Made by a program: the position numbers and the translations under genes. Positions 1-64,000 of a stretch of DNA of 64,000 bases are shown piece after piece; within the stretch, counting starts at the first letter, position 1; the number at the start of each line of letters is the position of its first letter. The DNA comes from Tindallia sp. MSAO_Bac2 (lineage in GTDB: Bacteria > Bacillota > Clostridia > Peptostreptococcales > Tindalliaceae): NCBI GenBank assembly GCA_003838145.1, contig QYZZ01000043.1, forward strand, positions 1 to 64,000, written 5' to 3'. The notes beneath the pieces were generated by a model, which searched no databases, was not told where the DNA came from, and saw only the letters and a list, made by a program, of their open reading frames with translations.

Positions 1-94
1 CCTCATCATATTCGAAAATTGTTTGTCCGCTGTTGCCTCTTATCATAACATGATAAATGCCAGTTCGGCTACGTTTACGCATTTGTCTCGCCAA
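1..94 (-). CDS. REP-associated tyrosine transposase (RAYT), 5' fragment cut by window edge
   Basis: The first ~31 codons of a gene that leaves the window at base 1. A TTG at 94-92, preceded by AAGGAG at 105-110, gives a protein beginning MARQMRKRSRTGIYHVMIRG and continuing through GQTIFEYDE. The TGIYHVMIRGN segment is typical of the N-terminus of IS200/IS605-type Y1 transposases of the REP-associated group. Such enzymes are single-domain HUH nucleases that mobilise short palindromic REP sequences. The HUH motif and catalytic tyrosine lie outside the window, so activity cannot be judged. An ATG at 82 is an alternative start but lacks a well-placed ribosome-binding site. REP-like palindromes occur at 238, 7900, 10937 and 13404, which fits this assignment. 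Confidence 0.75.
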   Translation of the reverse strand, partial: MARQMRKRSRTGIYHVMIRGNSGQTIFEYDE

Positions 95-177
95 TGGTGG
101 TCAGCTCCTTGGATGCAAATTATTGTGACAGTAATATAAGTATTCGACATTGATTTTATTATTCCTTTTATGTGCAT

Positions 178-208
178 AAAAAAGAGCCAACCGAATTCTG
201 ATTGACTC
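178..208 (-). terminator. Rho-independent terminator 3' of the O-antigen ligase-like gene
   Basis: On the minus strand an 8-bp stem (GAGTCAAT with GTTGGCTC, two G-U pairs) is followed by TTTTTT. It lies about 120 bp past the stop of the 328-2292 gene and upstream of the transposase fragment. A close copy of the hairpin and T-tract sits at 2423-2451, so the O-antigen ligase-like gene is bracketed by two related terminators. Confidence 0.6.
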
Positions 209-237
209 CAAATTTAACAAAGACAGCTAAGGGTAAA

Positions 238-302
238 GGCACATGTGGGACACGAGGTGATTTACTCCGTTGTTTTCGGGGTTAATCAGCTCGCATCATC
301 CA
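238..302. repeat. Decayed REP-like element (family of 10937-11002)
   Basis: Read on the plus strand, GGCACATGTGGGACACGAGG and the following bases align with the minus strand of the intact element at 10937-11002 (GGCACAGTGGGGACGTGAGG...). The blocks GAGGT, CTCC, TTT-GGGG and AGCTC stay in the same order. The outer stem is largely lost. It lies next to the 5' end of a REP-type transposase gene. Confidence 0.5.
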
Positions 303-327
303 GCTCACAAGATTTCTCCTTCTGTGA

Positions 328-2292
328 TCATTTTTCTTCACCATTCGCGAAAGCTTTTTTCAAGTATTCATTTTCTAATTTTTTATGTTTACTTACTAAC
401 TCCTCATTTCCGTCTTCTTCATATATCCGTGCGAGACGATTGTGCAGTAAGGCTGCTTCAATAATGGTGATTGGCTTGCGATCATCCGGTGAACGTCTGA
501 TAGCATATTCCGTTAACTCAGCTGCCTTAAGCAACACCTCTTCTGAATCTTCCAATTCTCCATGATTATAATAAAATCTGGCTAGATCCAGTTGCCTTGA
601 AAGAGTATAAGCACTTAATTCAGAAGCTTTCTTTAAGTACTTTTCTGCTAGTTCAAGTTCGTTTTTTTCTAGATATATTTTTCCAAGATGGTTTAGAACA
701 GCAGCGTCATAAGGGGCAAGATTTGCTGCTCTCTGGGCAGATATCTTTGCATTTTTTAACGTATTAGCAGAATTATTTTCACTGTACTGAGCAAAATATA
801 ATTGACTTTCAATTAAATGTCCCTGGCTGTTAAAAGGAAAATAAGTGTTCGCAAAATCATAATAAGTAAGAGCTTTTTCTTGATACTCAGCCTGTTCATA
901 TTCAAGCCCCTTTTTAAGTATCTCAAAGGAACTGTACAACCAGAAAGTCAGGAGGATTACAATTAACAGCCCAGTAACTATAGTCTTGTATGAAATCCTA
1001 ATTATATTACCTTTATAAGAATTGTCGTTGTCATCAAAATGCGATTGTTCTCCATATTTTTCAGTAGATTCCTGCCCTTGTGGTTCTCTAACCAGCACAC
1101 CTAATATAGCAAAAAACAGCAAAGTAACTGCAGGGAAATTCCAGCTGAAGTCAACGAAAATATGCATCAGAAAAGCCAAGCTCCCTGCCAGTACAGCAGG
1201 TATATAAAAAACATACTGTTTGCTTCTGATTTTGTGGAATACTTTACTAAAGCAGCTAACCATAAAAACAGTAAATAATGAGAACCCAATAATTCCAGTT
1301 TCAACAATTATTTGAAGGTAATGATTATGGACAAACCTAGAATACCATTGATTGCCACCATATTCCAAATAATACGAAGCAAAATAAGTACCTAATCCAA
1401 AACCTTGAAATGGATGGTATCCAATTAGATTTATAGCTACATTCCAAAACTCCAAACGTCCGACCACAGACGTAGGTACCAGTGAATCAAATCTTGTCAT
1501 GCTGTCAAATAATGATCTACCAATTAAGTTTTCCTGTATTAAAGGCGTTATATATGTAATCCCAGTGGCAAACAGTAAAGATGCTGCAATGCATATAAAA
1601 GAATGAAACAAGTCACCTGGGAGCTGTTTCCAACTCCTTCCAATATAAATAAAAGGCGATGCTAAAATGAAAGCAAGATATGATGCTCTTGATCCTGTTA
1701 AGATAAATGCAACCGCAATGATACAACCTACAAAAAACAACTGTTTATTACGCTTGTGAACGTAAAGACCCAGTACTACCAGAAAAAGCATAGCGAGATA
1801 AATTCCCAAGGGGTTTGGGTTTGTAAAGGTACTTTGTATTCTTCTTCCTGCCACAAAAATGTATTCCAGTATACCGAATAAAGCGATTCCTGTTCCGGTG
1901 ATCAAGACGATACGTGATACGCGAAACAATTCATCTTCCTTAATCATCTTAATCAACCAAAAGACGATCGCGAAAGAAATAAGCAACAGCAATTCAATTA
2001 TTGACCTAACCGAGTGAACGGTCCAAATAATACTTAAAGCAGTCCAAGCAAGAAATGCCAACAAATACAAATCATTTCCTGGAATAGACATCCTAAAGGT
2101 GCTTTTATCCTGTAAAAAATAACCTATAAGAAGAACACCTGTTATCATTAGTAGCCAATATATGATGTCGTGGTCAAAACCTGCATCAAATAATGGTGTG
2201 ATTCCAAGCCAGATGAAGAGTGCAGTGGCAGGTTTCATCAATTGACGAACTATGTTTTCTTCATGACTTCGTTCTAAACGAAATGCACCCAT
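328..2292 (-). CDS. O-antigen ligase/polymerase (Wzy_C) family membrane protein with C-terminal TPR-like domain
   Basis: A 654-residue integral membrane protein. The start is ATG at 2292, with GGAGGT placed correctly; the reading frame is open 35 codons further but lacks such a site. About a dozen hydrophobic segments fill the first ~440 residues. A large loop carries the Wzy_C-type stretch around FVHNHYLQIIVETGIIG, as in O-antigen ligases and pilin O-oligosaccharyltransferases. After a last membrane segment (TGLLIVILLTFWLYS), the final ~200 residues are helical repeats resembling TPR (LNHLGKIYLEKNELELAEKY). The family transfers or joins lipid-linked glycans outside the membrane. The gene follows the pilin gene, separated by a terminator, so a role in pilin glycosylation is possible but is inference. 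A TATAAT at 2308-2313 with a poor -35 may be its promoter. Confidence 0.75.
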   Translation of the reverse strand: MGAFRLERSHEENIVRQLMKPATALFIWLGITPLFDAGFDHDIIYWLLMITGVLLIGYFLQDKSTFRMSIPGNDLYLLAFLAWTALSIIWTVHSVRSIIELLLLISFAIVFWLIKMIKEDELFRVSRIVLITGTGIALFGILEYIFVAGRRIQSTFTNPNPLGIYLAMLFLVVLGLYVHKRNKQLFFVGCIIAVAFILTGSRASYLAFILASPFIYIGRSWKQLPGDLFHSFICIAASLLFATGITYITPLIQENLIGRSLFDSMTRFDSLVPTSVVGRLEFWNVAINLIGYHPFQGFGLGTYFASYYLEYGGNQWYSRFVHNHYLQIIVETGIIGFSLFTVFMVSCFSKVFHKIRSKQYVFYIPAVLAGSLAFLMHIFVDFSWNFPAVTLLFFAILGVLVREPQGQESTEKYGEQSHFDDNDNSYKGNIIRISYKTIVTGLLIVILLTFWLYSSFEILKKGLEYEQAEYQEKALTYYDFANTYFPFNSQGHLIESQLYFAQYSENNSANTLKNAKISAQRAANLAPYDAAVLNHLGKIYLEKNELELAEKYLKKASELSAYTLSRQLDLARFYYNHGELEDSEEVLLKAAELTEYAIRRSPDDRKPITIIEAALLHNRLARIYEEDGNEELVSKHKKLENEYLKKAFANGEEK

Positions 2293-2422
2293 GATGACCT
2301 CCATCAAATTATAGATTCGAAGTATAGATAACTTAATTGCGCTTAGCATTGATATAGATGAAAATATAGCGTTACTTACTCTCTTATTCGACATCATTTA
2401 CTAATTACCTTTAATATACATG

Positions 2423-2451
2423 AAAAAAGAGCCAATCAAATTGACTGACTC
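2423..2451 (-). terminator. Rho-independent terminator downstream of the pilin gene
   Basis: On the minus strand GAGTCAGTCA pairs with TGATTGGCTC (10 bp, two G-U pairs, three-base loop) and is followed by TTTTTT. It would end the pilus operon transcript before the O-antigen ligase-like gene. It is closely similar to the hairpin at 178-208. Confidence 0.7.
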
Positions 2452-2625
2452 TTAAATCGAAAACAAATTTTGTTCACATTTTGCAAAAAGTACGAGTTGC
2501 CTTCGTCCCGCGCCTTCCAAAGATCCAGCCCGGAGGCTGACTCCTGTGGTAGTGCTGTGTGGTAGGGAAAAGGTTACATTACCTCCGTCCCGGTCTCGGT
2601 TTGTCATGTATCTTCATGGCCTGGT
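2452..2625. other. GC-rich, fold-prone segment 3' of the pilin gene, unidentified
   Basis: Part of the 333-bp gap 2293-2625. This stretch is far more GC-rich than its flanks and holds several short inverted repeats, for example CAGCC/GGCTG around CGGA and GGAG/CTCC. On the minus strand it contains ACAAACCGAGACCGGGACG, which recalls the first half of c-di-GMP-I aptamers, but the rest of that motif is missing. No open reading frame or promoter is convincing. The remainder of the gap holds the terminator at 2423 and the leader of the 328-2292 gene. Confidence 0.35.
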
Positions 2626-2979
2626 CTACTCATTTACTACGTCTATTGACCAACCATTATCAGCATCATACGTTAATGAGTATTCAGTATTTCCACTATT
2701 GCTTTGAACATTAAAATTATTACCACTAACATTTGTAACATTCTCTACATAATCGCCAGGCCACGTTCCACTAGAATCATCAGCCTGATAAATTGTCCAT
2801 GCGCTTTGTACGGTTCTAAGTGTTGCATCCTTTGCTGCATCTTCTGCCCTGCTGGTAAAGCCTAGTAATCTTGGTACTGCTATAACTGCCAAAATCCCCA
2901 AAATCGCAATAACCACAATCAGTTCAATCAACGTGAAGCCTTTTCTGTTTTTCATCCTTTTAGCAAAAAATTGTATCAT
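2626..2979 (-). CDS. Type IV pilin / pseudopilin
   Basis: A 117-residue prepilin. ATG at 2979 follows GGAGG by 8 bases. The leader MIQFFAKRMKNRKG ends in Gly14, then FTLIELIVVIAILGILAVIA: the class III signal with prepilin-peptidase cleavage after Gly and Glu at +5. The hydrophobic helix (~15-37) is followed by a short, Asn/Ser/Asp-rich globular domain that lacks cysteines. It is probably the major pilin of the pilB-pilT-pilC system upstream. It is separated from pilC by a 196-bp purine-rich spacer containing the hairpin CACCC-TTGA-GGGTG, so its mRNA may be processed or separately promoted; no promoter is obvious. A terminator follows at 2423. No prepilin peptidase is in the window. Confidence 0.92.
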   Translation of the reverse strand: MIQFFAKRMKNRKGFTLIELIVVIAILGILAVIAVPRLLGFTSRAEDAAKDATLRTVQSAWTIYQADDSSGTWPGDYVENVTNVSGNNFNVQSNSGNTEYSLTYDADNGWSIDVVNE

Positions 2980-3175
2980 TCCCAATTCCTCCTTTTTCCT
3001 TTTCTTTATTTTTAAATTGCTTTCAGCTACCCCCTGTTACTTATAACCTGTCACCTTTCACCTGCTCTTATGTCCTCTCTCTCCTGCCTTACTCTTTTGA
3101 CTTCCAATTCTTAACTCATAACTTTTAACTCTTAACACCCTCAAGGGTGCAGGCTGCTTTTCCTACCTGCCTTTC

Positions 3176-4378
3176 CTACACTGTCTGCAACACATCAAAC
3201 ATCGGAAGCACCATACTGATAACTATAAACCCAATCACTACCCCCATGATGACAATCAGCATAGGTTCTACAAAGGTCAACATTCGCTGGATCTCGGTTT
3301 CCACCTCCTCATCAAAGAAGTTGGCAGTTTTGTCCAGAATTTCATCTAACGTTCCGGACTCTTCGCCGATTTTAATCATGTTATCCACCATAGGCGGGAA
3401 AAAACCCAGCTTTCTGATGGGGGTGGATAACGCTACACCCTTGCGGATGTCTTCCCGGGTGGAGAGGATTCCATCTGCCACCACGGTATTGCCAACGGCT
3501 CCCGCTACACTCTCCAATGATTGTAATAGGGGAATACCGCTAACCAACAAAGTTGAGAGGGTACGCGTGAAACGGGCACTAACAATCTTTCTGGTCAGTC
3601 CTTTTACCAGCGGCAATCTCAGTTTCCAACGGTCAATGGTTCTTTGTCCATCCGGTGTTGCGGCCAATCTTCTGAATCCTAACATTACTAATAAGATGAT
3701 ACTCAAAAATACAAACCAGAAATCTCTAAGGGCGGCACTGATGGTAAGTAAAATAACGGTAGGTATTGGTAGGGGAACGCCGCTTCCTTCAAACATGCTT
3801 AGAAAAGTTGGCATTACAACTGTTAACAAGAAAATGACTACTGCGACGGCTACAATGCTAAGGATAATAGGATATACCATGGCACTTTTTATTTTATTAT
3901 TTATCTTATGCTCTTTTTCGTAGTGATCCGCCAGCCGGTTCATGACTGTATCCATAGTACCACTGGCCTCACCAGCTTCCACCATGTAAATCATCAGCTG
4001 AGGAAACACGTGTGGATGCTTTTCCAGAGCCTCGGAAAATGTATAGCCTTTTTGAACGTCTTCATATAACTCGTGAATTATTATTTTCAGCTTTTTATGA
4101 TCCACCTGCTGACTTAAAATATCCAGAGTGTTAACAATAGTTACACCGGCGTTTTGCATGGTGTAAAACTGTCGGCAGAAAACGGCAATATGCTTGATAC
4201 TGATTTTACCAAAGAGTTGGATATCCCGAATATCTTTTTCCACCACTTCTTCCACAGCAGTAGGATAGTACTGTTTTTCCCTCAGCCTCTGCAGTATTTC
4301 TATTTTTGAGTTGGCGGTTTCGGTTCCTTCCAGGTTTTCACCGGAGGCAGAAACTGCCTTATACTTGTAGAGCGGCAT
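3176..4378 (-). CDS. pilC: Type IV pilus inner-membrane platform protein PilC (GspF family)
   Basis: 400 residues, the usual length. It begins MPLYKYKAVSASGENLEG, typical of GspF/PilC. Two T2SSF helical domains (about 68-190 and 270-393) each precede a hydrophobic segment (VYPIILSIVAVAVVIFLLTV near 170; the C-terminal LIVIMGVVIGFIVISMV). Both contain the MIKIGEESG/MVEAGEASG signature characteristic of the family. The protein anchors the assembly and retraction ATPases PilB and PilT at the cytoplasmic membrane. It lies 14 bp after pilT, in the pilB-pilT-pilC-pilin operon. RBS AAAGGGGG precedes the ATG. Confidence 0.93.
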   Translation of the reverse strand: MPLYKYKAVSASGENLEGTETANSKIEILQRLREKQYYPTAVEEVVEKDIRDIQLFGKISIKHIAVFCRQFYTMQNAGVTIVNTLDILSQQVDHKKLKIIIHELYEDVQKGYTFSEALEKHPHVFPQLMIYMVEAGEASGTMDTVMNRLADHYEKEHKINNKIKSAMVYPIILSIVAVAVVIFLLTVVMPTFLSMFEGSGVPLPIPTVILLTISAALRDFWFVFLSIILLVMLGFRRLAATPDGQRTIDRWKLRLPLVKGLTRKIVSARFTRTLSTLLVSGIPLLQSLESVAGAVGNTVVADGILSTREDIRKGVALSTPIRKLGFFPPMVDNMIKIGEESGTLDEILDKTANFFDEEVETEIQRMLTFVEPMLIVIMGVVIGFIVISMVLPMFDVLQTV

Positions 4379-4392
4379 AAAGGTCCCCCTTT

Positions 4393-5454
4393 CTAAAGCA
4401 TGCTTCCCAGTTGTCTGCGGACGTAATCAATGTCCTGAGCGTAGGTCATGGTAGTTTCTCTGGAAATATGACCTTCTTTCAACAGCTTCAGAAGGGCATT
4501 GTCCATGGTAACCATACCGAACTTGGCTCCGGTCTGAACGGAGGTCTGAATCTGGTGGGTTTTGCCTTCTCTGATCAGGTTTCGAATGGCGTTAGTGGCT
4601 ATCATAACCTCAAAGGCCGCTACCCTTCCTTTATCTGATTTTTTAGCCATCAGCTGCTGGGAGATAATACCCTCCATAACGGAAGCCAGCTGTACTTTAA
4701 TCTGTTCCTGCTGATAGGGGGGGAAAACGTCGATGATCCTATCCACGGTATTGGCAGCACCCAGGGTATGAAGTGTACTGAGAACCAGGTGGCCGGTTTC
4801 GGCTGCGGTTATAGCAATGGCAATGGTTTCCAGGTCTCGCATCTCTCCCACCAGAATAACATCCGGGTCCTGTCGGAGACAGGCCCTGAGACCATTTGCA
4901 AAGGTCTGGGTATCTTCTCCCACTTCCCGCTGGTTGATGACACTGCGGTTATGCCTGTGCAGATACTCGATAGGATCTTCCAGTGTAATGATATGACAGT
5001 TTCTTTCCTGATTGATCAGTTCGATCATGGATGCCAGAGTCGTTGATTTACCGGAGCCGGTGGGACCGGTAACAAGGATCAGGCCTCTTTGCTTCCGGGT
5101 CAGCTCGGCTACGGTGGGAGGCAGTCCCAGTTCTTCCAGGCTCGGAATTCGTGAGTAAACTACCCGGAAGGCCATACCATAGCTTCCCCGCTGCCGATAG
5201 GCATTTACACGGAAACGACCCATCCCGGGGTGGGAAAAGGAAATATCGATTTCGCCTTTTTCCAGCAGCACATTCAACTGTCTTTCCGTCAGCACCTGTT
5301 TAACCATGGCTGCTGTATCTTCCGGCATCAGGGCTTTGTCGTTGAGTTTTTCCAGGCTTCCATCCACCCGGATAATTGGTGGCAGACTTACGGTAACGTG
5401 TAAATCGGAGGCTCTTGCATTAACCGCTTGTTTTAGATATTCCAAAACATCCAT
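4393..5454 (-). CDS. pilT: Twitching motility ATPase PilT
   Basis: 353 residues. It begins MDVLEYLKQAVNARASDLHV, the PilT N-terminal PAS-like region with the ASDLH motif. The RecA-like domain has Walker A GPTGSGKSTT near residue 130, the Asp box around LEDPIEYLH, Walker B VILVGEMRDLETI near 200, and the His box TGHLVLSTLHT. PilT hexamers depolymerise pilin and retract the pilus. It sits 10 bp after pilB and 14 bp before pilC. A retraction ATPase implies dynamic pili for twitching or DNA uptake, not just a secretion pseudopilus. Confidence 0.95.
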   Translation of the reverse strand: MDVLEYLKQAVNARASDLHVTVSLPPIIRVDGSLEKLNDKALMPEDTAAMVKQVLTERQLNVLLEKGEIDISFSHPGMGRFRVNAYRQRGSYGMAFRVVYSRIPSLEELGLPPTVAELTRKQRGLILVTGPTGSGKSTTLASMIELINQERNCHIITLEDPIEYLHRHNRSVINQREVGEDTQTFANGLRACLRQDPDVILVGEMRDLETIAIAITAAETGHLVLSTLHTLGAANTVDRIIDVFPPYQQEQIKVQLASVMEGIISQQLMAKKSDKGRVAAFEVMIATNAIRNLIREGKTHQIQTSVQTGAKFGMVTMDNALLKLLKEGHISRETTMTYAQDIDYVRRQLGSML

Positions 5455-5464
5455 ATTTTCCCTC

Positions 5465-7147
5465 CTAATCCAGTGAGTAGGTCATTTTGATTAATTCATC
5501 AACGGTGGTGACTCCCTTTAAAACCAAATGCCGGCAACTTTGACGAAGGGTAATCATGCCATGTTCCATGGCCTCTTTTTTAATGTACTCGTTGCCTTTT
5601 TGCTGATCGATGGCATTCTTGATACTGTCATACATAGGCAGTATTTCATGAATGGCAGTACGGCCTTTGTAACCGGTACGGTTGCAGGCATTGCAGCCGG
5701 TTCCGTGATAGATGGTTTCGCCGTCTTCCAGTCCCAGCAGCTTTTTCTCCTTGAAGTTTGGTTCATAAGGCGATTTGCAGTTTTCACATATTTTCTTTAC
5801 CAGCCGTTGTGCCATGATACCCACCACGGAGCTGGAGATCAGATATGGCTCGATTCCCATGTCCATAAGACGGGAAATGGTGGCTACCGTATCATTGGTG
5901 TGGAGGGTACTAAGCACCATGTGACCGGTAATGGCGGCCCGAACAGCTATCTGCGCCGTTTCCATATCCCGGATCTCACCGATCATGATGATGTCCGGAT
6001 CCTGTCGGAGGATGGAACGGAGTCCGCTGGCAAAGGTAAGACCCGCCTTTGTATTAACCTGTGACTGGTTGATCCCGTTGATGCGATACTCTACCGGATC
6101 CTCTACAGTTATGATATTACTATGGGTTTGGTTAAGCTCCTGCAGCACTGCATATAATGTGGTGGTTTTTCCAGAGCCGGTAGGTCCGGTTACCAGAATG
6201 ATTCCGTGGGGATGCTTTATAATCTGATCAAAAGTGGCCATATTTTCATCACTGAAGCCCAGTTCATGTTTGCTTAAAAGGACACTGCTTCTGTCCAAAA
6301 GTCGTATAACCACTTTCTCACCGTAAACCGTCGGCATGACGGCAATTCGCATATCAATATCCCTGCCGTCGATTTCCATTTCCACACGACCATCCTGGGG
6401 TACCCTTTTTTCGGCTATGTCCATTTTACCCATGATTTTTATACGGGTTACCACTGCACTGTGACTGGATTTTTGCGGTCGCATAATTTCCTGTAAATCG
6501 CCGTCAAGGCGGAAACGTACTCTTAATTCTCTTTCCAGGGGTTCGATGTGAATGTCGCTGGCCTTCATTTTGATGGCCTGTTTGATGACAGAGTTTAGCA
6601 ATTTGACTACTGGTGCGTTTTCCACGTTAGCCAGGTTAACTTCATCAAAATCATCAAAAATATCGGTTTCATAATTTTCGTCAAATTCTTCCAGTGCTTT
6701 TTCGGCACTTTCCTTTTCGTAATAGATGCCGATGGCATTAAGGATTTCTTCTTTGGTGGAAATTACGGGTTCTACTTTTAAGCCGGTGGCTATTTTTACA
6801 TCGTCCACTGCAAATATATTCAGTGGGTCCGCCATTGCCACCATCAGGACATCATCTTCCTGTTTGATGGGAATCAGTATATGACGACGAGCCAGCTTTT
6901 CTGAAATGATCCTTGGAATTTCCGGTGGTATATAGATTTTTTCCAGATCCATATGGGGAATACCCAGCTGAAACTCCAGGACTTCGGTAATTTGCTTATC
7001 ATCAATAATGCCCTGATCCACCAATACTTCCCCGATTTTTTTGTTGGTGTTTTTCTGTTTTTCCAGTGCGTCACGAAGTTGGTCCTGTGTAATAACACCA
7101 ACTTCCACTAAAAGGTCTCCCAGTCGTCTGTTCTTTGGTGTCTTCAT
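5465..7147 (-). CDS. pilB: Type IV pilus assembly ATPase PilB (GspE family)
   Basis: 560 residues. The ATG at 7147 (MKTPKNRRLGDLL) is preferred over an ATG two codons upstream because GGAGG is then 7 bases away. The N-terminal MshEN/T2SSE-N domain spans about 5-150. The C-terminal ATPase has Walker A GPTGSGKTTT near 325, Asp box EDPVEYRI, Walker B IIMIGEIRDMETA and His box TGHMVLSTLHTND. A CENC...CNAC tetracysteine motif near 455-490 marks the zinc site of assembly ATPases. It powers pilin polymerisation. First gene of the pilus operon, behind a ~130-nt structured leader. Confidence 0.95.
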   Translation of the reverse strand: MKTPKNRRLGDLLVEVGVITQDQLRDALEKQKNTNKKIGEVLVDQGIIDDKQITEVLEFQLGIPHMDLEKIYIPPEIPRIISEKLARRHILIPIKQEDDVLMVAMADPLNIFAVDDVKIATGLKVEPVISTKEEILNAIGIYYEKESAEKALEEFDENYETDIFDDFDEVNLANVENAPVVKLLNSVIKQAIKMKASDIHIEPLERELRVRFRLDGDLQEIMRPQKSSHSAVVTRIKIMGKMDIAEKRVPQDGRVEMEIDGRDIDMRIAVMPTVYGEKVVIRLLDRSSVLLSKHELGFSDENMATFDQIIKHPHGIILVTGPTGSGKTTTLYAVLQELNQTHSNIITVEDPVEYRINGINQSQVNTKAGLTFASGLRSILRQDPDIIMIGEIRDMETAQIAVRAAITGHMVLSTLHTNDTVATISRLMDMGIEPYLISSSVVGIMAQRLVKKICENCKSPYEPNFKEKKLLGLEDGETIYHGTGCNACNRTGYKGRTAIHEILPMYDSIKNAIDQQKGNEYIKKEAMEHGMITLRQSCRHLVLKGVTTVDELIKMTYSLD

Positions 7148-7163
7148 AGTCATTCCTCCGGAG

Positions 7164-7202
7164 ATATAAAATAAACCGACGAATAATTAAATTCTGCCGG
7201 TT
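7164..7202 (-). promoter_or_regulatory. Terminator-like hairpin in the pilB leader (candidate attenuator)
   Basis: On the minus strand AACCGGC...GTCGGTT forms an interrupted stem extended by GAAT/ATTC-like pairs, followed by TATTTTATAT, just upstream of the pilB ribosome-binding site. An intrinsic terminator between a promoter and the first gene of an operon is the usual expression platform of a riboswitch or attenuator. The T-tract is interrupted, so termination efficiency is uncertain. Confidence 0.45.
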
Positions 7203-7275
7203 ACGCCACTGGATCCCCACAGCTTAAGCGTCCATCTATAGCTGCAGTTCCTTTCCGCTGTTTTGGTTTTTTTCT
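7203..7275 (-). promoter_or_regulatory. Structured 5' leader of the pilus operon, possible riboswitch aptamer
   Basis: About 70 nt between the pilB promoter and the attenuator-like hairpin. On the minus strand it holds AGCGGAAAGG, the paired CAGCT/AGCTG, GGACGCTTAAGC and GTGGCGTAACCGGC; the last overlaps the 5' arm of the terminator hairpin, as expected for a switch. Type IV pilus genes in clostridia are often under c-di-GMP riboswitches. GGACGC...AAGC recalls c-di-GMP-I and GCGGAAA recalls c-di-GMP-II, but neither consensus is complete. Confidence 0.3.
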
Positions 7276-7282
7276 TAGTTCT

Positions 7283-7310
7283 ATTATACCAATTTTTCAT
7301 TTTTAGTAAA
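7283..7310 (-). promoter_or_regulatory. Sigma-70-type promoter of pilB operon
   Basis: Minus strand TTTACT (7305-7310), 16-bp spacer, TATAAT (7283-7288). It predicts a leader of roughly 130 nt before the pilB start at 7147. Confidence 0.7.
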
Positions 7311-7350
7311 CGGAAAAATTCAAAGTATTTCGCAAACTTTTGAGTGTTCT

Positions 7351-7845
7351 TCACCTGAACTTCTTTAAACGGCTTAATATCCGCTTTTCAGCACGACGAA
7401 CAATGGTGGTCCACCAAAATTCTTTGCTTTTGATGGGGGTTACCAGAATAGTGTAAAGGCCGATCCGGTTTCCGCCCAGTACATCGGTAAAAATCTGATC
7501 TCCAATAATAGCTGTTTCGTGTGGTTTATGCCTCATGATTCGGAGGGCTTTTTTCAGACCGTAACCGGTGGGTTTTTTTGCCCTTGCCAGACCCCGGCAA
7601 TGAAAAAAAGCCTGCATGCGCTGCACCCGTTCAGGCTTATTGTTGGAAACCAGCATGATATTGAAACCTTCCTCCTTGGCTTCTTTCATCCATTGGATGG
7701 ACTCGCTGGAGGGCTGGGGAGAATCCCAGGCCACCAGGGTGTTGTCAATATCGATAATGAGTGCTTTGATGCCGACGGTTTTTAGTTCTTTGATTGGGAT
7801 ATGGGAAAGCTGGTCCACCCATATTCTTGGTTTTAACAGGTTCAT
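7351..7845 (-). CDS. YqeG family HAD-type phosphatase
   Basis: 164 residues starting at ATG 7845 (MNLLKPRIWVDQL), which has GAGGTG 5 bases away; an ORF extension of eight codons lacks an RBS. HAD motif I is IIDIDNTLVAWD near residue 35, motif II is the Ser of MLVSNNKPER near 70, and motif III/IV is PTGYGLKKALRIM plus AIIGDQIFTDVLGGNR near 110-125. The family (YqeG, IIIA subfamily) is common next to ribosome-assembly or shikimate genes in Firmicutes; its substrate is not settled. It stands alone between the pilus promoter and a REP cluster. Confidence 0.85.
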   Translation of the reverse strand: MNLLKPRIWVDQLSHIPIKELKTVGIKALIIDIDNTLVAWDSPQPSSESIQWMKEAKEEGFNIMLVSNNKPERVQRMQAFFHCRGLARAKKPTGYGLKKALRIMRHKPHETAIIGDQIFTDVLGGNRIGLYTILVTPIKSKEFWWTTIVRRAEKRILSRLKKFR

Positions 7846-7899
7846 TTTAACACCTCGTAGTTTTTTCACTTTATAATCTAAATCACCTTCGGAGTAGGC

Positions 7900-7963
7900 G
7901 CAGTGGGGACGGAGCTAATTTGCCCCGATAGACCTGGAGCAAATTACCTGCCGTCCCCACTGC
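7900..7963. repeat. REP-like nested inverted repeat
   Basis: The outer arms GCAGTGGGGACGG and CCGTCCCCACTGC are perfectly complementary over 13 bp. Inside them TAATTTGC pairs with GCAAATTA, leaving a short loop. The whole can fold into one long cruciform or hairpin. The same arms occur at 10937-11002 and, shortened, at 13404-13432. This is the best-preserved copy of the family in the window. Confidence 0.85.
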
Positions 7964-8064
7964 ACCTCTGGAGCAAGTTTCCAGCCGTCCCCATTGCACC
8001 TTCCTGAGTTTCTTGCAGTCCCTCTGCATTTCTGGTACGAATTACCTGCTGTCACCATTATGCC
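7931..8064. repeat. Array of four degenerate REP half-units overlapping the TrhP stop codon
   Basis: Four successive units of 28-36 bp share the pattern CTGGAGCAA-TT-CC-GCCGTCCCCA-TGCACC. They lie at 7931-7966, 7967-8000, 8001-8028 and 8029-8064, with increasing divergence. The fourth unit contains the last seven codons (including stop) of the gene at 8042-9286, so the peptidase-family protein ends in residues encoded by the repeat. The pattern suggests partial duplication or template switching at a REP element. Confidence 0.65.
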
Positions 8065-9286
8065 TTACTTTACGCAGAATCTCTTTGGGGTAGAGGGGAA
8101 AGGGTACTTTACAGGTAACGATTTGCTGAGGATGGGGTGCGTTGTCGATGGGTTCTCCGTCATCGTTTTTCAGATCTGTAATAGTTAAGTGCAGGGCCTT
8201 TTCCCGGTCCGGGCCAATCAGCTCTACCTGATCCTTATCGTAAAAGCGGTTCCGCTGCTGGATGGTAGCGATTTGTGTTTCCGGATTCCAGTGTTCCACC
8301 AGACCGATAAAGTCATAGCTGCGGGCTCCATAGGTTTCGTCGTAAATCTGGTCTTCTTCGGAGGGCTTGTTGAAGTAAAAACCAGTAGTGAAGGGGCGGT
8401 GACTGGCTTTTTGGAGTTCTTCCAACCATTCCGGCTTAAACTCCCAGTTGTCCGGGTCTTTCAGGTATGCATCCAGAGCCTGCCGATATACCCGAACCAC
8501 CGTTGCCACATAATAGATAGTTTTCATCCGGCCCTCTATTTTCAGGCTGGTGAGGCCGGCTTCAATAAGCTGTGGGAGGTGTTTGATCATGCACAGATCC
8601 TTGGAATGAAAGATATAGGTGCCAGTTTCGTCTTCGTACACCGGCATGTATTCGCCGGGTCGCTGTTCTTCCACAATGGAGTAGCGCCAACGGCAGGGGT
8701 GGGCACAGCCTCCCCGGTTGGCATCCCGGCCAATCATGTAGTTGCTCAGCAGGCAGCGTCCTGAATAGGAGATGCACATGGCGCCGTGGATAAATCCTTC
8801 CAGCTCCAAATCTTTGGGTTTTTCATTGTGCATTTCTTTTATTTCCTTCAGGCTAAGTTCCCTTGCCATGACCACCCGTGCGGCTCCCAGCCGGTACCAG
8901 AAATTGATGGTATGGATGTTGGTGCTGTTGGCCTGAGTGCTTATGTGGATGGGAAACTGAGGCGCATATTGCTGTACCAGATCAAAGGTTCCCGGATCGG
9001 ATACAATAACACCATCCAAAGGGATGTGTTGAATAGACTCCAGGTAATCCTTCAGACCCTTCATATCTTCATTATGGGGCACAATATTAAGGGTCAGATA
9101 CACACTGGCATTGTGCTGGTGGGCAAAAGCCACACCTTCTGCCATTTCTTCCAGGGAAAAATTTTTGGCGGCAGCTCTTAAACCAAAAACCTGGCCGCCG
9201 ATATAAACGGCATCGGCGCCGTAAAGGATTGCTATTTTCAACCGTTCCAGATCTCCGGCAGGGGCTAATAGTTCTATGTTATTCAT
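8042..9286 (-). CDS. trhP: U32 family protein, tRNA 5-hydroxyuridine synthesis TrhP-like
   Basis: 414 residues. It begins MNNIELLAPAGDLERLKIAI, the conserved U32 N-terminus. The signature EGFIHGAMCISYSGRC (near 160-175) plus further cysteines (GGCAHPCRW near 195) provides an iron-sulfur ligand set. U32 members TrhP/RlhA hydroxylate RNA pyrimidines using prephenate; the adjacent methyltransferase gene (4-bp overlap) points to the tRNA U34 pathway rather than proteolysis. In Bacillus the order yrrM-yrrN-yrrO is similar. The C-terminal residues (about HNGDSR) are encoded by a REP half-unit. An older annotation would be 'collagenase-like protease'. Confidence 0.85.
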   Translation of the reverse strand: MNNIELLAPAGDLERLKIAILYGADAVYIGGQVFGLRAAAKNFSLEEMAEGVAFAHQHNASVYLTLNIVPHNEDMKGLKDYLESIQHIPLDGVIVSDPGTFDLVQQYAPQFPIHISTQANSTNIHTINFWYRLGAARVVMARELSLKEIKEMHNEKPKDLELEGFIHGAMCISYSGRCLLSNYMIGRDANRGGCAHPCRWRYSIVEEQRPGEYMPVYEDETGTYIFHSKDLCMIKHLPQLIEAGLTSLKIEGRMKTIYYVATVVRVYRQALDAYLKDPDNWEFKPEWLEELQKASHRPFTTGFYFNKPSEEDQIYDETYGARSYDFIGLVEHWNPETQIATIQQRNRFYDKDQVELIGPDREKALHLTITDLKNDDGEPIDNAPHPQQIVTCKVPFPLYPKEILRKVRHNGDSR

Positions 9287-9978
9287 TCTGTTTCCTCCTG
9301 AGTTTTCATACTGATGGCCAGACCGTCACCAACAGGAAGGATACTGGTTTCCAGCTGTGGATGGCTGGTGATGGTTTCCAGGTATTGACGCATACGGGTA
9401 ACAATGGTTTTTTTCCGTCTTCTGACCAGATCATCGCTGGCAACCATTCCCCGAAACAAAATATTATCGGAAATAAGAAGGCCGCCGGGATTTAACAGCT
9501 GGACGCTTTTATCCAGCATTTCTCCGTAATGGCCCTTTGCTCCGTCAAGAAAGATCATATCGAAGGGTTCTTCCAGGCATGGTAGTACCTCCAGAGCATC
9601 ACCATGAATGATTTTAATGTTGTCCTGAAGGCCGGCTTTTTCTATGTTTTTCATCGCTTCTTCTGTGTAGTTGGGATCCCTTTCGATGGTAGTGATCCGT
9701 GCTTTTTTTCCAGCGGCAGTTGCAAACAGAATGGCTGAATAGCCAAAGGCAGTTCCCACCTCCAGGATGGTTCTGGTGCCGGACATTTTAATAATGTTTT
9801 TCAGCAGGGCTGACACTTCCGGCTCAATAATGGGGATATGCCTTTCTTCAGCTTCTTCTTTCAGCTGCTGAAGTATTCCTTTATCCGGCGGCAGCAACTG
9901 GCGGATGTAGTCCTCCACGTACTCCCGGGTAATGGTTCCTGTCGGATCAATGATTCCTTTTATTGGTTTTTTTAGCAT
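9283..9978 (-). CDS. trmR: tRNA 5-hydroxyuridine methyltransferase TrmR (O-methyltransferase, YrrM)
   Basis: 231 residues, class I SAM-dependent O-methyltransferase of the caffeoyl-CoA type. Motif I is TILEVGTAFGYSAILFA near 70, the acidic residue is in ITTIERDPN, and metal-binding candidates are FLDGAKGHYGEM and ISDNILFRG near 145-175. In Bacillus subtilis the orthologue methylates 5-hydroxyuridine at tRNA position 34 to give mo5U, helping wobble decoding. The stop overlaps the trhP start (ATGA), so hydroxylase and methylase are translationally coupled. LysO genes lie directly upstream (6-bp gap). Confidence 0.87.
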   Translation of the reverse strand: MLKKPIKGIIDPTGTITREYVEDYIRQLLPPDKGILQQLKEEAEERHIPIIEPEVSALLKNIIKMSGTRTILEVGTAFGYSAILFATAAGKKARITTIERDPNYTEEAMKNIEKAGLQDNIKIIHGDALEVLPCLEEPFDMIFLDGAKGHYGEMLDKSVQLLNPGGLLISDNILFRGMVASDDLVRRRKKTIVTRMRQYLETITSHPQLETSILPVGDGLAISMKTQEETE

Positions 9979-9984
9979 AGGGCA

Positions 9985-10581
9985 TCATCCAAACGTCATT
10001 AGTAGCGGTACCAGTACCGGCACCATGGAAGATAATACAACTCCGGTGATAAAGGCTATAACGGCGATATTACCGTCGGTGGATTTGGAGATAACCGGTA
10101 ATGTGACGTCCATGGTGGTGGCACCACCGGGGGCTACGCTCTCCAGTTTTCCGATGTATCGGGCTACGACCGGGATTAGCATCAGGGCCATCACTTCCCT
10201 GGATATATTGGTAATAAAGGCCAGGGTTCCCAGTTGAGCGCTGTATTTGCTCAGCTCGATGGCAGAGAGGGAATACCAGCCAAAACCGGCACCGACTGCT
10301 CCCGCCTGGTTCCAGGGGAGGGATAGCAAAGTGCCTCCTATAATGGTGCCGACAATGCTGCCAACAGCAACCATAATGGGAACGAATAGTATTTTAAAGC
10401 CCATGGATTTCAGTTTTTTAAAGAGGTCTCCCTGGTTTCCTATGTCAATGCCGACAAAAAACAAAAGGATGCAGAGTCCGATATTTATGATGGTTCCCAT
10501 ATAGGGAACGATGGATTGAGGAATAATGAAAAAGCCACTGGCAATGCCCAGGGCTACAGTTGCTAAAATAGCGAGGGTCAT
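9985..10581 (-). CDS. LysO family transporter, C-terminal part
   Basis: 198 residues with about six hydrophobic segments, starting MTLAILATVALGIASGFFII behind AAGGAG. It corresponds to the larger C-terminal part of LysO/YbjE (DUF340), a lysine exporter of about 300 residues in Escherichia coli; the segments GAGFGWYSLSAIELSK and FITNISREVMAL are family hallmarks. The N-terminal portion is a separate gene immediately upstream (20-bp gap). Two-gene LysO systems are known in Firmicutes, so this is probably functional rather than a frameshift. The substrate in this organism (lysine or another cationic amino acid) is not proven. Confidence 0.8.
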   Translation of the reverse strand: MTLAILATVALGIASGFFIIPQSIVPYMGTIINIGLCILLFFVGIDIGNQGDLFKKLKSMGFKILFVPIMVAVGSIVGTIIGGTLLSLPWNQAGAVGAGFGWYSLSAIELSKYSAQLGTLAFITNISREVMALMLIPVVARYIGKLESVAPGGATTMDVTLPVISKSTDGNIAVIAFITGVVLSSMVPVLVPLLMTFG

Positions 10582-10601
10582 GGAATCTTTCTCCTTTCGG
10601 C

Positions 10602-10880
10602 TTATTTTTGCTTAATGATCCGTGAAGATACCAGCTTCACACCGATCACACTGAATACAATGGAAAAAGCTGCCAGCACAATTGCCTGGAATCCAATGGT
10701 GCCGAAGGTATAAATAACTTCCTGGTCCAGGCCGATGTTTACACCCATGATAAAGAGCAGCAGCAAAAGTGAAAGGTTTTGCAGGGTATCCAGCCGGTTC
10801 ATTACCGCTGGTTTAAAAAGCCTTCTGTAACCTAAAAATCCGCCTATGGCGAGGATGATTACGTAGAGTAAGATATCCAT
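10602..10880 (-). CDS. LysO family transporter, N-terminal part
   Basis: 92 residues from ATG 10880 (MDILLYVIILAIGGFLGYRR), with AGGAGG eight bases upstream. The frame is open further into the REP element, but that extension is hydrophilic junk. Three membrane segments are visible, including LSLLLLLFIMGVNIGLDQEV, which parallels LLFFVGIDIGNQGDL in the second gene and shows the internal repeat of the family. The two proteins likely assemble into one transporter. The REP copy at 10937 lies 57 bp upstream, separating it from RNase J. Confidence 0.78.
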   Translation of the reverse strand: MDILLYVIILAIGGFLGYRRLFKPAVMNRLDTLQNLSLLLLLFIMGVNIGLDQEVIYTFGTIGFQAIVLAAFSIVFSVIGVKLVSSRIIKQK

Positions 10881-10936
10881 GGTGTGTACCTCCTGTAAAG
10901 AATATGTAAGGGGTGGGGTCAGGGATAGGGGAAGGT

Positions 10937-11002
10937 CACAGTGGGGACGGAGCTCTCGTGCCCCAAAGTTCGTGGAGCACAAGACCTCACGTCCCCACTG
11001 TG
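10937..11002. repeat. REP-like nested inverted repeat
   Basis: Arms CACAGTGGGGACG and CGTCCCCACTGTG are perfectly complementary over 13 bp; inner arms TCTCGTGC and GCACAAGA pair with one mismatch. Same architecture as 7900-7963, with different inner sequence. It sits 16 bp from the RNase J stop codon and could also act as a 3' stabiliser or terminator of that mRNA. Confidence 0.85.
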
Positions 11003-11018
11003 CCGACTTGATGCTTTG

Positions 11019-12686
11019 CTACACTTCCATAATAATTGGAAGGATCATGGGTCTTCTTTGTGTTTTATGGTATAGGAAGTCCTTCAGGCTGTCGCGTATA
11101 GCGTTCTTAAGTTGCGACCATTCCCGTACTCCTTTTTGTTCGCATTGCTCCAGAGATTTTTGCACTTCTTCTCTGGCTTCGTCCAGCAGATCTTCAGATT
11201 CCCGAACATAGACAAATCCACGGGAAATAATGTCCGGACCTGCAATAACTTTAGCTTCCTGCTTATTAATGGTTACTACCACCACCATCAAACCGTCTTC
11301 CGCCAGATGCTTACGGTCTCGAAGCACAATACTTCCAACGTCGCCAACGCCAAGTCCGTCTACCAGTACAGGGCCCGCCTGAACTTTACCGGTAATTTTG
11401 GCGGCTTTACGATTCATTTCCAGTACCTGACCATTTTCCATGGTAAAAATGTTTTCTTCCGGCATTCCCATGCCTATGGCCAGATTTCCATGTTGTTTTA
11501 AATGACGGAATTCACCATGAACCGGGATAAAATATTTTGGTTTAACCAGCTTATGAATCAACTTAAGCTCTTCCTGACAGGCGTGTCCTGAAGTATGGAC
11601 TTCTGCCATGGGATCGTAGATAACATCTGCGCCTTTTTCAAACAGCTGATTGATTACCCGGCTCACCATTTTTTCATTGCCCGGAATTGGTGAAGCTGAG
11701 AAAATGACCAAATCATCTTTTTTAATTTCCAGCTTGCGATGTTCGCTGGAGGCCATGCGTGATAAAGCGGCCATTGGCTCTCCCTGACTGCCGGTAGTCA
11801 GCAGCAAAAGCTGGTCGTCCCGGTAGTCATCCATGTCCCTGATGTCAATGAGGATATCCTTGGGTACATGCAATGCTCCAAGTTCTGCCCCTACTTCAAA
11901 TACGTTTACCATGCTGCGCCCGGAAATAACAATTTTACGGTTGAATTTCTCCGCTGTATTGATGATCTGCTGCAGTCGGTGTATATGGGAGGCGAAGGTT
12001 GCCACAATAATTCTGCTTTTGGTGTTCATAAAGGCGTTTTCCAGTGCCACACCGATTTTACTTTCAGACATGGTGGTGCCGGGTCGTTCTGCATTGGTGC
12101 TGTCTGCCAGCATCAGCAGTACGCCTTTGTTACCCAGCTCTCCCAGCCGGTGGAGATCGATCATTTCACCATCAACGGTGCTGTAATCTACCCGGAAATC
12201 ACCGGTATGCAGAATAACACCTTCGGATGTGTGGACCGCAATAGCGCAGGCATCTGGAATACTGTGACTTGACCGGATGTATTCCACTTTAAAGGATCCC
12301 AGCTGAAAGGTTTCCCCTGCTTTAACCCGTTGCAGGTGAACTTTTTTGTCCAGCTTGTGTTCCTTTAATTTAACTTCTAACAGACCCAGCGTCAGGCGTG
12401 TGCCGTAGATGGGGATATTTATTTTTTTCAACAGATATGGCAGGGCACCAATATGGTCTTCATGACCATGGGTCAGCACAACCCCTTTAATTCTATCTTT
12501 GTTTTTTTCCAAATAGGTAGTATCCGGGAGGACAATGTCGATTCCCAGCATTTCATCATCAGGAAAGCTTAACCCGCAATCGATGATCAGAATTTCGTTC
12601 TTGTACTCGATCAGTGTCAGGTTCTTTCCTATTTCTCGTAATCCACCAAGTGGGATTATTTTAACTTTTGGTTGGTTTTTTGCCAA
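11019..12686 (-). CDS. rnj: Ribonuclease J (5'-3' exo/endoribonuclease)
   Basis: 555 residues when started at TTG 12686 (MAKNQPKVKIIPLGGLREIG), which has AAAGGAG eight bases upstream and gives exactly the length usual for RNase J1; a longer open frame upstream is not needed. Beta-lactamase fold with THGHEDHIGA near 74, the HTGDFRVD aspartate near 165, the beta-CASP domain (TFASHIHRLQQ; ASPIPGNEK) and HTSGHACQEEL plus the VHGEFRHLKQH histidines near 370-400. The C-terminal domain ends in TQRRPMILPIIMEV. It degrades and matures mRNA and rRNA. The Fur gene lies 67 bp upstream; a hairpin overlapping the fur stop (12734-12758) lies between them. Confidence 0.95.
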   Translation of the reverse strand: MAKNQPKVKIIPLGGLREIGKNLTLIEYKNEILIIDCGLSFPDDEMLGIDIVLPDTTYLEKNKDRIKGVVLTHGHEDHIGALPYLLKKINIPIYGTRLTLGLLEVKLKEHKLDKKVHLQRVKAGETFQLGSFKVEYIRSSHSIPDACAIAVHTSEGVILHTGDFRVDYSTVDGEMIDLHRLGELGNKGVLLMLADSTNAERPGTTMSESKIGVALENAFMNTKSRIIVATFASHIHRLQQIINTAEKFNRKIVISGRSMVNVFEVGAELGALHVPKDILIDIRDMDDYRDDQLLLLTTGSQGEPMAALSRMASSEHRKLEIKKDDLVIFSASPIPGNEKMVSRVINQLFEKGADVIYDPMAEVHTSGHACQEELKLIHKLVKPKYFIPVHGEFRHLKQHGNLAIGMGMPEENIFTMENGQVLEMNRKAAKITGKVQAGPVLVDGLGVGDVGSIVLRDRKHLAEDGLMVVVVTINKQEAKVIAGPDIISRGFVYVRESEDLLDEAREEVQKSLEQCEQKGVREWSQLKNAIRDSLKDFLYHKTQRRPMILPIIMEV

Positions 12687-12753
12687 AAAATTCACTCCTT
12701 TGATTTTTAAAACTTTCTTCATACGCAAATAGAGGTAGCCCTGTGAATCTGGA

Positions 12754-13185
12754 CTACCTGCATGTGGAGCATAATCCGAAAAACTTAACTTTATGATCTG
12801 TGATGGTGAAGTCGTAATCTTTTTCGATCTGAGCTTCGATACTATCCAGCAGATCTTCATTTACTTCCATAATCTTACCGCAGTTGGTACAGATTAAATG
12901 GTGGTGTTCATGGTCGTCCTGATGTACATTGTATTCGTACCGGCTGCATCCGTCGTCGAGGTTGATCTTCATGATGAGGTCCATTTCATCAAGGATTTGC
13001 AGTGTCCGGTACACTGTCGCCAATCCTATGTCCGGGCATTGGACTTTCACCAGATCATAGATTTCCTCGGTAGTCAGATGTTTTCCTGGATTCTCCATGA
13101 TAATATTTAAAACTGCCCTGCGCTGTGGGGTCAGTTTGTATCCTTTTTCTTTTAACATCACTTTTAACTCTTTTACATTGTCCAA
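12754..13185 (-). CDS. Fur family transcriptional repressor
   Basis: 143 residues from TTG 13185 (MDNVKELKVMLKEKGYKLTPQRRAVL), with AAGGTG five bases away; an in-frame extension to 13245 is less likely. Winged-helix domain about 1-85 with DIGLATVYRTLQILDEM as recognition helix; dimerisation domain with HQDDHEHHHLICTNCGK and a second CSTC pair, i.e. the two CxxC structural zinc sites. The regulatory metal (iron, zinc or peroxide sensing) cannot be fixed from sequence alone. A second Fur-family gene sits at 59591. It is inserted, with RNase J, between yrzB and the trmR region. Confidence 0.88.
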   Translation of the reverse strand: MDNVKELKVMLKEKGYKLTPQRRAVLNIIMENPGKHLTTEEIYDLVKVQCPDIGLATVYRTLQILDEMDLIMKINLDDGCSRYEYNVHQDDHEHHHLICTNCGKIMEVNEDLLDSIEAQIEKDYDFTITDHKVKFFGLCSTCR

Positions 13186-13276
13186 GAGGTCACCTTCTTT
13201 ATTTATCTTTTCCTGTTCTATTCTGTTCTGCTCTGCTCTTCTCATTTAATAATCTTTTTCAAATTCTTCACACCTG

Positions 13277-13305
13277 ATTATACCGTGTTTTCAGGAAAAT
13301 GTCAA
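13277..13305 (-). promoter_or_regulatory. Consensus promoter of the Fur-family gene
   Basis: Minus strand TTGACA (13300-13305), 17-bp spacer, TATAAT (13277-13282): a perfect match to the vegetative consensus, about 90 bp before the TTG start. No certain Fur/PerR box was recognised. Confidence 0.85.
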
Positions 13306-13330
13306 AATATTAATTGATAATCTCATATAA

Positions 13331-13388
13331 CAAAGACGCTGGACGTCTTTGTTTAATTATGAATTATGAATGATGAATTATGAATTAA
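13331..13388. repeat. Hairpin plus AT-rich tail composite repeat
   Basis: CAAAGACG and CGTCTTTG form a perfect 8-bp stem around CTGGA, followed by reiterated ATTATGAAT-type units. A similar hairpin-plus-tail unit occurs at 25993-26046, and tails alone at 17421-17462 and 20725-20760. This is a dispersed intergenic element. Confidence 0.6.
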
Positions 13389-13403
13389 AGGTCAAAACCT
13401 GGC

Positions 13404-13432
13404 GGCACTGTGGGGACGTCCCCTCATGTGCC
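13404..13432. repeat. Short REP-like palindrome
   Basis: GGCAC and GTGCC flank the 12-bp palindrome GGGGACGTCCCC (13412-13423). It looks like a deletion derivative of the elements at 7900 and 10937 in which the two outer arms are joined. Confidence 0.65.
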
Positions 13433-13514
13433 TTTTCAACTGCAGAATTATTCACCCTCTCCCTAACCCTCTCCCGTCGGAGGGAGAGGGGATTAAAGAG
13501 CTTTTTCAACTGCA
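13433..13514. repeat. Palindrome flanked by direct repeats
   Basis: The 9-bp arms CCCTCTCCC and GGGAGAGGG (13467-13490) form a palindrome unrelated in sequence to the GTGGGGACG family. The 12-mer TTTTCAACTGCA occurs at 13433-13444 and again at 13503-13514, on either side. The arrangement may be the footprint of an inserted palindromic element or a second REP type. Confidence 0.55.
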
Positions 13515-13549
13515 TTTCTAACTTATAACTTGTTCCCTATAACCTGCTT

Positions 13550-13822
13550 TTAATGTTCTTCATTGTCCATTTCATCCATCATGGCTTCATATGCTGCTGC
13601 TACCTGATCGAATTCTTCGTCGTCTTCCACTGCTACCAGTACTACTTCTTCGTCATCTGTTGGTTCCATACGGAAGATGTATGCCTCATCATCTTCTTCT
13701 GCGTCCAGTGGTAAGAGAATAGCATATTCATTATCGCCCATTTCCATGGTCATGATAATTTCAAAGTCTTGTTCCTGTCCATCCTCATCTACTAACGTTA
13801 CTACATTTTCATTTTCTTCCAC
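13550..13822 (-). CDS. DUF1292 family protein YrzB
   Basis: 90 residues from GTG 13822 (MEENENVVTLVDEDGQEQDF), with AAAGGAG eight bases upstream; the open frame further upstream overlaps ruvX and is not coding. Very acidic, with the FEIIMTMEMGDNEYAILLPL core of the DUF1292 family and an acidic C-terminal tail (EAMMDEMDNEEH). The function is not known. It is conserved after ruvX in Firmicutes (yrzL-yrrK-yrzB in Bacillus), as here with a 22-bp gap. Confidence 0.85.
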   Translation of the reverse strand: MEENENVVTLVDEDGQEQDFEIIMTMEMGDNEYAILLPLDAEEDDEAYIFRMEPTDDEEVVLVAVEDDEEFDQVAAAYEAMMDEMDNEEH

Positions 13823-13844
13823 GATTAAAACTCCTTTCCGATTT

Positions 13845-14276
13845 CTACTCTTTATGGTGTTGCTTATAATCCAGGTATCCCTGAAGTATACATACGGCTG
13901 CAACGGTATCGATGACTTTTTTGCGCTTGTCCCGACGCATGTCTCCCTCAATCAGGCTTCTTTCTGCCATCCTGGTGGAAAGTCTTTCATCCCACTCAAC
14001 AATCTCCACTTCCATGGCTTCTCGGATTTGGCCAATAAATTCCTTTACCTTCTCTGACTGGGGACCATAGGTACCGTTCATATTTCTTGGAATGCCTACC
14101 ACCATTATAGTGGCCTGATATTCCTCATATATTTTTTTCAGCTGTGCCAGATCCTCGGATAGACTGCTCCGTCTTATGGTCGTTACACCCTGGGCTGTCC
14201 AGCCAAAGGGGTCGCTGACGGCAACGCCTATGGTTCTGTCTCCTACATCCAGGCCCAGCTTTCTTGGTTCGATCAT
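13845..14276 (-). CDS. ruvX: Holliday junction resolvase-like RuvX/YqgF
   Basis: 143 residues, full length. RNase H-like fold with KLGLDVGDRTIGVAVSDP at the N-terminus, VVGIPRNMNG near 70, WDERLSTRMAERSL near 97 and DTVAAVCILQGYLD near the end, carrying the conserved acidic residues. YqgF takes part in 16S rRNA 5'-end maturation and may resolve branched DNA. It lies between ireB and yrzB in the alaS operon. Confidence 0.92.
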   Translation of the reverse strand: MIEPRKLGLDVGDRTIGVAVSDPFGWTAQGVTTIRRSSLSEDLAQLKKIYEEYQATIMVVGIPRNMNGTYGPQSEKVKEFIGQIREAMEVEIVEWDERLSTRMAERSLIEGDMRRDKRKKVIDTVAAVCILQGYLDYKQHHKE

Positions 14277-14316
14277 ATTTCACTCTCTTTCAGGGATTGC
14301 CTGTTCCGGAATCCGT

Positions 14317-14577
14317 TTATTTATTGTTCTTAACGTAATCCCTCACCAGTTCTTCCAGTATTTCGTCCCGTTCAATTTTACGGATCAGGCTTCGGGCTCC
14401 TTCGTGGCTGGTAATATAAGAAGGATCTCCGGACAGGATGTAGCCAACAAACTGGTTAACCGGATTATAGCCTTTCCTTTCCAGTGCTTCGTATACCTGA
14501 ATGATAATATCTCTGGCTTTTTCTTCTTTTTCCTGTTCTATGCTGAATTTCATGGTTGAATTCATTTTATCCGTCAT
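14317..14577 (-). CDS. ireB: IreB family regulatory phosphoprotein (DUF965)
   Basis: 86 residues from ATG 14577 ([20 protein letters not shown]), with GGAGG seven bases away; the longer frame is not supported. The core [34 protein letters not shown] is almost invariant in the family. In Enterococcus IreB is a small helical dimer phosphorylated on N-terminal threonines by the kinase IreK and modulates cephalosporin tolerance; T2 or T8 here are candidates. It follows alaS, as in Bacillus (yrzL). Confidence 0.92.
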
Positions 14578-14654
14578 GAGTTTTCCTCCTTTTCCAACCT
14601 GTATTGGTGATCCATGGCTATTGTAACACACATTTCCCGAAACTTCAGCCATAA

Positions 14655-17309
14655 TTAAGAATTCGATTCCAGGGCTTTTCGGATGGTTGCCTGAACTGTT
14701 TCCATTGCCTCCGGCAGTTTGGAGGGATCTTTCCCGCCTGCCTGGGCCATATCCGGTCTTCCGCCGCCTCCGCCGCCGGTAATCTGTGCTGCTTCCTTAG
14801 CAATATTTCCGGCATGAAGTCCTTTATCCTTCAGATCTTTGGTCAGGGTAACCATAAACTGTACTTTTCCTTCACCAGGTGCTGCCAGGACAATCACTGC
14901 TGATGCAGAGCTGTCACGAAGCCGGTCTCCTAGCTGACGAAGTTCATCCATATTCATGCCTTCCATTACTTCCACCACGACGCTGGTTTCTGCAATTTTT
15001 TCAGCATTGGCCAGCAGATCACCCTGTTTGTCTTTCTGCTGTTCTTTTTTAAGCTGTTGGATGGTTTTTTCCTGCTCTTTCATATCCTTCATCAGGTCTT
15101 TTATTCTGGCAGGGATCCGGTCCTGTTTTGTCTTGAGCAGGGCTTCTGTTTCCTTTAAAGTTTCCTTTTGTTTCAGTACCTGATGGTATGCACCCGATCC
15201 GGTAACGGCTTCAATTCTTCGCACACCGGATGCAATGCCGCTTTCAGAAGTAATCAGCAGCATGCCGATTTCTGAACTGTTGTGGACATGGGTTCCTCCG
15301 CACAGCTCCAGACTAAAGTCACCTGTTTTAATAACACGGACTTTGTCGCCATATTTCTCGCCAAAGAGTGCTTCGGCTCCCAGTTCCTTCGCTTCCTGCA
15401 TACTGGTTTCCAGTACCTGAACCTGAAGCGCATTGTGTATTTGTTCGTTAACAACACGTTCAATGGTTTCCAGCTCTTCGGCTGTTACCGGCTGAAAATG
15501 ATTAAAATCAAAGCGCAGACGTTCCGGGGTCACCAGTGATCCTGCCTGATGAACGTGTTCGCCCAGGATGTTTCTCAGGGCCCGATGCAGCAGATGGGTG
15601 GCGGTATGGTTTCGGGCTGTCTGATTCCTTCGATATGAAGTAACGATGGCACTTACCTCATCGCCTTCTTTTATGCTGCCTTTTTCTCCCTGCACCAGGT
15701 GGTAGATCACATCGTTGGCTCCCTGCCGGGTGTCCAGTACCCGGCCAATAAAGTCGCCGGCACGGAGAATTCCCTGATCGCCAACCTGACCGCCGCTTTC
15801 AGAATAAAAGGGTGTTTTATCCAAAATAACAAGGAAAGGCGTATCGACGCTGACAGGTGCTTCTTTTACCTGTGCTTCGCCTTCTATTAAAGCTTTTACC
15901 GTGCTTTTAGACTGAAGGGTTTCGTAACCGATGAAACTGGTTTCCGGTATGGTTTCCAGAATGGCCAGCGGATCTTCTTTCCAGCCTTCCACACCGCTTT
16001 GGCTTCTGGCGGTACGGGCTCTTTCTTTCTGTATGTTCATCTGTTCCTTAAAGTCATCTTCGTTAACCGTCAGCCCTTCTTCTTCCAGTATTTCCTTGGT
16101 CAGATCCAAAGGAAATCCGTAGGTGTCATAGAGCCGGAAGGCCTGATCGCCTGAAAGTGTGGTTTTGTTTTCTGCTTTCAGATCACGGATCATTCCATTA
16201 AGAATTTCGGTTCCCTGATGGATGGTTTCACCAAATCTGTCTTCTTCCACCAGAATTACTTTTTTGATCATTTCTTTCTTTTCTTCCAGCTCCGGATAGC
16301 CCTGATGGAATTTATCCACGACTTTTTCCATTAATTCAAAGAGAAAGGCTTTTTCCAGTCCCAGGAGTTTTCCATGACGGGATGCCCGGCGCAAGAGTCT
16401 TCGGAGAACGTAACCACGGCCTTCGTTGCTTGGAAGAATGCCGTCGGAGATCATAAAGGTTACAGAGCGGATATGATCTGTAATGATTCGAAGGGAAATG
16501 TCCGTTTCCGAATCTTTTCCGTAGTCAACGCCTGTAACATGACTGGCTTCGTCTAAAATAACCTTCATGCCGTCTATCTCAAATATGGAATCCACATCCT
16601 GCAGAATGCAGGCTACCCGCTCCAGACCCATTCCGGTATCAATATTGGGGTTGGGCAGGGGTGTATAGTTTCCTTCTTCATCTTTATTAAACTGGGTAAA
16701 TACCAGGTTCCAGTATTCTACAAAACGGTCGCAGTCGCATCCGGGTTTGCAGTCCGGATCATCACATCCAAAGCCGGCACCGCGGTCATAGTACAGCTCG
16801 GAACAGGGGCCGCAGGGACCAAGACCGATTTCCCAGAAATTGTCTTCCTTGCCCAATCGGACAATTCTTTCTTCCGGTACGCCGATATCGTCTTTCCATA
16901 AATCGTAGGCTTCGTCATCTTCCAGGTAAACAGAGGCCCATATTTTTTCCTCTGGCATCTGTAAGTACTCTCTGGAAAACTCCCAGCTCCACCGGATGGC
17001 TTCTTTTTTGAAATAATCGCCAAAGGAAAAGTTGCCCATCATTTCAAAAAAAGTGGCATGCCGTGACGTTTTTCCTACGTTTTCAATGTCACCGGTCCGG
17101 ATGCACTTTTGGCTGGTAGCCATTCTTTTATGGGGTGGAACTTTTGTACCGGAAAAAAATGGTTTCAGCGGTGCCATCCCGGAGTTAATCAGCAGGAGTG
17201 AGTTGTCATCCTGTGGGATTAGCGAAAAGCTGGGTCGTACCAGGTGATCTTTCGATTCGAAAAAGTCTAAAAATGCTTTTCTTATTTCATTAATTCCTTT
17301 TTTCTCCAT
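14655..17309 (-). CDS. alaS: Alanyl-tRNA synthetase
   Basis: 884 residues, full length. Class II catalytic core at the N-terminus ([30 protein letters not shown] near 225), tRNA-binding middle, editing domain with [12 protein letters not shown] near 567 and [13 protein letters not shown] near 668 (zinc-coordinating histidines and cysteine), a coiled coil near 710-760 and a C-Ala domain with [15 protein letters not shown] near 850. It charges tRNA-Ala and clears mischarged Ser/Gly. No T-box leader is visible. First gene of alaS-ireB-ruvX-yrzB. Confidence 0.97.
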
Positions 17310-17334
17310 TTAGATCCTCCTTTTGAATGGCACT

Positions 17335-17340
17335 ATTATA
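17335..17340 (-). promoter_or_regulatory. Extended -10 promoter of alaS
   Basis: Minus strand TGATATAAT: a perfect TATAAT with the TG extension, 25 bp before the alaS ATG. The -35 region (TGTACG at 17-bp spacing) is poor, as is tolerated by extended -10 promoters. Confidence 0.6.
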
Positions 17341-17420
17341 TCATGGGCTATTTTTATCGTACAGCTCCAATTCAAGGTTTATTCTATCAGAGTGTTACCT
17401 ATGTTCTGACCCATACATTA

Positions 17421-17462
17421 TTTGAACTTAATTATCCATTATCAATTATCCATTATCAATTA
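17421..17462. repeat. AT-rich tail repeat (ATTATC-CATTATCA units)
   Basis: Tandem ATTATCCATTATCA units overlapping the mnmA stop codon. Its minus-strand end AATTAAGTTCAAATA is identical to the end of the composite repeat at 25993-26046, which shows the two belong together. Confidence 0.5.
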
Positions 17463-18548
17463 CAATGGCTTTATAATTGTTCCTCCGCCAATAACCAGAT
17501 CGTCCTGATAAAACACCACGGATTGACCTGGGGTAACGGATTTTTGAGGTTCGTCAAAGATTAGTTTTAGCTGATCCGGTTCTGCCATGGAGATGGTTGC
17601 AGGGACGGCTTTGGCGTTATACCTGATTTTCGCCGTGACTTTAAGGCTTTCCTGAAGTGTGTCAAAGGGTATAAAGTTCAGATCCTTTGCCAGCAGGCCC
17701 TGGGAGAACAAATGCTGAACCGGGCCAACGTGGACCGTATTGGCCTCCGGATCGATACCGGTAACATAAACCGGGGTTCCCAGTGCCAGGTGGAGGCCCC
17801 GTCGTTGTCCGATGGTGTAGTGTATGATTCCTTTATGGGTTCCCACCACATTACCGGAAGGATCGACAAAGGGGCCTTCCCTTGCTTTTTGCTCCTGGTA
17901 TTCTTCAATAAACCGGCCGTAATTGTTGTCCGGCACGAAGCATATTTCCTGGCTTTCAGGCTTGTTTGCCACCGGCAGATTCAGTTCTTCCGCCAGGTTT
18001 CGTATTTCTTCCTTGTGAAACTTACCCAGGGGCATCAACGTATGTTGCAGCTGAAACTGGGTCATATTATACAGGGCATAGGTCTGATCCTTGGTGTCTG
18101 TTACGGATTTTTTAAGTAAAAGCCGGCCGGTTTTGACGTCTTTCTCAATAAGGGCATAATGGCCTGTAGCTACATAGTCGCATTCCAGCTGAAGTGCTTT
18201 TCGCAGCAGTTCTTCAAATTTAACATAACGATTACAGGCAATACATGGATTTGGCGTTCGGCCGGAACGATATTCTTTTACAAAATAGTCTATGACTTTT
18301 TCCTGAAAATAGTCTTTGAAATTCATCACATAAAAAGGGATGTCCAAATGATTGGCCACCCTTCGTGCATCTTCCACAGCGCTTAGGGAACAGCAGCTGC
18401 TTTCCGGCTGATTGCTTTCTTCTATTTCTTCCGGCCAGATTTGCATGGTCACTCCGATTACATCGTATCCATCTTTTTTTAGCAGATAAGCTGCAACGGA
18501 GCTATCAACGCCACCGCTCATTCCCAGTAGTACTTTTTTCTTTGTCAT
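17460..18548 (-). CDS. mnmA: tRNA-specific 2-thiouridylase MnmA
   Basis: 362 residues. PP-loop [17 protein letters not shown] at the N-terminus, [14 protein letters not shown] near 100 with the first catalytic Cys, and [11 protein letters not shown] near 200 with the second. It activates U34 of Lys/Glu/Gln tRNAs with ATP and inserts sulfur delivered by a cysteine desulfurase. The neighbours iscS and iscU supply that sulfur, and the gene order iscR-iscS-iscU-mnmA matches Bacillus cymR-yrvO-trmU with an added iscU. Confidence 0.96.
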
Positions 18549-18557
18549 GATTTCACC

Positions 18558-18998
18558 TTATTCTTCTTCCCCGTGGTCGTGGTGATCTTCATCGGCGTCA
18601 GGGTCAAAACCTTCCAGTTCTTTGTAATAAAGGTTGTGTTTCTGTGCATAATCAAAAATGGCACTTTTAATGGCCTGCTCCGCCAACAGGGAACAGTGCA
18701 TTTTTGCCGGCGGCAGTCCGTCCAACTCCTTAGCCACTTCATAATTAGAAAGTGCCAGGGCTTCTTCTACGGTTTTGCCTTTTACCATCTCCGTTGCCAT
18801 ACTGGAGGAGGCAATGGCTGAACCGCAACCAAAGGTTTTGAATTTAACATCCACAATAACATTATCTTCGATTTTAAAATACATTTTCATTATATCGCCG
18901 CATTTGGGATTACCCACCTGCCCTACGGCATCTGCGTTTTCTATTTCACCTACGTTTCGTGGGTTGGTAAAATGGTCCATTACAATTTCGCTGTACAT
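18558..18998 (-). CDS. iscU: Iron-sulfur cluster scaffold IscU/NifU-like
   Basis: 146 residues from ATG 18998 (MYSEIVMDHFTNPRNVGE), AAGGAG nine bases upstream; a frame extension overlapping iscS is rejected. The three cluster-ligand cysteines are in VGNPKCGD, FGCGSAIASS and KMHCSLLAEQ, with the Asp of CGD also conserved. The last ~20 residues are unusually acidic and His-rich (ADEDHHDHGEEE), perhaps a metal-binding tail. It accepts sulfur from IscS (2-bp gap) and assembles [2Fe-2S] clusters. Confidence 0.93.
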   Translation of the reverse strand: MYSEIVMDHFTNPRNVGEIENADAVGQVGNPKCGDIMKMYFKIEDNVIVDVKFKTFGCGSAIASSSMATEMVKGKTVEEALALSNYEVAKELDGLPPAKMHCSLLAEQAIKSAIFDYAQKHNLYYKELEGFDPDADEDHHDHGEEE

Positions 18999-18999
18999 A

Positions 19000-20175
19000 T
19001 TATCGGACTCCTTCCTTGATGTTTTCATATAGTGGTGACATATCCCGAAGGCGCTGTACTATTGGCGGCAGTTGTTCCAGGACATAGTCAATTTCTTCTT
19101 TTGTGTTCTGGTCTCCCAGTGTAAGCCTGAGGGAACCGTGTGCCATTTCATGAGAGAGTCCCAAAGACAGCAATACATGTGACGGATCCAGAGAACCGGA
19201 GGTGCAGGCAGAGCCACTGGAGGCGGCAATTCCTACCATGTCCAGGCTTAGGAGCATGGATTCGCCTTCAATAAATTCAAAGCTGACGTTTACGTTGTTG
19301 ATAAGTCTTTTTTCTCTGTGTCCATTTAACTTGGTATATGGGATTTTGTCAAGAATTTCATCCAGCAAATAATCCCTAAGCTCTGTCAGATGCTGAACAT
19401 GCTCCTCCAGGTTTTCATATGCCATTTCGGCAGCTTTCCCAAATCCGACAATCCCGGCAATGTTTTCTGTTCCGGCTCGTTTTTTACGTTCCTGGGCACC
19501 ACCATGGATCAGGTTGTGAATTTTGGTGCCTTTTCGTAAATAAAGTGCGCCTACGCCTTTCGGACCATATAATTTATGGGCTGAAATGGATATCATATCC
19601 ACTGGAAGCTGCTGAGTGTCGATTTTAATGTGTCCATAGGCCTGAACTGCATCGGTATGAAAAATAATTTTATTTTCCTTAGCAATTGCGGCAATTTCTT
19701 CAATTGGCTGAAGGGTTCCAATTTCATTATTGGCATACATGATGGTGATGAGGATGGTATCCTTCCGGATACTGTTCTTCAGATCTTCTACAGAGATGAG
19801 ACCGTCTTCATCCACCGGCAGGTATGTTACTTCGAAGCCTTCCTTTTCCAGATACTGGCATGCATGAAGTACAGCATGATGTTCGATGTTGGTGGTAATA
19901 ATATGGCGTCCCCTGGTTTTTAATGCTGCTGCAACGCCTTTGATAGCCCAGTTGTCTGACTCGGAACCGCCGCCGGTAAAAAAGATTTCTTCCGGTTTGG
20001 CATTAAAGGTTTTTGCTATTTGATCCCGGGCCGTGTCAATGGCTTTTTTATTTTCACGTCCAAAACTATGCAGGCTGGACGGGTTTCCATAGTAGTCTTT
20101 CAGGTAAGGAAGCATGGCGTCAAGAACTTCCGGTTTTACTGGTGTTGTTGCACTGTAATCTAAATATACCTTCAT
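19000..20175 (-). CDS. iscS: Cysteine desulfurase IscS/NifS
   Basis: 391 residues. MKVYLDYSATTPVKPEVL at the start, FTGGGSESDNWAIKG near 70, HTDAVQAYGH near 180, PLP lysine in SAHKLYGPKGVGALYLR near 205 and catalytic Cys in GSACTSGSLDPSHVL near 325. It liberates sulfur from cysteine for iron-sulfur clusters and tRNA thiolation. Its start overlaps the iscR stop by 4 bp, so it is translationally coupled to its regulator. Confidence 0.96.
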   Translation of the reverse strand: MKVYLDYSATTPVKPEVLDAMLPYLKDYYGNPSSLHSFGRENKKAIDTARDQIAKTFNAKPEEIFFTGGGSESDNWAIKGVAAALKTRGRHIITTNIEHHAVLHACQYLEKEGFEVTYLPVDEDGLISVEDLKNSIRKDTILITIMYANNEIGTLQPIEEIAAIAKENKIIFHTDAVQAYGHIKIDTQQLPVDMISISAHKLYGPKGVGALYLRKGTKIHNLIHGGAQERKKRAGTENIAGIVGFGKAAEMAYENLEEHVQHLTELRDYLLDEILDKIPYTKLNGHREKRLINNVNVSFEFIEGESMLLSLDMVGIAASSGSACTSGSLDPSHVLLSLGLSHEMAHGSLRLTLGDQNTKEEIDYVLEQLPPIVQRLRDMSPLYENIKEGVR

Positions 20176-20654
20176 AACATCATCTCCTGTTCCTTTACAT
20201 TCTGGTTTTCCTGCTGGTCGTTTTCCTCCGTATGGTTTATTTTCTGATGATCATCAATCATATCCTGTAAAGTCATGCCGTCGATTACATCATGGATACT
20301 GATTAATATTTTTTCCCATACGGTTCGGGTGATGCATTTTTCTGCATTGTCGCAGGAGCTGCTCTCTGACTCCAGGACGCATTCTGATGGAGCCAGGGGT
20401 CCCTCCAGTGTCAGCAGAACGTCTGCCACTGTTATGTTTTCCGGCTGTTTCATCAGCATATAACCACCCTGGGCACCGCGGACACTTCTTACAAGTCCGG
20501 CTTTCCGAAGGATTGCGATTAACTGTTCCAGATAATTCTCGGGTATTCGCTGTTTTTCTGCAATTACTTTTAACGGAACCGGACCAGTACCATGGTGCAG
20601 CCCCAGTTCAAACATAGCTTTCAGACCGTAGCGGCCTTTTGTAGATAGAATCAT
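20172..20654 (-). CDS. iscR: Rrf2 family regulator, IscR-like iron-sulfur sensor
   Basis: 160 residues. Winged helix at the N-terminus (MILSTKGRYGLKAMFELGLH) with the wing SVRGAQGGYML. Cysteines at 92, 101 and 107 lie where IscR binds its [2Fe-2S] cluster, unlike CymR, which lacks them. The C-terminal ~25 residues are Gln/Asn/Glu-rich and probably disordered. It heads the iscR-iscS-iscU-mnmA operon. A near-consensus IscR type 1 box over its own promoter argues for autorepression by the holo-protein. Confidence 0.9.
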   Translation of the reverse strand: MILSTKGRYGLKAMFELGLHHGTGPVPLKVIAEKQRIPENYLEQLIAILRKAGLVRSVRGAQGGYMLMKQPENITVADVLLTLEGPLAPSECVLESESSSCDNAEKCITRTVWEKILISIHDVIDGMTLQDMIDDHQKINHTEENDQQENQNVKEQEMML

Positions 20655-20684
20655 GTCTACCCTCCATTCTATTGCAATAACATC

Positions 20685-20713
20685 ATTATAGAATACCCGA
20701 GTAAATTTGTCAA
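20685..20713 (-). promoter_or_regulatory. Consensus promoter of the isc operon
   Basis: Minus strand TTGACA (20708-20713), 17-bp spacer, TATAAT (20685-20690), 31 bp before the iscR start. Confidence 0.88.
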
Positions 20714-20717
20714 CATT
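20693..20717. promoter_or_regulatory. IscR type 1 operator
   Basis: A 25-bp imperfect palindrome starting ATACCCGAGT and ending TTGTCAACATT. By my count it matches 21 of 25 positions of the Escherichia coli IscR type 1 consensus (ATASYYGACT-RWWWY-AGTCRRSTAT). It covers the whole -35 hexamer and most of the spacer, where bound IscR would block RNA polymerase. Confidence 0.7.
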
Positions 20718-20724
20718 GGAAAAG

Positions 20725-20760
20725 CAATTAAGAATTATGGATTATGGATTATGAATTAGG
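20725..20760. repeat. AT-rich tail repeat
   Basis: Reiterated GAATTATGGATTATGGATTA-type units like those at 13352 and 17421. Part of the 418-bp gap 20655-21072, whose other contents are the isc promoter and the foldback element. Confidence 0.45.
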
Positions 20761-20810
20761 GGTTAGGGATTAGGAAAATCAAGGTCAAGACATATGACAG
20801 ACGCAGACTG

Positions 20811-20836
20811 AAAAAAGCGCACCTATTTAGGTACGC
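20811..20836 (-). terminator. Rho-independent terminator 3' of the foldback element
   Basis: Minus strand GCGTACCT-AAAT-AGGTGCGC (8-bp stem with one G-U) followed by TTTTTT. It would end a transcript running through 21057-20861 toward iscR. Confidence 0.7.
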
Positions 20837-20860
20837 ATTTGACTATTGATAAAATATAAT

Positions 20861-21057
20861 GAAGTCAAAAGATTTGGTAAAGGGCAGCCTTGGAAATCTT
20901 GTCAGTGTTTTTTCGAAAAGATGAGAAAACTGCTAGCGCCTGCTGTTTGAGCCAAGTGACCGCAGGGCACAGGCGAGTTCAGGCGCTGTTTTCGAGACTT
21001 GCGAATAAAAACACACAAGATTGTAGTCAGCTGCCCTGGCTAAATCCTATTGACTTC
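20861..21057 (-). repeat. ~200-bp foldback element, possible small RNA or MITE-like repeat
   Basis: The minus strand folds on itself almost end to end: GAAGTCAA with TTGACTTC, AGGATTT with AAATCTT, AGGGCAGC with GCTGCCCT, AATCTTGT with ACAAGATT (outer part), and AGCGCCTG with CAGGCGCT (inner part) around a ~45-nt head. A promoter-like pair lies at 21063-21092 and a terminator at 20811-20836, so it could be transcribed as a ~200-nt RNA. The near-equal arms also fit a miniature foldback repeat. It does not resemble the 6S RNA at 41397, and I do not recognise the family. Confidence 0.55.
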
Positions 21058-21062
21058 AAAAT

Positions 21063-21092
21063 AAGATACACACTAAATTTGAATTTTTTCAA
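21063..21092 (-). promoter_or_regulatory. Candidate promoter for the foldback RNA
   Basis: Minus strand TTGAAA (21087-21092), 18-bp spacer, TATCTT (21063-21068), five bases before the first arm of the foldback. It overlaps the last codons of the aminotransferase gene. Confidence 0.4.
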
Positions 21093-22227
21093 TCCGATCA
21101 AAGGCTTCTTTCAGCTTACTTTTGCCAACGGTGCAGGCGATCCGAAGATAGCCTTCTCCACAGCGGCCAAAAGAGTTGCCGGGGATGGTAAGAACCTTAG
21201 CCTGATCAAGAATCATTTCGCTGGCTTTTTCTGAGCTGAGGCCGCTTTCCTTAATGTTAATAAAGAGGTGGAAGGTTCCCTGCGGTTCAAGGACGCTCAT
21301 CCATGGTATCTGGTTGATGCGTTCTGCCGCATAAAATACTCTTTCCTTATACTTGTCGAAGGTGGCCGGCAAAATGTCTTTGCGATTTCTCAGGGCGTAG
21401 ATGGCTGCTCTTTGAGAAATGGAAGGTGCGGTAAAAACCAGATTTTCATTGATTTGCTGGCAAACCTGGATGATTTCCCGGGGTGCAATAATGTTCCCTA
21501 CCCGCCATCCGGTCATAATGTAATCTTTTGAAAAGGTATTAACCACAACCAACCGGTCCCGAATATCGCTGATGGTAGCCATGGATTGGAACTTACCATT
21601 AAATACCAGTGCGCCATTTACTTCGTCTGCAATGATGAGCAGGTCTCTTTTAATGGCAATATCAGCAATAACCTGAAGGGTTTCTTCGCTATAAACTGCA
21701 CCGGTGGGGTTTCTGGGTGAGTTTACGATAATGGCGCGGGTACGCTCGTTAATGCTTTCTTCCAGTCTTTTTACATCAATCTGAAAGTTTTCTTCTTCGT
21801 AGGTTTCCAGTTCCACCGGAACTCCGCCGGTCATCTCAACCTGCTGATAGTAGGGGGTGAAATATGGCGCCGGCAGGATAACCTCATCTCCGGGATCCAG
21901 CACTGACTCCAGTACCAGATACATTCCCAGGCAGGCACTGGCCGTTACCATCACTTCTGCATCATCTACCAGAGCCCGGAATTCATCCCGGTAATAATGG
22001 CAAATTTCCTGTCTCAGTTCCGGGTCGCCCCGAAAGTCGGTATAATGTGTGTGGCCATCCATGGCATCCTGAAAGGCGGCTTTAATAATGCGTTCATCCG
22101 TGTTAAGATCCGGATCGCCCAGGCTGAGGTCGATTACATTGGCGTACAGTTTTGAGCGCTGGTCCACCGCTCCCATGGGAGTTGTATGATCTTTCCAGTA
22201 TCGCTTGGCAATAAATTTGTTCTTCAT
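21073..22227 (-). CDS. Class I/II pyridoxal-phosphate aminotransferase
   Basis: 384 residues. Fold type I aminotransferase: YTDFRGDPELRQEI near 58, NSPRNPTGAVYS near 165, ADEVNGALVF near 200 and PLP lysine in FSKDYIMTGWRVG near 230. The substrate is unknown; relatives act on aspartate, aromatic or other amino acids. It lies 21 bp after the RocB-like peptidase gene at 22249 and is probably co-transcribed with it, so it may transaminate a product of that enzyme. RBS CAGGAGGG. Confidence 0.85.
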   Translation of the reverse strand: MKNKFIAKRYWKDHTTPMGAVDQRSKLYANVIDLSLGDPDLNTDERIIKAAFQDAMDGHTHYTDFRGDPELRQEICHYYRDEFRALVDDAEVMVTASACLGMYLVLESVLDPGDEVILPAPYFTPYYQQVEMTGGVPVELETYEEENFQIDVKRLEESINERTRAIIVNSPRNPTGAVYSEETLQVIADIAIKRDLLIIADEVNGALVFNGKFQSMATISDIRDRLVVVNTFSKDYIMTGWRVGNIIAPREIIQVCQQINENLVFTAPSISQRAAIYALRNRKDILPATFDKYKERVFYAAERINQIPWMSVLEPQGTFHLFINIKESGLSSEKASEMILDQAKVLTIPGNSFGRCGEGYLRIACTVGKSKLKEAFDRIEKIQI

Positions 22228-22248
22228 GTTTACCCTCCTGACACAGTT

Positions 22249-23925
22249 CTATTTTTCCAACAGGTAGTTGATCGTTTCGAATAAGAGCTCCGGCATTACA
22301 TCAAAGGAGAATGGCCGGTGCAGTCTTTCTGTAAACTGGTGAGCATCTTTTCCAAAGGGACCGATATTGGCAACGGGGACGTTAAATTCCCGCATTTCTT
22401 CAATGGGCAGCTCATATTTTTCTGGCCAGGCTGGCATATTGGTGATTAGCTTATCAATGGTTGCCTGATTTTCCGTTACGCTGCAAAAGCTAAGATCGGA
22501 AATGTAAGGATAGAATTTTCTGACCTTCAGTGGTTCACTGATTCTTGGCTGCACTTTATCCGCACTATGCTTTAATGCATCCAGCAGCTTTTGTTCCTGT
22601 TCATTTTTCCCGTTAATGTACATATGCGGATAGTAAGGCGGAGCAAAATAAACAACGATCATGGGGTCCGGATCCGGATTCATTTTGCAGACTTCCTCCA
22701 CAATAGCCAGGCTGTATGCCCGGTCGTCCATGGTGTTTGGATCCAGACGACGCTGCAGGGCGGCAATTCGCTGGTGAAGCTTGTAACCCAGCTCTTCTGC
22801 TACTTTTCGGTAAAGTTTATCGAAGGTATACACCTTTGTTTTCCACGGAAGTGGTGTATGGGGAATTTCACTCATTTCACAATAGTTTTTGTAGTTATCG
22901 TTAAGACGCTTCACCACCGTATCAAAGGCTGTTTCCGCCTTTGCCACCAGTTTTGTCATTACTTCGTCCGGTTCGCTGCCATGGGTTGCATAATTAAAGT
23001 ATAAATGGGCTGATTTAGCTATCTGAACAGAGTAATCCATTTTTAAGTCCCGTTGCTTCAGGGTGATGGGCGGAACGGTAACTTCTCCGTCGGCTACATC
23101 GCACAGGTCATGACTCAGGTTTATTTCCCGCACCAGTTCTGCAGAAAGTTCATTGGGATCCAGGCCGTCAAAGCTTTGTCCGACATGAGATTCTTTTCCA
23201 ACGATGTAGAAGGATGGCAGGAGCTTGCCAATGGTACCCACATAGATATATCGGTTGTCATCTCCTTCGTATCGGGATGTCATATAATCTGTATCCAGTA
23301 CGGCATTATACTCCAGACCGTCTCTGTGTTTGATTTCGTTAAGCAGCTTCAGGGCGCTGAGCATGCCGGCAGAATTTCCTTCTTCGTCGGGTACTGCAAG
23401 AAAAATAATATTGCCTTTAAAAAGTTCAGGGTTTCTGGCTGCCTGCAGCATATGGGAAAGATTTGCAGCAACGCCGCACTTCATATCAAATATACCCCGT
23501 CCGAAAAGCCATTCACCTGAATCAAGGTCTTTTTTTGCTTCCTCCGGCAGTGTCATGTCTTTTAGTGCCTCTGCCAACGCCATTGGGTCTGTGGCTATAT
23601 GTTTAAGGTCACGATAATCTTCAATCCCTACGGTGTCGATATGACCCAGTAGAATAACCGTGTTTTTATGCTGACCTTCTCCTCCTTTTACGTAAGCGAT
23701 CACGTTGTGTCGCTCATCCTGTCCTTCACATTTCTGAAAATGGAGTTTATCCGGATTTTCCAGAAAATAGGGTTCTTCTTTAAGCGTATTGTAAATGTGC
23801 CAGGCAATATCCAATTCTCCGCTTGTTTCAACAGCACTTGGAATCTTTGTCAGCTCAATGGTGTATTTTTCAGTGTTTTGCTTGATTTCTTCAAGATGTG
23901 AATGGTGCTTGTTTTTATTTTCCAA
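22249..23925 (-). CDS. RocB-like M20 family peptidase/amidohydrolase (second copy)
   Basis: 558 residues from TTG 23925 (MENKNKHHSHLEEIKQ), chosen because GAGGAGGG lies seven bases upstream; the frame is open 16 codons more, without an RBS. M20 zinc-site motifs: VILLGHIDTVG near 90, GRGIFDMKCG near 140, VPDEEGNSAG near 178; a C-terminal NIGPFGKDAHQFTERLH supplies the last histidine. Length and layout match Bacillus RocB (~566 aa), annotated as an arginine-utilisation protein whose reaction is not established. It is a paralogue of the gene at 24193. A degenerate sigma-54 promoter and a long palindrome lie upstream, and an aminotransferase follows. Confidence 0.85.
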   Translation of the reverse strand: MENKNKHHSHLEEIKQNTEKYTIELTKIPSAVETSGELDIAWHIYNTLKEEPYFLENPDKLHFQKCEGQDERHNVIAYVKGGEGQHKNTVILLGHIDTVGIEDYRDLKHIATDPMALAEALKDMTLPEEAKKDLDSGEWLFGRGIFDMKCGVAANLSHMLQAARNPELFKGNIIFLAVPDEEGNSAGMLSALKLLNEIKHRDGLEYNAVLDTDYMTSRYEGDDNRYIYVGTIGKLLPSFYIVGKESHVGQSFDGLDPNELSAELVREINLSHDLCDVADGEVTVPPITLKQRDLKMDYSVQIAKSAHLYFNYATHGSEPDEVMTKLVAKAETAFDTVVKRLNDNYKNYCEMSEIPHTPLPWKTKVYTFDKLYRKVAEELGYKLHQRIAALQRRLDPNTMDDRAYSLAIVEEVCKMNPDPDPMIVVYFAPPYYPHMYINGKNEQEQKLLDALKHSADKVQPRISEPLKVRKFYPYISDLSFCSVTENQATIDKLITNMPAWPEKYELPIEEMREFNVPVANIGPFGKDAHQFTERLHRPFSFDVMPELLFETINYLLEK

Positions 23926-23956
23926 CTGAGTACCCTCCTCAACATATTTTTCAAAG

Positions 23957-23972
23957 TGCAAAATAATGAGCA
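23957..23972 (-). promoter_or_regulatory. Degenerate sigma-54 promoter
   Basis: Minus strand TGCTCATTATTTTGCA: the -12 TTGCA is perfect and the spacing is right, but the -24 GG is GC. It lies 32 bp before the TTG start, close to the spacing of the two clean sigma-54 promoters at 25885 and 38054. Confidence 0.4.
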
Positions 23973-24017
23973 CTTGTTCATCTTGTCTATCTTTTTTTTA
24001 ACCTTTGCCTATATGTT

Positions 24018-24041
24018 TGTTTATGCAACGATGTATAAACA
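24018..24041. promoter_or_regulatory. 24-bp palindrome, candidate activator site
   Basis: TGTTTAT and ATAAACA are 7-bp arms, with an extra matching CA/TG inside, around an ACGA centre. It lies about 45 bp upstream of the degenerate sigma-54 promoter, within the usual range for an enhancer-binding protein site. No second copy was found near the other sigma-54 promoters. Confidence 0.4.
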
Positions 24042-24159
24042 TGTTTTTTATTGTTATGTCTTTTTAGGTCTTACAATTATTTTTACATGGCAAACATTTG
24101 TTAATATGTGAACAGGTGTATCTTTATACACTTTCCCTCTGCGAGCCCTTTTCTTTCGA

Positions 24160-24191
24160 AAATTAATTTGCACCGAAGCGCAAATTAATTT
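24160..24191 (-). terminator. Hairpin terminator after the RocB-like gene at 24193
   Basis: AAATTAATTTGC and GCAAATTAATTT are perfect 12-bp arms around an 8-base centre, beginning immediately after the TAG stop. The T-tract is short, so it may act mainly as a 3' stabiliser. The 267-bp gap 23926-24192 otherwise holds the signals of the downstream gene. Confidence 0.5.
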
Positions 24192-24192
24192 G

Positions 24193-25848
24193 CTATTTAT
24201 CCTTCAGCAGTTCATCGATGGCATAGGCCAGTAATTGGGGATAAATGCGGAAGGAGTAATCAACATGAAGTCTCTCTGTGTTTTTGTGAGCATCTTTCCC
24301 ATAAGGTCCGATATTCATTACCGGTAAGTCCAGCTTTTTAATGGTTTCTACCGGCAGTTCATAGCTAAAACCCCAATTAGGCATATTTGGCATGATATTG
24401 GTAATAACATCCTCTGCATTTTGGAGGGATACAAAGCTAAGATCGCATAGTCCTGTAAAGAAGTTCTCAACGCCAACATCTTCATTAAATTCGCTCTTGG
24501 CATATTCGGATACCATTTCCACCACTTTATTTGCTTTGGCTTTTTCCGGTGTTTCTGTGGTGGGCTTGATGTGCGGATAGTATGGCGGCACATATATTAA
24601 AACAATTTTGGGGTCTTTATCAGGGCAGAAGGAATAAACTTCTTCCATCATTTTTGTGGCCAGGATTCGCTGGTCCATCTCAGGTTGTTTCTTCCATTCC
24701 TCCATGCACTTTTTCATATGATCTTCAAATTTCTGACCACCATGTTTTTTAGCCATTTCAACCAGTTCGCTGTATGATAAAACCTGAGGCTTCCAGTCAT
24801 AAAAGCTTCCCTGAGACTTGGACATCTTAAAGAATCTTTCTGTTTCTCTGCGCTGTTTGTCCAGAGAGTCTTTCATTGCCTCCATGGCCAGTTCCCGAAC
24901 TTTATCGAAAAAGTATTTCGGAGATTGGTCTGCTGTTAGAAAATTGTAATAAGCGTAGGCTGACTCCGGTGTTTTCACATTATAGTGCTGCTTGGTATCT
25001 GTTTGTTTTAAGGAAGTTGGCGGCGAAAACACTTCATCTTCATAGGAGTCGGATAAATCCATGTTCAGTTCTATTCTCCGGGTCAGTTCGGAGATAATCA
25101 GATTGGCGTTCAGTCCAGTCAGCGAGTCGCCTCCATGGGTCTCTTTGCCAATGGCATAAGCCATCAGTACAAATTTACCCAGGGTTCCCTGGTAGATATA
25201 CTTGTTGTTATCTCCCGGATAATAAGGGAACTGGGATTCACCATCCACGCAGGCAATATAGTCCAAATCATGTTTTTGGGATAGTTCCAATAGATTCTCT
25301 GAGGCTGCAATCATACCAAGGGAATTATTCTCCTCGTCCGGCACACCAACAAAGAGTAAATTTCCGTTCAGTTCTTCCTGATTTCTGGAGGCTGCTTCCA
25401 ACATGGCCATCGAGACCGAAACTCCGCACCGCATGTCCATCACGCCACGGCCAAAAATCCACTCGCCGGATTCGTAATCTTTTCTGGCATTTTCGTTCAT
25501 GGAAGATGGATCCAGTCTTTTCATCAGTTTTTCCGGCTCATAGGCCACGTCCTGGTTCTTGCCATAATCACTGACATCTACGATATCTGTATGTCCCATT
25601 AAGATAACGGTTTTGTTGGATTTGCCGTTTCCTCTCACCAGGGCAGTGATAACCTTGCGGTCAAAACCATCTTTCGGTATAGGATGACATTGAACGTATT
25701 CTGGGTTTTCCTGAAAATAAGGCATTGCTTCAAACTGTTTAACGATAGTTTCTGTCGACAGATTCTCGTCGGCAGTTCCTGATGTTCCGGGTGTCTTTAC
25801 TAATTCATAAAACATGCTTTCCAAAAGTTCTCTGTTAACGGTAAGCAT
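24193..25848 (-). CDS. rocB: RocB-like M20 family peptidase/amidohydrolase (first copy)
   Basis: 551 residues, RBS AGGAGGGG. M20 motifs: VILMGHTDIVDV near 82, GRGVMDMRCG near 132, VGVPDEENNSLG near 168, and NIGPYGKDAHKNTERLH near 515. It closely parallels the 22249 gene along its whole length. In Bacillus rocB belongs to the RocR/sigma-L arginine regulon. Here a perfect -24/-12 element lies 37 bp upstream and a RocR-like activator is encoded at 38089, so the same control is inferred. The substrate may be an acylated or peptidic source of arginine/ornithine; this is not shown. Confidence 0.87.
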   Translation of the reverse strand: MLTVNRELLESMFYELVKTPGTSGTADENLSTETIVKQFEAMPYFQENPEYVQCHPIPKDGFDRKVITALVRGNGKSNKTVILMGHTDIVDVSDYGKNQDVAYEPEKLMKRLDPSSMNENARKDYESGEWIFGRGVMDMRCGVSVSMAMLEAASRNQEELNGNLLFVGVPDEENNSLGMIAASENLLELSQKHDLDYIACVDGESQFPYYPGDNNKYIYQGTLGKFVLMAYAIGKETHGGDSLTGLNANLIISELTRRIELNMDLSDSYEDEVFSPPTSLKQTDTKQHYNVKTPESAYAYYNFLTADQSPKYFFDKVRELAMEAMKDSLDKQRRETERFFKMSKSQGSFYDWKPQVLSYSELVEMAKKHGGQKFEDHMKKCMEEWKKQPEMDQRILATKMMEEVYSFCPDKDPKIVLIYVPPYYPHIKPTTETPEKAKANKVVEMVSEYAKSEFNEDVGVENFFTGLCDLSFVSLQNAEDVITNIMPNMPNWGFSYELPVETIKKLDLPVMNIGPYGKDAHKNTERLHVDYSFRIYPQLLAYAIDELLKDK

Positions 25849-25884
25849 TTAACCCCTCCTTAATTTTATCTGCATTATATTTGA

Positions 25885-25900
25885 TGCAAGCTTTGTACCA
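25885..25900 (-). promoter_or_regulatory. Sigma-54 (-24/-12) promoter of the RocB-like gene
   Basis: Minus strand TGGTACAAAGCTTGCA: GG and GC are separated by exactly ten bases, matching TGGYACR-N4-TTGCA at every fixed position. It predicts a leader of about 25 nt before the ATG at 25848. Confidence 0.8.
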
Positions 25901-25953
25901 AAATCAGAGTTGTTATTATATATTTTTTATTTTTAAAAAAATGACAATTGACC

Positions 25954-25984
25954 TTGTTAAGTTTTGCAATCTCTATGGTATAAT
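25954..25984 (+). promoter_or_regulatory. Promoter of the amidohydrolase gene
   Basis: TGGTATAAT (extended -10, hexamer 25979-25984) with TTGTTA at 25954-25959 (19-bp spacing). It is vegetative in type and divergent from the sigma-54 promoter at 25885, leaving a ~140-nt leader that contains the composite repeat. Confidence 0.55.
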
Positions 25985-25992
25985 TACCATGT

Positions 25993-26046
25993 AGAACAAA
26001 CGCAGAGCGTCTGTTCTAATTGAGAATTGAAAATTAAGTTCAAATA
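25993..26046. repeat. Hairpin plus AT-rich tail composite repeat
   Basis: AGAACA and TGTTCT, extended by ACGC/GCGT across one mismatch, form a hairpin, followed by an AATTGAGAATTGAAAATTAAG tail and CAAATA. It matches the architecture of 13331-13388 and shares its tail end with 17421-17462. Confidence 0.55.
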
Positions 26047-26133
26047 CCCATAGGGCACTCGTACCCACAGGGCACAAAAGCTCACAATTAAAAGATAATC
26101 AGCCCAAAATTTAACAAAAAAAGGAGTGAAGTG

Positions 26134-27759
26134 ATGAGTAACGGTAAAGTAATGTATCATAATGCTAATCTGATTAATTTCCCTGACATGCCTGATGGAG
26201 ATGCTTTTATCGTAGAAAACGGGAAGTTTGAAAAGGTTGGTGCGACTGAAGTATTAAAAAAAGAAATAAATGATTCAGATGAGTTGATAGATCTTCAGAA
26301 TAAAACGGTTATCCCCGGATTAACAGACTCACATATTCACCTGCTGGCTTACGGCTCCACCAAGGAACAGGTGGTTAGTCTGAAAGAAGTACGATCCATG
26401 GAAGAACTAAAGAGCAAAGTAGCTCAGCATATAGACCGCAAGGCTTTGACCTCCGGACAATGGGTTAAGGGTTCCGGCTGGAACCACGATACCTTCCCGG
26501 ACAGAAAAGTTCCAGACCGGCAGGATCTTGACAGCATATCCAGAGAGCATCCCATTATGCTGCTTCGTATGTGCTACCATATCTGTTCTGTTAATACGAA
26601 AGCGCTGGAAATGGCCGGCATTACCAGGGATACTCCTGATCCGGAGGGCGGTAAAATTGACCGGGATGCCAATGGAAATCCAACTGGTGTGCTGAGAGAA
26701 ACAGCTATGGAGCTGGTAAAACAGGCAATCCCACCAATTGTTGATAAAGACGAGATTAAGGATCTGATTCTTTCTGCAACTGAAGATCTGGTGAGTCTTG
26801 GATTTACTACAGTTCACACAGATGATTTTGGCTTTGTAGGTGACCGGCAGGCACTGCTGGATGCTTATAAGGAACTGAATGAACAGAAAAAACTGCCACT
26901 TCAGATTGTCATGCAGATGATTATTCACAATCCTGAAGATATTGATTTTTACATCGAAAATAATCTGCAGTCCTGGAATTCTATGGGAAGATTGATGCCC
27001 GGACCCATAAAGATCCTGGGTGACGGTTCTCTTGGTTCCAGAACTGCTGCATTGCATGAGCCTTATTCTGACGATCCTGAAACTTCCGGCTTTATGCTTA
27101 TGTCTGAGGAGCGGCTGGATGCGATGATTAAGAAATCTTTTGAGAATGGCTTTGACGTAGCAGCTCATGGTATTGGCGATAAAACCACCGAGACTATGCT
27201 TGATCTGTTTAAGAAATATGAGCATATATATAAACCGAAAAACTTACGCCCTTCTGTTATTCACAGCCAGATTGGCAGCGATTCCATTTTACGGAAATAC
27301 AGAGATCAGCAGGTTATCGCCAATGTACAGCCTATCTTCACCCATTCTGATCTTCATATAGCGGAAGACCGGATCGGATCTAAACGGCTTAAATACAGTT
27401 ATTGCTGGAAAACCTATCTGGATATGGGAATACCGACTGTCGGAAGCTCCGACTCGCCGGTGGAAAGCTTTAATCCTTTCTGGAACATTTATACAGCAGT
27501 TGCAAGAAAAGACCTGGAAGGCAATCCGAAGGATGGATGGATTATGGAAGAAGCACTGAGCCTGCAGGAAGCCATGGAACTGTTTACGTTGAAACCTCCC
27601 ATGCTCTCTGATGAATGCGATACAAAAGGACAGTTAAAAGAAGGATATGAGGCTAATTTTACAGTATTAGATAAGGATCCTTTTAAAGTGGATATTGAAG
27701 AACTGAAGGATTTTAAGGCGCATGCCACTTATTTTAGGGGAGAAAAAGTTTATGAATAG
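26134..27759 (+). CDS. Amidohydrolase family protein (YtcJ-like)
   Basis: 541 residues from ATG 26134 (MSNGKVMYHNANLINFPD); AAGGAG is seven bases upstream, and an adjacent GTG at 26131 is too close. Metal-dependent hydrolase fold with TDSHIHLLAYG near 70, DGSLGSRTAALHEPY near 300, HGIGDKTTE near 345, SDSPVES near 440 and a beta-sandwich closing at the C-terminus (LKEGYEANFTVLDKDPF). Relatives include N-substituted formamide deformylase, but the substrate is unknown. It is the only clear plus-strand gene, divergent from a RocB-like peptidase and convergent with rarA. Confidence 0.85.
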   Translation: MSNGKVMYHNANLINFPDMPDGDAFIVENGKFEKVGATEVLKKEINDSDELIDLQNKTVIPGLTDSHIHLLAYGSTKEQVVSLKEVRSMEELKSKVAQHIDRKALTSGQWVKGSGWNHDTFPDRKVPDRQDLDSISREHPIMLLRMCYHICSVNTKALEMAGITRDTPDPEGGKIDRDANGNPTGVLRETAMELVKQAIPPIVDKDEIKDLILSATEDLVSLGFTTVHTDDFGFVGDRQALLDAYKELNEQKKLPLQIVMQMIIHNPEDIDFYIENNLQSWNSMGRLMPGPIKILGDGSLGSRTAALHEPYSDDPETSGFMLMSEERLDAMIKKSFENGFDVAAHGIGDKTTETMLDLFKKYEHIYKPKNLRPSVIHSQIGSDSILRKYRDQQVIANVQPIFTHSDLHIAEDRIGSKRLKYSYCWKTYLDMGIPTVGSSDSPVESFNPFWNIYTAVARKDLEGNPKDGWIMEEALSLQEAMELFTLKPPMLSDECDTKGQLKEGYEANFTVLDKDPFKVDIEELKDFKAHATYFRGEKVYE

Positions 27760-27785
27760 GGGTTAGGGACTAACCCCTTTTTTTT
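27759..27785 (+). terminator. Rho-independent terminator shared by convergent genes
   Basis: GGGGTTAG-GGA-CTAACCCC (perfect 8-bp stem) followed by eight T. It begins at the last base of the amidohydrolase stop codon, and its 3' half contains the rarA stop codon on the other strand. Confidence 0.92.
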
Positions 27786-29089
27786 AGCTTTTGCATGTAT
27801 TCCTTATGCTTCTTTTCCTCGCCCTGGTCGGTCATTTCATAATAAACTTTTCCCAATAAGGCGTCGGGCATATACTGCTGCTCTACGTAGTGGTCCGGGT
27901 AGCTGTGGGCATATCGGTAATCTTTGCCATGGCCTAATTTGGCGGCGCCTTTGTAATGACTGTCTCTCAGGTGTTCAGGCACGTCGGCACTGATGTTTTC
28001 TATGTCTGCCATCGCCTTGTTAATGGCTGTATAAGCTGCATTGCTTTTGGGAGCCGTGGATAGATATGTCACTGCCTGCGCCAACGGAATCCGGGCTTCC
28101 GGCATCCCGATATGTTTTACGGCATAGTGAGCAGCCATAGCAATGGACATTCCGGCAGGGTCTGCATTTCCAATATCTTCTGATGCAGAAATAATGATGC
28201 GCCTTGCAATAAATTCCGGATCTTCACCGGCGGCTATCATTTTGGCCATGTAATGAAGTGCTGCATCCACATCACTGCCACGGATACTTTTTATAAAGGC
28301 GGAAATCACATCGTAATGCTGATCTCCGTCTTTATCATACTGTACAGCACGTTTTTGTATGGATTCCTGGGCGTCCTTCAGACTGATCTTCAATGAACCA
28401 TCTTCCTGAGCCGAAGTGCTGAGAGCTGCTATTTCAAGTGCATTTAAGGCCCGACGGGCATCTCCTCCGGCAGTCTCTGCCAGATGCTGGAGAGCAGTTT
28501 CTTCAATGTTAACCTTCAGACGGCCAAGCCCCCGTTTTTCGTCGGAAACACTTCTTTTCAGCAACTCCAATATGCTGTCAACAGATAAATGCTCCAGCTT
28601 TAATACGGTTGTACGGGACAACAGGGCGCTGTTTACTTCGAAATATGGATTTTCCGTTGTGGCACCAATCAGCGTAATCAGGCCTTTTTCCACATGGGGC
28701 AGCAATGCATCCTGTTGATTTTTTGAAAAACGATGGATCTCGTCGATAAACAGTAAGCTTTTTCTTCCGGCATGTTTCTGAAGATGGTCTGCATCTTCGA
28801 CTACCTGGCGTATATCCTTAACACCGGCCATGACAGCGCTTAGCTGAAAAAATTCACTGCCGGATTCTTTGGCCAGCAGCCTGGCCAGTGTTGTTTTGCC
28901 TGTTCCCGGCGGACCGTAAAGGATCAGTGAAGGAATCCGGTTAGCTGCAACACAACGAGCCAGGAATCTGCCTTTTTGCAGCAGGTGTTCCTGGCCTATG
29001 ATTTCTTCCATGGATGCTGGTCGCATCCGGTCTGCAAGAGGTGCCTGTTCTTTACTTTTTTTCTGATTGGCAAGATCCAGTAAATCCAT
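27770..29089 (-). CDS. rarA: Replication-associated recombination ATPase RarA (MgsA)
   Basis: 439 residues. AAA+ ATPase: PASMEEIIGQEHLL at the start, Walker A YGPPGTGKTTLARLL near 59, Walker [17 protein letters not shown] near 112, sensor ATTENPYFEVNSALLSR near 143, and the C-terminal tetramerisation domain (GMPEARIPLAQAVTYLSTAPKSN). It acts at stalled replication forks. It starts 10 bp after ltaE, so it may be the distal gene of the ornithine operon transcript. The C-terminal KKRG codons lie within the terminator hairpin. Confidence 0.95.
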   Translation of the reverse strand: MDLLDLANQKKSKEQAPLADRMRPASMEEIIGQEHLLQKGRFLARCVAANRIPSLILYGPPGTGKTTLARLLAKESGSEFFQLSAVMAGVKDIRQVVEDADHLQKHAGRKSLLFIDEIHRFSKNQQDALLPHVEKGLITLIGATTENPYFEVNSALLSRTTVLKLEHLSVDSILELLKRSVSDEKRGLGRLKVNIEETALQHLAETAGGDARRALNALEIAALSTSAQEDGSLKISLKDAQESIQKRAVQYDKDGDQHYDVISAFIKSIRGSDVDAALHYMAKMIAAGEDPEFIARRIIISASEDIGNADPAGMSIAMAAHYAVKHIGMPEARIPLAQAVTYLSTAPKSNAAYTAINKAMADIENISADVPEHLRDSHYKGAAKLGHGKDYRYAHSYPDHYVEQQYMPDALLGKVYYEMTDQGEEKKHKEYMQKLKKRG

Positions 29090-29099
29090 TAAACCACCT

Positions 29100-30134
29100 C
29101 TAGGCTTTTAGTATCTGACTCATTCTTACAACGGCTTCTTCTATGTCTTCCAGTGTTACATCCTTATGGGTCACAAAACGAATTACTTCTTCCGTACGTG
29201 CATTGGCAAGCACTCCGCTTTCCTTCATGGCACCTACAAATTTAGGCGCCGTCCATCCCGGAGCTGTCAATCTGGCATTGATAATGTTGGTATGGGTGTT
29301 ATCGATGCTGACATCAAAAAATCCGGTTTCATAGAGAGATTCTACTAATGTGGCTGCATTTTCATGGTCCTTCGGCAGCTGCTTTGTTTGTTCCTTTAAA
29401 GAAACGAGTCCACAGGCAGCCAGTATACCAGCCTGTCTCATGCCGCCGCCTAATAATTTCCTCAGTTTACGGGCTTTTTCGATAAAATCAGTGGATCCTA
29501 CCAGCATACTGCCCACTGGCGAGCAAAGTCCTTTAGACAGACAGAACATGAGAGAATCAACTTTTGATGCAATCTCTTTAACATCTGTTTCCAGATAAGC
29601 CGCTGCATTAAAAATCCTAGCTCCGTCCAGATGAACCGGAATGCTTTTAGCTTTTGCCAGTTCCTGGATTTCCGCCATGTTTTCCAGTGGGATTACCCGG
29701 CCGCCTGCCATGTTATGAGTGTTTTCTATACAAATCAGTGATGTTTCCGGAAAATGAATATCCTCTTTTCTTATAGAATTCTCAATATCCTCCGGACGCA
29801 TTTCGCCCCGGTTCCCATTAATGGTTCTGGCCTGGACTCCTGCCAGCCGTGCAATGCCGGCAACTTCATAAAGGTATATGTGAGAACTTGCTTCCAGAAT
29901 AATTTCCTGTCCCGGAGTGGTGTGAGCCATTACGGCAATAAGATTGCCCATGGTTCCGGTGGGGACAAACAGTGAGTCTTCTTTTCCCATCATTTCTGCT
30001 GCTACTTTTTCCAGTTCGTTCACCGTGGGGTCATCGCCATAAACATCATCACCCAAAGGGGCAGAAGACATTGCCACCAGCATTTCCGGTGTCGGCTTTG
30101 TTACGGTGTCGCTTCTTAAATCAATGGTTTTCAC
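29100..30134 (-). CDS. ltaE: Low-specificity L-threonine aldolase
   Basis: 344 residues, start GTG 30134 with GGAG eight bases upstream. Fold type I PLP enzyme: MKTIDLRSDTVTKPTPEML, DDVYGDDPTVNELE near 30, HLDGARIFNAA near 168 and PLP lysine in FCLSKGLCSPVGSML near 200. It splits threonine/allo-threonine to glycine and acetaldehyde; relatives act on other beta-hydroxy amino acids. It lies 22 bp after orr, downstream in the ornithine operon. Glycine made here could be used by glyA (39538). Confidence 0.9.
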   Translation of the reverse strand: MKTIDLRSDTVTKPTPEMLVAMSSAPLGDDVYGDDPTVNELEKVAAEMMGKEDSLFVPTGTMGNLIAVMAHTTPGQEIILEASSHIYLYEVAGIARLAGVQARTINGNRGEMRPEDIENSIRKEDIHFPETSLICIENTHNMAGGRVIPLENMAEIQELAKAKSIPVHLDGARIFNAAAYLETDVKEIASKVDSLMFCLSKGLCSPVGSMLVGSTDFIEKARKLRKLLGGGMRQAGILAACGLVSLKEQTKQLPKDHENAATLVESLYETGFFDVSIDNTHTNIINARLTAPGWTAPKFVGAMKESGVLANARTEEVIRFVTHKDVTLEDIEEAVVRMSQILKA

Positions 30135-30156
30135 TCTAACAACTCCTTTTCATCCT

Positions 30157-31236
30157 CTAGTCTTTCAAACCGCCGCTTATAAGCTGAGTACTGACATAAG
30201 GACTGGTGGTTAATGCCAGCATAGCTCCGTAGCTTAGGAAGAACTTCATCTCGGAGCCGATGTCATATTTTTTTTCTGCATCGGTTATATCCAGAATCAT
30301 GTGATCACTGCTGCTGCCAAGAATATCCACACCTGGTTCAAGGCTTTTAACAGGATGAGTTGCCAAATCCTGTTTTCCAACAGCAACAATGGCCCTTTTT
30401 CTGATTCCCTTATCTGTAAAGGTAGGTTTTCCGCCAAAGGCATCCATCCCGATTTCACCAATAGGCAACGAGGGTTTTTCCCTTATTTCAACAACTTCGG
30501 CCACTAATTGAAATGCATCGTAATACATGTCCGGCACTCGTTCTCCAAAGGCGCTTTCAGTACCAATCAGGATTGACTCCCCAATACGGAGGTTGGTAAT
30601 ACCTTTTGGCATTCTGTTTTTCATCATTAAATAAACACTGCTGCTATTGCCTCCACTGACGAATTCCAGTTTTCGACCCAGCTGTTTTTCTACTTTTTTT
30701 GTCAGTTCTGTCAGTTTCCCCAGGTTGTTTTCATCTGGGATTACAGCTCCAAAGCAAGTTAAATTGGTTCCTAAGCCTATCAGGCTAAGGTGCTTTAATT
30801 GCTGCATTCGCTTAACCAATTCCAGCAATTCAGCTTCTTCCATAATTCCTTCTCTCAGGTCACCGAGATCCGCCATTAAGATTACCTGATGCTGCCGGTT
30901 CTGATTTCCTGCGGCTTCATTAAGAGCCTGAAGGGTTTTCCATTCAGAGTTTAAAGAAATACTGGCATATTTGACCACCGTCTCTGCCTGGCTGATCATG
31001 GGGAGTCGCAGCAGCATGGTTCGGGTTCTCAATGTACGCATTTTTTTCAGGTTCTCGATGCGAGAATCCGCCAGAATTTTGATACCACCGGCAACAAGGG
31101 ATGCCGCCACCTGAGGGATGGCACAAAAGCCTTTGGTTACAGCTGCCGGTGTTATGCCGTGCTCGTCGCACATGCGGCATATTTGTTTTGCGTTATAAGT
31201 AAGCTTGTCGGTGTTTATTTCTATTCTCGGGTTCAT
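30157..31236 (-). CDS. orr: Ornithine racemase
   Basis: 359 residues. Fold type III PLP enzyme of the alanine racemase N-terminal family: MNPRIEINTDKLTYNAKQIC, PLP lysine K35 in AAVTKGFCA, and VSGGNSSSVYLMM near 197. In Clostridium sticklandii ornithine racemase converts L- to D-ornithine, the substrate of the aminomutase. Position after oraE and the mutase-associated ATPase gene matches known ornithine clusters. It lies 2 bp after the preceding gene. Confidence 0.9.
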   Translation of the reverse strand: MNPRIEINTDKLTYNAKQICRMCDEHGITPAAVTKGFCAIPQVAASLVAGGIKILADSRIENLKKMRTLRTRTMLLRLPMISQAETVVKYASISLNSEWKTLQALNEAAGNQNRQHQVILMADLGDLREGIMEEAELLELVKRMQQLKHLSLIGLGTNLTCFGAVIPDENNLGKLTELTKKVEKQLGRKLEFVSGGNSSSVYLMMKNRMPKGITNLRIGESILIGTESAFGERVPDMYYDAFQLVAEVVEIREKPSLPIGEIGMDAFGGKPTFTDKGIRKRAIVAVGKQDLATHPVKSLEPGVDILGSSSDHMILDITDAEKKYDIGSEMKFFLSYGAMLALTTSPYVSTQLISGGLKD

Positions 31237-31238
31237 TC

Positions 31239-32606
31239 TTATTCAGCTCCATTCCAACGCATACTCTGTTTCATCAGCTCATAGGCTGTTTCCGGGTATT
31301 TTTTTGATAGTACTCCCAGAGATGCCATGATATAATCAGAATCCAAAAGTACCTTTGCTTCCGCTGTTGGCATCATCTTGTTTTTATGATTGGAGCCCAG
31401 AATTTCCTTTAACATTTCCTTCCCATGAGGCAGTCTTGTCAGTGCGCCTCCGGTTCCAATCACATACTGAATTCCAGAAAGGTCTTTACCTTCTGCAACC
31501 GTGGTTTTACCACCAGGACCATACAGGTTTCGAACACGTCCCACATGACGCTCGATGGCAATTTTAACAGCTTCCTGTGCCAGCCTTTCCGCAAACTGAA
31601 TCTGTTTTTCAGTCTCTGGAATGGGTACATGATGTTCCATCATTTCTTCCACATCAAAGTCCATTTCTTTCTGCAATGTTTCCAGGCCAATTAAATCTAC
31701 AATATTTTTCATATTAACAAATACACCCAGGTCACCTTCTACTGTCCTTTTTGCAACAGGTTCAGGGCTTAGCAAAATTCGATTTATTTCTTCACTGCCT
31801 TCTGTAACCGAGTGAAGATCGGTGGTTGCACCTCCCACATCGAAGGCAATCAGGTCTCCCATTTTTTCCTTCAACAGCTTGGCAGCCACCATGACAGCAC
31901 CGGGAGTTGGTATTATTGGGCCGTTGATCATTTCACGCACCTGTTTCATGCCGGGTGCATGTATAATATGTTCTTCAAAAACATCCTGAATGACACTTCG
32001 GGTGGGTTCAATGTTCAGATTATCGATCTGTGGATATACATTTTCCACAACATACAGATGACTGTCTGTATCTTCAAAAATAAGTCGAATCTCATCCTGA
32101 TTCTCCACATTACCTGCATAGATAATTGGAACATTCAGATTTAATTCTGCGATTTTTTCCGCATTTTCAATGGCTGTATCTTTTTCCCCGTAATCCACAC
32201 CACCAGCAATCAGGATGATGTTCGGTCTGATTTCTTTTAGCTTTTTAAGGTCACTGCGACGCATTTTACCTGCAGTAATCTGATGAAGGTTGGCACCGGC
32301 CCCTAAAGCTGCTTCCTTGGCAGCACGAACAGTCATATCATAAACAAGTCCATGAACTGTCATTTTTAAACCACCGGCTGCGCTGCTGGTTGCCAGCATT
32401 TCATCGTATTCGATACTCTTCTGATCCAGATTCCGGGCCAAATCATCAATAGCGCCCTGGAGGCCGATGCGAACATCGCCCTCCAGCACGCTTGTTGGTG
32501 CCTGTCCCTGTCCCAGAAATTCAGGACTCTCACTGTCAATACCATTAAAGGCATTGACAACCGTTGTAGTACTCCCGATTTCTGCTACCAGTACATCAAT
32601 CTTCAT
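31239..32606 (-). CDS. MutL/GlmL-type ATPase associated with ornithine aminomutase
   Basis: 455 residues, ASKHA (actin-like) ATPase fold: VLVAEIGSTTTVVNAF phosphate loop at the N-terminus, second loop IAFDVGGATTDLHSV near 253 and VIGTGGALTRLPHG near 380. The family (glutamate mutase L, and or-cluster homologues) accompanies cobalamin-dependent aminomutases and is thought to reactivate or chaperone them. It overlaps oraE by 11 bp, which supports a tight functional link to OraS/OraE. The biochemical role in this organism is inferred. Confidence 0.85.
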   Translation of the reverse strand: MKIDVLVAEIGSTTTVVNAFNGIDSESPEFLGQGQAPTSVLEGDVRIGLQGAIDDLARNLDQKSIEYDEMLATSSAAGGLKMTVHGLVYDMTVRAAKEAALGAGANLHQITAGKMRRSDLKKLKEIRPNIILIAGGVDYGEKDTAIENAEKIAELNLNVPIIYAGNVENQDEIRLIFEDTDSHLYVVENVYPQIDNLNIEPTRSVIQDVFEEHIIHAPGMKQVREMINGPIIPTPGAVMVAAKLLKEKMGDLIAFDVGGATTDLHSVTEGSEEINRILLSPEPVAKRTVEGDLGVFVNMKNIVDLIGLETLQKEMDFDVEEMMEHHVPIPETEKQIQFAERLAQEAVKIAIERHVGRVRNLYGPGGKTTVAEGKDLSGIQYVIGTGGALTRLPHGKEMLKEILGSNHKNKMMPTAEAKVLLDSDYIMASLGVLSKKYPETAYELMKQSMRWNGAE

Positions 32607-34806
32607 TTTTCATCTCTTCCATTCTTTGAACCAGGAATGTGGCCACATGAATTCCTTTGGTTCCACGACCAAATCCAGCATCAACGCCCTGTTCAACAGC
32701 TATCTCCGGGGTTACCTGTGTTCCTCCGGCCACCAGGATTACCTTATCGCGAATTCCTTTTTCGATGCAGGTTTCGTGTAGTTTTTTCATGTTTTTATAG
32801 TGGGTCTCGTCATGGCTGATAATGGTAGAAGCCAGAATTGCATTTGCGTTAAGCTCGATGGCAGCATCTACTAGTTTTTCGATGGAAACGGAGGTTCCCA
32901 GATAGTGTGTATCGATGCCATATGCTTCTATACCACCATGTTTAATATCAATTATTTCCCGAAGGCCTACAGAGTGTTCATCTTCCCCTACGGTTGCTGC
33001 CACAATACGAAGTGGGTTCTTCTCGACAGCTTCTCTGATCTGGTCTTCGGACATAACTTCCGGCTCCGGTGGGATGACCAGATCATTTTCATCAATGGTG
33101 AAATCGACTTTTCCTTTCAGTTCAACACGGGTTCCTTCAGAGGGGTGCATCATTTCGCGATGAATGACTTCCACTTCTTTCAGGTTCATTTTCTTCGCAA
33201 ATTCGATGGCGGCATATTCTGCGACTCTTTTTGGTTTTGGAATAAACATGTTCAGCATTACAATGCCGTCGCCAAGCCATTCCATTTCTGGTTTAATCTT
33301 GGTTGTATTGAGTAAATCTTTTTTCTCGTCCAGTCGGACATGAACATTATCACTTTCATCCAGCTCATCGATGAAAATTATTTTTTCGGGTTTTTCCAGA
33401 GTGCATCCATCAATCAGTTTAGAAGGATTATCAACGGCTGAAGAATCGTACTGGGCTACATTGTTATATCCAAAATGAGCCGTTACAGGCGCCAGATAAT
33501 CTTCGTCCCGTTCATACACAGTACCATGTCCTACGCCACCATCAATTTTACGGGCAATGCCGTCTCCGTTACGCTCGGGATAATGACCTGAATCAACAAA
33601 AAAGCCTTCTTCAACAGCCTGGAAGTAACCTCCGGCTTCCAGTACTTCTTCCATAAAGAGAACCGCTCTTTCTTTAATTTCACGGCTTCGGTCATGGAGA
33701 TATCCGTCTTCCTTCAGCTGGATCATACTCATCAGGTCGTCCATGCCAACAAATGCCTGCTTTGCTGTGTCACAGGCTTCGATATTGTAAATGTGCCAAG
33801 GTACATTCCGACCTTCATCCGGTGTAATGGTAGACTGAATATCAGCACGTGTCAGTCTTGAAATCAACAGGTTCAGCGTATGGGTTACCGTTGCTTCCCG
33901 GGTGGAGGATTCGATGTATTTTGTGTTCATTTGTGCTCTCATTTTATATTCTTTAAACAACTGCCTGAGTGCCACTGCGTAAGGCAAATCCAGTTTCATA
34001 CTGGGTGCCGGTGGTGCAGTAGGCGGAACGGTGGAAAGGCAGATATTTTCTTTTTTCATTCCCACTTTTACAGAATACATGGAGTTCAGTGCATGCTGAA
34101 CCAACAGCTCCGGCATTACTTTCCATGCTTCACGGGCTGTAGCATTGGCATTATGGGCACCATCGATCTGAGCAATGTCAGCCCATACCATGGCTTTTTT
34201 TGCTTCTGCCGCATCAACAAATGAACGAACCATGTTGATGTTTCGATAAAGCACATTATATTGTGGATCCTGGTGAGCGCCGTTTACGCCTTCTTCCGCA
34301 AACATAACGGCTATCTCGGGTCCGGCAACACCACTGATATATGAATGGTAGTTTAACGGACGTCCCACTTCTTCTTCAATGAGATCCAGGGCTTTTCTCT
34401 GAGCTCTCACCTGTTTACGGGTAATGGGAATACCGCCTATTCCCTGGGGAGTTCCTTCAATCAGGCCGTCAAAGTGACTTTGGCCGGCAGTCCGGATAAC
34501 CATCAGGTGGTCCGCTCCGTGCCAGGCTGCCATTCGCATTCGACGAATATCGTCTTCAAAACGACCGGATGCAATTTCGGTGGTAATAACGCAATCCGGC
34601 TGAGGGTCGATGTCTCCAAAATACTTGGCAGATGGCAGGGGCACACTGTTTTCCAGCGGGGTGGAACAGTCCTGATATGTGAAAGGACCCATTTCCAGGT
34701 CTTCTTTTTTTTGCCGCCATGTCCATCCTCTGCGCTTCGGTCTGTATTTTTCAAGATCTTTCAGCAGGTTTTCCATGTCTAAATGCTCATTTGGTTGCAG
34801 ATCCAT
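32596..34806 (-). CDS. oraE: D-ornithine 4,5-aminomutase, large subunit
   Basis: 736 residues. TIM-barrel PLP domain, then a B12-binding domain with DxHxxG as DEHSVG (H611, lower axial ligand) and DIKHGG (K622, PLP Schiff base). The 11-residue spacing equals that of H618/K629 in the Clostridium sticklandii enzyme. With OraS it converts D-ornithine to 2,4-diaminopentanoate by an adenosylcobalamin radical mechanism. Its start overlaps the oraS stop (TAATG). No cobalamin riboswitch is visible upstream of the operon. Confidence 0.96.
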   Translation of the reverse strand: MDLQPNEHLDMENLLKDLEKYRPKRRGWTWRQKKEDLEMGPFTYQDCSTPLENSVPLPSAKYFGDIDPQPDCVITTEIASGRFEDDIRRMRMAAWHGADHLMVIRTAGQSHFDGLIEGTPQGIGGIPITRKQVRAQRKALDLIEEEVGRPLNYHSYISGVAGPEIAVMFAEEGVNGAHQDPQYNVLYRNINMVRSFVDAAEAKKAMVWADIAQIDGAHNANATAREAWKVMPELLVQHALNSMYSVKVGMKKENICLSTVPPTAPPAPSMKLDLPYAVALRQLFKEYKMRAQMNTKYIESSTREATVTHTLNLLISRLTRADIQSTITPDEGRNVPWHIYNIEACDTAKQAFVGMDDLMSMIQLKEDGYLHDRSREIKERAVLFMEEVLEAGGYFQAVEEGFFVDSGHYPERNGDGIARKIDGGVGHGTVYERDEDYLAPVTAHFGYNNVAQYDSSAVDNPSKLIDGCTLEKPEKIIFIDELDESDNVHVRLDEKKDLLNTTKIKPEMEWLGDGIVMLNMFIPKPKRVAEYAAIEFAKKMNLKEVEVIHREMMHPSEGTRVELKGKVDFTIDENDLVIPPEPEVMSEDQIREAVEKNPLRIVAATVGEDEHSVGLREIIDIKHGGIEAYGIDTHYLGTSVSIEKLVDAAIELNANAILASTIISHDETHYKNMKKLHETCIEKGIRDKVILVAGGTQVTPEIAVEQGVDAGFGRGTKGIHVATFLVQRMEEMKNED

Positions 34807-35168
34807 TATTTCGCCTCCTTAAAGAGAGATACCGCTTCTTCCCAAAGGTTTCCATCAGCCAGCTGAAGGCCTGTTTCACGGATATCCATATTCTTTTCTT
34901 TTGCCAGTTTAAGTACTACATGACCGGCTCCTTTACCCATTAGTCCACGATCCATAACGCCTTCTACAATGGATTTTGCTTCAATGCTTGAAAAGCCCAT
35001 TCGTAAAAGGACTGCTCTTTCAATGGATGGAGATGTGTTTTTTTCTGCCAGGTCGATCATTGGGTCAACAATTTTTTCAGCAAGCTGCCAAAATCGAAGT
35101 TCCAGCTCTTCGTCGGTTAAATTTTGCAAATGCTCACGTCGTTTTTGAAAATCGTCAGCTCGTTTCAT
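34806..35168 (-). CDS. oraS: D-ornithine 4,5-aminomutase, small subunit
   Basis: 120 residues, the family's usual length, RBS AGAGGTG. Helical protein beginning MKRADDFQKRREHLQNLTDEEL and containing TSPSIERAVLLRMGFSS and GAGHVVLKLAKEK. It pairs with OraE to form the active heterotetramer. It is separated from ortB by 77 bp containing a strong hairpin. Confidence 0.94.
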   Translation of the reverse strand: MKRADDFQKRREHLQNLTDEELELRFWQLAEKIVDPMIDLAEKNTSPSIERAVLLRMGFSSIEAKSIVEGVMDRGLMGKGAGHVVLKLAKEKNMDIRETGLQLADGNLWEEAVSLFKEAK

Positions 35169-35195
35169 CAGTTCACCTCTTTTTCATTATTAATC

Positions 35196-35216
35196 GAGGC
35201 GGCTAAGGGCCGCCTC
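35196..35216 (-). promoter_or_regulatory. Intercistronic hairpin between ortB and oraS
   Basis: GAGGCGGC and GCCGCCTC form a perfect 8-bp GC-rich stem around a 5-base loop in the 77-bp ortB-oraS gap. There is no T-tract, so it more likely protects or separates mRNA segments than terminates. Confidence 0.65.
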
Positions 35217-35245
35217 AATTGTTCGATGCTTATATTATATCACTA

Positions 35246-36658
35246 TTAGCGGTTAATACCCAAATTTTGCAGCTGTTCTTCAATAAATTCCCGGCTGGAT
35301 TTGGTCTCTGTCATTAAATATTGTATGTCTTCATCTGAAATTTTTTCCGCTTGAGAAGCCGCATTTTTCACAAGGGATTTTCGCAGCTTGTTAAGATCAA
35401 CTTCCTGTGCTTTCAATAATGAGAGATCTTCAGGAAGTATAATGTTTTTACCCTTTTCTTCCTGCTTTGGATCGCCGAAGAAAATTTCGATTCCATTTTC
35501 ACGCGCAAAGGTCAGCTGTGCATTTATATGCTTGCCGGCTCCTGTATATTCTGTTTCCTGAACGACAATGATCTGATCTTCCTTCATTTCCTGGGCAACA
35601 CTGAAGGCCGCTGCCAGAGCTGTGTTGCCGGCTGGTCCTCTTTCGAGGCCTTCCATCTGTGCCAGCAATTCTGTCATCAGGAATACTTCTCCCTGATTAA
35701 CCAGCACGTACCGATCCATGTAACGAAGTGGTCTGGCAGCTGATCTTGGTACGTCGGAGCGATCCGGATTGGTCGCAAAGGGCACTCCAAATCCAGTGTG
35801 TCCTGTAGTAAAGGACTTGCGGTTGAACTGCTCATCACTGGCCATATGAAGGCCTGTAAGATCGACACTTGCTCCGATTATCCGGGTGTTTTCCGCACCG
35901 GCTTTAATTAATCCGCGGGCAGTACCTGTGAGATTCCCGCCGCCTGCATTGGTACAGATAACAGCGTCCGGATCACGGCCTTCTTTTTCACGGAACTGCA
36001 TTGCAATTTCGTATCCCAGAGTTTCAACACCTGCAATACCAAAGGGTGTGTATAGGGAAGCATTAAAATAACCAGTTTCTTCCAGTAATTTGAGAAAAAC
36101 ATAAAACAACTCTGGTCCAACTGAAGTCTGAACTACTTCTGCTCCATATGCTTCGCATTTTCTGGCTTTTTCGATGATTTCCGGTTGCCCCACATATCGG
36201 CTGTCATAACATTCCTGAACAACAATGCATTTCAGGCCATGCATGGCTGCCTGACTGGCAACGGCGGCACCGTAATTTCCGCTGGTGGCAGCGATCACAC
36301 CTTTATAACCAAGTTTTTTAGCATGGTAGACGGCGTTGGCCGCTCTTCTGGCCTTGAAACTGCCAGAGGGATTTGCCGCTTCATCTTTGATAAAGATTCT
36401 GGCTCCTTTACCGGCAGGTGCATATTTTCTTGCCAGGTTTGTCAGGTTTTTCATTTCTAACAAGGGCGTATTTCCAACACCAGTCTGACCCTGTATTTCC
36501 TGCATTTCTGCCAGTGTGTAGCCAGTTTCTTTCATCATGCGCTCGTAGTCAAACCCTATACCTTCTGCCTCAAAGGTGGCGTAATCAATCCCTACAGAAT
36601 CTTTCATAATCTGAGGTTTGCGACTCATGACGGCTTCATAGCTGTAGTCCTTACTCAT
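35246..36658 (-). CDS. ortB: 2-amino-4-ketopentanoate thiolase, beta subunit
   Basis: 470 residues from ATG 36658 (MSKDYSYEAVMSRK), with GGAG nine bases upstream; a GTG three codons earlier is too close to it. Fold type II PLP enzyme related to threonine synthase: GVGNTPLLEM near 64, PLP lysine in PSGSFKARRAANA (K102), SGNYGAAVASQAA near 137 and NAGGGNLTG near 240. With OrtA it cleaves 2-amino-4-ketopentanoate with CoA to acetyl-CoA and alanine, the last step of the oxidative ornithine branch. It overlaps ortA by 8 bp. Confidence 0.95.
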   Translation of the reverse strand: MSKDYSYEAVMSRKPQIMKDSVGIDYATFEAEGIGFDYERMMKETGYTLAEMQEIQGQTGVGNTPLLEMKNLTNLARKYAPAGKGARIFIKDEAANPSGSFKARRAANAVYHAKKLGYKGVIAATSGNYGAAVASQAAMHGLKCIVVQECYDSRYVGQPEIIEKARKCEAYGAEVVQTSVGPELFYVFLKLLEETGYFNASLYTPFGIAGVETLGYEIAMQFREKEGRDPDAVICTNAGGGNLTGTARGLIKAGAENTRIIGASVDLTGLHMASDEQFNRKSFTTGHTGFGVPFATNPDRSDVPRSAARPLRYMDRYVLVNQGEVFLMTELLAQMEGLERGPAGNTALAAAFSVAQEMKEDQIIVVQETEYTGAGKHINAQLTFARENGIEIFFGDPKQEEKGKNIILPEDLSLLKAQEVDLNKLRKSLVKNAASQAEKISDEDIQYLMTETKSSREFIEEQLQNLGINR

Positions 36659-36956
36659 GGTCTTCACCTCCCCAAAGTGCTTTTCTTCCCATTTTACCTA
36701 TTTGCAAGAGTTCGGGTACAAAATCACCAAAGTCATGCTTATAACTTGGTTCCACTTCCATTACTTTGCCAGTTACCAGGCGGCCGGTCAAGGTTTTTAC
36801 AGTGGCAACACTGTTCATTTCGGCATCTTCCTGAAGATAACCTTTAGCCCACATAATTAATGGTACTTTTTTCGTATCCTCCGGCAGCTGAGGAGCCCGT
36901 TGACCGGACTCCAGTATCGTATCCTGAATTTTAACCCAGGTTCCTTTTTTAATCAC
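36651..36956 (-). CDS. ortA: 2-amino-4-ketopentanoate thiolase, alpha subunit
   Basis: 101 residues, start GTG 36956 after AGGAGGG. Small beta-rich protein: KKGTWVKIQDTILESGQRA, VPLIMWAKGYL, and SYKHDFGDFVPELLQIG. These motifs are characteristic of OrtA, the non-PLP subunit of the thiolase. It lies 10 bp after ord and overlaps ortB. Confidence 0.94.
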   Translation of the reverse strand: MIKKGTWVKIQDTILESGQRAPQLPEDTKKVPLIMWAKGYLQEDAEMNSVATVKTLTGRLVTGKVMEVEPSYKHDFGDFVPELLQIGKMGRKALWGGEDHE

Positions 36957-36966
36957 ATTATCCCTC

Positions 36967-38013
36967 CTATTTCTCGATAAGGTCTCTCATGTCTCCCATG
37001 ATGGCTCTCGGTACAGGAAGATCCAGCATTGTTTTAAGTCCTGCGCGGCTATTGATAACGTGAGGAATCATGTTTACTGCCATGGCGATGGTGCCTGTTC
37101 CACCAGGAATTTCCGGCTGTATGGACATATTGATATCGGGATTTCCACGTACCCAGATGTAATCTCCTGTGTCCTGACCTTCCAAATCCGGATGAATCTG
37201 CTGCGGATGCTCCATATCAATCTTGATAACGCCATCTTCCTCGCCAGTAGCACAATGTCTGCAGCCAGCCACATTTCCAGCTTCCACTTTTACATGCTCT
37301 GTTTCTCTTTCGATATTGCTGATGATCGGCTCACGGGTCTGGTCAATTTTGTCAATTTTGAATCCAAGTCCGTCTCCCACCATCTGAATACTTTCCGGAA
37401 ATCCAACGTGACCAACAACGGTGCCGTCTGCTACACCTTTGTTAAAAGCTTCTTCTGTCAGGCCAACGCCCTGTCCTTTCATCACCGTACCACCAAAAGG
37501 TGACAGGTCATTAACACGGGAGGCTTTGATATAGTCTACATCTTCACAGGTTCCAGTAAGTGCCAGTACCAGCAGGTCAAGAACAAATCCAGGGTTGATG
37601 CCGGTTCCCAGGATCGTAATGTCGTTTTCTTTTGCCAGCTTATCCATTTCTTCTGCCAATTCCGGTTCCTGAGCTTTTGGATATGCCATTTCTTCTGCAA
37701 TGGAGATAATGTTAATTTTGTTTCTGGCTACCAGTCTGATTTTATCCATTGTTTCTTTTGTGTGAGAGTCAGTTGCAATTAATACGATATCTGCACTTTT
37801 TTCTTTTACAATAGTCTCGATGTCATCGGTGATGTAAATTGGGTTTCTGTCTCCTCGCTTTATACCTAGAACGTCATAAACATCTTTGCCAATATAGTTT
37901 GGATTTCGACGGCATACCCCGACAATTTCTACTCCTCGTTTGTTCAGCAGCATTTTTGCCATTCCACTACCCATAGCACCAAAACCCCAAATAATAACCT
38001 TAACGTTTTCCAT
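36967..38013 (-). CDS. ord: 2,4-diaminopentanoate dehydrogenase
   Basis: 348 residues, RBS AAGGAGGT. N-terminal Rossmann fold VIIWGFGAMGSGMAKML, dinucleotide-binding like dihydrodipicolinate reductase; LGTGINPGFVLDLL near 137 and a Cys/His pair in AGCRHCATGE near 250. It oxidatively deaminates 2,4-diaminopentanoate to 2-amino-4-ketopentanoate with NAD(P)+. First gene of the ornithine operon, directly behind a perfect sigma-54 promoter. Confidence 0.95.
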   Translation of the reverse strand: MENVKVIIWGFGAMGSGMAKMLLNKRGVEIVGVCRRNPNYIGKDVYDVLGIKRGDRNPIYITDDIETIVKEKSADIVLIATDSHTKETMDKIRLVARNKINIISIAEEMAYPKAQEPELAEEMDKLAKENDITILGTGINPGFVLDLLVLALTGTCEDVDYIKASRVNDLSPFGGTVMKGQGVGLTEEAFNKGVADGTVVGHVGFPESIQMVGDGLGFKIDKIDQTREPIISNIERETEHVKVEAGNVAGCRHCATGEEDGVIKIDMEHPQQIHPDLEGQDTGDYIWVRGNPDINMSIQPEIPGGTGTIAMAVNMIPHVINSRAGLKTMLDLPVPRAIMGDMRDLIEK

Positions 38014-38053
38014 TCAAAAAACCTCCTTATTATTTTTGTTGCTTTTATATAAA

Positions 38054-38069
38054 TGCAACTTTCATGCCA
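38054..38069 (-). promoter_or_regulatory. Sigma-54 (-24/-12) promoter of the ornithine operon
   Basis: Minus strand TGGCATGAAAGTTGCA: GG-N10-GC spacing is exact, and all conserved positions but one (T for C in GCACG) match TGGCACG-N4-TTGCA. It lies 41 bp before the ord ATG. The upstream neighbour encodes a sigma-54 activator. Confidence 0.88.
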
Positions 38070-38088
38070 AAAGGAGGTTTTTTCGATT

Positions 38089-39507
38089 TTATTTCATTTT
38101 AAATTTTTTAATTTTATGCTGCAGGGTTTGTCGCTTTATTCCAAGGTGGCTTGCTGCCTGACTAATATTTCCGTTGGCGGCAGCAAGCGCTTTTTTTATA
38201 TAAGTAACTTCGATTTTTTCAACAAGATCATTTAATTGGAGCGGCGTTTCCATATCAAAGTGCAAATAATTTTGCTCTTGTGCAAATTTTTTCTCAGCTT
38301 CTCTGAAAATGTATTCCGGAAAATCATCTTTTTCCAGTTCTGTTTCTGACAAGGTTAAATTCATTGCGCCTTCAATGGCATTTTCCAGCTCACGGATATT
38401 ACCGGGCCAGCTGTACTGACAGAATGCATCCATGCATTCATTTTCAATGCCTTGGATGCGTTTTCCAAGCGCTTTGTTATGTTTTTTAATGAAATACTCT
38501 GTCAGCACTTCGATGTCATCTTTTCGTTCCCGAAGGGGAGGTATAACTATATTAATTACGTTTAAACGATAGAATAAATCTTTACGAATAACGTTGTGCA
38601 GGAGCAAATCTTCTGGCGCTTCGTTGGTGGTTGCAATAATCCTGACATCCACCGGAATATCTTTTAGTCCTCCAACTCTTCTGACATAGCCTTCCTGCAG
38701 GACACGTAACAGTTTAGCCTGCAAGTCCTTTCCCATGGAATTGATTTCATCCAGCAAAATTGTTCCACCATTGGCCTGTTCAAATATGCCGGGTCTATCG
38801 ATGGCACCTGTAAAACTGCCTTTCGTTGTTCCAAAAAGAATTCCTTCCAGCAGGGATTCAGGAAAAGCAGCGCAATTCTGAGCAATAAAAGGATTTTCTC
38901 TTCGCTGGCTGGCATAGTGAATCCCCTGCACAAAGAGTTCCTTTCCCGTTCCTGTTTCACCAAAAATAAGTACGCTGGATGAGGATTTGGCTGCTTTTTT
39001 AGCCATTCTTAAGGCCTTCAAAAAGCTGGGGCTGTCACCTTTTAAATTTTCGAAGGTATAGTACGTTATTTGGTTTTTCTTCTTGGTGGATGTGGGTTTT
39101 GTCAGACTTTGCTGAAGCCGCATGATTTCATCGGATAATTCTTTTATTTTTGTGATATTTCGTGCGATCTCGACAGCGCCTATGATTTCTTCATCAAAAT
39201 ACAAAGGAATCGTTGAATTAATGGTTGTAATTTCCTTTTTCTGTTTGTTTAAGTATACCTGGCTTTGATTAAGGATTGGTTTTTCTGTTTTCAGCACTTT
39301 AAGTAACGTACTGCTTTCCGCATCCATATCCGGGAAGACATTGAGGAATTTCTGACCCATTACTTCTTCAATTGACATGCCTTCCAGTTCTGCCATTGAT
39401 TTATTGTACAAAATGGTGAAACCATTACGGTCAATGACATGAACGCCTTCATCAATAGATTCAAGTATTTTGTGCAGAATTGTCATCAGAACATTTTTTG
39501 TTACCAT
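38089..39507 (-). CDS. Sigma-54-dependent activator with PAS domain, RocR-like
   Basis: 472 residues. PAS domain about 10-125 (ESIDEGVHVIDRNGFTILYNKSM), AAA+ domain with Walker A IFGETGTGKELF near 183, the sigma-54 contact loop as GSFTGA near 235 and Walker B GGTILLDEINSM near 250, and a Fis-type helix-turn-helix at the end (GNISQAASHLGIKRQTLQHKI). The N-terminus resembles Bacillus RocR, which senses ornithine/citrulline and drives roc genes with sigma-L. It is transcribed with glyA upstream (30-bp gap). Likely targets are the promoters at 38054 and 25885. Confidence 0.92.
   Translation of the reverse strand: MVTKNVLMTILHKILESIDEGVHVIDRNGFTILYNKSMAELEGMSIEEVMGQKFLNVFPDMDAESSTLLKVLKTEKPILNQSQVYLNKQKKEITTINSTIPLYFDEEIIGAVEIARNITKIKELSDEIMRLQQSLTKPTSTKKKNQITYYTFENLKGDSPSFLKALRMAKKAAKSSSSVLIFGETGTGKELFVQGIHYASQRRENPFIAQNCAAFPESLLEGILFGTTKGSFTGAIDRPGIFEQANGGTILLDEINSMGKDLQAKLLRVLQEGYVRRVGGLKDIPVDVRIIATTNEAPEDLLLHNVIRKDLFYRLNVINIVIPPLRERKDDIEVLTEYFIKKHNKALGKRIQGIENECMDAFCQYSWPGNIRELENAIEGAMNLTLSETELEKDDFPEYIFREAEKKFAQEQNYLHFDMETPLQLNDLVEKIEVTYIKKALAAANGNISQAASHLGIKRQTLQHKIKKFKMK
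38261..38286. promoter_or_regulatory. Candidate RocR-type upstream activating sequence
   Basis: TGCAAATAATTTTGCT followed four bases later by a second TGCAAA, inside the activator's coding region ~195 bp upstream of the ord sigma-54 promoter. Bacillus RocR binds TGCAAAA-N3-TTTTGCA as I recall it; this is one base shorter with one end mismatch. It also encodes protein, so conservation is confounded. Confidence 0.3.
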
Positions 39508-39537
39508 GACATCCCTCCCCGGTGAAAGCCTCTTTAA

Positions 39538-40782
39538 TTAGCAGGTCTTTGGTTCATAAAGTCTGTATTGTTCGCTTAGTTTAGCTACTTTACTGCGAAC
39601 CTGATCTTTTTGATCCGGATTTTCAATAATCTGTGCAATACACTCTGCAATAACTTCCATTGCATCTTCTTTCATGCCCCGGGTAGTAACAGCAGGTGTG
39701 CCTAGCCGGATACCGCTGGTGACAAAAGGACTTTCCGGATCAAAGGGTATTGTGTTTTTGTTGCAGGTGATGCTAACTTCATCTAATAGCTTTTCAGCTT
39801 CTTTTCCGGTAATGTTCTTATTTCTTAAGTCTACCAGTAACAGGTGAGTGTCTGTTCCACCGGAAACCAGTTTAAAACCGTGTTTTTCCAGAGATTCACC
39901 CAAATGTCTGGCATTGTACAGGGTTTGTTGCTGATATTCCTTAAATTCCGGTTCCAGGGCTTCTTTAAATGCCACCGCTTTAGCGGCTATAACATGCATC
40001 AGTGGTCCACCCTGAATGCCAGGGAAGATTGCTTTATCAATCATTTTGGCATACTCTTTTTTGCATAGGATAGCGCCACCCCGAGGTCCTCTCAGTGTTT
40101 TATGGGTTGTGGTAGTGACAAAGTCGGCATAGGGGCAGGGATTCTGATGCATTCCGGCAGCAATAATTCCAGCAATATGTGCCATATCAACCATCAGGTA
40201 CGCATCCACCTCATCGGCTATTTCACGGAACTTTTTAAAGTCTATTTCCCGTGGATAAGCGCTGGTGCCTGCAACAATAAGCTTCGGCTTTTCTTTTTTG
40301 GCAATTTCAAGCACCTGATCGTAGTCGATCTGCTGTGTTTCTTCATCTACTCCATAATCCACAAACTCAAAGTAAGAGCCTGACATGTTCACCGGACTGC
40401 CATGGGTGAGATGACCACCATGGGACAGGTTCATTCCAAGGACTTTATCCCCAGGCTTCAGCACAGCAAAATAAACTCCAAAATTGGCTCCTGAACCCGA
40501 ATGCGGCTGTACATTAGCATGTTCTGCATTAAAGAGCTCCTTCATACGGTCTCTTGCCAGATTTTCCGCCACATCAACCTCTTCGCAGCCACCATAGTAT
40601 CGCTGAGCCGGATATCCTTCTGCATATTTATTAGTGAGCTGGCTCCCCATCGCCTCCATTACTGCTACAGAAACAAAGTTTTCGGAAGCAATCAGCTCTA
40701 TATTGTCTCTTTGCCGTTTTGTTTCCTTTTGAATAACCTCATAAATTTCCTGATCTTTATCCTTCAGACATTCAATGATCAC
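39538..40782 (-). CDS. glyA: Serine hydroxymethyltransferase
   Basis: 414 residues from GTG 40782 ([18 protein letters not shown]), GGGGAG six bases upstream. Fold type I PLP enzyme: [13 protein letters not shown] near 30, [15 protein letters not shown] near 55, [13 protein letters not shown] near 195 and PLP lysine in [14 protein letters not shown] near 222. It interconverts serine and glycine with tetrahydrofolate. Placed between rseC and the RocR-like activator, 30 bp before the latter; linkage to amino-acid fermentation (glycine from threonine aldolase) is plausible. Confidence 0.95.
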
Positions 40783-40818
40783 ACTCTTCTCCCCTTTCAA
40801 GTTCAATGGTTTAAATAA

Positions 40819-41289
40819 TTAATTATGATTTTCTGATTCTTTTTCCGGTGCAAATTCTTCCGGATTATCAATAATACCGGCAATGGATGGAAGCATTTTT
40901 TCTTTAAAGGCTCTCTTCTTTTCGCTGCGATTCAGAATTATATAGGCCAGTGCCGTTGCCAAAAATGCAATAACTGCTGTTAATAGCTCATGGTACTGTC
41001 CAACTCCTGCAAATCCCAGTGCATAATGACCTATCAAAACGCCTGCCACCAAAAATAGCAGCGGAATCATATACATCATAAATGCGGCTGTTAATACATA
41101 TTGATTTTCCATTTCCACCTCAACCCAGTCACCTTCCCGGGCATTAAGTCTGTTAAGGGCCTCCAGTTCTATTGGTTTATCTGAAGATCCCATTTTGCAG
41201 GCATTGCATCCGGCACAACTTGAATGGCGCTGCATCTTAACCTTTGCAGTTCCATTCAGAACCTGGATTATTTGACCGCACTGCTTCAT
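40819..41289 (-). CDS. RseC/SoxR-reducing system family membrane protein
   Basis: 156 residues from ATG 41289 (MKQCGQIIQVLNGTAKVKM), AAAGGAG eight bases upstream. The N-terminal cytoplasmic part has the four-cysteine motif of the family (KQCGQ; CAGCNACKMG). Two membrane segments follow (TAAFMMYMIPLLFLVAGVLI; LTAVIAFLATALAYIIL). Homologues accompany Rnf or SoxR-reducing complexes; no rnf genes are in the window, so the partner is unknown. Confidence 0.82.
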   Translation of the reverse strand: MKQCGQIIQVLNGTAKVKMQRHSSCAGCNACKMGSSDKPIELEALNRLNAREGDWVEVEMENQYVLTAAFMMYMIPLLFLVAGVLIGHYALGFAGVGQYHELLTAVIAFLATALAYIILNRSEKKRAFKEKMLPSIAGIIDNPEEFAPEKESENHN

Positions 41290-41367
41290 ACGACTTTCTC
41301 CTTTCAAACCGCTTTTGCTGCTACATTAAAATATATTTCCATATTATTTCTTTTCCCTATTTTAGAT

Positions 41368-41395
41368 AAAAAAAACCCCTTTAAAAGGGTTTTTT
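41368..41395 (-). terminator. Rho-independent terminator of 6S RNA
   Basis: Minus strand AAAAAACCC...GGGTTTTTTTT: a stem of nine A/C-T/G pairs with a 7-8 base loop, followed by T8. It follows the 6S RNA sequence directly and precedes the rseC leader. Confidence 0.85.
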
Positions 41396-41396
41396 C

Positions 41397-41577
41397 AGAT
41401 AACACCCGCCATGCCGTATGTCGACCGTTTTGACCCTGCTGTCGCAGGTGGGTACTCTGCCTGCGGCTTCCTAAGTCCCCAAGGGGCATTTATTCCACTG
41501 CAGGACTCCGAGTTCCCAATGTATTAGTGTTGGCTCAAAACTAAGCCGAATTTACGCACACGGCAGGCTATCTTCAC
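41397..41577 (-). ncRNA. ssrS: 6S RNA
   Basis: About 180 nt on the minus strand between its own promoter and terminator. The ends pair (CCTGCCGTGT with ATACGGCATGGCGGG); the middle holds TTTTGAGCCAACA, TTGGGAACTCGG, CTTGGGGACTTAGGAAGCC and AGTACCCACCTGC, which I recognise as Firmicute 6S RNA. 6S folds into a long hairpin with a central bubble mimicking an open promoter and sequesters vegetative RNA polymerase. In Bacillus the main 6S gene also lies next to aspS; here aspS is upstream with one M20 gene between. Exact ends are estimates. Confidence 0.78.
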
Positions 41578-41581
41578 TATT

Positions 41582-41610
41582 ATCCTACCATAATTGTTAC
41601 AGTTTGACAA
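41582..41610 (-). promoter_or_regulatory. Promoter of 6S RNA
   Basis: Minus strand TTGTCA (41605-41610), 17-bp spacer, TAGGAT (41582-41587). Together with the 6S RNA, its terminator and the rseC leader this accounts for the 354-bp gap 41290-41643. Confidence 0.65.
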
Positions 41611-41643
41611 CAAAAAGCGGTTTCCATGTCAGCTGCCCCAGCT

Positions 41644-42855
41644 TCAGGTTAGAACCTTTTTCAAATAATCATAAATTACTTCTGCTGTTTTAACAACACT
41701 TTCAAGATCTACATATTCGTCCGAGGTATGAAAGTTTCCGCCGTCCGGTCCAAAAACATATGTTGGAAGTTTTGCCCGGCTTCCCAGATAATTGAAATCA
41801 CCAATGCTTGGAAAATAATCAATAATTGGTTCCGAACCCGTCACATCGCGTATGCTGTCTTTTATAGTTCTTGTATACGGATTGCTCTCTGAAACGGTAT
41901 ATGGATGAAAACCACCGTTTTCAGGATGCGGAGCATCCCTGAACTTCATTGAATACGTTCCTTTCAGGTTTGCTCTCTTAGCAGCCTGATCAACTTCATT
42001 TCTAAGATAACTAAGGTTTTCTCCGGTAACAGTGTGCCTGAATACGGTGAAGGAAGCCTTATCGGCAACGCTGCAGGCTGCTCCTCCCCCATTAAAGTCG
42101 ATAATGGCAATAGACCCTTTTCCAAGTTTTGGATCTTCCTTTAAATCTGCATTTTTCAGCTCCATCATCAGCCTGGCAGCTTCTTCCACGGCGTCGATGC
42201 CTTTTTCCGGTGTTGCAGCATGTGCACTTTTTCCATGGGCTGTAACTGTGTATACCCAGCCACCTCTGGCACCCAGGCAAAGGCATGGATATTTGTTTCC
42301 GGAAAAGGTTCCGCTGGGTTCTGTGATGATAGCTGCATCAACGTAGTCTGTGATGCCATCCAGCAGCAAAGCATCGGTTCCCAGGCCATAGGGACCTTCT
42401 TCGTCGGATACGAAAGTATACAAAATTTCGCCATTAAACTTATCCACCGTATTAATAAAGGCCTCAACAGCAAGCATAATGGCAACACATCCTGCTTTCA
42501 TATCCAGAGAGCCAACACCATATAGTTTTCCGTCCTCCACTTCTGCACCCAGTGGATCTTTTGTCCAGCCTTCACATATCTCAACACTATCAAGATGACC
42601 GTTCAAAAGAATATGTGGTCCCTCATCCTGCCCCTTCATTCTTCCTACTACATTGGTGCCCCGGAAGTTAGTTACCTTTTTTTCATGATATCGGTGATAC
42701 ATGGCGTCCAGTCCCCTTGTTTTCAACCAGTCATGAACATATTCCATGATTTGATCCTCCTGAAAGTAGGGGCTGTAAATCTTAACCATGTCTTTGAGTG
42801 TTTCAGTTGCGCGTTCCAGATGGATATAGTCACTGATTTTTTTTTCTTCTTTCAT
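41644..42855 (-). CDS. M20 family peptidase/deacylase (ArgE/DapE-like)
   Basis: 403 residues from ATG 42855 (MKEEKKISDYIHLERATE). Zinc-site motifs HILLNGHLDSVEICEGW near 82, GVGSLDMKAGCVAIM near 112, FVSDEEGPYGLG near 145, ITEPSGTFSG near 175 and a C-terminal HTSDEYVDLES near 380. It resembles DapE/ArgE/YgeY-type deacylases and dipeptidases of single-domain architecture, distinct from the longer RocB-like pair. The substrate is unknown; N-acyl amino acids or dipeptides are likely. It follows aspS by 42 bp. Confidence 0.85.
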   Translation of the reverse strand: MKEEKKISDYIHLERATETLKDMVKIYSPYFQEDQIMEYVHDWLKTRGLDAMYHRYHEKKVTNFRGTNVVGRMKGQDEGPHILLNGHLDSVEICEGWTKDPLGAEVEDGKLYGVGSLDMKAGCVAIMLAVEAFINTVDKFNGEILYTFVSDEEGPYGLGTDALLLDGITDYVDAAIITEPSGTFSGNKYPCLCLGARGGWVYTVTAHGKSAHAATPEKGIDAVEEAARLMMELKNADLKEDPKLGKGSIAIIDFNGGGAACSVADKASFTVFRHTVTGENLSYLRNEVDQAAKRANLKGTYSMKFRDAPHPENGGFHPYTVSESNPYTRTIKDSIRDVTGSEPIIDYFPSIGDFNYLGSRAKLPTYVFGPDGGNFHTSDEYVDLESVVKTAEVIYDYLKKVLT

Positions 42856-42897
42856 GTTAATCCCCTTTCCCGCCATTAAAAGTGGTTAAGTTGTCAT

Positions 42898-44688
42898 TTA
42901 TTCTGTCGCTTCCGTTGATGCCAGTTTTATATGAAGCTCACTTAACTGTTGATCATCAGCTAAGCTTGGGGCTTCTGTCAGTGGACAGGTTGCATTTTGA
43001 GTCTTTGGAAACGCAATTACCTGGCGAATATTGTCTTCTCCGGCAAGAATCATAACCAGTCGGTCCAAGCCGAAGGCAATGCCGCCGTGCGGTGGTGTTC
43101 CATAACGGAATGCATCCAATAGGAATCCGAATTTTTCCTGCGCCTCCTGTTCTGTAAAACCAAGGGCTCGGAACATATCAGACTGAAGCTCTGAAGAATG
43201 GATTCGTATACTGCCGCCGCCAATTTCGTAGCCATTAAGGACAATATCGTAAGCCTGCGCCTTTACAGCAGCAGGATCATTTTTCAGTTTTTCTCGGTCT
43301 CCTTCCACTGGCGAGGTGAAAGGGTGATGCATGGCAACATAACGGTTTGTTTCTTCATCATATTCCAACAGAGGAAAGTCAGTGATCCAAACAAATTGAT
43401 AGGAATCAGCATCATATAGCTCAAGTTGTTCTGCCAGTTCTGTGCGCAAATGGCCCAGTGCTGCTGCCACAACTGGTGGTGTGTCAGCAACAAACAGCAA
43501 AAGGTCGCCGTCTTCTGCTTGAGTTCGTTGTAACAACGATGTTATTTCGTCATCTGAAAAAAACTTTCTGATAGGTGCATTAACTTCACCGTTTTTTTCT
43601 ACTTTCATCCACGCCAGCCCTTTGGCGCCGTATGTTTTAGCAACATCTTCAAGTTTTCCTATATCTTTCCGGCTGTAATTCTCCGCCTGTCCGTCTACTT
43701 TAATGCATTTTACCTGACCCTTGTTTTTAACGGTGTCAGCGAAAACTTTAAAACCGCAGCCGTCCATTAAGTCTGAAATATCAATAAGCTCCATATCAAA
43801 ACGCAGGTCTGGTTTATCCGAACCATAACGGCTCATGGCTTCGGAGTAAGCCATTCTTGGAAATGGAAGTGATAATTCCACACCTTTTATTTCCTTGATT
43901 ATTTTTTGAAGCATACGGCTGTTTATTTCGATAACATCTTCCTGATCAACAAAAGACATCTCGCAATCAATCTGAGTGAATTCCGGCTGGCGGTCTGCCC
44001 TTAGATCTTCATCCCGGAAACATTTAACAATTTGAAAGTAACGATCCATGCCGGAAACCATCAATAGTTGCTTAAATAGTTGGGGTGACTGGGGCAATGC
44101 ATAAAATTTTCCGGCGTTCACACGGCTGGGCACCAGATAGTCACGTGCTCCTTCCGGTGTCGGTTTTGTAAGAATGGGTGTTTCCACTTCAGCAAATCCC
44201 TCGTCTGTTAAAAAGAGCCTGACCAGATTGGAGACTTTCTGCCTTAGTAGTAAATTCGCCTGCATGGAAGGTTTTCTCAGATCCAGATATCGGTATTTTA
44301 ATCGCAAGCCTTCCGAGACATCGTCGTCGTCTTTAATGTATATAGGAGGTGTTTCTGCTTCATTGACGATCTTCAGCTTTTCTGCATATACTTCAATGCT
44401 TCCGGTGGGGATGTTTGGATTTTCCGACTGACGCCGTTCCACTTTTCCCACAACAGAAACCACATATTCTGATCCGATTTTTTCTGCTTCTTCAAAGGCT
44501 TCAACAGAAATATCGCGGTCGCAGATGATTTGCACCAGGCCAGCCCTGTCACGCAGGTCTATAAAAATCAGCCCGCCTAAGTCTCTGCGCTTCTGCACCC
44601 ATCCGTTCAGCGATACGGTTGTTCCAATGTCTGCCACTGTCAGTTCCCCGCACATATGACTGCGTTTATTGTATGTTTTTTCCGGCAT
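42898..44688 (-). CDS. aspS: Aspartyl-tRNA synthetase
   Basis: 596 residues, bacterial type. OB-fold anticodon domain ([23 protein letters not shown]), class II core with [18 protein letters not shown] near 215, a GAD insertion domain in the middle (about 290-420), [13 protein letters not shown] near 480 and motif 3 [15 protein letters not shown] near 540. Starts 15 bp after hemZ and belongs to the apt-relA-dtd-...-aspS run. Confidence 0.97.
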
Positions 44689-44703
44689 ATCACAAACACT
44701 CCT

Positions 44704-46191
44704 TTATAATTGACTCAATACATGTTCCCACTTATTTTCATGTTCTGGCATCCTGTTTAAGTAAACCAGTATATCTTTAATCCCAGGAACTCTCTGAACC
44801 CGGTTTTGGTCAGGAAATACCAGTTTAGAAACGGCACCGGCACCTATTCCCAATACCGTCTGCATTTCTTCCATCATTAAAATATTGTAGACACATGCTC
44901 TATCAGGTTTAGCAAATCCAACGTTTTCCATATTAGCGAGGATTTGTTTCTGTCTGTAAAGATAATAGGCTTCAAGTTTCTGTAATTCAGCGAACTGATA
45001 AACCTGTTGCATCATCGATCTTGCCTGATGATCATCCCATTCAAAGCGGTACTGCTGTTTTTTAAGACCAGCTGTTCTTTTCATGGCCAGGGAATGCACC
45101 GTCAAACTTTCTAAATTAAGGGACTGCAGCTGGTGGAGGGTTTGAATAAAATCATCCGGTGTTTCTCCCGGAAGTCCCATAATAATATCCACATTAATAT
45201 TATCAAGACCTACTTTTATTGCTTCATTGCAAACATTAAAAAAATCCTGCACGGTATGTCGTCGATTGATTTTTTGCAGGGTTCGGTCATGCAGCGTCTG
45301 AGGATTAACACTGATCCTGTGAATGGGATATTCAGCCAGCAGTCTAAGCTTTTCCGGGGTCAGGGTATCAGGCCTGCCACCTTCGAAGGTTATTTCATCG
45401 ATTTGTGAAAGATTCCATAGTGAATTCAGCTGTAAGAAAAAATAATTCAGCTGTTTCGCTGACATTACGGAGGGAGTCCCTCCACCTATGTATAAACTCC
45501 GGATCTTCTTATTTCTCGCTTTTAGTCCCGATAATACCGTTTCTAGTTCTATCATCAGACCCCGCAGATAGCTTTCTATGATCGGGTCATCCTCTGATTT
45601 TAAGGCCTGGGATGCAAAAGAGCAGTAAGTACACTTTGTCGGACACAATGGAATATTGATATACAGGCTTATGGCGTCGGGCTCCAGAGTATCCAGGTAG
45701 TTTTTTTGAAGCTGAGCAATGTCGGTGATGAGCTTTGCTTTTTCAGATGACATCAGGGTATCCTGCTGGATATTTTCTATCGCCTGATGGCAATCTGGTT
45801 CTTTCCGAAGCATTTCGTGAGCTATTTTCACCGGCCTGACACCCGTCAGTATTCCCCAGGGCAGATGCCTGGGATACCAGGATTGAAGCAGCTGAAACAT
45901 CATGCGTTTTAACTGGTTCTTTTCATTTTTACGCTGTAAAATCGGGTTGGAGCTGAGACCAAAGGATGTAGTCATGTTTTTTAAGGTAGTTCCATTTTTT
46001 TCCAGCTTTAACTTCGTTTCATTTTCTGTGTGTTGAAAGTGTACAAGTATGTTTATATCAGCCTTTTCCTCTGACTTATTTGCTTCTTCCTCTGTCAACA
46101 CAAGAAAATCTTCTTCGGTAATAAAAAGCCGGGTTAACTCCCGAATTTCATATGCATCAGCGGGATGCTTTACAATAATTTTAAGTTTCAT
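44704..46191 (-). CDS. hemZ: HemZ-type radical SAM protein (coproporphyrinogen dehydrogenase-like)
   Basis: 495 residues from ATG 46191 (MKLKIIVKHPADAYEIRE), GGAG six bases away. Radical SAM CxxxCxxC as CPTKCTYCSFAS near 185, GGGTPSVMSA near 240, and a C-terminal HemN-like region. HemZ is longer at the N-terminus (~150 residues) than HemN, as here. The clostridial family may act in heme/tetrapyrrole handling rather than coproporphyrinogen oxidation. It follows the metallo-hydrolase gene by 38 bp. Confidence 0.88.
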   Translation of the reverse strand: MKLKIIVKHPADAYEIRELTRLFITEEDFLVLTEEEANKSEEKADINILVHFQHTENETKLKLEKNGTTLKNMTTSFGLSSNPILQRKNEKNQLKRMMFQLLQSWYPRHLPWGILTGVRPVKIAHEMLRKEPDCHQAIENIQQDTLMSSEKAKLITDIAQLQKNYLDTLEPDAISLYINIPLCPTKCTYCSFASQALKSEDDPIIESYLRGLMIELETVLSGLKARNKKIRSLYIGGGTPSVMSAKQLNYFFLQLNSLWNLSQIDEITFEGGRPDTLTPEKLRLLAEYPIHRISVNPQTLHDRTLQKINRRHTVQDFFNVCNEAIKVGLDNINVDIIMGLPGETPDDFIQTLHQLQSLNLESLTVHSLAMKRTAGLKKQQYRFEWDDHQARSMMQQVYQFAELQKLEAYYLYRQKQILANMENVGFAKPDRACVYNILMMEEMQTVLGIGAGAVSKLVFPDQNRVQRVPGIKDILVYLNRMPEHENKWEHVLSQL

Positions 46192-46229
46192 GAACTGCTC
46201 CATCCTTCACTCTGCTTACATAATCATGA

Positions 46230-46850
46230 TTAGCCTAAATGCGGATTACTCATTTTTTCCATTTTAATATTGGTTTCCGGTCCATGTCCGGGGAAAACAC
46301 GAACCGTTTCACTTAGCACTAACAGCTTCTTTTTTATAGACCCCAGTAATTGAAACAGATTTCCACCCTCAAGATCAGTCCGCCCTATGGATTGCATAAA
46401 AAGAGTGTCGCCTGAAAAAAGCATATCATCAGCCAGCAGGCAGATACCTCCCTGAGTATGACCCGGCGTATGAATTATTTTAATCACTGATTCTCCCAGC
46501 TTAATTTCATCTCCGTCATTAAGCAGTTCATCCGCTGTAATTTCAACTGCTGTTCCCATCATGGCTGTGAAATTCCGTTGTCCGTCCTCAATCATATGAG
46601 CATCTTCATGATGAATAGCTACTGGAACTTGTGTCAGTTCTTTTAATTGTACCAGTGCACCAATATGGTCACCATGGCCATGTGTCAAAACAATTTTCTT
46701 TACCTGCCAGTTCTTTTCTTCAACCAGGTTTAATATCGCCTGAGCGTTACCACCCGGATCGATGACGATGCATTCACCAGTTTCCTTATCTGCCACCAGA
46801 TAGGTGTTTACCTGCATTGGTCCGGTAATCAATTTTTCCATTAAAAACAT
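46230..46850 (-). CDS. Metallo-beta-lactamase fold hydrolase (GloB-like)
   Basis: 206 residues. KLITGPMQVNTYLVAD start, CIVIDPGGNAQAIL, zinc motif LTHGHGDHIGALVQL near 57, HTPGHTQGGICLL near 130 and FSGDTLFMQSIGRTDL near 150. Related to small glyoxalase II-like hydrolases (YqgX type) found in this position in Firmicutes. The substrate is unknown. Co-transcribed with dtd (29-bp gap) and hemZ. Confidence 0.87.
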   Translation of the reverse strand: MFLMEKLITGPMQVNTYLVADKETGECIVIDPGGNAQAILNLVEEKNWQVKKIVLTHGHGDHIGALVQLKELTQVPVAIHHEDAHMIEDGQRNFTAMMGTAVEITADELLNDGDEIKLGESVIKIIHTPGHTQGGICLLADDMLFSGDTLFMQSIGRTDLEGGNLFQLLGSIKKKLLVLSETVRVFPGHGPETNIKMEKMSNPHLG

Positions 46851-46879
46851 AATAACATAACCCTCCCTGACTATTATTT

Positions 46880-47329
46880 TTAGAAGTTTTTCTCGCTGTC
46901 CACCAGCATGGTCACCGGTCCATCATTAACCGATGAAACCTCCATATGCGCCTGAAACACTCCTGTTTCTGTTTTGATGCCTTTTTCACGGCACTTTCCA
47001 ACAAATTGCTGATACATTTCGTCGGCTTCACCCGGTTCCCGGGCATCGGTAAAGCTCGGACGTCTCCCTTTTCTGCAATCGCCCCAAAGAGTAAACTGGG
47101 ATATGCACAGGACTTCTCCTTCTTCATCCAGCAGGGATCGGTTCATTTTACCCTGATCATCTTCAAAAATACGCAGATTGGTTATTTTTTCAACCATATA
47201 GTCAATATCCTTTTCAGTATCACCTTTTCCCACTCCCAGGTATACCAGTAATCCCTGCGATATTGCACCTTCTACATTACCTTCTACTGAAACACAAGCT
47301 GATTTGACTCTCTGAACAACAGCTCTCAT
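46880..47329 (-). CDS. dtd: D-aminoacyl-tRNA deacylase
   Basis: 149 residues. [17 protein letters not shown] start, [17 protein letters not shown] near 80 and the C-terminal [11 protein letters not shown] with the Gly-cisPro-like NxGPVT motif. It removes D-amino acids and glycine from mischarged tRNA. Follows relA by 18 bp, as in Bacillus. Confidence 0.95.
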
Positions 47330-47347
47330 AGAATCCTCCTCAATATA

Positions 47348-49528
47348 TCAGGTTTTAACCCGGAAAACATCTTTAACACCGTCCAGGTTTTTTAACGTTT
47401 TTCTTAGTTTATCCAATTCTTCCGTGCTGCTAATTTCAACGACAAGATTAATGGTTGCTGTTCGTTCTTTATTGTTTGTTCTGGCATTAAGAGAATTAAC
47501 TGCGGTTTTATCATCCGTCAGTATTTGAGTTATTTCACGCAGCAATCCTTTACGATCATGCGCATTAACCTGTAATTCCGCCTGAAAATCAATTTGGCTG
47601 TCTGTATCCCATTCCACTTCAATGGTTCTTTGATCCTGTTCCGGGCTATCCATCAGGCTGGGACAATCTTTACGATGTATTGATACGCCTCTGCCCCGGG
47701 TGATGTACCCGATAATATCGTCTCCGGGAACCGGATTACAGCATTTTGAAAAGCGAATCATTAAATTATCGATTCCTTTTACGTTCACACCAGAACTCTT
47801 TGTTCCTGGTTTTTTCTTTTCGACTTCTTTTTTCGGTGATTTGGGTACATATTTTTCCAGTTCTTCCGACGGCACTTGATTTTTAATGTATTCCCTGATT
47901 TTAGGGGTTACCTGAGCCAGCGTAATGCCACCATATCCAATAGCCGCATACAAGTCATCTTCGCTGTGAAGACTCATCCGATTTGCAATGGATGTCAGCG
48001 TTTTTTCCTTCAGTGCTATTTGCAGCGGTACATTCATCCTTTTAACTTCCCGCTCCAGCATATCTTTTCCTTTAGCAATGTTTTCTTCCCGCCGCTCTTT
48101 TTTAAACCACTGCTTTATTTTTGTTTTTGCCTGGGAGCTTTTCACAATCTTGAGCCAGTCCCTGCTGGGACCGTTACTGTTGGCTGAAGTCAGCACTTCA
48201 ACAATATTCCCGTTTTGCAGTTTATAGTTGATGGGAACAATTTTACCATCCACTTTTGCGCCCACACATTTATTGCCAATATCACTGTGAATTTTATAGG
48301 CAAAGTCTATTGGTGTGGATCCGGCAGGCAAATCAATTACTTTACCTTTTGGGGTAAAGACAAAAACTTCGTTGGTAAACAAATCGATCCTGAGAGATTC
48401 CATAAATTCAGCCGGGTCTTTTGTTTCTTTTTCCCATTCCATCATTTGGCTTAACCAGGTCAGTTTCTGATCCATCTGGTCTGAATCAGTGCTGCCACTT
48501 TGGTTTTCCTTATATTTCCAATGAGCCGCAATACCAAATTCAGCGATATTATTCATGTCATAGGTTCTTATCTGTATTTCAAAGGGCTCGCCCTTGGGAC
48601 CGATCACGGTTGTGTGCAGCGACTGGTACATATTGGGCTTCGGCATTGCAATATAATCCTTAAACCTTCCGGGAATTGGTTTCCATATGGTATGAACTAC
48701 TCCCAGCACTCCATAACAGTCTTTAATGTTATCCACCAGAACTCTGATAGCCAGAAAGTCAAATATTTCCTCAAAAGCTCTCCCCTGGTTCACCATTTTT
48801 TTATAGATGCTGTAAAAATGCTTAGGTCGTCCAAAAATTTCGCTTTCAATGCTAAAATCATCCAGCTTTTCATGCAGCTCATTAATCACCTGATTAATAA
48901 AAGCTTCTCTTTCTTCCCGCTTTTTTGCCACTTTGTCCACCAGGTCGTAATATCCCTGGGGATCGATGTAGAGAAGACTCAGATCTTCCAGCTCCCACTT
49001 GATTTTAGACATACCAAGCCTGTGAGCGATCGGTGCAAAAATTTCCAGAGTCTCTCTGGCTTTTTCTTTCTTTTTATCATCGCTCTGGAACTTCAATGTT
49101 CTCATGTTGTGAAGCCTGTCTGCCAGCTTTATTAATACTACTCTGATGTCTTTGGCCATGGCTACAAACATTTTACGAAGATTTTCTGCCTGTTTTTCTT
49201 CCTTGGATTCGAAATTCATTTTAGTAAGTTTGGTAACGCCTTCCACCAGTTCCGCAATTTCTTCGCCAAATTCGATTTTCATGGCTTCGTAGCTGTTAGG
49301 CGTATCTTCCAGCACATCATGCAATAAACCGGCAGCTATGGTGCTGCTGTCCATTTGCAGCTGAATCAGTATTTTCGACACTTCAACAGGGTGCGAAAAA
49401 TAACGGTCACCCGATTTGCGGTATTGCCCTTCATGGGCACTTTCTGCAAACTGGTATGCTCGTATGATTAATTCTACGTCACAATTTGGGTTGTGTTCTT
49501 CGATCATTGTAATTAAGTTTTCCAGCAT
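47348..49528 (-). CDS. relA: Bifunctional (p)ppGpp synthetase/hydrolase Rel
   Basis: 726 residues. HD hydrolase with GLLHDVLEDTPNSYEA near 70 and LADRLHNMRTLK near 138; synthetase with FLAIRVLVDNIKDCYGVLG near 260 and MPKNMYQSLHTTV-like segment (PKPNMYQSLHTTVIG); TGS domain (VFTPKGKVIDLPAGSTPIDFAY) near 395; conserved-Cys helical region; C-terminal ACT domain. The intact HD motif indicates both synthesis and hydrolysis of the stringent-response alarmone. Follows apt by 57 bp. Confidence 0.96.
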   Translation of the reverse strand: MLENLITMIEEHNPNCDVELIIRAYQFAESAHEGQYRKSGDRYFSHPVEVSKILIQLQMDSSTIAAGLLHDVLEDTPNSYEAMKIEFGEEIAELVEGVTKLTKMNFESKEEKQAENLRKMFVAMAKDIRVVLIKLADRLHNMRTLKFQSDDKKKEKARETLEIFAPIAHRLGMSKIKWELEDLSLLYIDPQGYYDLVDKVAKKREEREAFINQVINELHEKLDDFSIESEIFGRPKHFYSIYKKMVNQGRAFEEIFDFLAIRVLVDNIKDCYGVLGVVHTIWKPIPGRFKDYIAMPKPNMYQSLHTTVIGPKGEPFEIQIRTYDMNNIAEFGIAAHWKYKENQSGSTDSDQMDQKLTWLSQMMEWEKETKDPAEFMESLRIDLFTNEVFVFTPKGKVIDLPAGSTPIDFAYKIHSDIGNKCVGAKVDGKIVPINYKLQNGNIVEVLTSANSNGPSRDWLKIVKSSQAKTKIKQWFKKERREENIAKGKDMLEREVKRMNVPLQIALKEKTLTSIANRMSLHSEDDLYAAIGYGGITLAQVTPKIREYIKNQVPSEELEKYVPKSPKKEVEKKKPGTKSSGVNVKGIDNLMIRFSKCCNPVPGDDIIGYITRGRGVSIHRKDCPSLMDSPEQDQRTIEVEWDTDSQIDFQAELQVNAHDRKGLLREITQILTDDKTAVNSLNARTNNKERTATINLVVEISSTEELDKLRKTLKNLDGVKDVFRVKT

Positions 49529-49585
49529 GATGTGCTCACCTGCCTGTTTTCATGGGATCATCAGTTTATTGTAGTCTGATATATT

Positions 49586-50104
49586 TTATTCATCGTAAGC
49601 GATTAAACTTCTGATGTTGTAGCCTTCTAACTGTTGGCGGCCTTTCAGAAAGGTTAGTTCCATTAAGAACTGCATTGAAACCACCTCACCGCCTAAAGCT
49701 TCAATAAGTCTAGCGGTAGCTTTCATGGTTCCTCCGGTAGCTAACAGGTCATCGACGATTACCACTCTTTGGCCCGGTTGGATTGCATCCACGTGAATTT
49801 CCAATGAATCTGTGCCATACTCCAGCTCATATTCATATTTTTTAACATCTGCCGGCAGCTTTCCGGGCTTTCGAACCGGTACAAAACCGGCATTAAGAAG
49901 ATATGCAATTGGTACTCCGACAATAAATCCTCTCGATTCAGGTCCAACAACCAAATCAATTTGCTGTCCCTTTAGTGGTTCACATATCTCATCTATCATT
50001 TGTTTTAATGCTTCCGGATCCTTTAAAAGTGTCGTGATATCTTTAAAGTTAATACCTTCTTTAGGAAAATCCTGAATCTCGCGAATCTTGTCCTGGAGTA
50101 ACAT
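49586..50104 (-). CDS. apt: Adenine phosphoribosyltransferase
   Basis: 172 residues. [31 protein letters not shown] near 53 and the PRPP loop [16 protein letters not shown] near 120. Salvages adenine to AMP. First gene of apt-relA-dtd; recJ, commonly just upstream in Firmicutes, is absent here. Confidence 0.96.
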
Positions 50105-50144
50105 GGTAACCCTCCCATTTATCTATTTGATGAATAATACTATT

Positions 50145-50173
50145 ATTATATCGATTTCAAGCCATTTATTCAA
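50145..50173 (-). promoter_or_regulatory. Promoter of apt-relA operon
   Basis: Minus strand TTGAAT (50168-50173), 17-bp spacer, TATAAT (50145-50150), 41 bp before the apt ATG. Confidence 0.75.
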
Positions 50174-50218
50174 TATTGAATACCCGTTTTAAAATCAGAA
50201 ATACCAGAAATACCAAAT

Positions 50219-50267
50219 GGAAAAAATACAAGGAAACAGCCACCCTTTTTATGGATCGCTGTTCCTT
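50219..50267 (-). terminator. Rho-independent terminator after secF
   Basis: Minus strand AAGGAACAGC...GCTGTTTCCTT (10-bp stem with one bulge), then TGTATTTTTT. It separates secDF from apt. Confidence 0.7.
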
Positions 50268-50271
50268 CTTT

Positions 50272-51156
50272 TTAAGCTTTTGAAAAGGTTTTGTTTGGAT
50301 CTTTTGATCGTTCTTTTATCATAACCCATACCGGACTGGCTATGAAGATGGATGAATAGGTTCCACTGATTATGCCAGCGATTAGCGGAAGAGCAAAATC
50401 TTTGATCATGGGGACTCCCAGAATGTATAGTGCGACGATTGTAACCAATGTTGTTACCGAGGTGTAAATTGAACGCTTTAGAGTCTGTTGAATGCTTTCA
50501 GTGGTTAAACTGATGAAATCAAACTTTTTCATTAGTTTCCGGTTTTCTCTGATTCGATCGAAAACAACGATAGTATCATTTATGGAATAACCAAGCACCG
50601 TAAGCATGGCTGCCACAAAAGGGCTGTTTATGGGTATTCGGAAAATGATGAATACGGATACAACGATCAATATATCATGAATCAAGGCAACAATAGCTGC
50701 CAGACCAAAACTGAGCTCAAATCGGAAAGTGATATAAATCAGCATTCCTATGGCTGCAATTAATATTGAAAGGTAGGCGCGATTTTGTATTTCCTGACCG
50801 ATGGTGGGTCCGAACTGTTCTGCTCTCAGGAAGTCATTTTCAACAATTCCGTAACGTTCCTGAAACTGCCCGAAGACATCCATTCGCTCCTGATGGTTCA
50901 GATCTACTATGGTTCTTATTTGAACCTGTTCCTGGTCCGCACCTATAAAGTTTATACTGGCATCGGTATCAAAGCTATCCGTTACCTGACGAACTTCGTT
51001 CACTGAGACCTGTTGATGAAAGTCGAATTCCATGATAGTGCCACCGGTAAAATCAATACCTGTATTTACACCACCAATGGCAGCAAAAAGAAGAGCCGTC
51101 AGGATAATGATTGCCGATATGGCAAACCAGATTTTTTTTCGATGAATAATTTCCAT
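50272..51156 (-). CDS. secF: Protein translocase subunit SecF
   Basis: 294 residues from ATG 51156 (MEIIHRKKIWFAISAIIIL), GGAGGG six bases away. Six membrane segments, FTGGTIMEFDF periplasmic start, GYSINDTIVVFDRIRENR near 200 and the C-terminal SGTYSSIFIASPVW. It is the separate SecF half of the proton-driven SecDF motor that pulls exported proteins. Follows secD by 13 bp. Confidence 0.95.
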   Translation of the reverse strand: MEIIHRKKIWFAISAIIILTALLFAAIGGVNTGIDFTGGTIMEFDFHQQVSVNEVRQVTDSFDTDASINFIGADQEQVQIRTIVDLNHQERMDVFGQFQERYGIVENDFLRAEQFGPTIGQEIQNRAYLSILIAAIGMLIYITFRFELSFGLAAIVALIHDILIVVSVFIIFRIPINSPFVAAMLTVLGYSINDTIVVFDRIRENRKLMKKFDFISLTTESIQQTLKRSIYTSVTTLVTIVALYILGVPMIKDFALPLIAGIISGTYSSIFIASPVWVMIKERSKDPNKTFSKA

Positions 51157-51169
51157 GAGGTTCCCTCCT

Positions 51170-52408
51170 TTATACTCCAAAATATTTGGGGTTCTTGAAC
51201 AGATTGGTGGCTACCAGCGATTTTAGGAGCACTCTAGTTACAACCATTGCCGTAAACATGCTTACTACCAGGCCAATCATCAACATTACTGCAAATCCTC
51301 TGATAGGACCGGTACCAAATTGATAGAGCGTTACTCCTGCAATAAAGGTTGTGATGTTCGCATCTAAAATTGTGCTGAATGCTCTTTTAAATCCTGAGTC
51401 TATGGAGACACGTACTGTTTTTCCGTTTGATATTTCTTCCTTAATCCGCTCGAATATAATAACATTTGCATCCACCGCCATACCAATAGAAAGAATAAGG
51501 GCGGCGATGCCCGGAAGTGTCAGGGTAGCGTTTAATGAAACGAAAATAGCCATTACCAGCAGTATATATATAGTTAATGCAATGTTGGCCACCAGACCGG
51601 AAATTCGGTATACTACCAGCATAAACAGCAATACCAATACAATACCAATCTTGGCTGCATCAATACTCCTGTTAAGTGCATCCACTCCTAAGGTGGCGGT
51701 AATGGTTGATGTCTGAACTTCGTCTAAGTTCACAGGCAGTGAACCGGCTCTTATGAGTGCTGCAAGATTTGATGCTTCTTCTATGGTAAAATTACCGCTA
51801 ATGGTTGCCACTCCATCCGGAATACGGGAACGAACAACGGGAGCTGAAATAACTTCATCATCCAGGACAATATAAATCGGCTCTCCAATATGGGCACCGG
51901 TTGCATCTGCAAAACGACTTGCGCCTTCATTGTCTAATTCCAGCACAACAACCGGATCCGGTTCCCTTTCCATGTAGGTTGCGTTGGCACCTGTGACGTT
52001 TCCTCCGGTAAGTACAATTTCATCGTCAGGTGTTAGAAATTCCAGTTGTGCAGTTCTTCCGATCATATCCAGTGCGTCCTGTACCTCTTCTACGCCAGGT
52101 AGTTCGACACGAATTCTTTTTTCGCCCTCCCGGACAATAACCGGCTCGGTAAGCCCCATGCCATCAACACGCATACGAAACACGCTGATGGTTTGTTCAA
52201 TGATACGGTCAAGTTCTTCACCGGTGGCATCGGTATCAGCTTCAAAGACGACAAAAGCGCCCCCACGCAAATCCAATCCCTGGTTGATGCTTTCTGAAAC
52301 CGGCCTGATCTCCCGGTCTCCAAGAGTTAATCCGTTAATGGCTGTAAATACGCCGAGTACGGCAATCAGCACCACGATGAGAAAAACCGCTATATATCTT
52401 GCTTTCAT
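51170..52408 (-). CDS. secD: Protein translocase subunit SecD
   Basis: 412 residues. N-terminal segment ARYIAVFLIVVLIAVLGVFTA, DLRGGAFVVFEADT, the P1 exported domain, and the RND-like membrane half with GMAVDANVIIFERIKEE near 310. Partner of SecF; YajC, the third member, is encoded at 54646 with SCIFF genes between. Confidence 0.95.
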   Translation of the reverse strand: MKARYIAVFLIVVLIAVLGVFTAINGLTLGDREIRPVSESINQGLDLRGGAFVVFEADTDATGEELDRIIEQTISVFRMRVDGMGLTEPVIVREGEKRIRVELPGVEEVQDALDMIGRTAQLEFLTPDDEIVLTGGNVTGANATYMEREPDPVVVLELDNEGASRFADATGAHIGEPIYIVLDDEVISAPVVRSRIPDGVATISGNFTIEEASNLAALIRAGSLPVNLDEVQTSTITATLGVDALNRSIDAAKIGIVLVLLFMLVVYRISGLVANIALTIYILLVMAIFVSLNATLTLPGIAALILSIGMAVDANVIIFERIKEEISNGKTVRVSIDSGFKRAFSTILDANITTFIAGVTLYQFGTGPIRGFAVMLMIGLVVSMFTAMVVTRVLLKSLVATNLFKNPKYFGV

Positions 52409-52434
52409 ATGATTTCCTCCCTCAAGGCGATATT

Positions 52435-52944
52435 CTAAACTTCTGTTTTATGTTCATTTGCGAAACCAACATAATCTTCGGCTGATCGACGAATTTTCTT
52501 TCTTTCGTCTTCCGTCAATTCACGTACAATTTTTGCCGGTGTACCCATAGCCAATACGCCGGAAGGTATCTCTTTTCCTTCCGGAACCAGACTTCCGGCA
52601 GCAATAATACTCTGATCGCCTACGGTAGCTCCATTTAAAATGATAGCTCCCATTCCAATCAGCACTTCATTTCCAATGGTACAGCCGTGCACGACAGCAT
52701 TATGGCCAACAGTTACGTAATCACCGAGGATGGTTGGATGGTTAAAGGCAATATGCAAAACTGATCCATCCTGAACATTGGTTCCTTCTCCAATGAAAAT
52801 ATCGTTGTAATCGCCTCTGGCAATGACGCCATACCAAAGGCTGGCATCCTTTTCCATTACAACGTTACCAATAACGCTGGCAGTTTCGGCTACAAAACAG
52901 GAAGAATGGATATTGGGTTTTCTTCCATTATTTTCTTTTATCAC
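52435..52944 (-). CDS. Gamma-carbonic anhydrase-like hexapeptide protein
   Basis: 169 residues, start GTG 52944 overlapping the upstream stop. Left-handed beta-helix repeats throughout; the metal-binding histidines of the family lie in VLHIAFNH and VTVGHNAVVHGC (near 62-90). Members (YrdA/PaaY type) bind zinc or iron; some are carbonic anhydrases, most are uncharacterised. Overlap with the SCIFF maturase gene by 4 bp suggests co-translation. Confidence 0.87.
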   Translation of the reverse strand: MIKENNGRKPNIHSSCFVAETASVIGNVVMEKDASLWYGVIARGDYNDIFIGEGTNVQDGSVLHIAFNHPTILGDYVTVGHNAVVHGCTIGNEVLIGMGAIILNGATVGDQSIIAAGSLVPEGKEIPSGVLAMGTPAKIVRELTEDERKKIRRSAEDYVGFANEHKTEV

Positions 52945-54296
52945 TCTGATTCCTCACTTTCAAGGGCAAGTATAGTCATTGCCGTTTCAATTCTTATTTT
53001 TTCCATTTGACAACCTATTTCATAAGGCTGGTTAAGTTGATGATTTGCAAAATATGCATTGGCATGACAGCCACCGCTGCAGTAGTATTTTGCCCAGCAA
53101 TCCATGCAGGCTGGTTTATCATATATAGTGGCATTAGCAAAGCTTTCCAGTTTACTATTGTTCACCGGACCAGAATCAACAGTGCCAAGGCAAAAATCTT
53201 TCTGGCCTACAAACTGGTGACAGGGATACAGATCACCTTCAGGTGTTACTGCCAGATATTCCGTACCAGCTCCACATCCGGAAGCTCTCTTTTTCATACA
53301 GGGGCCCTGCTTTAAATCCAGAATAAAGTGAAAGAATCGGAATTCATTTTCTGTTCCCTTCCGTTGGAGGTAAGCTTCAGCCAGTTTCTCGTATTCTTTC
53401 TCTATTATTGGAATATGGTTTTCCTGAAGTGCATACTCCATTTCAGGCGGTCCCACTACAGGCTCAACGGATATCTGATCATAACCCAGATCGGACATAT
53501 GAATGACATCAGCAGCAAAATCCAAATGCCTAGCTGTGAAAGTTCCTCTCACAAAATATGGTTTTGAACCTCTTTTTTGTACCATCTGACTAATCCTTGG
53601 CTGTATGGCGTCATAAGAGCCTTCTCCGGTGAGTGTTTTGCGCATCCTGTCATTGACAGATCTTCGACCGTCCAGACTAAGTACCACGTTATCCATCTCT
53701 TCGTTAATATAGTCCATGATTTCTTCTGTCAGCGCCAGCCCATTGGTGGTTAGTGTAAAGCGAAACCGTTTATCGGCAGTTTTCTCGAGACTTCTCCCAT
53801 AGTGTACCAGTTTTTTTATCAGTGGGAAGTTCAACAGCGGCTCTCCGCCAAAAAAATCAACCTCAAGCTGTCGTCGAGAACCTGATCTTTTCACTAAAAG
53901 ATCAAGGGCTTTTTTACCGGTTTCTTCTGACATCATGCCCCGTTCTCCATGAAATGTGCCTTCAGCGGCAAAGCAATATTCGCAGGATAAGTTGCAATCG
54001 TGGGCTACATGCAGACACATTGCCTTAATAATGGATTGGTTTCGGGTGATGCTTTCCGATTCCGTGTCTGGAGCAGAATAAAGCATACCATTTTCAGTTA
54101 GTTCATTAATCTCTGCCATGGCTGCTTTAACTGTATCAACACCATATGTATTTTCAAGATAGAGATTTTTTTTCTTATCGTTATCAACGGAGGTTTCTCC
54201 AAGGAGCTCATAAACCAGGTCATCAATTACATGTACTGCGCCGGAGTTTATATCTGTTGCCATTATAACGCCATTTCTTTTAAACTTATGAACCAC
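52941..54296 (-). CDS. SCIFF peptide maturase, radical SAM/SPASM
   Basis: 451 residues, start GTG 54296 (MVHKFKRNGVIMATDINSGAVHVID). Radical SAM motif DCNLSCEYCFA near 105, GGEPLLNFPLIKK near 163, and a SPASM region with GCGAGTEYLAVTPEGDLYPCHQF and CMDCWAKYYCSGGCHAN near 340-410 for auxiliary [4Fe-4S] clusters. Members (CteB) install Cys-to-alpha-carbon thioether crosslinks in SCIFF. Its substrate gene is immediately upstream. Confidence 0.94.
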   Translation of the reverse strand: MVHKFKRNGVIMATDINSGAVHVIDDLVYELLGETSVDNDKKKNLYLENTYGVDTVKAAMAEINELTENGMLYSAPDTESESITRNQSIIKAMCLHVAHDCNLSCEYCFAAEGTFHGERGMMSEETGKKALDLLVKRSGSRRQLEVDFFGGEPLLNFPLIKKLVHYGRSLEKTADKRFRFTLTTNGLALTEEIMDYINEEMDNVVLSLDGRRSVNDRMRKTLTGEGSYDAIQPRISQMVQKRGSKPYFVRGTFTARHLDFAADVIHMSDLGYDQISVEPVVGPPEMEYALQENHIPIIEKEYEKLAEAYLQRKGTENEFRFFHFILDLKQGPCMKKRASGCGAGTEYLAVTPEGDLYPCHQFVGQKDFCLGTVDSGPVNNSKLESFANATIYDKPACMDCWAKYYCSGGCHANAYFANHQLNQPYEIGCQMEKIRIETAMTILALESEESE

Positions 54297-54329
54297 TCAA
54301 ATACCTTCTTTCCAAAATATTTGCAGACA

Positions 54330-54359
54330 AAAGAAAAAGCAGGGAGTTTGCACTCCTGC
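54330..54359 (-). terminator. Hairpin between SCIFF peptide and maturase genes
   Basis: Minus strand GCAGGAGT-GCAA-ACTCCCTGC (one bulge) followed by TTTTTCTTT. A leaky terminator here would keep maturase expression below that of its peptide substrate. Confidence 0.65.
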
Positions 54360-54379
54360 CTATGCAATCTTCAGCTGTC

Positions 54380-54523
54380 CTATTTTTCGCAAATCTGATT
54401 GCCTACAGTACAAGAGGTTTTGCAGGCGGACTGACAGGAAGTCTGGCATTCACCACATCCGGTATCCGCACCTTTTGCCGGCAAATTTTTGTCGTTAAGG
54501 GTTTTGATATGTTTTTTTGTCAT
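54380..54523 (-). CDS. SCIFF ribosomally made peptide (six cysteines in forty-five residues)
   Basis: 47 residues, RBS AAAGGAG. Sequence runs MTKKHIKTLNDKNLPAKG, then a Cys-rich core with cysteines at 23, 26, 30, 34, 38 and 45 (CGEC, TSC, SAC, TSC, C). This is the SCIFF pattern, near universal in Clostridia. The adjacent radical SAM enzyme crosslinks the core to a thioether peptide (ranthipeptide); the biological role may be signalling but is unsettled. It has its own promoter and a terminator-like hairpin behind it. Confidence 0.95.
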   Translation of the reverse strand: MTKKHIKTLNDKNLPAKGADTGCGECQTSCQSACKTSCTVGNQICEK

Positions 54524-54557
54524 GATCCCACTCCTTTCGCTAAATGATTTCTTAAGC

Positions 54558-54586
54558 ATTATATCACAAGCTGCCTCAAAAAAACA
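54558..54586 (-). promoter_or_regulatory. Promoter of the SCIFF gene
   Basis: Minus strand TGATATAAT (extended -10, hexamer 54558-54563); TTGTTT at 18-bp spacing serves as a weak -35 and overlaps the T-tract of the yajC terminator. Confidence 0.6.
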
Positions 54587-54621
54587 ACAAAGCAGCGGGT
54601 CCGTTTTCCGCTGCCTTTGTT
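54580..54621 (-). terminator. Rho-independent terminator after yajC
   Basis: Minus strand ACAAAGGCAGCGG...CCGCTGCTTTGT (about 12 bp) followed by TGTTTTTTT. It isolates SCIFF transcription from the upstream operon. Confidence 0.85.
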
Positions 54622-54645
54622 ATTGCTTTTACTTTTTGCGTCTGA

Positions 54646-54927
54646 TTACTCGGCTTTATCCTCATCATTTTCATTAACCAGATTGCCTACAGACCATTTC
54701 GCCATGGTAAGCTTGGTTTTGTCTGCGCCAACTTCAATGGTAAGAATGTCGTCTTTTACTTTTGTAACACGACCAAATATCCCACCAATAGTAACAATTT
54801 CGTCACCAGCTTTTAAGTTCTCTCTCATTGTCTTAATTTTTTTCTCTTTTACTTTTTGAGGCTTAATGATCAGAAAATAAAAGATAGCCAGAAAACCCAA
54901 GGGAATGATTAATCCTGAAAACTGCAT
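54646..54927 (-). CDS. yajC: Preprotein translocase subunit YajC
   Basis: 93 residues. One membrane segment (LIIPLGFLAIFYFLIIKPQ) followed by KKIKTMRENLKAGDEIVTIGGIFGRVTKV, the family signature. Forms a subcomplex with SecDF. Follows tgt by 67 bp. Confidence 0.95.
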   Translation of the reverse strand: MQFSGLIIPLGFLAIFYFLIIKPQKVKEKKIKTMRENLKAGDEIVTIGGIFGRVTKVKDDILTIEVGADKTKLTMAKWSVGNLVNENDEDKAE

Positions 54928-54994
54928 GATGATCCTCCTTCCTGATTGTGTGCTCTCTTAACCTATTAAACTATATTCATAGCTTCTTGTCAAT

Positions 54995-56149
<1,155 letters not shown>

Positions 56150-56158
56150 TCATAATCA

Positions 56159-57184
56159 TTACTCGATCAGCATGGCATCACCAAAACTGAAAAACCGATA
56201 TTTTTCCTTTACCGCTTCTTCATATGCATTCAGCATGAAAGTCCGTCCGGCAAATGCGCTGACAAGCATCAGCAGAGTGGATTCCGGTAAGTGAAAATTT
56301 GTTATAAGTGCATCCATAAACCGGAACTGATATCCGGGTTTAATGAAAATATCCGTCCATTTTTTCGTGGCTTTTATTTCTCCCTTTTCATCTGCTGCAG
56401 ATTCTATCGCTCTACAGCTGGTGGTCCCCACAGCAACGATCCGACCTTTGTTCTTTTTAATTTCATTCATTTTACTGGCGCTTTCCTGAGAGATTTCAAA
56501 AAATTCCTCGTGCATTTCATGCTCATCCAGGTTTTCTGCCTGAACAGGCCTGAAAGTACCCATCCCAACGTGCAGTGTTATTGGTATAATAGATATTCCT
56601 TTTTCTTTTATATTAGCCATCAACTCTTCCGTAAAATGCAAACCGGCTGTCGGCGCTGCTGCAGATCCGGGAGACTGGCTGTAAACAGTCTGATACCGTT
56701 CCTGATCTTCCAGCTTTTCATGAATATACGGCGGCAGTGGCATCTCACCCAGCTGATGAATCGCTTTATCCAATGGCTCGTCGCTTTCCAGTTTAACCAG
56801 ACGCAGCCCTTCATCTCTTTCTTCCAGTACCGTTGCGATGAGCTGGTGATTACCAAAAATGATCTGAGTCCCTTTTCGGACCCGTTTGGCCGGCTTAGCC
56901 ATAACTTCCCACAGGTTCTCGTCTTCCTCTTTCAGCAACAGAAATTCGGTTTTTCCGTTTGTATAGCGTTTTCTGCCTTTCAAACGAGCCGGAATAACAC
57001 GGGAAGTATTGATAATCAACGCATCTCCTGCATTAAGTTTTGAAATTATATCTGTAAACATTAAATGGTCAATTGTGTTATTTTCCCTGTTTAATGCCAT
57101 TAACCTGGACCTGTCTCTTTGCTCCAAGGGTTTTTGGGCAATTAATTCTTCAGGAAGTTGGTATAGAAAATCACTGGTTTTCAT
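56159..57184 (-). CDS. queA: S-adenosylmethionine:tRNA ribosyltransferase-isomerase
   Basis: 341 residues. MKTSDFLYQLPEELIAQKP start, INTSRVIPARLKGRK near 60, AAPTAGLHFTEEL near 172 and ITLHVGMGTFRPV near 205. It builds epoxyqueuosine on tRNA position 34. In the ruvCAB-queA-tgt-yajC order typical of Gram-positives. Confidence 0.96.
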   Translation of the reverse strand: MKTSDFLYQLPEELIAQKPLEQRDRSRLMALNRENNTIDHLMFTDIISKLNAGDALIINTSRVIPARLKGRKRYTNGKTEFLLLKEEDENLWEVMAKPAKRVRKGTQIIFGNHQLIATVLEERDEGLRLVKLESDEPLDKAIHQLGEMPLPPYIHEKLEDQERYQTVYSQSPGSAAAPTAGLHFTEELMANIKEKGISIIPITLHVGMGTFRPVQAENLDEHEMHEEFFEISQESASKMNEIKKNKGRIVAVGTTSCRAIESAADEKGEIKATKKWTDIFIKPGYQFRFMDALITNFHLPESTLLMLVSAFAGRTFMLNAYEEAVKEKYRFFSFGDAMLIE

Positions 57185-57218
57185 ATTTTTCTCACTTTCA
57201 TTTGATTTATAGTTGCTC

Positions 57219-57431
57219 CTATTTTCTAAACAACAAATTCAATAGCAGTGTCAGCAAAAGACTGACAATTATGCTGGTTGCCAGAGGAAAATAGAATGTG
57301 GCATTTCCGCGTCGAAACATGAAGTCTCCCGGAAGTCTTCCAAGGCCAATTCTTCCGGCAATAAGAAAGATAAAACCCGCTACAGCAACCAATAGCCCAA
57401 TTATTATCATTGTTCTGGCCATTTGTTCCAT
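57219..57431 (-). CDS. DUF2905 family small membrane protein
   Basis: 70 residues with two hydrophobic segments (MIIIGLLVAVAGFIFLIAG and PLATSIIVSLLLTLLLNLLF) joined by a GRLPGDFMFRRGN loop, the DUF2905 signature. The function is unknown. It overlaps the ruvB stop by one base and is conserved between ruvB and queA in many Firmicutes. Confidence 0.85.
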   Translation of the reverse strand: MEQMARTMIIIGLLVAVAGFIFLIAGRIGLGRLPGDFMFRRGNATFYFPLATSIIVSLLLTLLLNLLFRK

Positions 57432-58450
57432 CAGGATCCCTCACTTTGCTCCATAAAAGGCTGATGAAAATGTTCATAGGCTTTTTTCATCACCATTCTT
57501 CCACGTGGTGTACGACTTATAAATCCAATTTGCATCAAATATGGTTCATATACGTCTTCTATTGTATTCTTTTCTTCTCCGGTAGCTGCAGCCAGAGTAT
57601 CCACTCCCACAGGCCCACCGTTAAAATTCTCGATCATTGCCAGAATCATTTTTTTATCCACGCTGTCCAATCCAAGAGCGTCTATTTCAAACAGCTGCAA
57701 TGCTTCATTCACAGCCTGGGAATCGATAATCCCGTCTGCTCTCACCTGTGCGTAGTCTCTGATTCGTTTCAGAAGACGATTTGCAATTCGCGGTGTGCCG
57801 CGAGACCGGGATGCTATTTCTACAGCAGCAGATTCTTCTATGGGTATCTGTAAGATTCCGGCTGATCTTTTGACAATCTTTGTCAGCTGATCTGTGTTGT
57901 AAAGTTCGAGGCGGCTGATAACTCCAAAACGATCTCTGAGGGGTGATGTCAACAGACCCGCTCTTGTGGTGGCACCAATCAGAGTAAACTTATTCAGATC
58001 CAACCGTACTGACCTGGCACTGGGACCTTTTCCAATAATAATATCAAGCGCATAGTCTTCCATGGCAGGATAGAGTATTTCTTCTACGGATCGGTTCAGA
58101 CGGTGTATTTCGTCAATAAAAAGCACATCGTTTTCAGCCAGATTGGTGAGTATGGCCGCTAAATCACCCGGCCTTTCAATGGCAGGACCGCTGGTAATCC
58201 GAATGCTGACCTTCATTTCGTTGGCAATAATGCTGGACAAAGTGGTTTTGCCCAAACCCGGTGGCCCGTAAAGCAGTACATGGTCCAGGGATTCATTGCG
58301 GTTCCGAGCTGCTTCAATAAAAATACGGAATTTTTCCTTGGTTTTTTCCTGTCCTATATAATCGTCCAGGTTTTTTGGACGCAGTCCGGTTTCGATGGCT
58401 GCATCTTCTTCTTTTAATTCATTCGTAATTATTCGTTCTTCTATACTCAC
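57431..58450 (-). CDS. ruvB: Holliday junction branch migration helicase RuvB
   Basis: 339 residues, start GTG 58450 after [24 protein letters not shown], Walker [16 protein letters not shown] near 60, Walker [17 protein letters not shown] near 108, [19 protein letters not shown] near 155, winged helix at the C-terminus. AAA+ motor driving branch migration with RuvA. Confidence 0.97.
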
Positions 58451-58465
58451 AGGATTCCCTCCGAT

Positions 58466-59047
58466 TTACCGAAGCAGCCAGGCTAAAGCTGCCTTCAGGC
58501 CTGCTTCTGTGGTAGTGGTATTGGATGCTGTTGCCCTTACAGCCTGTAACGCTTCCTGTTGTTGATAGCCAAGGGCTGTTAAGGCTTCCATAATTTCATC
58601 CTCCAGCAATGTTCCCTGGGCTGGAATCGGAACACTTTCCACGTTCATATCCTTAATCTTGTCTTTTAATTCCAGTACAATGCGCTCTGCCGTTTTCTTC
58701 CCCACTCCCGGCGCTTTGGAAAGCATGGAAATGTTTTGGCTGGATATTTGCTGGCATAGTGTATCTACTGTAAAGGTCGATAATATTGCTATGGCAGCTT
58801 TCGGGCCTATTTTAGTAACAGAAATCAGCTTTTTAAACATATCCAGCTCAGTACGGGTGGCAAATCCATAAAGACTGACTCCGTCTTCCCTAACACTATA
58901 GTATGTATACAGGGTAACGGAAGTACCCGGCTGTATCCCCGCCAAGCTTTTGGAGGACGAATACACTCCATAGCCAAGACCATTTGCCTCAATAATTGCC
59001 TGGTCATAAGTGACACTGTCCACAGTACCTTTAATATATTCAATCAA
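58466..59047 (-). CDS. ruvA: Holliday junction DNA-binding protein RuvA
   Basis: 193 residues from TTG 59047 (MIEYIKGTVDSVTYDQAII), GGGAG ten bases upstream; the extended frame overlaps ruvC and is not used. OB domain, then two HhH motifs (LISVTKIGPKAAIAILS; LSKAPGVGKKTAERIVLELKDKI) and a C-terminal RuvB-binding domain. Tetramer holding the four-way junction. Confidence 0.95.
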   Translation of the reverse strand: MIEYIKGTVDSVTYDQAIIEANGLGYGVYSSSKSLAGIQPGTSVTLYTYYSVREDGVSLYGFATRTELDMFKKLISVTKIGPKAAIAILSTFTVDTLCQQISSQNISMLSKAPGVGKKTAERIVLELKDKIKDMNVESVPIPAQGTLLEDEIMEALTALGYQQQEALQAVRATASNTTTTEAGLKAALAWLLR

Positions 59048-59093
59048 GACGGGCACACTCCCTTCTGAACATTTACCTTTCATGATAAACAGT

Positions 59094-59585
59094 TTATACC
59101 TTAAACAGATTTTTGAAATTGCCGGTATGTGCATGACACATGGCAATTGCCAGAGCATCTGCAGCATCGTCTGGTTTTGGCACTTCTTTCAGGTTTAAAA
59201 GTGTTTTTACCATTATCTGTATCTGCTGTTTTTCTGCGCGTCCATATCCGGCTACGCCTTGCTTAACCTGCAGCGGTGTATACTCAAATATATCCAGATT
59301 TTCCATGGAAGCTGTCAACAGTACCACACCTCTGGCCTGGCCAACCAGAAGGGCGGTTTTCGCATTCGTGTTGAAAAACAGCTCTTCTACAGCAACTGTA
59401 TCTGGTTTATACTGATGAATCAGCTGTTTCATGCATTCGTTGATTTTTTTTAAACGCTCAGGCATGGATGATTTGCTATGTGTGCGAATAACTCCGTATT
59501 GAATAGCCCGAAACTGATTGTTTTCATAGTCTACCACACCATATCCGGTAGTAGCCAAGCCAGGATCTATCCCCAAGATTCTCAT
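59094..59585 (-). CDS. ruvC: Holliday junction resolvase RuvC
   Basis: 163 residues from ATG 59585 (MRILGIDPGLATTGYGVVD). Catalytic acids in GIDPG, VAVEELFFNTNAKTA near 65 and KPDDAADALAIAMCH near 140. Cuts Holliday junctions after RuvAB migration. Lies 5 bp after the Fur-family gene at 59591. Confidence 0.96.
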   Translation of the reverse strand: MRILGIDPGLATTGYGVVDYENNQFRAIQYGVIRTHSKSSMPERLKKINECMKQLIHQYKPDTVAVEELFFNTNAKTALLVGQARGVVLLTASMENLDIFEYTPLQVKQGVAGYGRAEKQQIQIMVKTLLNLKEVPKPDDAADALAIAMCHAHTGNFKNLFKV

Positions 59586-59590
59586 TTGTT

Positions 59591-60034
59591 TCAGTCCCTT
59601 TTTATTATTTCTCGGCATTTTTCACAATATCCATATATTTCAAAACGATGCTCAACAGGAAAAAAGTTTGTATGTTCTTCAATATGACGATTGATTTCAT
59701 TATAGGGACAATAATCTATCATTTCTGCATCTTTGCAATGAAGACAAATCAAGTGATGATGATGGTCATGCCTGTTATATTCATAGCTTGCCGTACCATC
59801 CTGCAACGCCACTTTTTTTATTAGTCCGCATTCAAGTAATGTTTCCAGGTTTCTATATACAGTGGAGAAATTAAGTGGCAGATTGTTTTTTCTCACTTCT
59901 TCATAGATCTGCCCTGCTGTCATCAAATGTTTCCGGGAAGACAAAAGAATATCAATAATAATTTTCCTCTGTTTTGTCAGTTTGTATCCCATTGTTTTCA
60001 GCCGTTGCTGACAATGATCCATTTCATGACTCAT
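59591..60034 (-). CDS. Fur family repressor, PerR-like
   Basis: 147 residues. Winged helix (KTMGYKLTKQRKIIIDILLSS; LNFSTVYRNLETLLECG), then RHDHHHHLICLHCKDAEM with one CxxC and YGYCEKCREI with the second. The HDHHHH cluster and compact C-terminal part recall PerR, but metal and peroxide response cannot be assigned. It is 5 bp upstream of ruvC, so it likely heads a fur-ruvCAB-queA-tgt-yajC transcript, an unusual pairing of metal/oxidant sensing with DNA repair. Confidence 0.85.
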   Translation of the reverse strand: MSHEMDHCQQRLKTMGYKLTKQRKIIIDILLSSRKHLMTAGQIYEEVRKNNLPLNFSTVYRNLETLLECGLIKKVALQDGTASYEYNRHDHHHHLICLHCKDAEMIDYCPYNEINRHIEEHTNFFPVEHRFEIYGYCEKCREIIKRD

Positions 60035-60070
60035 TCATGTACCTCCACTCAATTTTCCCATAATAAAATA

Positions 60071-60094
60071 AATTGAGAGCCGAAGCCCTCAATT
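60071..60094 (-). terminator. Rho-independent terminator after tRNA-Sec
   Basis: Minus strand AATTGAGGGC-TTCG-GCTCTCAATT: 10-bp stem (one G-U) with a UUCG tetraloop, followed by TATTTTATT. Confidence 0.75.
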
Positions 60095-60102
60095 AATGAC
60101 AG

Positions 60103-60199
60103 TGGCGGGAGTACGTGGGAATCGAACCCACCCAAGAGGCTCCTAACCCCTCGTACTGGTTTTGAAGACCAGAGGGCACACCAGCACCCATCTACTCCC
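60103..60199 (-). tRNA. selC: tRNA-Sec (anticodon UCA)
   Basis: 97 nt with encoded CCA. Anticodon stem CTGGT/ACCAG with loop CTTCAAA (anticodon TCA), a long variable arm (GAGG...CCTC), an extended D arm (GGGTGC/GTGCCC) and T arm GTGGG-TTCGATT-CCCAC. The acceptor stem pairs GGGAGTA with TACTCCC; the eighth pair expected in bacterial tRNA-Sec would be G-G here. It follows selB, so the selenocysteine genes are clustered, and has its own promoter. Confidence 0.95.
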
Positions 60200-60228
60200 T
60201 TGAACATCATAAGTTATTGACAGACTTC

Positions 60229-60258
60229 ATTATAGCATAAAGGGCTTACCTACAGCAA
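60229..60258 (-). promoter_or_regulatory. Promoter of tRNA-Sec
   Basis: Minus strand TTGCTG (60253-60258), 18-bp spacer, extended -10 TGCTATAAT (hexamer 60229-60234), about 30 bp before the tRNA 5' end, in the selB-tRNA gap. Confidence 0.7.
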
Positions 60259-60307
60259 GATTAGTTTATCTGTGTTGTTTATCTGGTTTTATCTTTAGGT
60301 TAGCTGT

Positions 60308-62212
60308 TTATTGTTTTTCAGTCAAAACCCTGTTATCATCCTGCCTTTTGGTAAATCTTTCCTGATCTAAATATTCAAGGATTGCAACCGCAAATTTTCT
60401 GCTGGTCCCCAAGAGATCCCGAAATTCAGCTACACTCAGGGTTTCATTATTTCTAAAGTGTTCCCGGATTTTTTCTTTGGCACCTTCATAAGCTTTGCGA
60501 TGCAATACGATGTCTTTTTGCAGACGAATCAGTTTATCTCCCATCATCATTTCAACCACCTGTTGAATGACTTTTTCCTTACCCTTTATTGTTGCCTTTG
60601 CATCTTCAAGTTTTGGGGGGCTATAAAGTGATTCGAGGTACATGTTCTCCAGCATAGCAGCGATTTCTTTTTGCTCCGGTGTTGGTTTAACAGTAAAATC
60701 AGCCATAGAAACATAGCTTCCCGTTATAAGAATAATGTTCTCGCCAACCAGTTTGTCCAGCAGTTTATCCGCAACCCGATTCTGAGCGTTTTTAAATACC
60801 CGACTCTTTAACTCCTCTTTTGCCATTCCCTGCCTCAAAGGGTGGGACTTATGATAATTTAAAAGATGAGTAGTGATGTGATCAACAAGAGATTCATAAT
60901 AATCCCGATGAATGTAGTGATTTCCGTCAATGTCATAAACAAGGTTTTGTTCCTGTAATGCATTGATTGTTGCCTGAATATCACTTTCCTCATACCCAAA
61001 AGTTTTTGACAGTGAAGAAATATTTGGAAAGTCAGGGCTGTTTTTTTGCAACGCCTGTTCCAGGTCAGCTTCCGGACCACCGGATTCTTTAGCCGTTAAA
61101 AGATCTATAATATCCTGTCTCATTGCTTTGTGCTTATCCGGAGATGGTTCGATAATAGTTGCACCACCAAGGGTTTCCATTGGTGAATAAAACCGTACGA
61201 CGATGCGGTCCCCTTTTTTAAATACAGAGGTTTCTTCCAGTCGAAACTGAACAAGTGCACTTTCTCCCTGTTCAATCGTTTCCTGTTCAAGAATTACCAG
61301 TCTGGCTAAAATCTCCGAGGCTCCATGATATATCCGAACGCGATCTCTTTGCTTTAAGCCTCTGGGGGCGTTTTTCAGCAATGTTAGCCGTCCATCCACC
61401 ATCATGGTTGGTTTCATAGACTTTGGCTTTGCCAGGTAATCGCCGCGATTGATATGGTCTTTTTTAACGCCAGATAGATTTATTGCAACACGCTGGCCTG
61501 CAAAAGCTTCCTTAACCGTTTCTCCATGAACCTGAATGTTTCTGATCCTTACCTCCTGATCTCCGGGAAACAATTGAACAGTATCCTCAGTTTTAACTGA
61601 CCCTTCCGTTAAGGTTCCGGTTACGACGGTACCAAAACCGGTGATAGTAAAAACGCGGTCAACAGGCATGCGAAACGGCGCTTTTTCATCTCTTGCATCC
61701 ATTTCATCGTAATAGCCTGCAAGTTTTTCAATCAGCTCATTAATACCTCTTTTGGAGACAGAGTCAACATCCATGACGGGTGCTGATTCCAAAAAAGTGC
61801 CTTCCAAATTTTCCTTAATATCTTCCTTAACCATTTCAAGCCATTCCGGGTCCACCAGGTCAGCTTTGGTTATCACCACAATTCCCTGCTTAATGGATAG
61901 CATTTGAAGAATATCCAAATGTTCTTTTGTTTGTGCCATAACTCCTTCATCAGCTGCTATAACCAGCATCACCAGATCAATGCCGCCAACTCCAGCCAGC
62001 ATGTGACGGATAAATCGTTCATGTCCCGGCACATCAATAATGCCTGCACGAATTCCTCCAGGCAGGTCAAAGTGCGTAAAGCCCAGCTCTATTGAGATTC
62101 CTCTTTTCATTTCTTCTTTAAGCCTGTCTGTGTTACGGCCAGTCAGTGCCTGTATTAGTGTTGTTTTCCCATGGTCTATATGTCCGGCGGTGCCGATAAT
62201 TAAATGCTTCAA
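60308..62212 (-). CDS. selB: Selenocysteine-specific elongation factor SelB
   Basis: 634 residues, start TTG 62212 after AGGAG, overlapping the selA stop. EF-Tu-like GTPase: [27 protein letters not shown] near 58, TKADLVD near 112; then beta domains and four C-terminal winged helices (about 370-634) that bind the SECIS hairpin. It brings Sec-tRNA to UGA codons of selenoprotein mRNAs. No complete selenoprotein gene was recognised in this window. Confidence 0.96.
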
Positions 62213-63636
62213 TAGTTGTCACTCCTTTGAGACCAGTCATTCAGCCTTTTAACTATAATGGATAAGTCTGATTCAAACAAGGTTCTGACATCCAAAAAAT
62301 ATGCTCCTTCTGATAACCTTCCCATCACTGCTGGTTTTTCAGTTCTTAGAAAGCGTTCCAGTTTTGTGGCTTCCTCCGGGTTTCCGCGAAAAGCTATGAC
62401 ACGGCTTTCCATCTGATGTCCGGGAAATGAACCGCCACCAACCTGGGAGTAACTTTTTTCAACAGAAATATTTAATCCGTTTAGACGTTCTGGTAAAATA
62501 TCCCTGAAAGTTTCTGCTTTTTTATCGAGTTCAGCATGGGAAACCGTCATCATTTTAAGAACAGGTATTTCACTAATTGCCTTTTCAGGCTGTAGGTACT
62601 TTTTCAGGGTTGCCTCAAGTGCACTTAATGTGAGCTTGTCCACCCTCAAAGCACGTGTCAGTGGATGGCTGGCAATTTTTTGGATCCACTTTTTCTTACC
62701 AACAATTATTCCCGCCTGTGTACCTCCCAGTAGTTTATCGCCACTGAAGGTAACAATATCGCATCCGGATGCTACGACTTCCTGCACTGTCGGTTCATAA
62801 GGATAGCTATAGGGCTGAAGATCTATGAAAAGTCCACTTCCAAGATCATTAATCACAGGAAATCCTTTTTTCTCCGATATCTGCATCAGCTCTTCAAAGC
62901 TGGTATCTCTGGTAAAGCCGATCAGCTTAAAATTACTCCGATGTACCTTTAAAAGCGCACCGGTATCTTCCGTTATTGCGTTTTCATAGTCTTTAGGATA
63001 ACACTTATTAGTGGCTCCCACTTCTACCAGTTTGGCCCCACTTTGTTCCATTACTTCAGGCACCCGGAAAGAGCCACCGATCTCCACCAGTTCTCCCCTG
63101 GAAATAATGACTTCTTTTCCTTTTGCAATTGCAGAAAGTACCAGCAATACGGCTCCGGCATTATTATTAACAACTATGGCATCCTCTGCTCCGGTAAGAT
63201 TTAAAAGCAACTCTTTCATATGTTGATATCGACTTCCTCTTTTTCCTGTTGTCATATCAAGCTCGAGGTTGCTATAGCCTCCTGCAATACTCTGTAGTAT
63301 GTCCTGAGTATAGGCTCCCAAAGGAGCTCTTCCTAAATTCGTATGAAGAATGACACCTGTACCGTTAACGACTTTCTGAATTTGCATTTCATTAATCCGC
63401 CGAACTTTATTCTCTATGGTTTTTACAGTTTCGTTTATGTCCACTAAGCCTTCATTAACGGTGCCCGGTTCACTGTTAAGAATATTGCTTCTCAGATCAT
63501 TTATCGTTTCTCTGGTAACCTCCAACAGAGTTTCCCGTCCGATTTCTTTCAGCAATTGCTGCACTGCCTGATGCGATATTATATCGTCTACTTTGGGAAG
63601 CTTTCTCAAAAGATGTTGATCTGCCAATTCTTTCAC
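62209..63636 (-). CDS. selA: L-seryl-tRNA(Sec) selenium transferase
   Basis: 475 residues, start GTG 63636. N-terminal helical domain (LADQHLLRKLPKVDDI), TGVILHTNLGRAPLG near 92, GSRYQHMKELL near 133, and PLP lysine in TFSGDKLLGGTQAGIIVG near 295. Converts Ser-tRNA(Sec) to Sec-tRNA(Sec) using selenophosphate. Between selD (23-bp gap) and selB (4-bp overlap). Confidence 0.96.
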   Translation of the reverse strand: MKELADQHLLRKLPKVDDIISHQAVQQLLKEIGRETLLEVTRETINDLRSNILNSEPGTVNEGLVDINETVKTIENKVRRINEMQIQKVVNGTGVILHTNLGRAPLGAYTQDILQSIAGGYSNLELDMTTGKRGSRYQHMKELLLNLTGAEDAIVVNNNAGAVLLVLSAIAKGKEVIISRGELVEIGGSFRVPEVMEQSGAKLVEVGATNKCYPKDYENAITEDTGALLKVHRSNFKLIGFTRDTSFEELMQISEKKGFPVINDLGSGLFIDLQPYSYPYEPTVQEVVASGCDIVTFSGDKLLGGTQAGIIVGKKKWIQKIASHPLTRALRVDKLTLSALEATLKKYLQPEKAISEIPVLKMMTVSHAELDKKAETFRDILPERLNGLNISVEKSYSQVGGGSFPGHQMESRVIAFRGNPEEATKLERFLRTEKPAVMGRLSEGAYFLDVRTLFESDLSIIVKRLNDWSQRSDNY

Positions 63637-63659
63637 CTCATCCTATATCTCTAAGTAAA

Positions 63660-64000
63660 TTATTCAAAGATTACAGATTTCTCTTCCTTTTCTATGACCC
63701 GCCCAATTTCAGCATATTCACAGGGATGTTTTTTCCGGAGTCTTTCAAGTACTTTATCAGCTTCATCTGCCGGTATTGATAATAATAAGCCGCCTGAAGT
63801 CTGAGGATCATAAAAAATATCCTGCAGTGATTCATCAAAAGTTTTTCGCATTTCAACTTTTGTCGAATAATAGCTTTTATTCCGATACATACCGCCAGGA
63901 ATTAATCCCATTTCGGCTTTTTCCTTTGCCTCGGCAATATATGGAATTTTATCAGCGTATAGCAGCATACTCATTTCGCTGCCTTCGGCCATTTCAACTG
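63660..64000 (-). CDS. selD: Selenophosphate synthetase SelD, C-terminal part cut by window edge
   Basis: About the last 112 residues; the frame stays open to base 64000. Visible are MAEGSEMSMLLYADKIP, GLIPGGMYRNKSYYSTKV and FYDPQTSGGLLLSIPADEADKVLERL, the C-terminal AIRS domain of SelD. The N-terminal catalytic Cys/Sec and Lys are outside the window, so it cannot be said whether this SelD is itself a selenoprotein. It makes selenophosphate for SelA and heads selD-selA-selB-tRNA-Sec in what is visible. Confidence 0.93.
   Translation of the reverse strand, partial: VEMAEGSEMSMLLYADKIPYIAEAKEKAEMGLIPGGMYRNKSYYSTKVEMRKTFDESLQDIFYDPQTSGGLLLSIPADEADKVLERLRKKHPCEYAEIGRVIEKEEKSVIFE

Follow-up and report, generated by a model that had tools for sequence, protein, structure and literature searches.

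In the IS200/IS605 family (IS608, ISDra2), a HuH-tyrosine transposase acts on single-strand hairpins at both ends of the element; these hairpins are subterminal and point the same way, and terminal inverted repeats are absent. The RAYT loci described below also combine a HuH-tyrosine transposase with hairpins at both ends, but here the hairpins are mostly inverted. In gammaproteobacteria, palindromes of the GTAG type (‘REPs’ and ‘REPINs’) flank the RAYT gene and disperse as inverted dimers (Nunvar 2010, PMC2817692; Bertels and Rainey 2011, PMC3116915), as do the palindromes reported here; there, however, a GTAG/GTGG foot lies 5' of the hairpin and a genome usually harbors >100 copies, whereas here the tag sits in the loop and about ten full copies are found. 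TIR-flanked RAYTs were described in 2013 (Di Nocera et al., PMC3733652) as a RAYT-like Y1 transposase between inverted repeats with a GGGGWSAS motif, with solo and dimeric TIR copies present in the genome in moderate numbers, and both traits recur here. The repeats of these ‘TIRYTs’ (or ‘TIRtrons’) are long and some are partly or wholly self-complementary, but covarying, variable-stem hairpins with a loop tag are not described for them; the text of that paper was not found to mention Clostridia or Firmicutes, and position 7 of its TIRYT consensus is A, as against mostly G in the RAYT hairpins here. As far as the literature on TIR-flanked RAYTs was accessible, the variable-stem, loop-tag design was not found in it. 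TnpA-Y1 subclass 2.1, which accounts for 291 of the 292 sequences of RAYT group 1 (Quentin et al. 2018, PMC6006769), shares with the proteins considered here the HuH motif, the Y---NP motif and a long C-terminus that resembles helix-turn-helix domains; REP-like sequences near its genes were sought in that study both automatically and manually and were not found, contrary to the hairpins found near such genes here.

The locus that led to this comparison lies in a 64,000-nucleotide stretch of Tindallia sp. MSAO_Bac2 (‘the window’), which displays the following features:

2 to 94, minus strand: N-terminus of a RAYT (Y1-type HuH transposase), recognized by its sequence, its identity to the RAYT of sister species G003 and an end point shared with G006
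177 to 209, minus strand: palindrome GAGTCAATCAGAATTCGGTTGGCTCTTTTTT that resembles a terminator and separates the RAYT from the decayed element
238 to 306, minus strand: 70-bp palindrome in decayed form; it lies about 145 bp upstream of where the RAYT starts and has its orthologue in the copy that precedes the G003 RAYT
2519 to 2594, minus strand: tag unit GGGACGGAGGTAATGTAACCTTTTCCC (about 2564 to 2591, minus strand) and terminator-like hairpin, after a pilin gene
7897 to 7966, plus strand: intact 70-bp nested palindrome of two inverted GTGGGGACG...CCCC halves
7970 to 8001, plus strand: tandem half-copy (right half), GGAGCAAGTTTCCAGCCGTCCCCATTGCACC
8032 to 8064, plus strand: second half-copy, more decayed
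10935 to 11004, plus strand: second intact nested palindrome of 70 bp, whose inner stem differs from that of the first; an orthologous copy is present in G001 and absent in G002 and G003
13404 to 13432, plus strand: minimal palindrome GGCACTGTGGGGACGTCCCCTCATGTGCC, an internal deletion of the 70-bp form, with an orthologous minimal form in G001

The initial annotation had reported a RAYT fragment starting at 94 and palindromes that were decayed at 238, intact near 7900 and 10937 and minimal at 13404; all of these are borne out by the sequence, and the intact copies also by a covariance model. The two half-copies and the GGGACGGAGGTAATGTAACCTTTTCCC unit did not figure in that annotation. Copies similar to the terminator-like GAGTCAATCAGAATTCGGTTGGCTCTTTTTT occur near C34:2385 and on C97.

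The RAYT piece (94-2, minus strand) comprises the N-terminal 31 codons from a TTG start at 94 and reads LARQMRKRSRTGIYHVMIRGNSGQTIFEYDE; it is this short because the contig (C34) begins at window base 1. Over its 31 amino acids it is 94% identical to the G003 RAYT, and its end point (FEHDE|) is the same as that of the interrupted RAYT of G006, a member of the sister genus. The piece alone matches no domain model, and the remainder of the gene was not found in its own 97%-complete assembly. Genomes of this genus harbor several RAYTs each. Three candidates for further copies of the window gene were rejected: C106:5-73 is the start of an IS200-type TnpA, and the Y1 matches on C6 and C117 belong to other RAYTs with tags of their own.

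The protein class was read from the orthologue in G002, the only intact one, which contains a Y1_Tnp domain (53 bits) and scores 58.6 bits against the NCBI equivalog NF047646 (REP_Tyr_transpos), below its cut-off of 80. All 34 named relatives match the same model at E <= 0.001 (the first at 75 bits), and two relatives exceed the cut-off of 80. Relatives display invariant HxH and Y-IHQNP motifs, the latter fitting the class-2 motif Y---NP of RAYTs (TnpA-REP). HTH_23 is matched in nine of the 34, and other helix-turn-helix models in further members; none matched the G002 protein. A predicted model of one group relative (pLDDT 92) places four helices at residues 193-241, and the solved structure closest to it is 4er8 (E 1.9e-8), in which the E. 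coli RAYT holds a REP hairpin; the model also resembles the TnpA proteins of IS608 and ISDra2. A search of the PDB by sequence gave no match, and no named close relative of the G002 RAYT was found among the genome contigs searched. By the flanking motif repeats and, in its relatives, the extended C-terminus with helix-turn-helix similarity, the window RAYT can provisionally be assigned to the TIR-flanked kind (TIRYT; RAYT group 1, subclass 2.1), the flanks being read from the G002 orthologue because the downstream side of the window gene lies beyond the contig edge. Across the group in bulk, inverted repeats with a GGGGWSAS-like motif are present (a ‘44 of 45-type rule’).

A general hairpin rule was drawn from about 120 RAYT loci. 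By comparison among Firmicutes, one hairpin lies upstream of the gene and an inverted partner just after its stop, each with a gene-specific, covarying stem and a loop bearing the conserved GGGGAC(G/A)G. The core GGGAC(G/A) occurs upstream on the gene strand at 68 of 77 named loci (11.6 expected, P 4e-46) and downstream on the opposite strand at 65 of 78 (8.4 expected, P 4e-50); an independent set of relatives of the order gave 32 of 43 and 24 of 43, respectively, and at eight IS200-type TnpA genes the core is absent save for one distant match. Stems of at least 6 bp are formed by 52-54% of the hairpins, compared with 7-8% after arms were re-paired between loci, and upstream and downstream arms are 72% identical within one gene compared with 37% between genes. 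Tag classes, among them GGGACGGTTC, GGGACAGGT and GGGACGTTTC, change 14 times on the RAYT tree, compared with 35.8 for shuffled labels (minimum 33), and the 3' part of the loop tag tracks RAYT phylogeny. The hairpin pairs are mostly inverted, with direct pairs at G002 and one other locus (L058), and all ten of the close tag pairs found as dispersed dimers are convergent. The dispersed palindromes thus have the make-up of two RAYT-flanking units placed head to head, with the intervening gene missing.

The 70-bp family itself is small. A covariance model, built from eight of the 10 full copies that it finds in the home genome (E 6e-20 to 1.5e-14), locates arms beyond the window loci; sister species hold few copies. 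The 11-mer TGGGGACGGAG occurs 11 times genome-wide (reversed control, 0), and the bare 9-mer arm GTGGGGACG is not clearly enriched (19 versus 14 for its reversed control), so that the arm alone is a poor genome probe. The statement that the outer arms are constant and the inner stems variable is upheld by compensated changes across 16 copies: 89% of cells are paired, six pairs have changed on both sides, and one inner pair is seen as C-G, A-T, G-C and G-T. The covariation score is 0.128, compared with 0.065 after shuffling (0/500). Folded as DNA, the palindromes reach z = -4.5 to -7.8, and none of 200 shuffles was equally stable. The stem within each half is imperfect, with little kept beyond the closing CA/TG and GG/CC pairs, and therefore the long dyad folds rather than a half-hairpin; the right half reads GGGGACGTGAGG or GGGGACGGCAGG, not GGGGACGGAG. 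No known RNA family in an Rfam search covers the palindromes.

Copies come and go between sister species. At the 13404 site, G002 and G003 carry a full palindrome with another inner stem. No clean empty site was seen at 7897, 10935, 13404 or C23:80074, where flanks are too diverged; the whole intergenic stretch differs wherever relatives lack the copy, and no target duplication was seen. Near-complete palindrome-bearing relatives all have RAYTs, and only the 63%-complete G058 yielded none.

Loci of relatives tie the palindromes to this RAYT. In G003, a palindrome lies just upstream of the RAYT at the syntenic, orthologous pilus (pil) locus, as in the window; judged by this orthology, the two adjoining copies represent one ancestral event rather than two. 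In G006, a RAYT stub lies within an array of GGGGACGGAGG units; nine of 11 genomic tags are within 1 kb of the RAYT, and one interrupts it. The window unit GGGACGGAGGTAATGTAACCTTTTCCC at 2564-2591 is identical to units of this array. Because the pair is kept at the G003 locus and the G006 stub sits in a tag array, the sequences indicate that palindromes and RAYT belong together better than chance would give. Each of the orthologues of the window RAYT (G002, G003 and G006) is surrounded by units of the extended tag TGGGGACGGAGG, which the 70-bp palindromes carry as GTGGGGACGGAGCT; in G002 tags precede the gene and immediately follow its stop codon, in direct orientation.

These observations are best explained if the palindromes are low-copy, miniature non-autonomous elements (REPIN/MITE-like) that arose from the hairpins at the ends of a TIR-flanked RAYT, a reading to which we assign a probability of roughly 60%. 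The HuH/tyrosine protein would bind the folded single strand through the loop tag, cut and rejoin beside it in the way that TnpA-REP of E. coli and the TnpA of IS608 act on their hairpins, and so move or copy two ends together, whether or not the gene lies between them; the palindromes would accordingly be mobile. Counting against a RAYT-derived mobile element are the low copy number, the imperfect half-stems and deviating right half, the lack of a clean empty site or target duplication, the single ancestral origin of the RAYT-flanking copy in the window and in G003, and the lack of an orthologue of this RAYT in G001. The system may be dying or dormant in this genus, since its RAYT is intact only in G002, the genes of the window and of G006 being truncated and that of G003 containing an in-frame stop. 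The proteobacterial analogy proposed at the outset holds insofar as a RAYT accompanies a multi-form palindrome family; it fails in that there is no GTAG/GTGG foot, copies number about ten and the RAYT is of the TIR-flanked group 1. A GT(A/G)G foot lies immediately 5' of one of 87 RAYT-flanking hairpins and was noted at none of the 70-bp copies; given the missing foot and the low copy number, a GTAG-type REP reading was rejected.

The palindromes might instead be mobilized by a different RAYT with a similar tag, the window RAYT being a mere neighbor. Each genome of the genus offers several RAYTs, the stems of the 70-bp family are unlike those of the G002 and G006 RAYT hairpins, G001 has palindromes although no orthologue of this RAYT was found there, and the RAYT-flanking copy represents a single ancestral insertion. 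This explanation nevertheless seems unlikely, in that the extended tag GGGACGGAGG adjoins this clade of RAYTs in three genomes; of the remaining RAYTs examined in the genus, nearly all bear different tags, for example GGGACGGTTC, GGGACGTTTC or GGGACGGTAC.

That the palindromes do not move at all, and are transcription or mRNA hairpins (terminators or processing sites) amplified by gene conversion or selected, would suit their stability and their positions: of twelve copies checked, every one is either intergenic or placed where an open frame starts, several lie between co-directional genes, and some adjoin terminator-like palindromes. Against this, no T run follows the 70-bp copies, their presence varies between sister species, half-copies and tandem arrays exist, and in tag and dimer arrangement the palindromes are built like the ends of RAYT genes, all of which makes an immobile hairpin distinctly improbable. 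MITEs of a DDE transposase (for example of the IS630 or IS4 type) with terminal inverted repeats GGCAC...GTGCC would likewise be short, palindromic, intergenic, TIR-ended and of low copy number; yet the copies read show no target duplication, and what is conserved is an internal tag common to RAYT-flanking hairpins rather than the ends. On these grounds a DDE origin was rejected as very improbable.

It is somewhat more probable than its negation that the largest TIR-flanked RAYT group uses a distinct REP, with a free, covarying, gene-specific stem, a protein-read GGGGACGG loop tag whose 3' half co-evolves with the RAYT, and inverted pairs that constitute low-copy REPIN-like elements such as the 70-bp palindromes. 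To our knowledge, REP hairpin recognition has been worked out only for GTAG-type RAYTs, and the DNA partner of subclass 2.1, the most widespread RAYT group, has been left open in the literature. Loop tags that change along the protein tree, on stems that drift, would give a direct and cheap prediction of what these RAYTs read, a way to pair RAYTs with their own elements in any genome, and single-gene test cases such as the intact G002 gene with its two tags.

RAYT genes of the TIR-flanked kind, which encode Y1-type HuH transposases (TnpA-REP), are associated at both ends with a conserved tag, GGGGAC(G/A)G, carried in the loop of a hairpin. Of 43 RAYTs from 60 relatives, 32 have GGGAC(G/A) on their own strand no more than 300 bp upstream (4.0 expected), and 24 have it on the other strand no more than 200 bp downstream (2.8 expected). 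Another set comprised 80 named loci (drawn from Clostridia, Bacilli, Negativicutes, Prevotella, one Atribacteria MAG and one Coriobacteriales MAG) and leans towards the Firmicutes because the query does; in these best 80 of 558 loci the motif occurred upstream in 68 of 77 (11.6 expected; P 4e-46) and downstream in 65 of 78 (8.4 expected; P 4e-50), both binomial probabilities ignoring the kinship of the loci. At eight IS200-type TnpA genes the tag was not found, bar one distant match. Relatives all match Y1_Tnp (34/34) and NF047646 REP_Tyr_transpos (34/34 at E <= 0.001), and some also match HTH models at their C-terminus; the predicted model of one relative (pLDDT 92) has as its nearest PDB entry 4er8, the E. 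coli RAYT in complex with a REP hairpin, followed by ISDra2 and IS608 TnpA.

Stems of 5 bp or longer enclose the tag in 87 of 122 cases, with loops mostly of 11-15 nt, and the conserved positions comprise a closing CA, the G preceding GGGAC, GGGAC itself, GGTTCT and a closing TG; a GT(A/G)G foot was present in one of 87 RAYT-flanking hairpins. The stems are gene-specific. Their arms covary, such that stems of at least 6 bp form in 52-54% of true pairs and in 7-8% when arms are re-paired between loci, and the 5' arms of one gene's two hairpins are 72% identical, versus 37% between genes. The tag co-evolves with the protein: its 3' part tracks the RAYT tree (14 changes versus 35.8 when shuffled), while the stem arms evolve faster (at 60-70% protein identity, 0.89 for the tag and 0.55 for the stem). 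In three relatives (G001, G032 and G055), all 10 dispersed GGGGACGGTTC pairs are convergent, which is the layout of a RAYT gene's two ends minus the gene. Separately, contig C47 of the same assembly carries three solo hairpins, AGGACGAGT-GGGGACGGGGTCA-ACTCGTCCT, of textbook stem-tag-stem form (loci L010 and L012; C47:1184, 1234 and 5395) and no Y1_Tnp match, and an apparently perfect palindrome, CATAGTAAACCAGAGGGAC-TGTCCCTCTGGTTTACTATG, is found close to an IS200-type TnpA start (contig C106, locus L022, about 285-335), with a similar sequence, CCAGAGGGAC...GTCCCTCTGG, again near 1255-1280 of that locus.

In the window, a RAYT fragment is accompanied by a family of 70-bp palindromes, each formed of two inverted tag-bearing units.

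Features of the RAYT fragment and the 70-bp palindrome family in the window
94 to 2, minus strand: RAYT N-terminal piece, LARQMRKRSRTGIYHVMIRGNSGQTIFEYDE
238-306: 70-bp palindrome, decayed
7897-7966: 70-bp nested palindrome, intact
7970-8001 and 8032-8064: half-copies following the 7897-7966 palindrome
10935-11004: 70-bp nested palindrome, intact
13404-13432: 70-bp palindrome with an internal deletion (minimal form)

The tags within these palindromes (consensus GTCACAGTGGGGACGGAGCTCATTTGCCCCGAAAAnCATGGAGCAAATGACCTCACGTCCCCACAGTGCC) lie 49 bp apart and converge, as dispersed tag pairs do. As single strands, the intact copies fold much more stably than shuffled sequence does (z -4.5 to -7.8), and the inner stem displays compensated changes across 16 copies, with a covariation score that no slid version and none of 500 shuffles reached. 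A covariance model built from eight copies identified ten full copies in the genome itself (contigs C23, C34, C59 and C116), two to four matches apiece in three congeners (G001-G003) and none in three genomes of the sister genus; related but different palindromes occur in five members of the same order (G011, G012, G022, G030 and G058). The 11-mer TGGGGACGGAG occurs 11 times in the genome, versus 0 for its reversed control.

The presence of copies at orthologous sites differs between species of the genus. The copy at 10935 is common to the window and G001 and missing from G002 and G003. For the minimal copy at 13404, the G001 orthologue is likewise minimal, and in G002 and G003 this site is occupied by a palindrome whose outer arms are GAGGACGGAG and whose inner stem is unrelated; at C23:86349 a half-copy split by another repeat corresponds to a full copy in G002. 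A palindromic repeat, CCCTCACCCTAACCCTCTCCCGCCAGGGGAGAGGGG, is also seen fused to or inserted into half-copies (window about 13450-13500; C23:86380; C116:15575 and 24678).

The type IV pilus locus of the window shares synteny with that of G003, where an orthologous RAYT (with one in-frame TGA) has a 70-bp palindrome directly 5'; the two therefore reflect one common ancestral arrangement. An intact RAYT occupies the same pil locus in G002, flanked by GATGGGGACGGAGGCAACTCGTCC upstream and GATAGAGGACGGAGGCAACCCGTAC immediately past the stop. The RAYT of the sister-genus genome G006 follows the same pil genes and is interrupted after codon 31 by GGATTAATGGGGACGGAGGTAATGTAACCTTTTCCC, a unit that also forms a downstream array of 96-bp period; 9 of 11 tags in that genome lie within 1 kb of the RAYT, and the array's GGGACGGAGGTAATGTAACCTTTTCCC unit recurs in the window (about 2564-2591, minus strand), 3' of the pilin gene. 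The window's RAYT is cut by the contig edge (window 1-2, base 1 being the first base of contig C34) at the same codon where the G006 gene is broken (L115, G006:C10, about 410-430), and its remainder is absent elsewhere in the 97%-complete assembly; the common end point may reflect either chance or a site prone to insertion in both genomes. Two further elements were observed at the pilus locus. An 85-bp unit (tag plus terminator-like hairpin) is present once in the window (2519-2594) and three times in G003 (locus L054, about 4022-4106, 4311-4395 and 6111-6185), and a probable c-di-GMP-II riboswitch (7186-7267, minus strand; RF01786, 43.4 bits against a gathering threshold of 53.5, E 1e-6) lies 5' of the pilus operon, with a similar stretch in G003 (L054 7466-7540).

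RAYT-like genes flanked by inverted repeats of the form GGGGWSAS have been described, together with terminal inverted repeat (TIR) families of moderate abundance (Di Nocera 2013, PMC3733652), and the elements reported here belong to that TIRYT kind. Most of those genes were later placed in subclass 2.1, near which REP-like sequences were not found (Quentin 2018, PMC6006769), and RAYTs with abundant REPs were reported in gammaproteobacteria only (Nunvar 2010, PMC2817692). A search of open-licence full texts found no description of hairpins with variable stems and a loop tag that co-evolves with the protein, so priority for this design is uncertain.

By analogy with TnpA-REP and IS608 (PMC8266576 and general knowledge), the RAYT would bind the folded hairpin strand-specifically, its tyrosine would cut and then rejoin the DNA, and end pairs would thereby move. 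Because the extended tag is shared, the window's RAYT type, rather than another RAYT of the genus, may be the candidate that serves the 70-bp family.

Follow-up and report, generated by a model that had tools for sequence, protein, structure and literature searches.

Bacillus subtilis RocB, encoded in the rocABC operon, is described as a Mn-dependent citrulline hydrolase, and the roc genes of this bacterium are under the control of sigma-54 and RocR. The enzyme reportedly hydrolyses citrulline to ornithine and carbamate, and B. subtilis also has an arginase in addition to RocB. A first-pass annotation of the DNA studied here regarded the RocB reaction as not established, a view that this reported result renders outdated. 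A second family, CtlX, is described by Price et al. 2022 (PMC9007349) as putative citrullinases, proposed to convert citrulline to ornithine and encoded beside ornithine-catabolic genes. In the Clostridioides difficile ornithine fermentation paper (PMC8803604), argF is the studied citrulline route and RocB is mentioned 0 times. A literature search, with most subscription journals outside its reach, turned up no publication that connects RocB with ornithine fermentation.

The window analysed here, a 64-kb stretch of the genome of Tindallia sp. MSAO_Bac2, carries two RocB genes in tandem, RocB-A and RocB-B, close to a set of ornithine fermentation genes (Table 1). We propose, with moderate confidence, that both products are ureido-amino-acid hydrolases feeding ornithine fermentation, RocB-B being a citrulline hydrolase and RocB-A a sister enzyme for the same or a related substrate. 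As called, the RocB-B reading frame spans 22249-23973 on the minus strand, with a GTG start and 574 aa; judged from the sequence, the TTG at 23925, directly 3' of GAGGAGGG, is the likely start, giving 558 aa (residue D229 below follows the 574-aa numbering). The reading frames agree with the first-pass description of two tandem M20-type genes, the second followed by a PLP aminotransferase after 21 bp. Its assignment of separate upstream signals to each gene is likewise borne out: the upstream region of RocB-A carries AGGAGGGG and a GG-N10-GC site, and a hairpin with a 14-bp stem and a TTCG loop (RNA −14.8 kcal/mol, z −3.78) lies between the two genes. Three genomes of the window's genus share this gene pair, as does a Tindallia MAG contig of 4,059 bases, whose RocB-A fragment is 89% identical. 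The aminotransferase scores 547.1 bits against PRK06348 (NF004975), whose curated cut-off is 549, and may perhaps handle alanine, a product of the OrtB step. The divergent amidohydrolase, a recurrent RocB partner, was missing from the first-pass annotation. Upstream, toward the ornithine operon, lie a threonine-aldolase-like gene and a gene labelled rarA-like from its reading frame.

Table 1. Features of the RocB locus and the ornithine operon, in window coordinates
Feature	Position	Strand	Basis
Class I/II PLP aminotransferase	21073..22227	-	ORF, family and Pfam profile matches; neighbour of RocB-B-type genes elsewhere
RocB-B, 558 aa (TTG start), M20-type hydrolase, Asp-type RocB subfamily	22249..23925	-	ORF, PF01546, tree
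Hairpin, RocB-A/RocB-B intergenic, possible RocB-A terminator	~24160..24191	-	RNA folding
RocB-A, 551 aa (ATG start), M20-type hydrolase, Glu-type (E204) RocB subfamily	24193..25848	-	ORF, PF01546, ligands, tree
Sigma-54-type promoter-like site of RocB-A, ~52 bp upstream	25885..25900	-	Pattern match
Two tandem near-palindromes TGTGCCCTGTGGGTAC / AGTGCCCTATGGGTAT, possible activator sites upstream of RocB-A	26044..26076	-	Sequence pattern
Divergent amidohydrolase, PF07969 Amidohydro_3, recurrent RocB partner	26131..27759	+	ORF, Pfam; within four genes in 35/154 loci
orr, ornithine racemase	30157..31236	-	NF040742
GlmL-related ornithine degradation protein Or-4	31239..32606	-	NF040744
oraE, D-ornithine 4,5-aminomutase	32596..34806	-	NF040743
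Probable oraS, 120 aa, adjoins oraE	34806..35168	-	ORF, weak match, position
ortB	35246..36667	-	NF040741
Probable ortA	36651..36956	-	Position and likeness to OrtA of L213 (NF040739)
ord, 2,4-diaminopentanoate dehydrogenase, first gene of ornithine operon	36967..38013	-	NF040740
Sigma-54-type site, 41 bp upstream of ord	38054..38069	-	Pattern match
Sigma-54-dependent activator (PAS, PF00158, Fis-type HTH), directly upstream of ornithine operon	38089..39507	-	Domain matches

Both RocB proteins retain an intact M20 metal site. Residue conservation was scored in an alignment of 201 RocB homologues, in which H86, D88, D138, E172, E173, H238, E525 and R526 are invariant and 200 members retain H521. 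At the fifth ligand position the residue is always acidic, with Glu in 122 members and Asp in 79 (E204 in RocB-A, D229 in RocB-B). Profile alignment places this position opposite the EP Glu of DapE structures, the metal ligand in DapE, and opposite the TEP Glu in a full-length M20 protein that the same window encodes. In both proteins the set of metal ligands, together with the catalytic Glu (H, D, E-E, D/E, H), is complete, as the first-pass annotation had read it, and the loss of zinc ligands that it named as a possible objection was not seen on alignment. Both are ~550 aa long, match PF01546 and share full-length likeness with RocB over ~545 profile positions. In sequence they most resemble ArgE/DapE deacylases and carboxypeptidase G2; the scores of the pair, 41.0 and 43.1 bits, do not reach the ArgE/DapE cut-off of 217.6 bits (NCBIfam TIGR01910 and relatives). 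AlphaFold, run on a four-row alignment of RocB-A, RocB-B and two proteins of locus L035, gave no usable fold model (pLDDT 46.6).

The acidic residue at the fifth ligand position follows a deep split in the family. In a FastTree phylogeny of the 201 members (fragments below 480 aa excluded; plasmid records and 20 phylum loci enter the tree and not the neighbour counts), a single clade (support 1.0) gathers the 79 Asp-type proteins and excludes every Glu-type one. RocB-B lies in this clade, inside a group of 49 (support 0.995) to which members from ornithine operons also belong, and its best matches beyond its own family include RocB proteins from ornithine and from arginine deiminase loci (48-50% identity). 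The Asp clade also contains the RocB of locus L203, where the order is P5C dehydrogenase (TIGR01237, 861.9 bits), RocB and amino acid permease, the rocABC order. RocB-A falls outside this clade, in a Glu-type sister subfamily, and a third RocB copy of this genome, at C85, is also of the Glu type. The term paralogues used in the first-pass annotation holds in the broad sense only: RocB-A and RocB-B are 36% identical and belong to two subfamilies, and the tandem is therefore not a local duplication. A recent tandem duplication, and with it the suggested duplication next to ornithine fermentation, was rejected on the different deep clades in the tree together with the Asp/Glu split. Among the 14 loci in the tree with at least two RocB genes, 11 combine Asp and Glu types, two hold Asp with Asp and one Glu with Glu; mixed pairing was rejected as a rule, with three exceptions in 14 and many of these loci being close relatives. 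It is conceivable, though doubtful, that the family comprises two enzymes rather than one: the Asp type would hydrolyse citrulline and the Glu type another ureido or guanidine-derived compound, and anaerobes would have retained one of each, time and again, as a module for ureide salvage that sigma-54 links to the fermentation of ornithine. For the Glu type, one candidate substrate would then be D-citrulline, which would supply OraSE directly with D-ornithine; a citrulline in methylated or decarboxylated form would be another.

By its sequence assignments, the gene set from orr to ord is an oxidative ornithine fermentation operon, and the connection between RocB and this pathway extends well beyond the window. 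Profile searches of 297 genomes of the order detected RocB in 127 and oraE in 188; oraE is present in 119 of the 127 RocB-positive genomes versus 69 of the 170 RocB-negative ones (odds ratio 21.8). Counted by genus, with labels assigned by hand, the RocB/oraE table reads 59 and 6 over 28 and 42 (odds ratio 14.8). RocB also occurs within ornithine operons of other families: the order OraE > Or-4 > Orr > AGCS > RocB is found with an Asp-type RocB in L076, L078, L079 and L081 and with a Glu-type RocB in L155. Two further loci, from genomes with only the phylum in common with the window, are L213, with AGCS > RocB > Orr > NhaC > Ord > OrtA (Glu type, the NhaC gene encoding an NhaC/ArcD-like antiporter), and L217, with Orr > RocB (Asp type). 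The occurrence of both types in the same operon slot suggests overlapping substrates. The tie to ornithine or arginine catabolism elsewhere, on which the first-pass annotation had made its interpretation depend, is thus present. RocB is sparser outside the order, with 18 of 245 genomes in a class sample and 68 of 398 in a phylum sample, each of which includes a few genomes of the order. Within the oraE-positive set, RocB shows no additional association with PF02274 (89/119 with RocB, 54/69 without) or with carbamate kinase (90/119 with RocB, 50/69 without). The idea of RocB as a route needed where carbamate kinase is missing fails as a general rule, given this independence.

Promoter-like sites provide a further connection between the two gene sets. 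A search of the 64-kb window with the sigma-54-type pattern TGGYAYNNNNNTTGCW (GG-N10-GC) returned only two sites, upstream of RocB-A and of ord, where 0.33 were expected; two of 100 shuffles reach this number. Each of the four relatives compared (L036, L037, L038 and L040) likewise has a match upstream of its RocB-A gene, the L040 site being out of alignment with the others. Across all loci, a match lies at most 300 bp upstream of 9 of 173 RocB genes versus 10 of 1512 unclassified genes, and six of the nine belong to the window's own family. The promoter-like site, an activator gene and rpoN, which is present in the genome, are the components expected of a sigma-54 regulon. RocB-A may accordingly be placed among putative sigma-54-dependent genes, switched on probably via the PAS activator adjoining the ornithine operon. 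The tandem palindromes were discarded as conserved activator sites; they are not conserved in relatives, and as a three-mismatch pattern they do not exceed chance in the window.

RocB neighbours were surveyed in the window and in 155 loci, 156 stretches in all. The loci, almost exclusively from related genomes, represent part of the RocB places listed in the genome searches. Of these, 154 gave 173 RocB genes; L088 and L134 had no RocB reading frame after overlap filtering and were excluded. Within four genes of RocB in the 154 loci, in a sample that leans on one order and in which loci of one genus are not independent, we counted AGCS symporters (36), Amidohydro_3 proteins (35), guanidino-modifying enzymes (24), BTAD regulators (14), aminotransferases (14), sigma-54 activators (14), Orr (11) and a second M20 enzyme (11). 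The guanidino-modifying enzymes (Pfam PF02274/PF19420) comprise arginine deiminases (TIGR01078), DDAH-like proteins, one agmatine deiminase and one CtlX-like protein, and most of them should make ureido compounds. Their density is 37.7 per 1000 genes at distance 1-2 from RocB versus 1.7 at distance 5 or more. RocB proteins linked to DDAH are of the Glu type in 14 of 14 cases; those linked to arginine deiminase include five of the Asp and four of the Glu type. At 119 of the 154 loci, neither a guanidino enzyme nor Orr lies within four genes. The first-pass grouping of both RocB genes with the aminotransferase does not hold as a single conserved unit: the aminotransferase directly adjoins RocB-B and its close relatives, while the amidohydrolase and AGCS recur around RocB more often.

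These surroundings bear on what the enzymes cleave. If RocB-A and RocB-B were acylases or dipeptidases freeing arginine or ornithine from N-acyl or peptide conjugates for fermentation, their likeness to ArgE/DapE deacylases and carboxypeptidase G2 would be explained, as would the amino acid transporters (AGCS, APC) and the other M20 enzyme that recur beside RocB. Such a role is also compatible with locus L072, where RocB adjoins a CtlX-like protein with FPNN and HTN motifs; beside this putative citrullinase a citrulline-hydrolysing RocB would be redundant, so RocB may act otherwise there. We nevertheless consider an acylase or dipeptidase unlikely, since similarity to the deacylases stays at 43.1 bits or less, far from their cut-off, the recurrence of RocB with citrulline-forming enzymes and Orr fits a ureido substrate equally well or better, and the reported B. 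subtilis assay used citrulline.

A division of labour, in which RocB-B is a citrulline hydrolase while RocB-A, the amidohydrolase and AGCS make up a distinct module for amide degradation, unrelated to arginine, appears quite improbable. RocB-A is of the Glu type, and the clusters of RocB with Amidohydro_3, AGCS and BTAD recur, often without arginine genes, and may serve another substrate; but Amidohydro_3 and AGCS accompany both subfamilies, Glu-type RocB proteins lie inside the ornithine operons of L155 and L213, and the sigma-54-type promoter of RocB-A is common only to ord in the window. Polyamine ureido derivatives such as N-carbamoylputrescine, in place of amino acid ones, are very improbable substrates: RocB lies between a spermidine synthase and an agmatine deiminase in L071, but this is one of 154 loci, and no polyamine genes were seen around the RocB pair of the window.

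The reported B. subtilis citrulline result and the gene contexts together point to ureido hydrolysis yielding ornithine. As two-metal M20-type amidohydrolases, RocB-A and RocB-B would hydrolyse citrulline-like amino acids at the ureido (N-carbamoyl) bond, releasing the amine (ornithine) and carbamate, which would decay to CO2 and ammonia. The ornithine could then enter the neighbouring racemase/aminomutase pathway (Orr, OraSE, Ord, OrtAB). RocB-B, as an Asp-type member of the clade with the rocABC-context RocB, is most likely the L-citrulline hydrolase, and the Glu-type RocB-A may be a sister enzyme acting on citrulline or on a ureido compound close to it. The genome, 97% complete, contains no arginine deiminase, no PF02274 match and no carbamate kinase, but it has an arginase (TIGR01229, 344.9 bits), so that citrulline would need an external or a biosynthetic source; its import may fall to the AGCS symporter. 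In having both an arginase and RocB, the organism resembles B. subtilis. The hydrolytic, amino-acid-feeding role put forward in the first-pass annotation remains the best fit. According to a report on T. magadii (PMC10308030), ammonium is produced during growth on arginine and ornithine.

The split between Asp and Glu at one metal ligand offers a testable subdivision of a family usually annotated as 'M20/M25/M40 family metallo-hydrolase'. Our results also suggest that many anaerobes fuel ornithine fermentation with citrulline or related ureido compounds, along a route that would bypass ornithine carbamoyltransferase and carbamate kinase, with sigma-54 control possibly common to the feeder enzyme and the fermentation operon.

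Compared with known systems, the window's ornithine operon is of the same kind as that of C. difficile (Orr, OraSE, Ord, OrtAB), as described in PMC8803604. CtlX and RocB belong to unrelated families; CtlX proteins are distant relatives of arginine deiminase, and a PF02274 search of this genome gave no match. ArgE/DapE deacylases and carboxypeptidase G2 (M20A) share with the RocB pair the M20 motifs, the dinuclear metal site and, in RocB-A, the fifth-ligand Glu, but the RocB proteins are ~550 rather than ~400 aa long and score far below the family cut-offs. The resemblance to B. subtilis RocB lies in the full metal site, the link to arginine/ornithine catabolism and sigma-54-type control nearby, and in the place of RocB-B in the Asp clade with the rocABC-like RocB of L203 (36% identity), which stands in for the B. 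subtilis protein in this comparison. Unlike B. subtilis RocB, RocB-B has an operon for anaerobic ornithine fermentation as its neighbour and stands in tandem with a Glu-type relative and with an aminotransferase.

RocB-A, the Glu-type member of the tandem RocB pair, has a sigma-54-type site, and upstream of this site two near-palindromes lie in tandem at a spacing of 17 bp. An additional M20 enzyme of the window is near the ArgE/DapE and YgeY models, and its relatives (cluster C11) stand beside RocB in 11 other loci. The window also holds a 6S RNA, the lysine exporter LysO, which shows up as two adjoining ORFs (126 aa and 198 aa), and a selenocysteine tRNA followed, as judged by eye, by selB- and selA-like genes.

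The same genome carries a third RocB paralogue, of the Glu type, flanked on inspection by a DJ-1/PfpI-like protein on one side and an endonuclease IV-like gene on the other. DDAH-like enzymes or Orr adjoin its nearest relatives.

Locations of the features described
Feature	Location
Tandem near-palindromes	window 26044-26076
Additional M20 enzyme	window 41644-42876
6S RNA	window 41399-41572
LysO	window 9985-10982
Selenocysteine tRNA, selB-like and selA-like genes	window 60103-63636
Third RocB	L003 (G000:C85:57267-58826)
CtlX-like protein	L072:10883-11806
RocB with MttB-like neighbours	L212:6936-11680

At locus L072, RocB is adjacent to a CtlX-like protein (PF19420) with FPNN and HTN motifs, past which lies an AGCS symporter; the two adjoining proteins are candidate citrullinases from unrelated families. 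At L212, two RocB neighbours resemble relatives of trimethylamine methyltransferase (MttB), judged solely on their N-terminal sequence. On a Deinococcus plasmid (NZ_CP092189.1; L197), RocB is adjoined by allantoate amidohydrolase, allantoinase and ureidoglycine aminohydrolase genes, and its setting is that of purine ureides.
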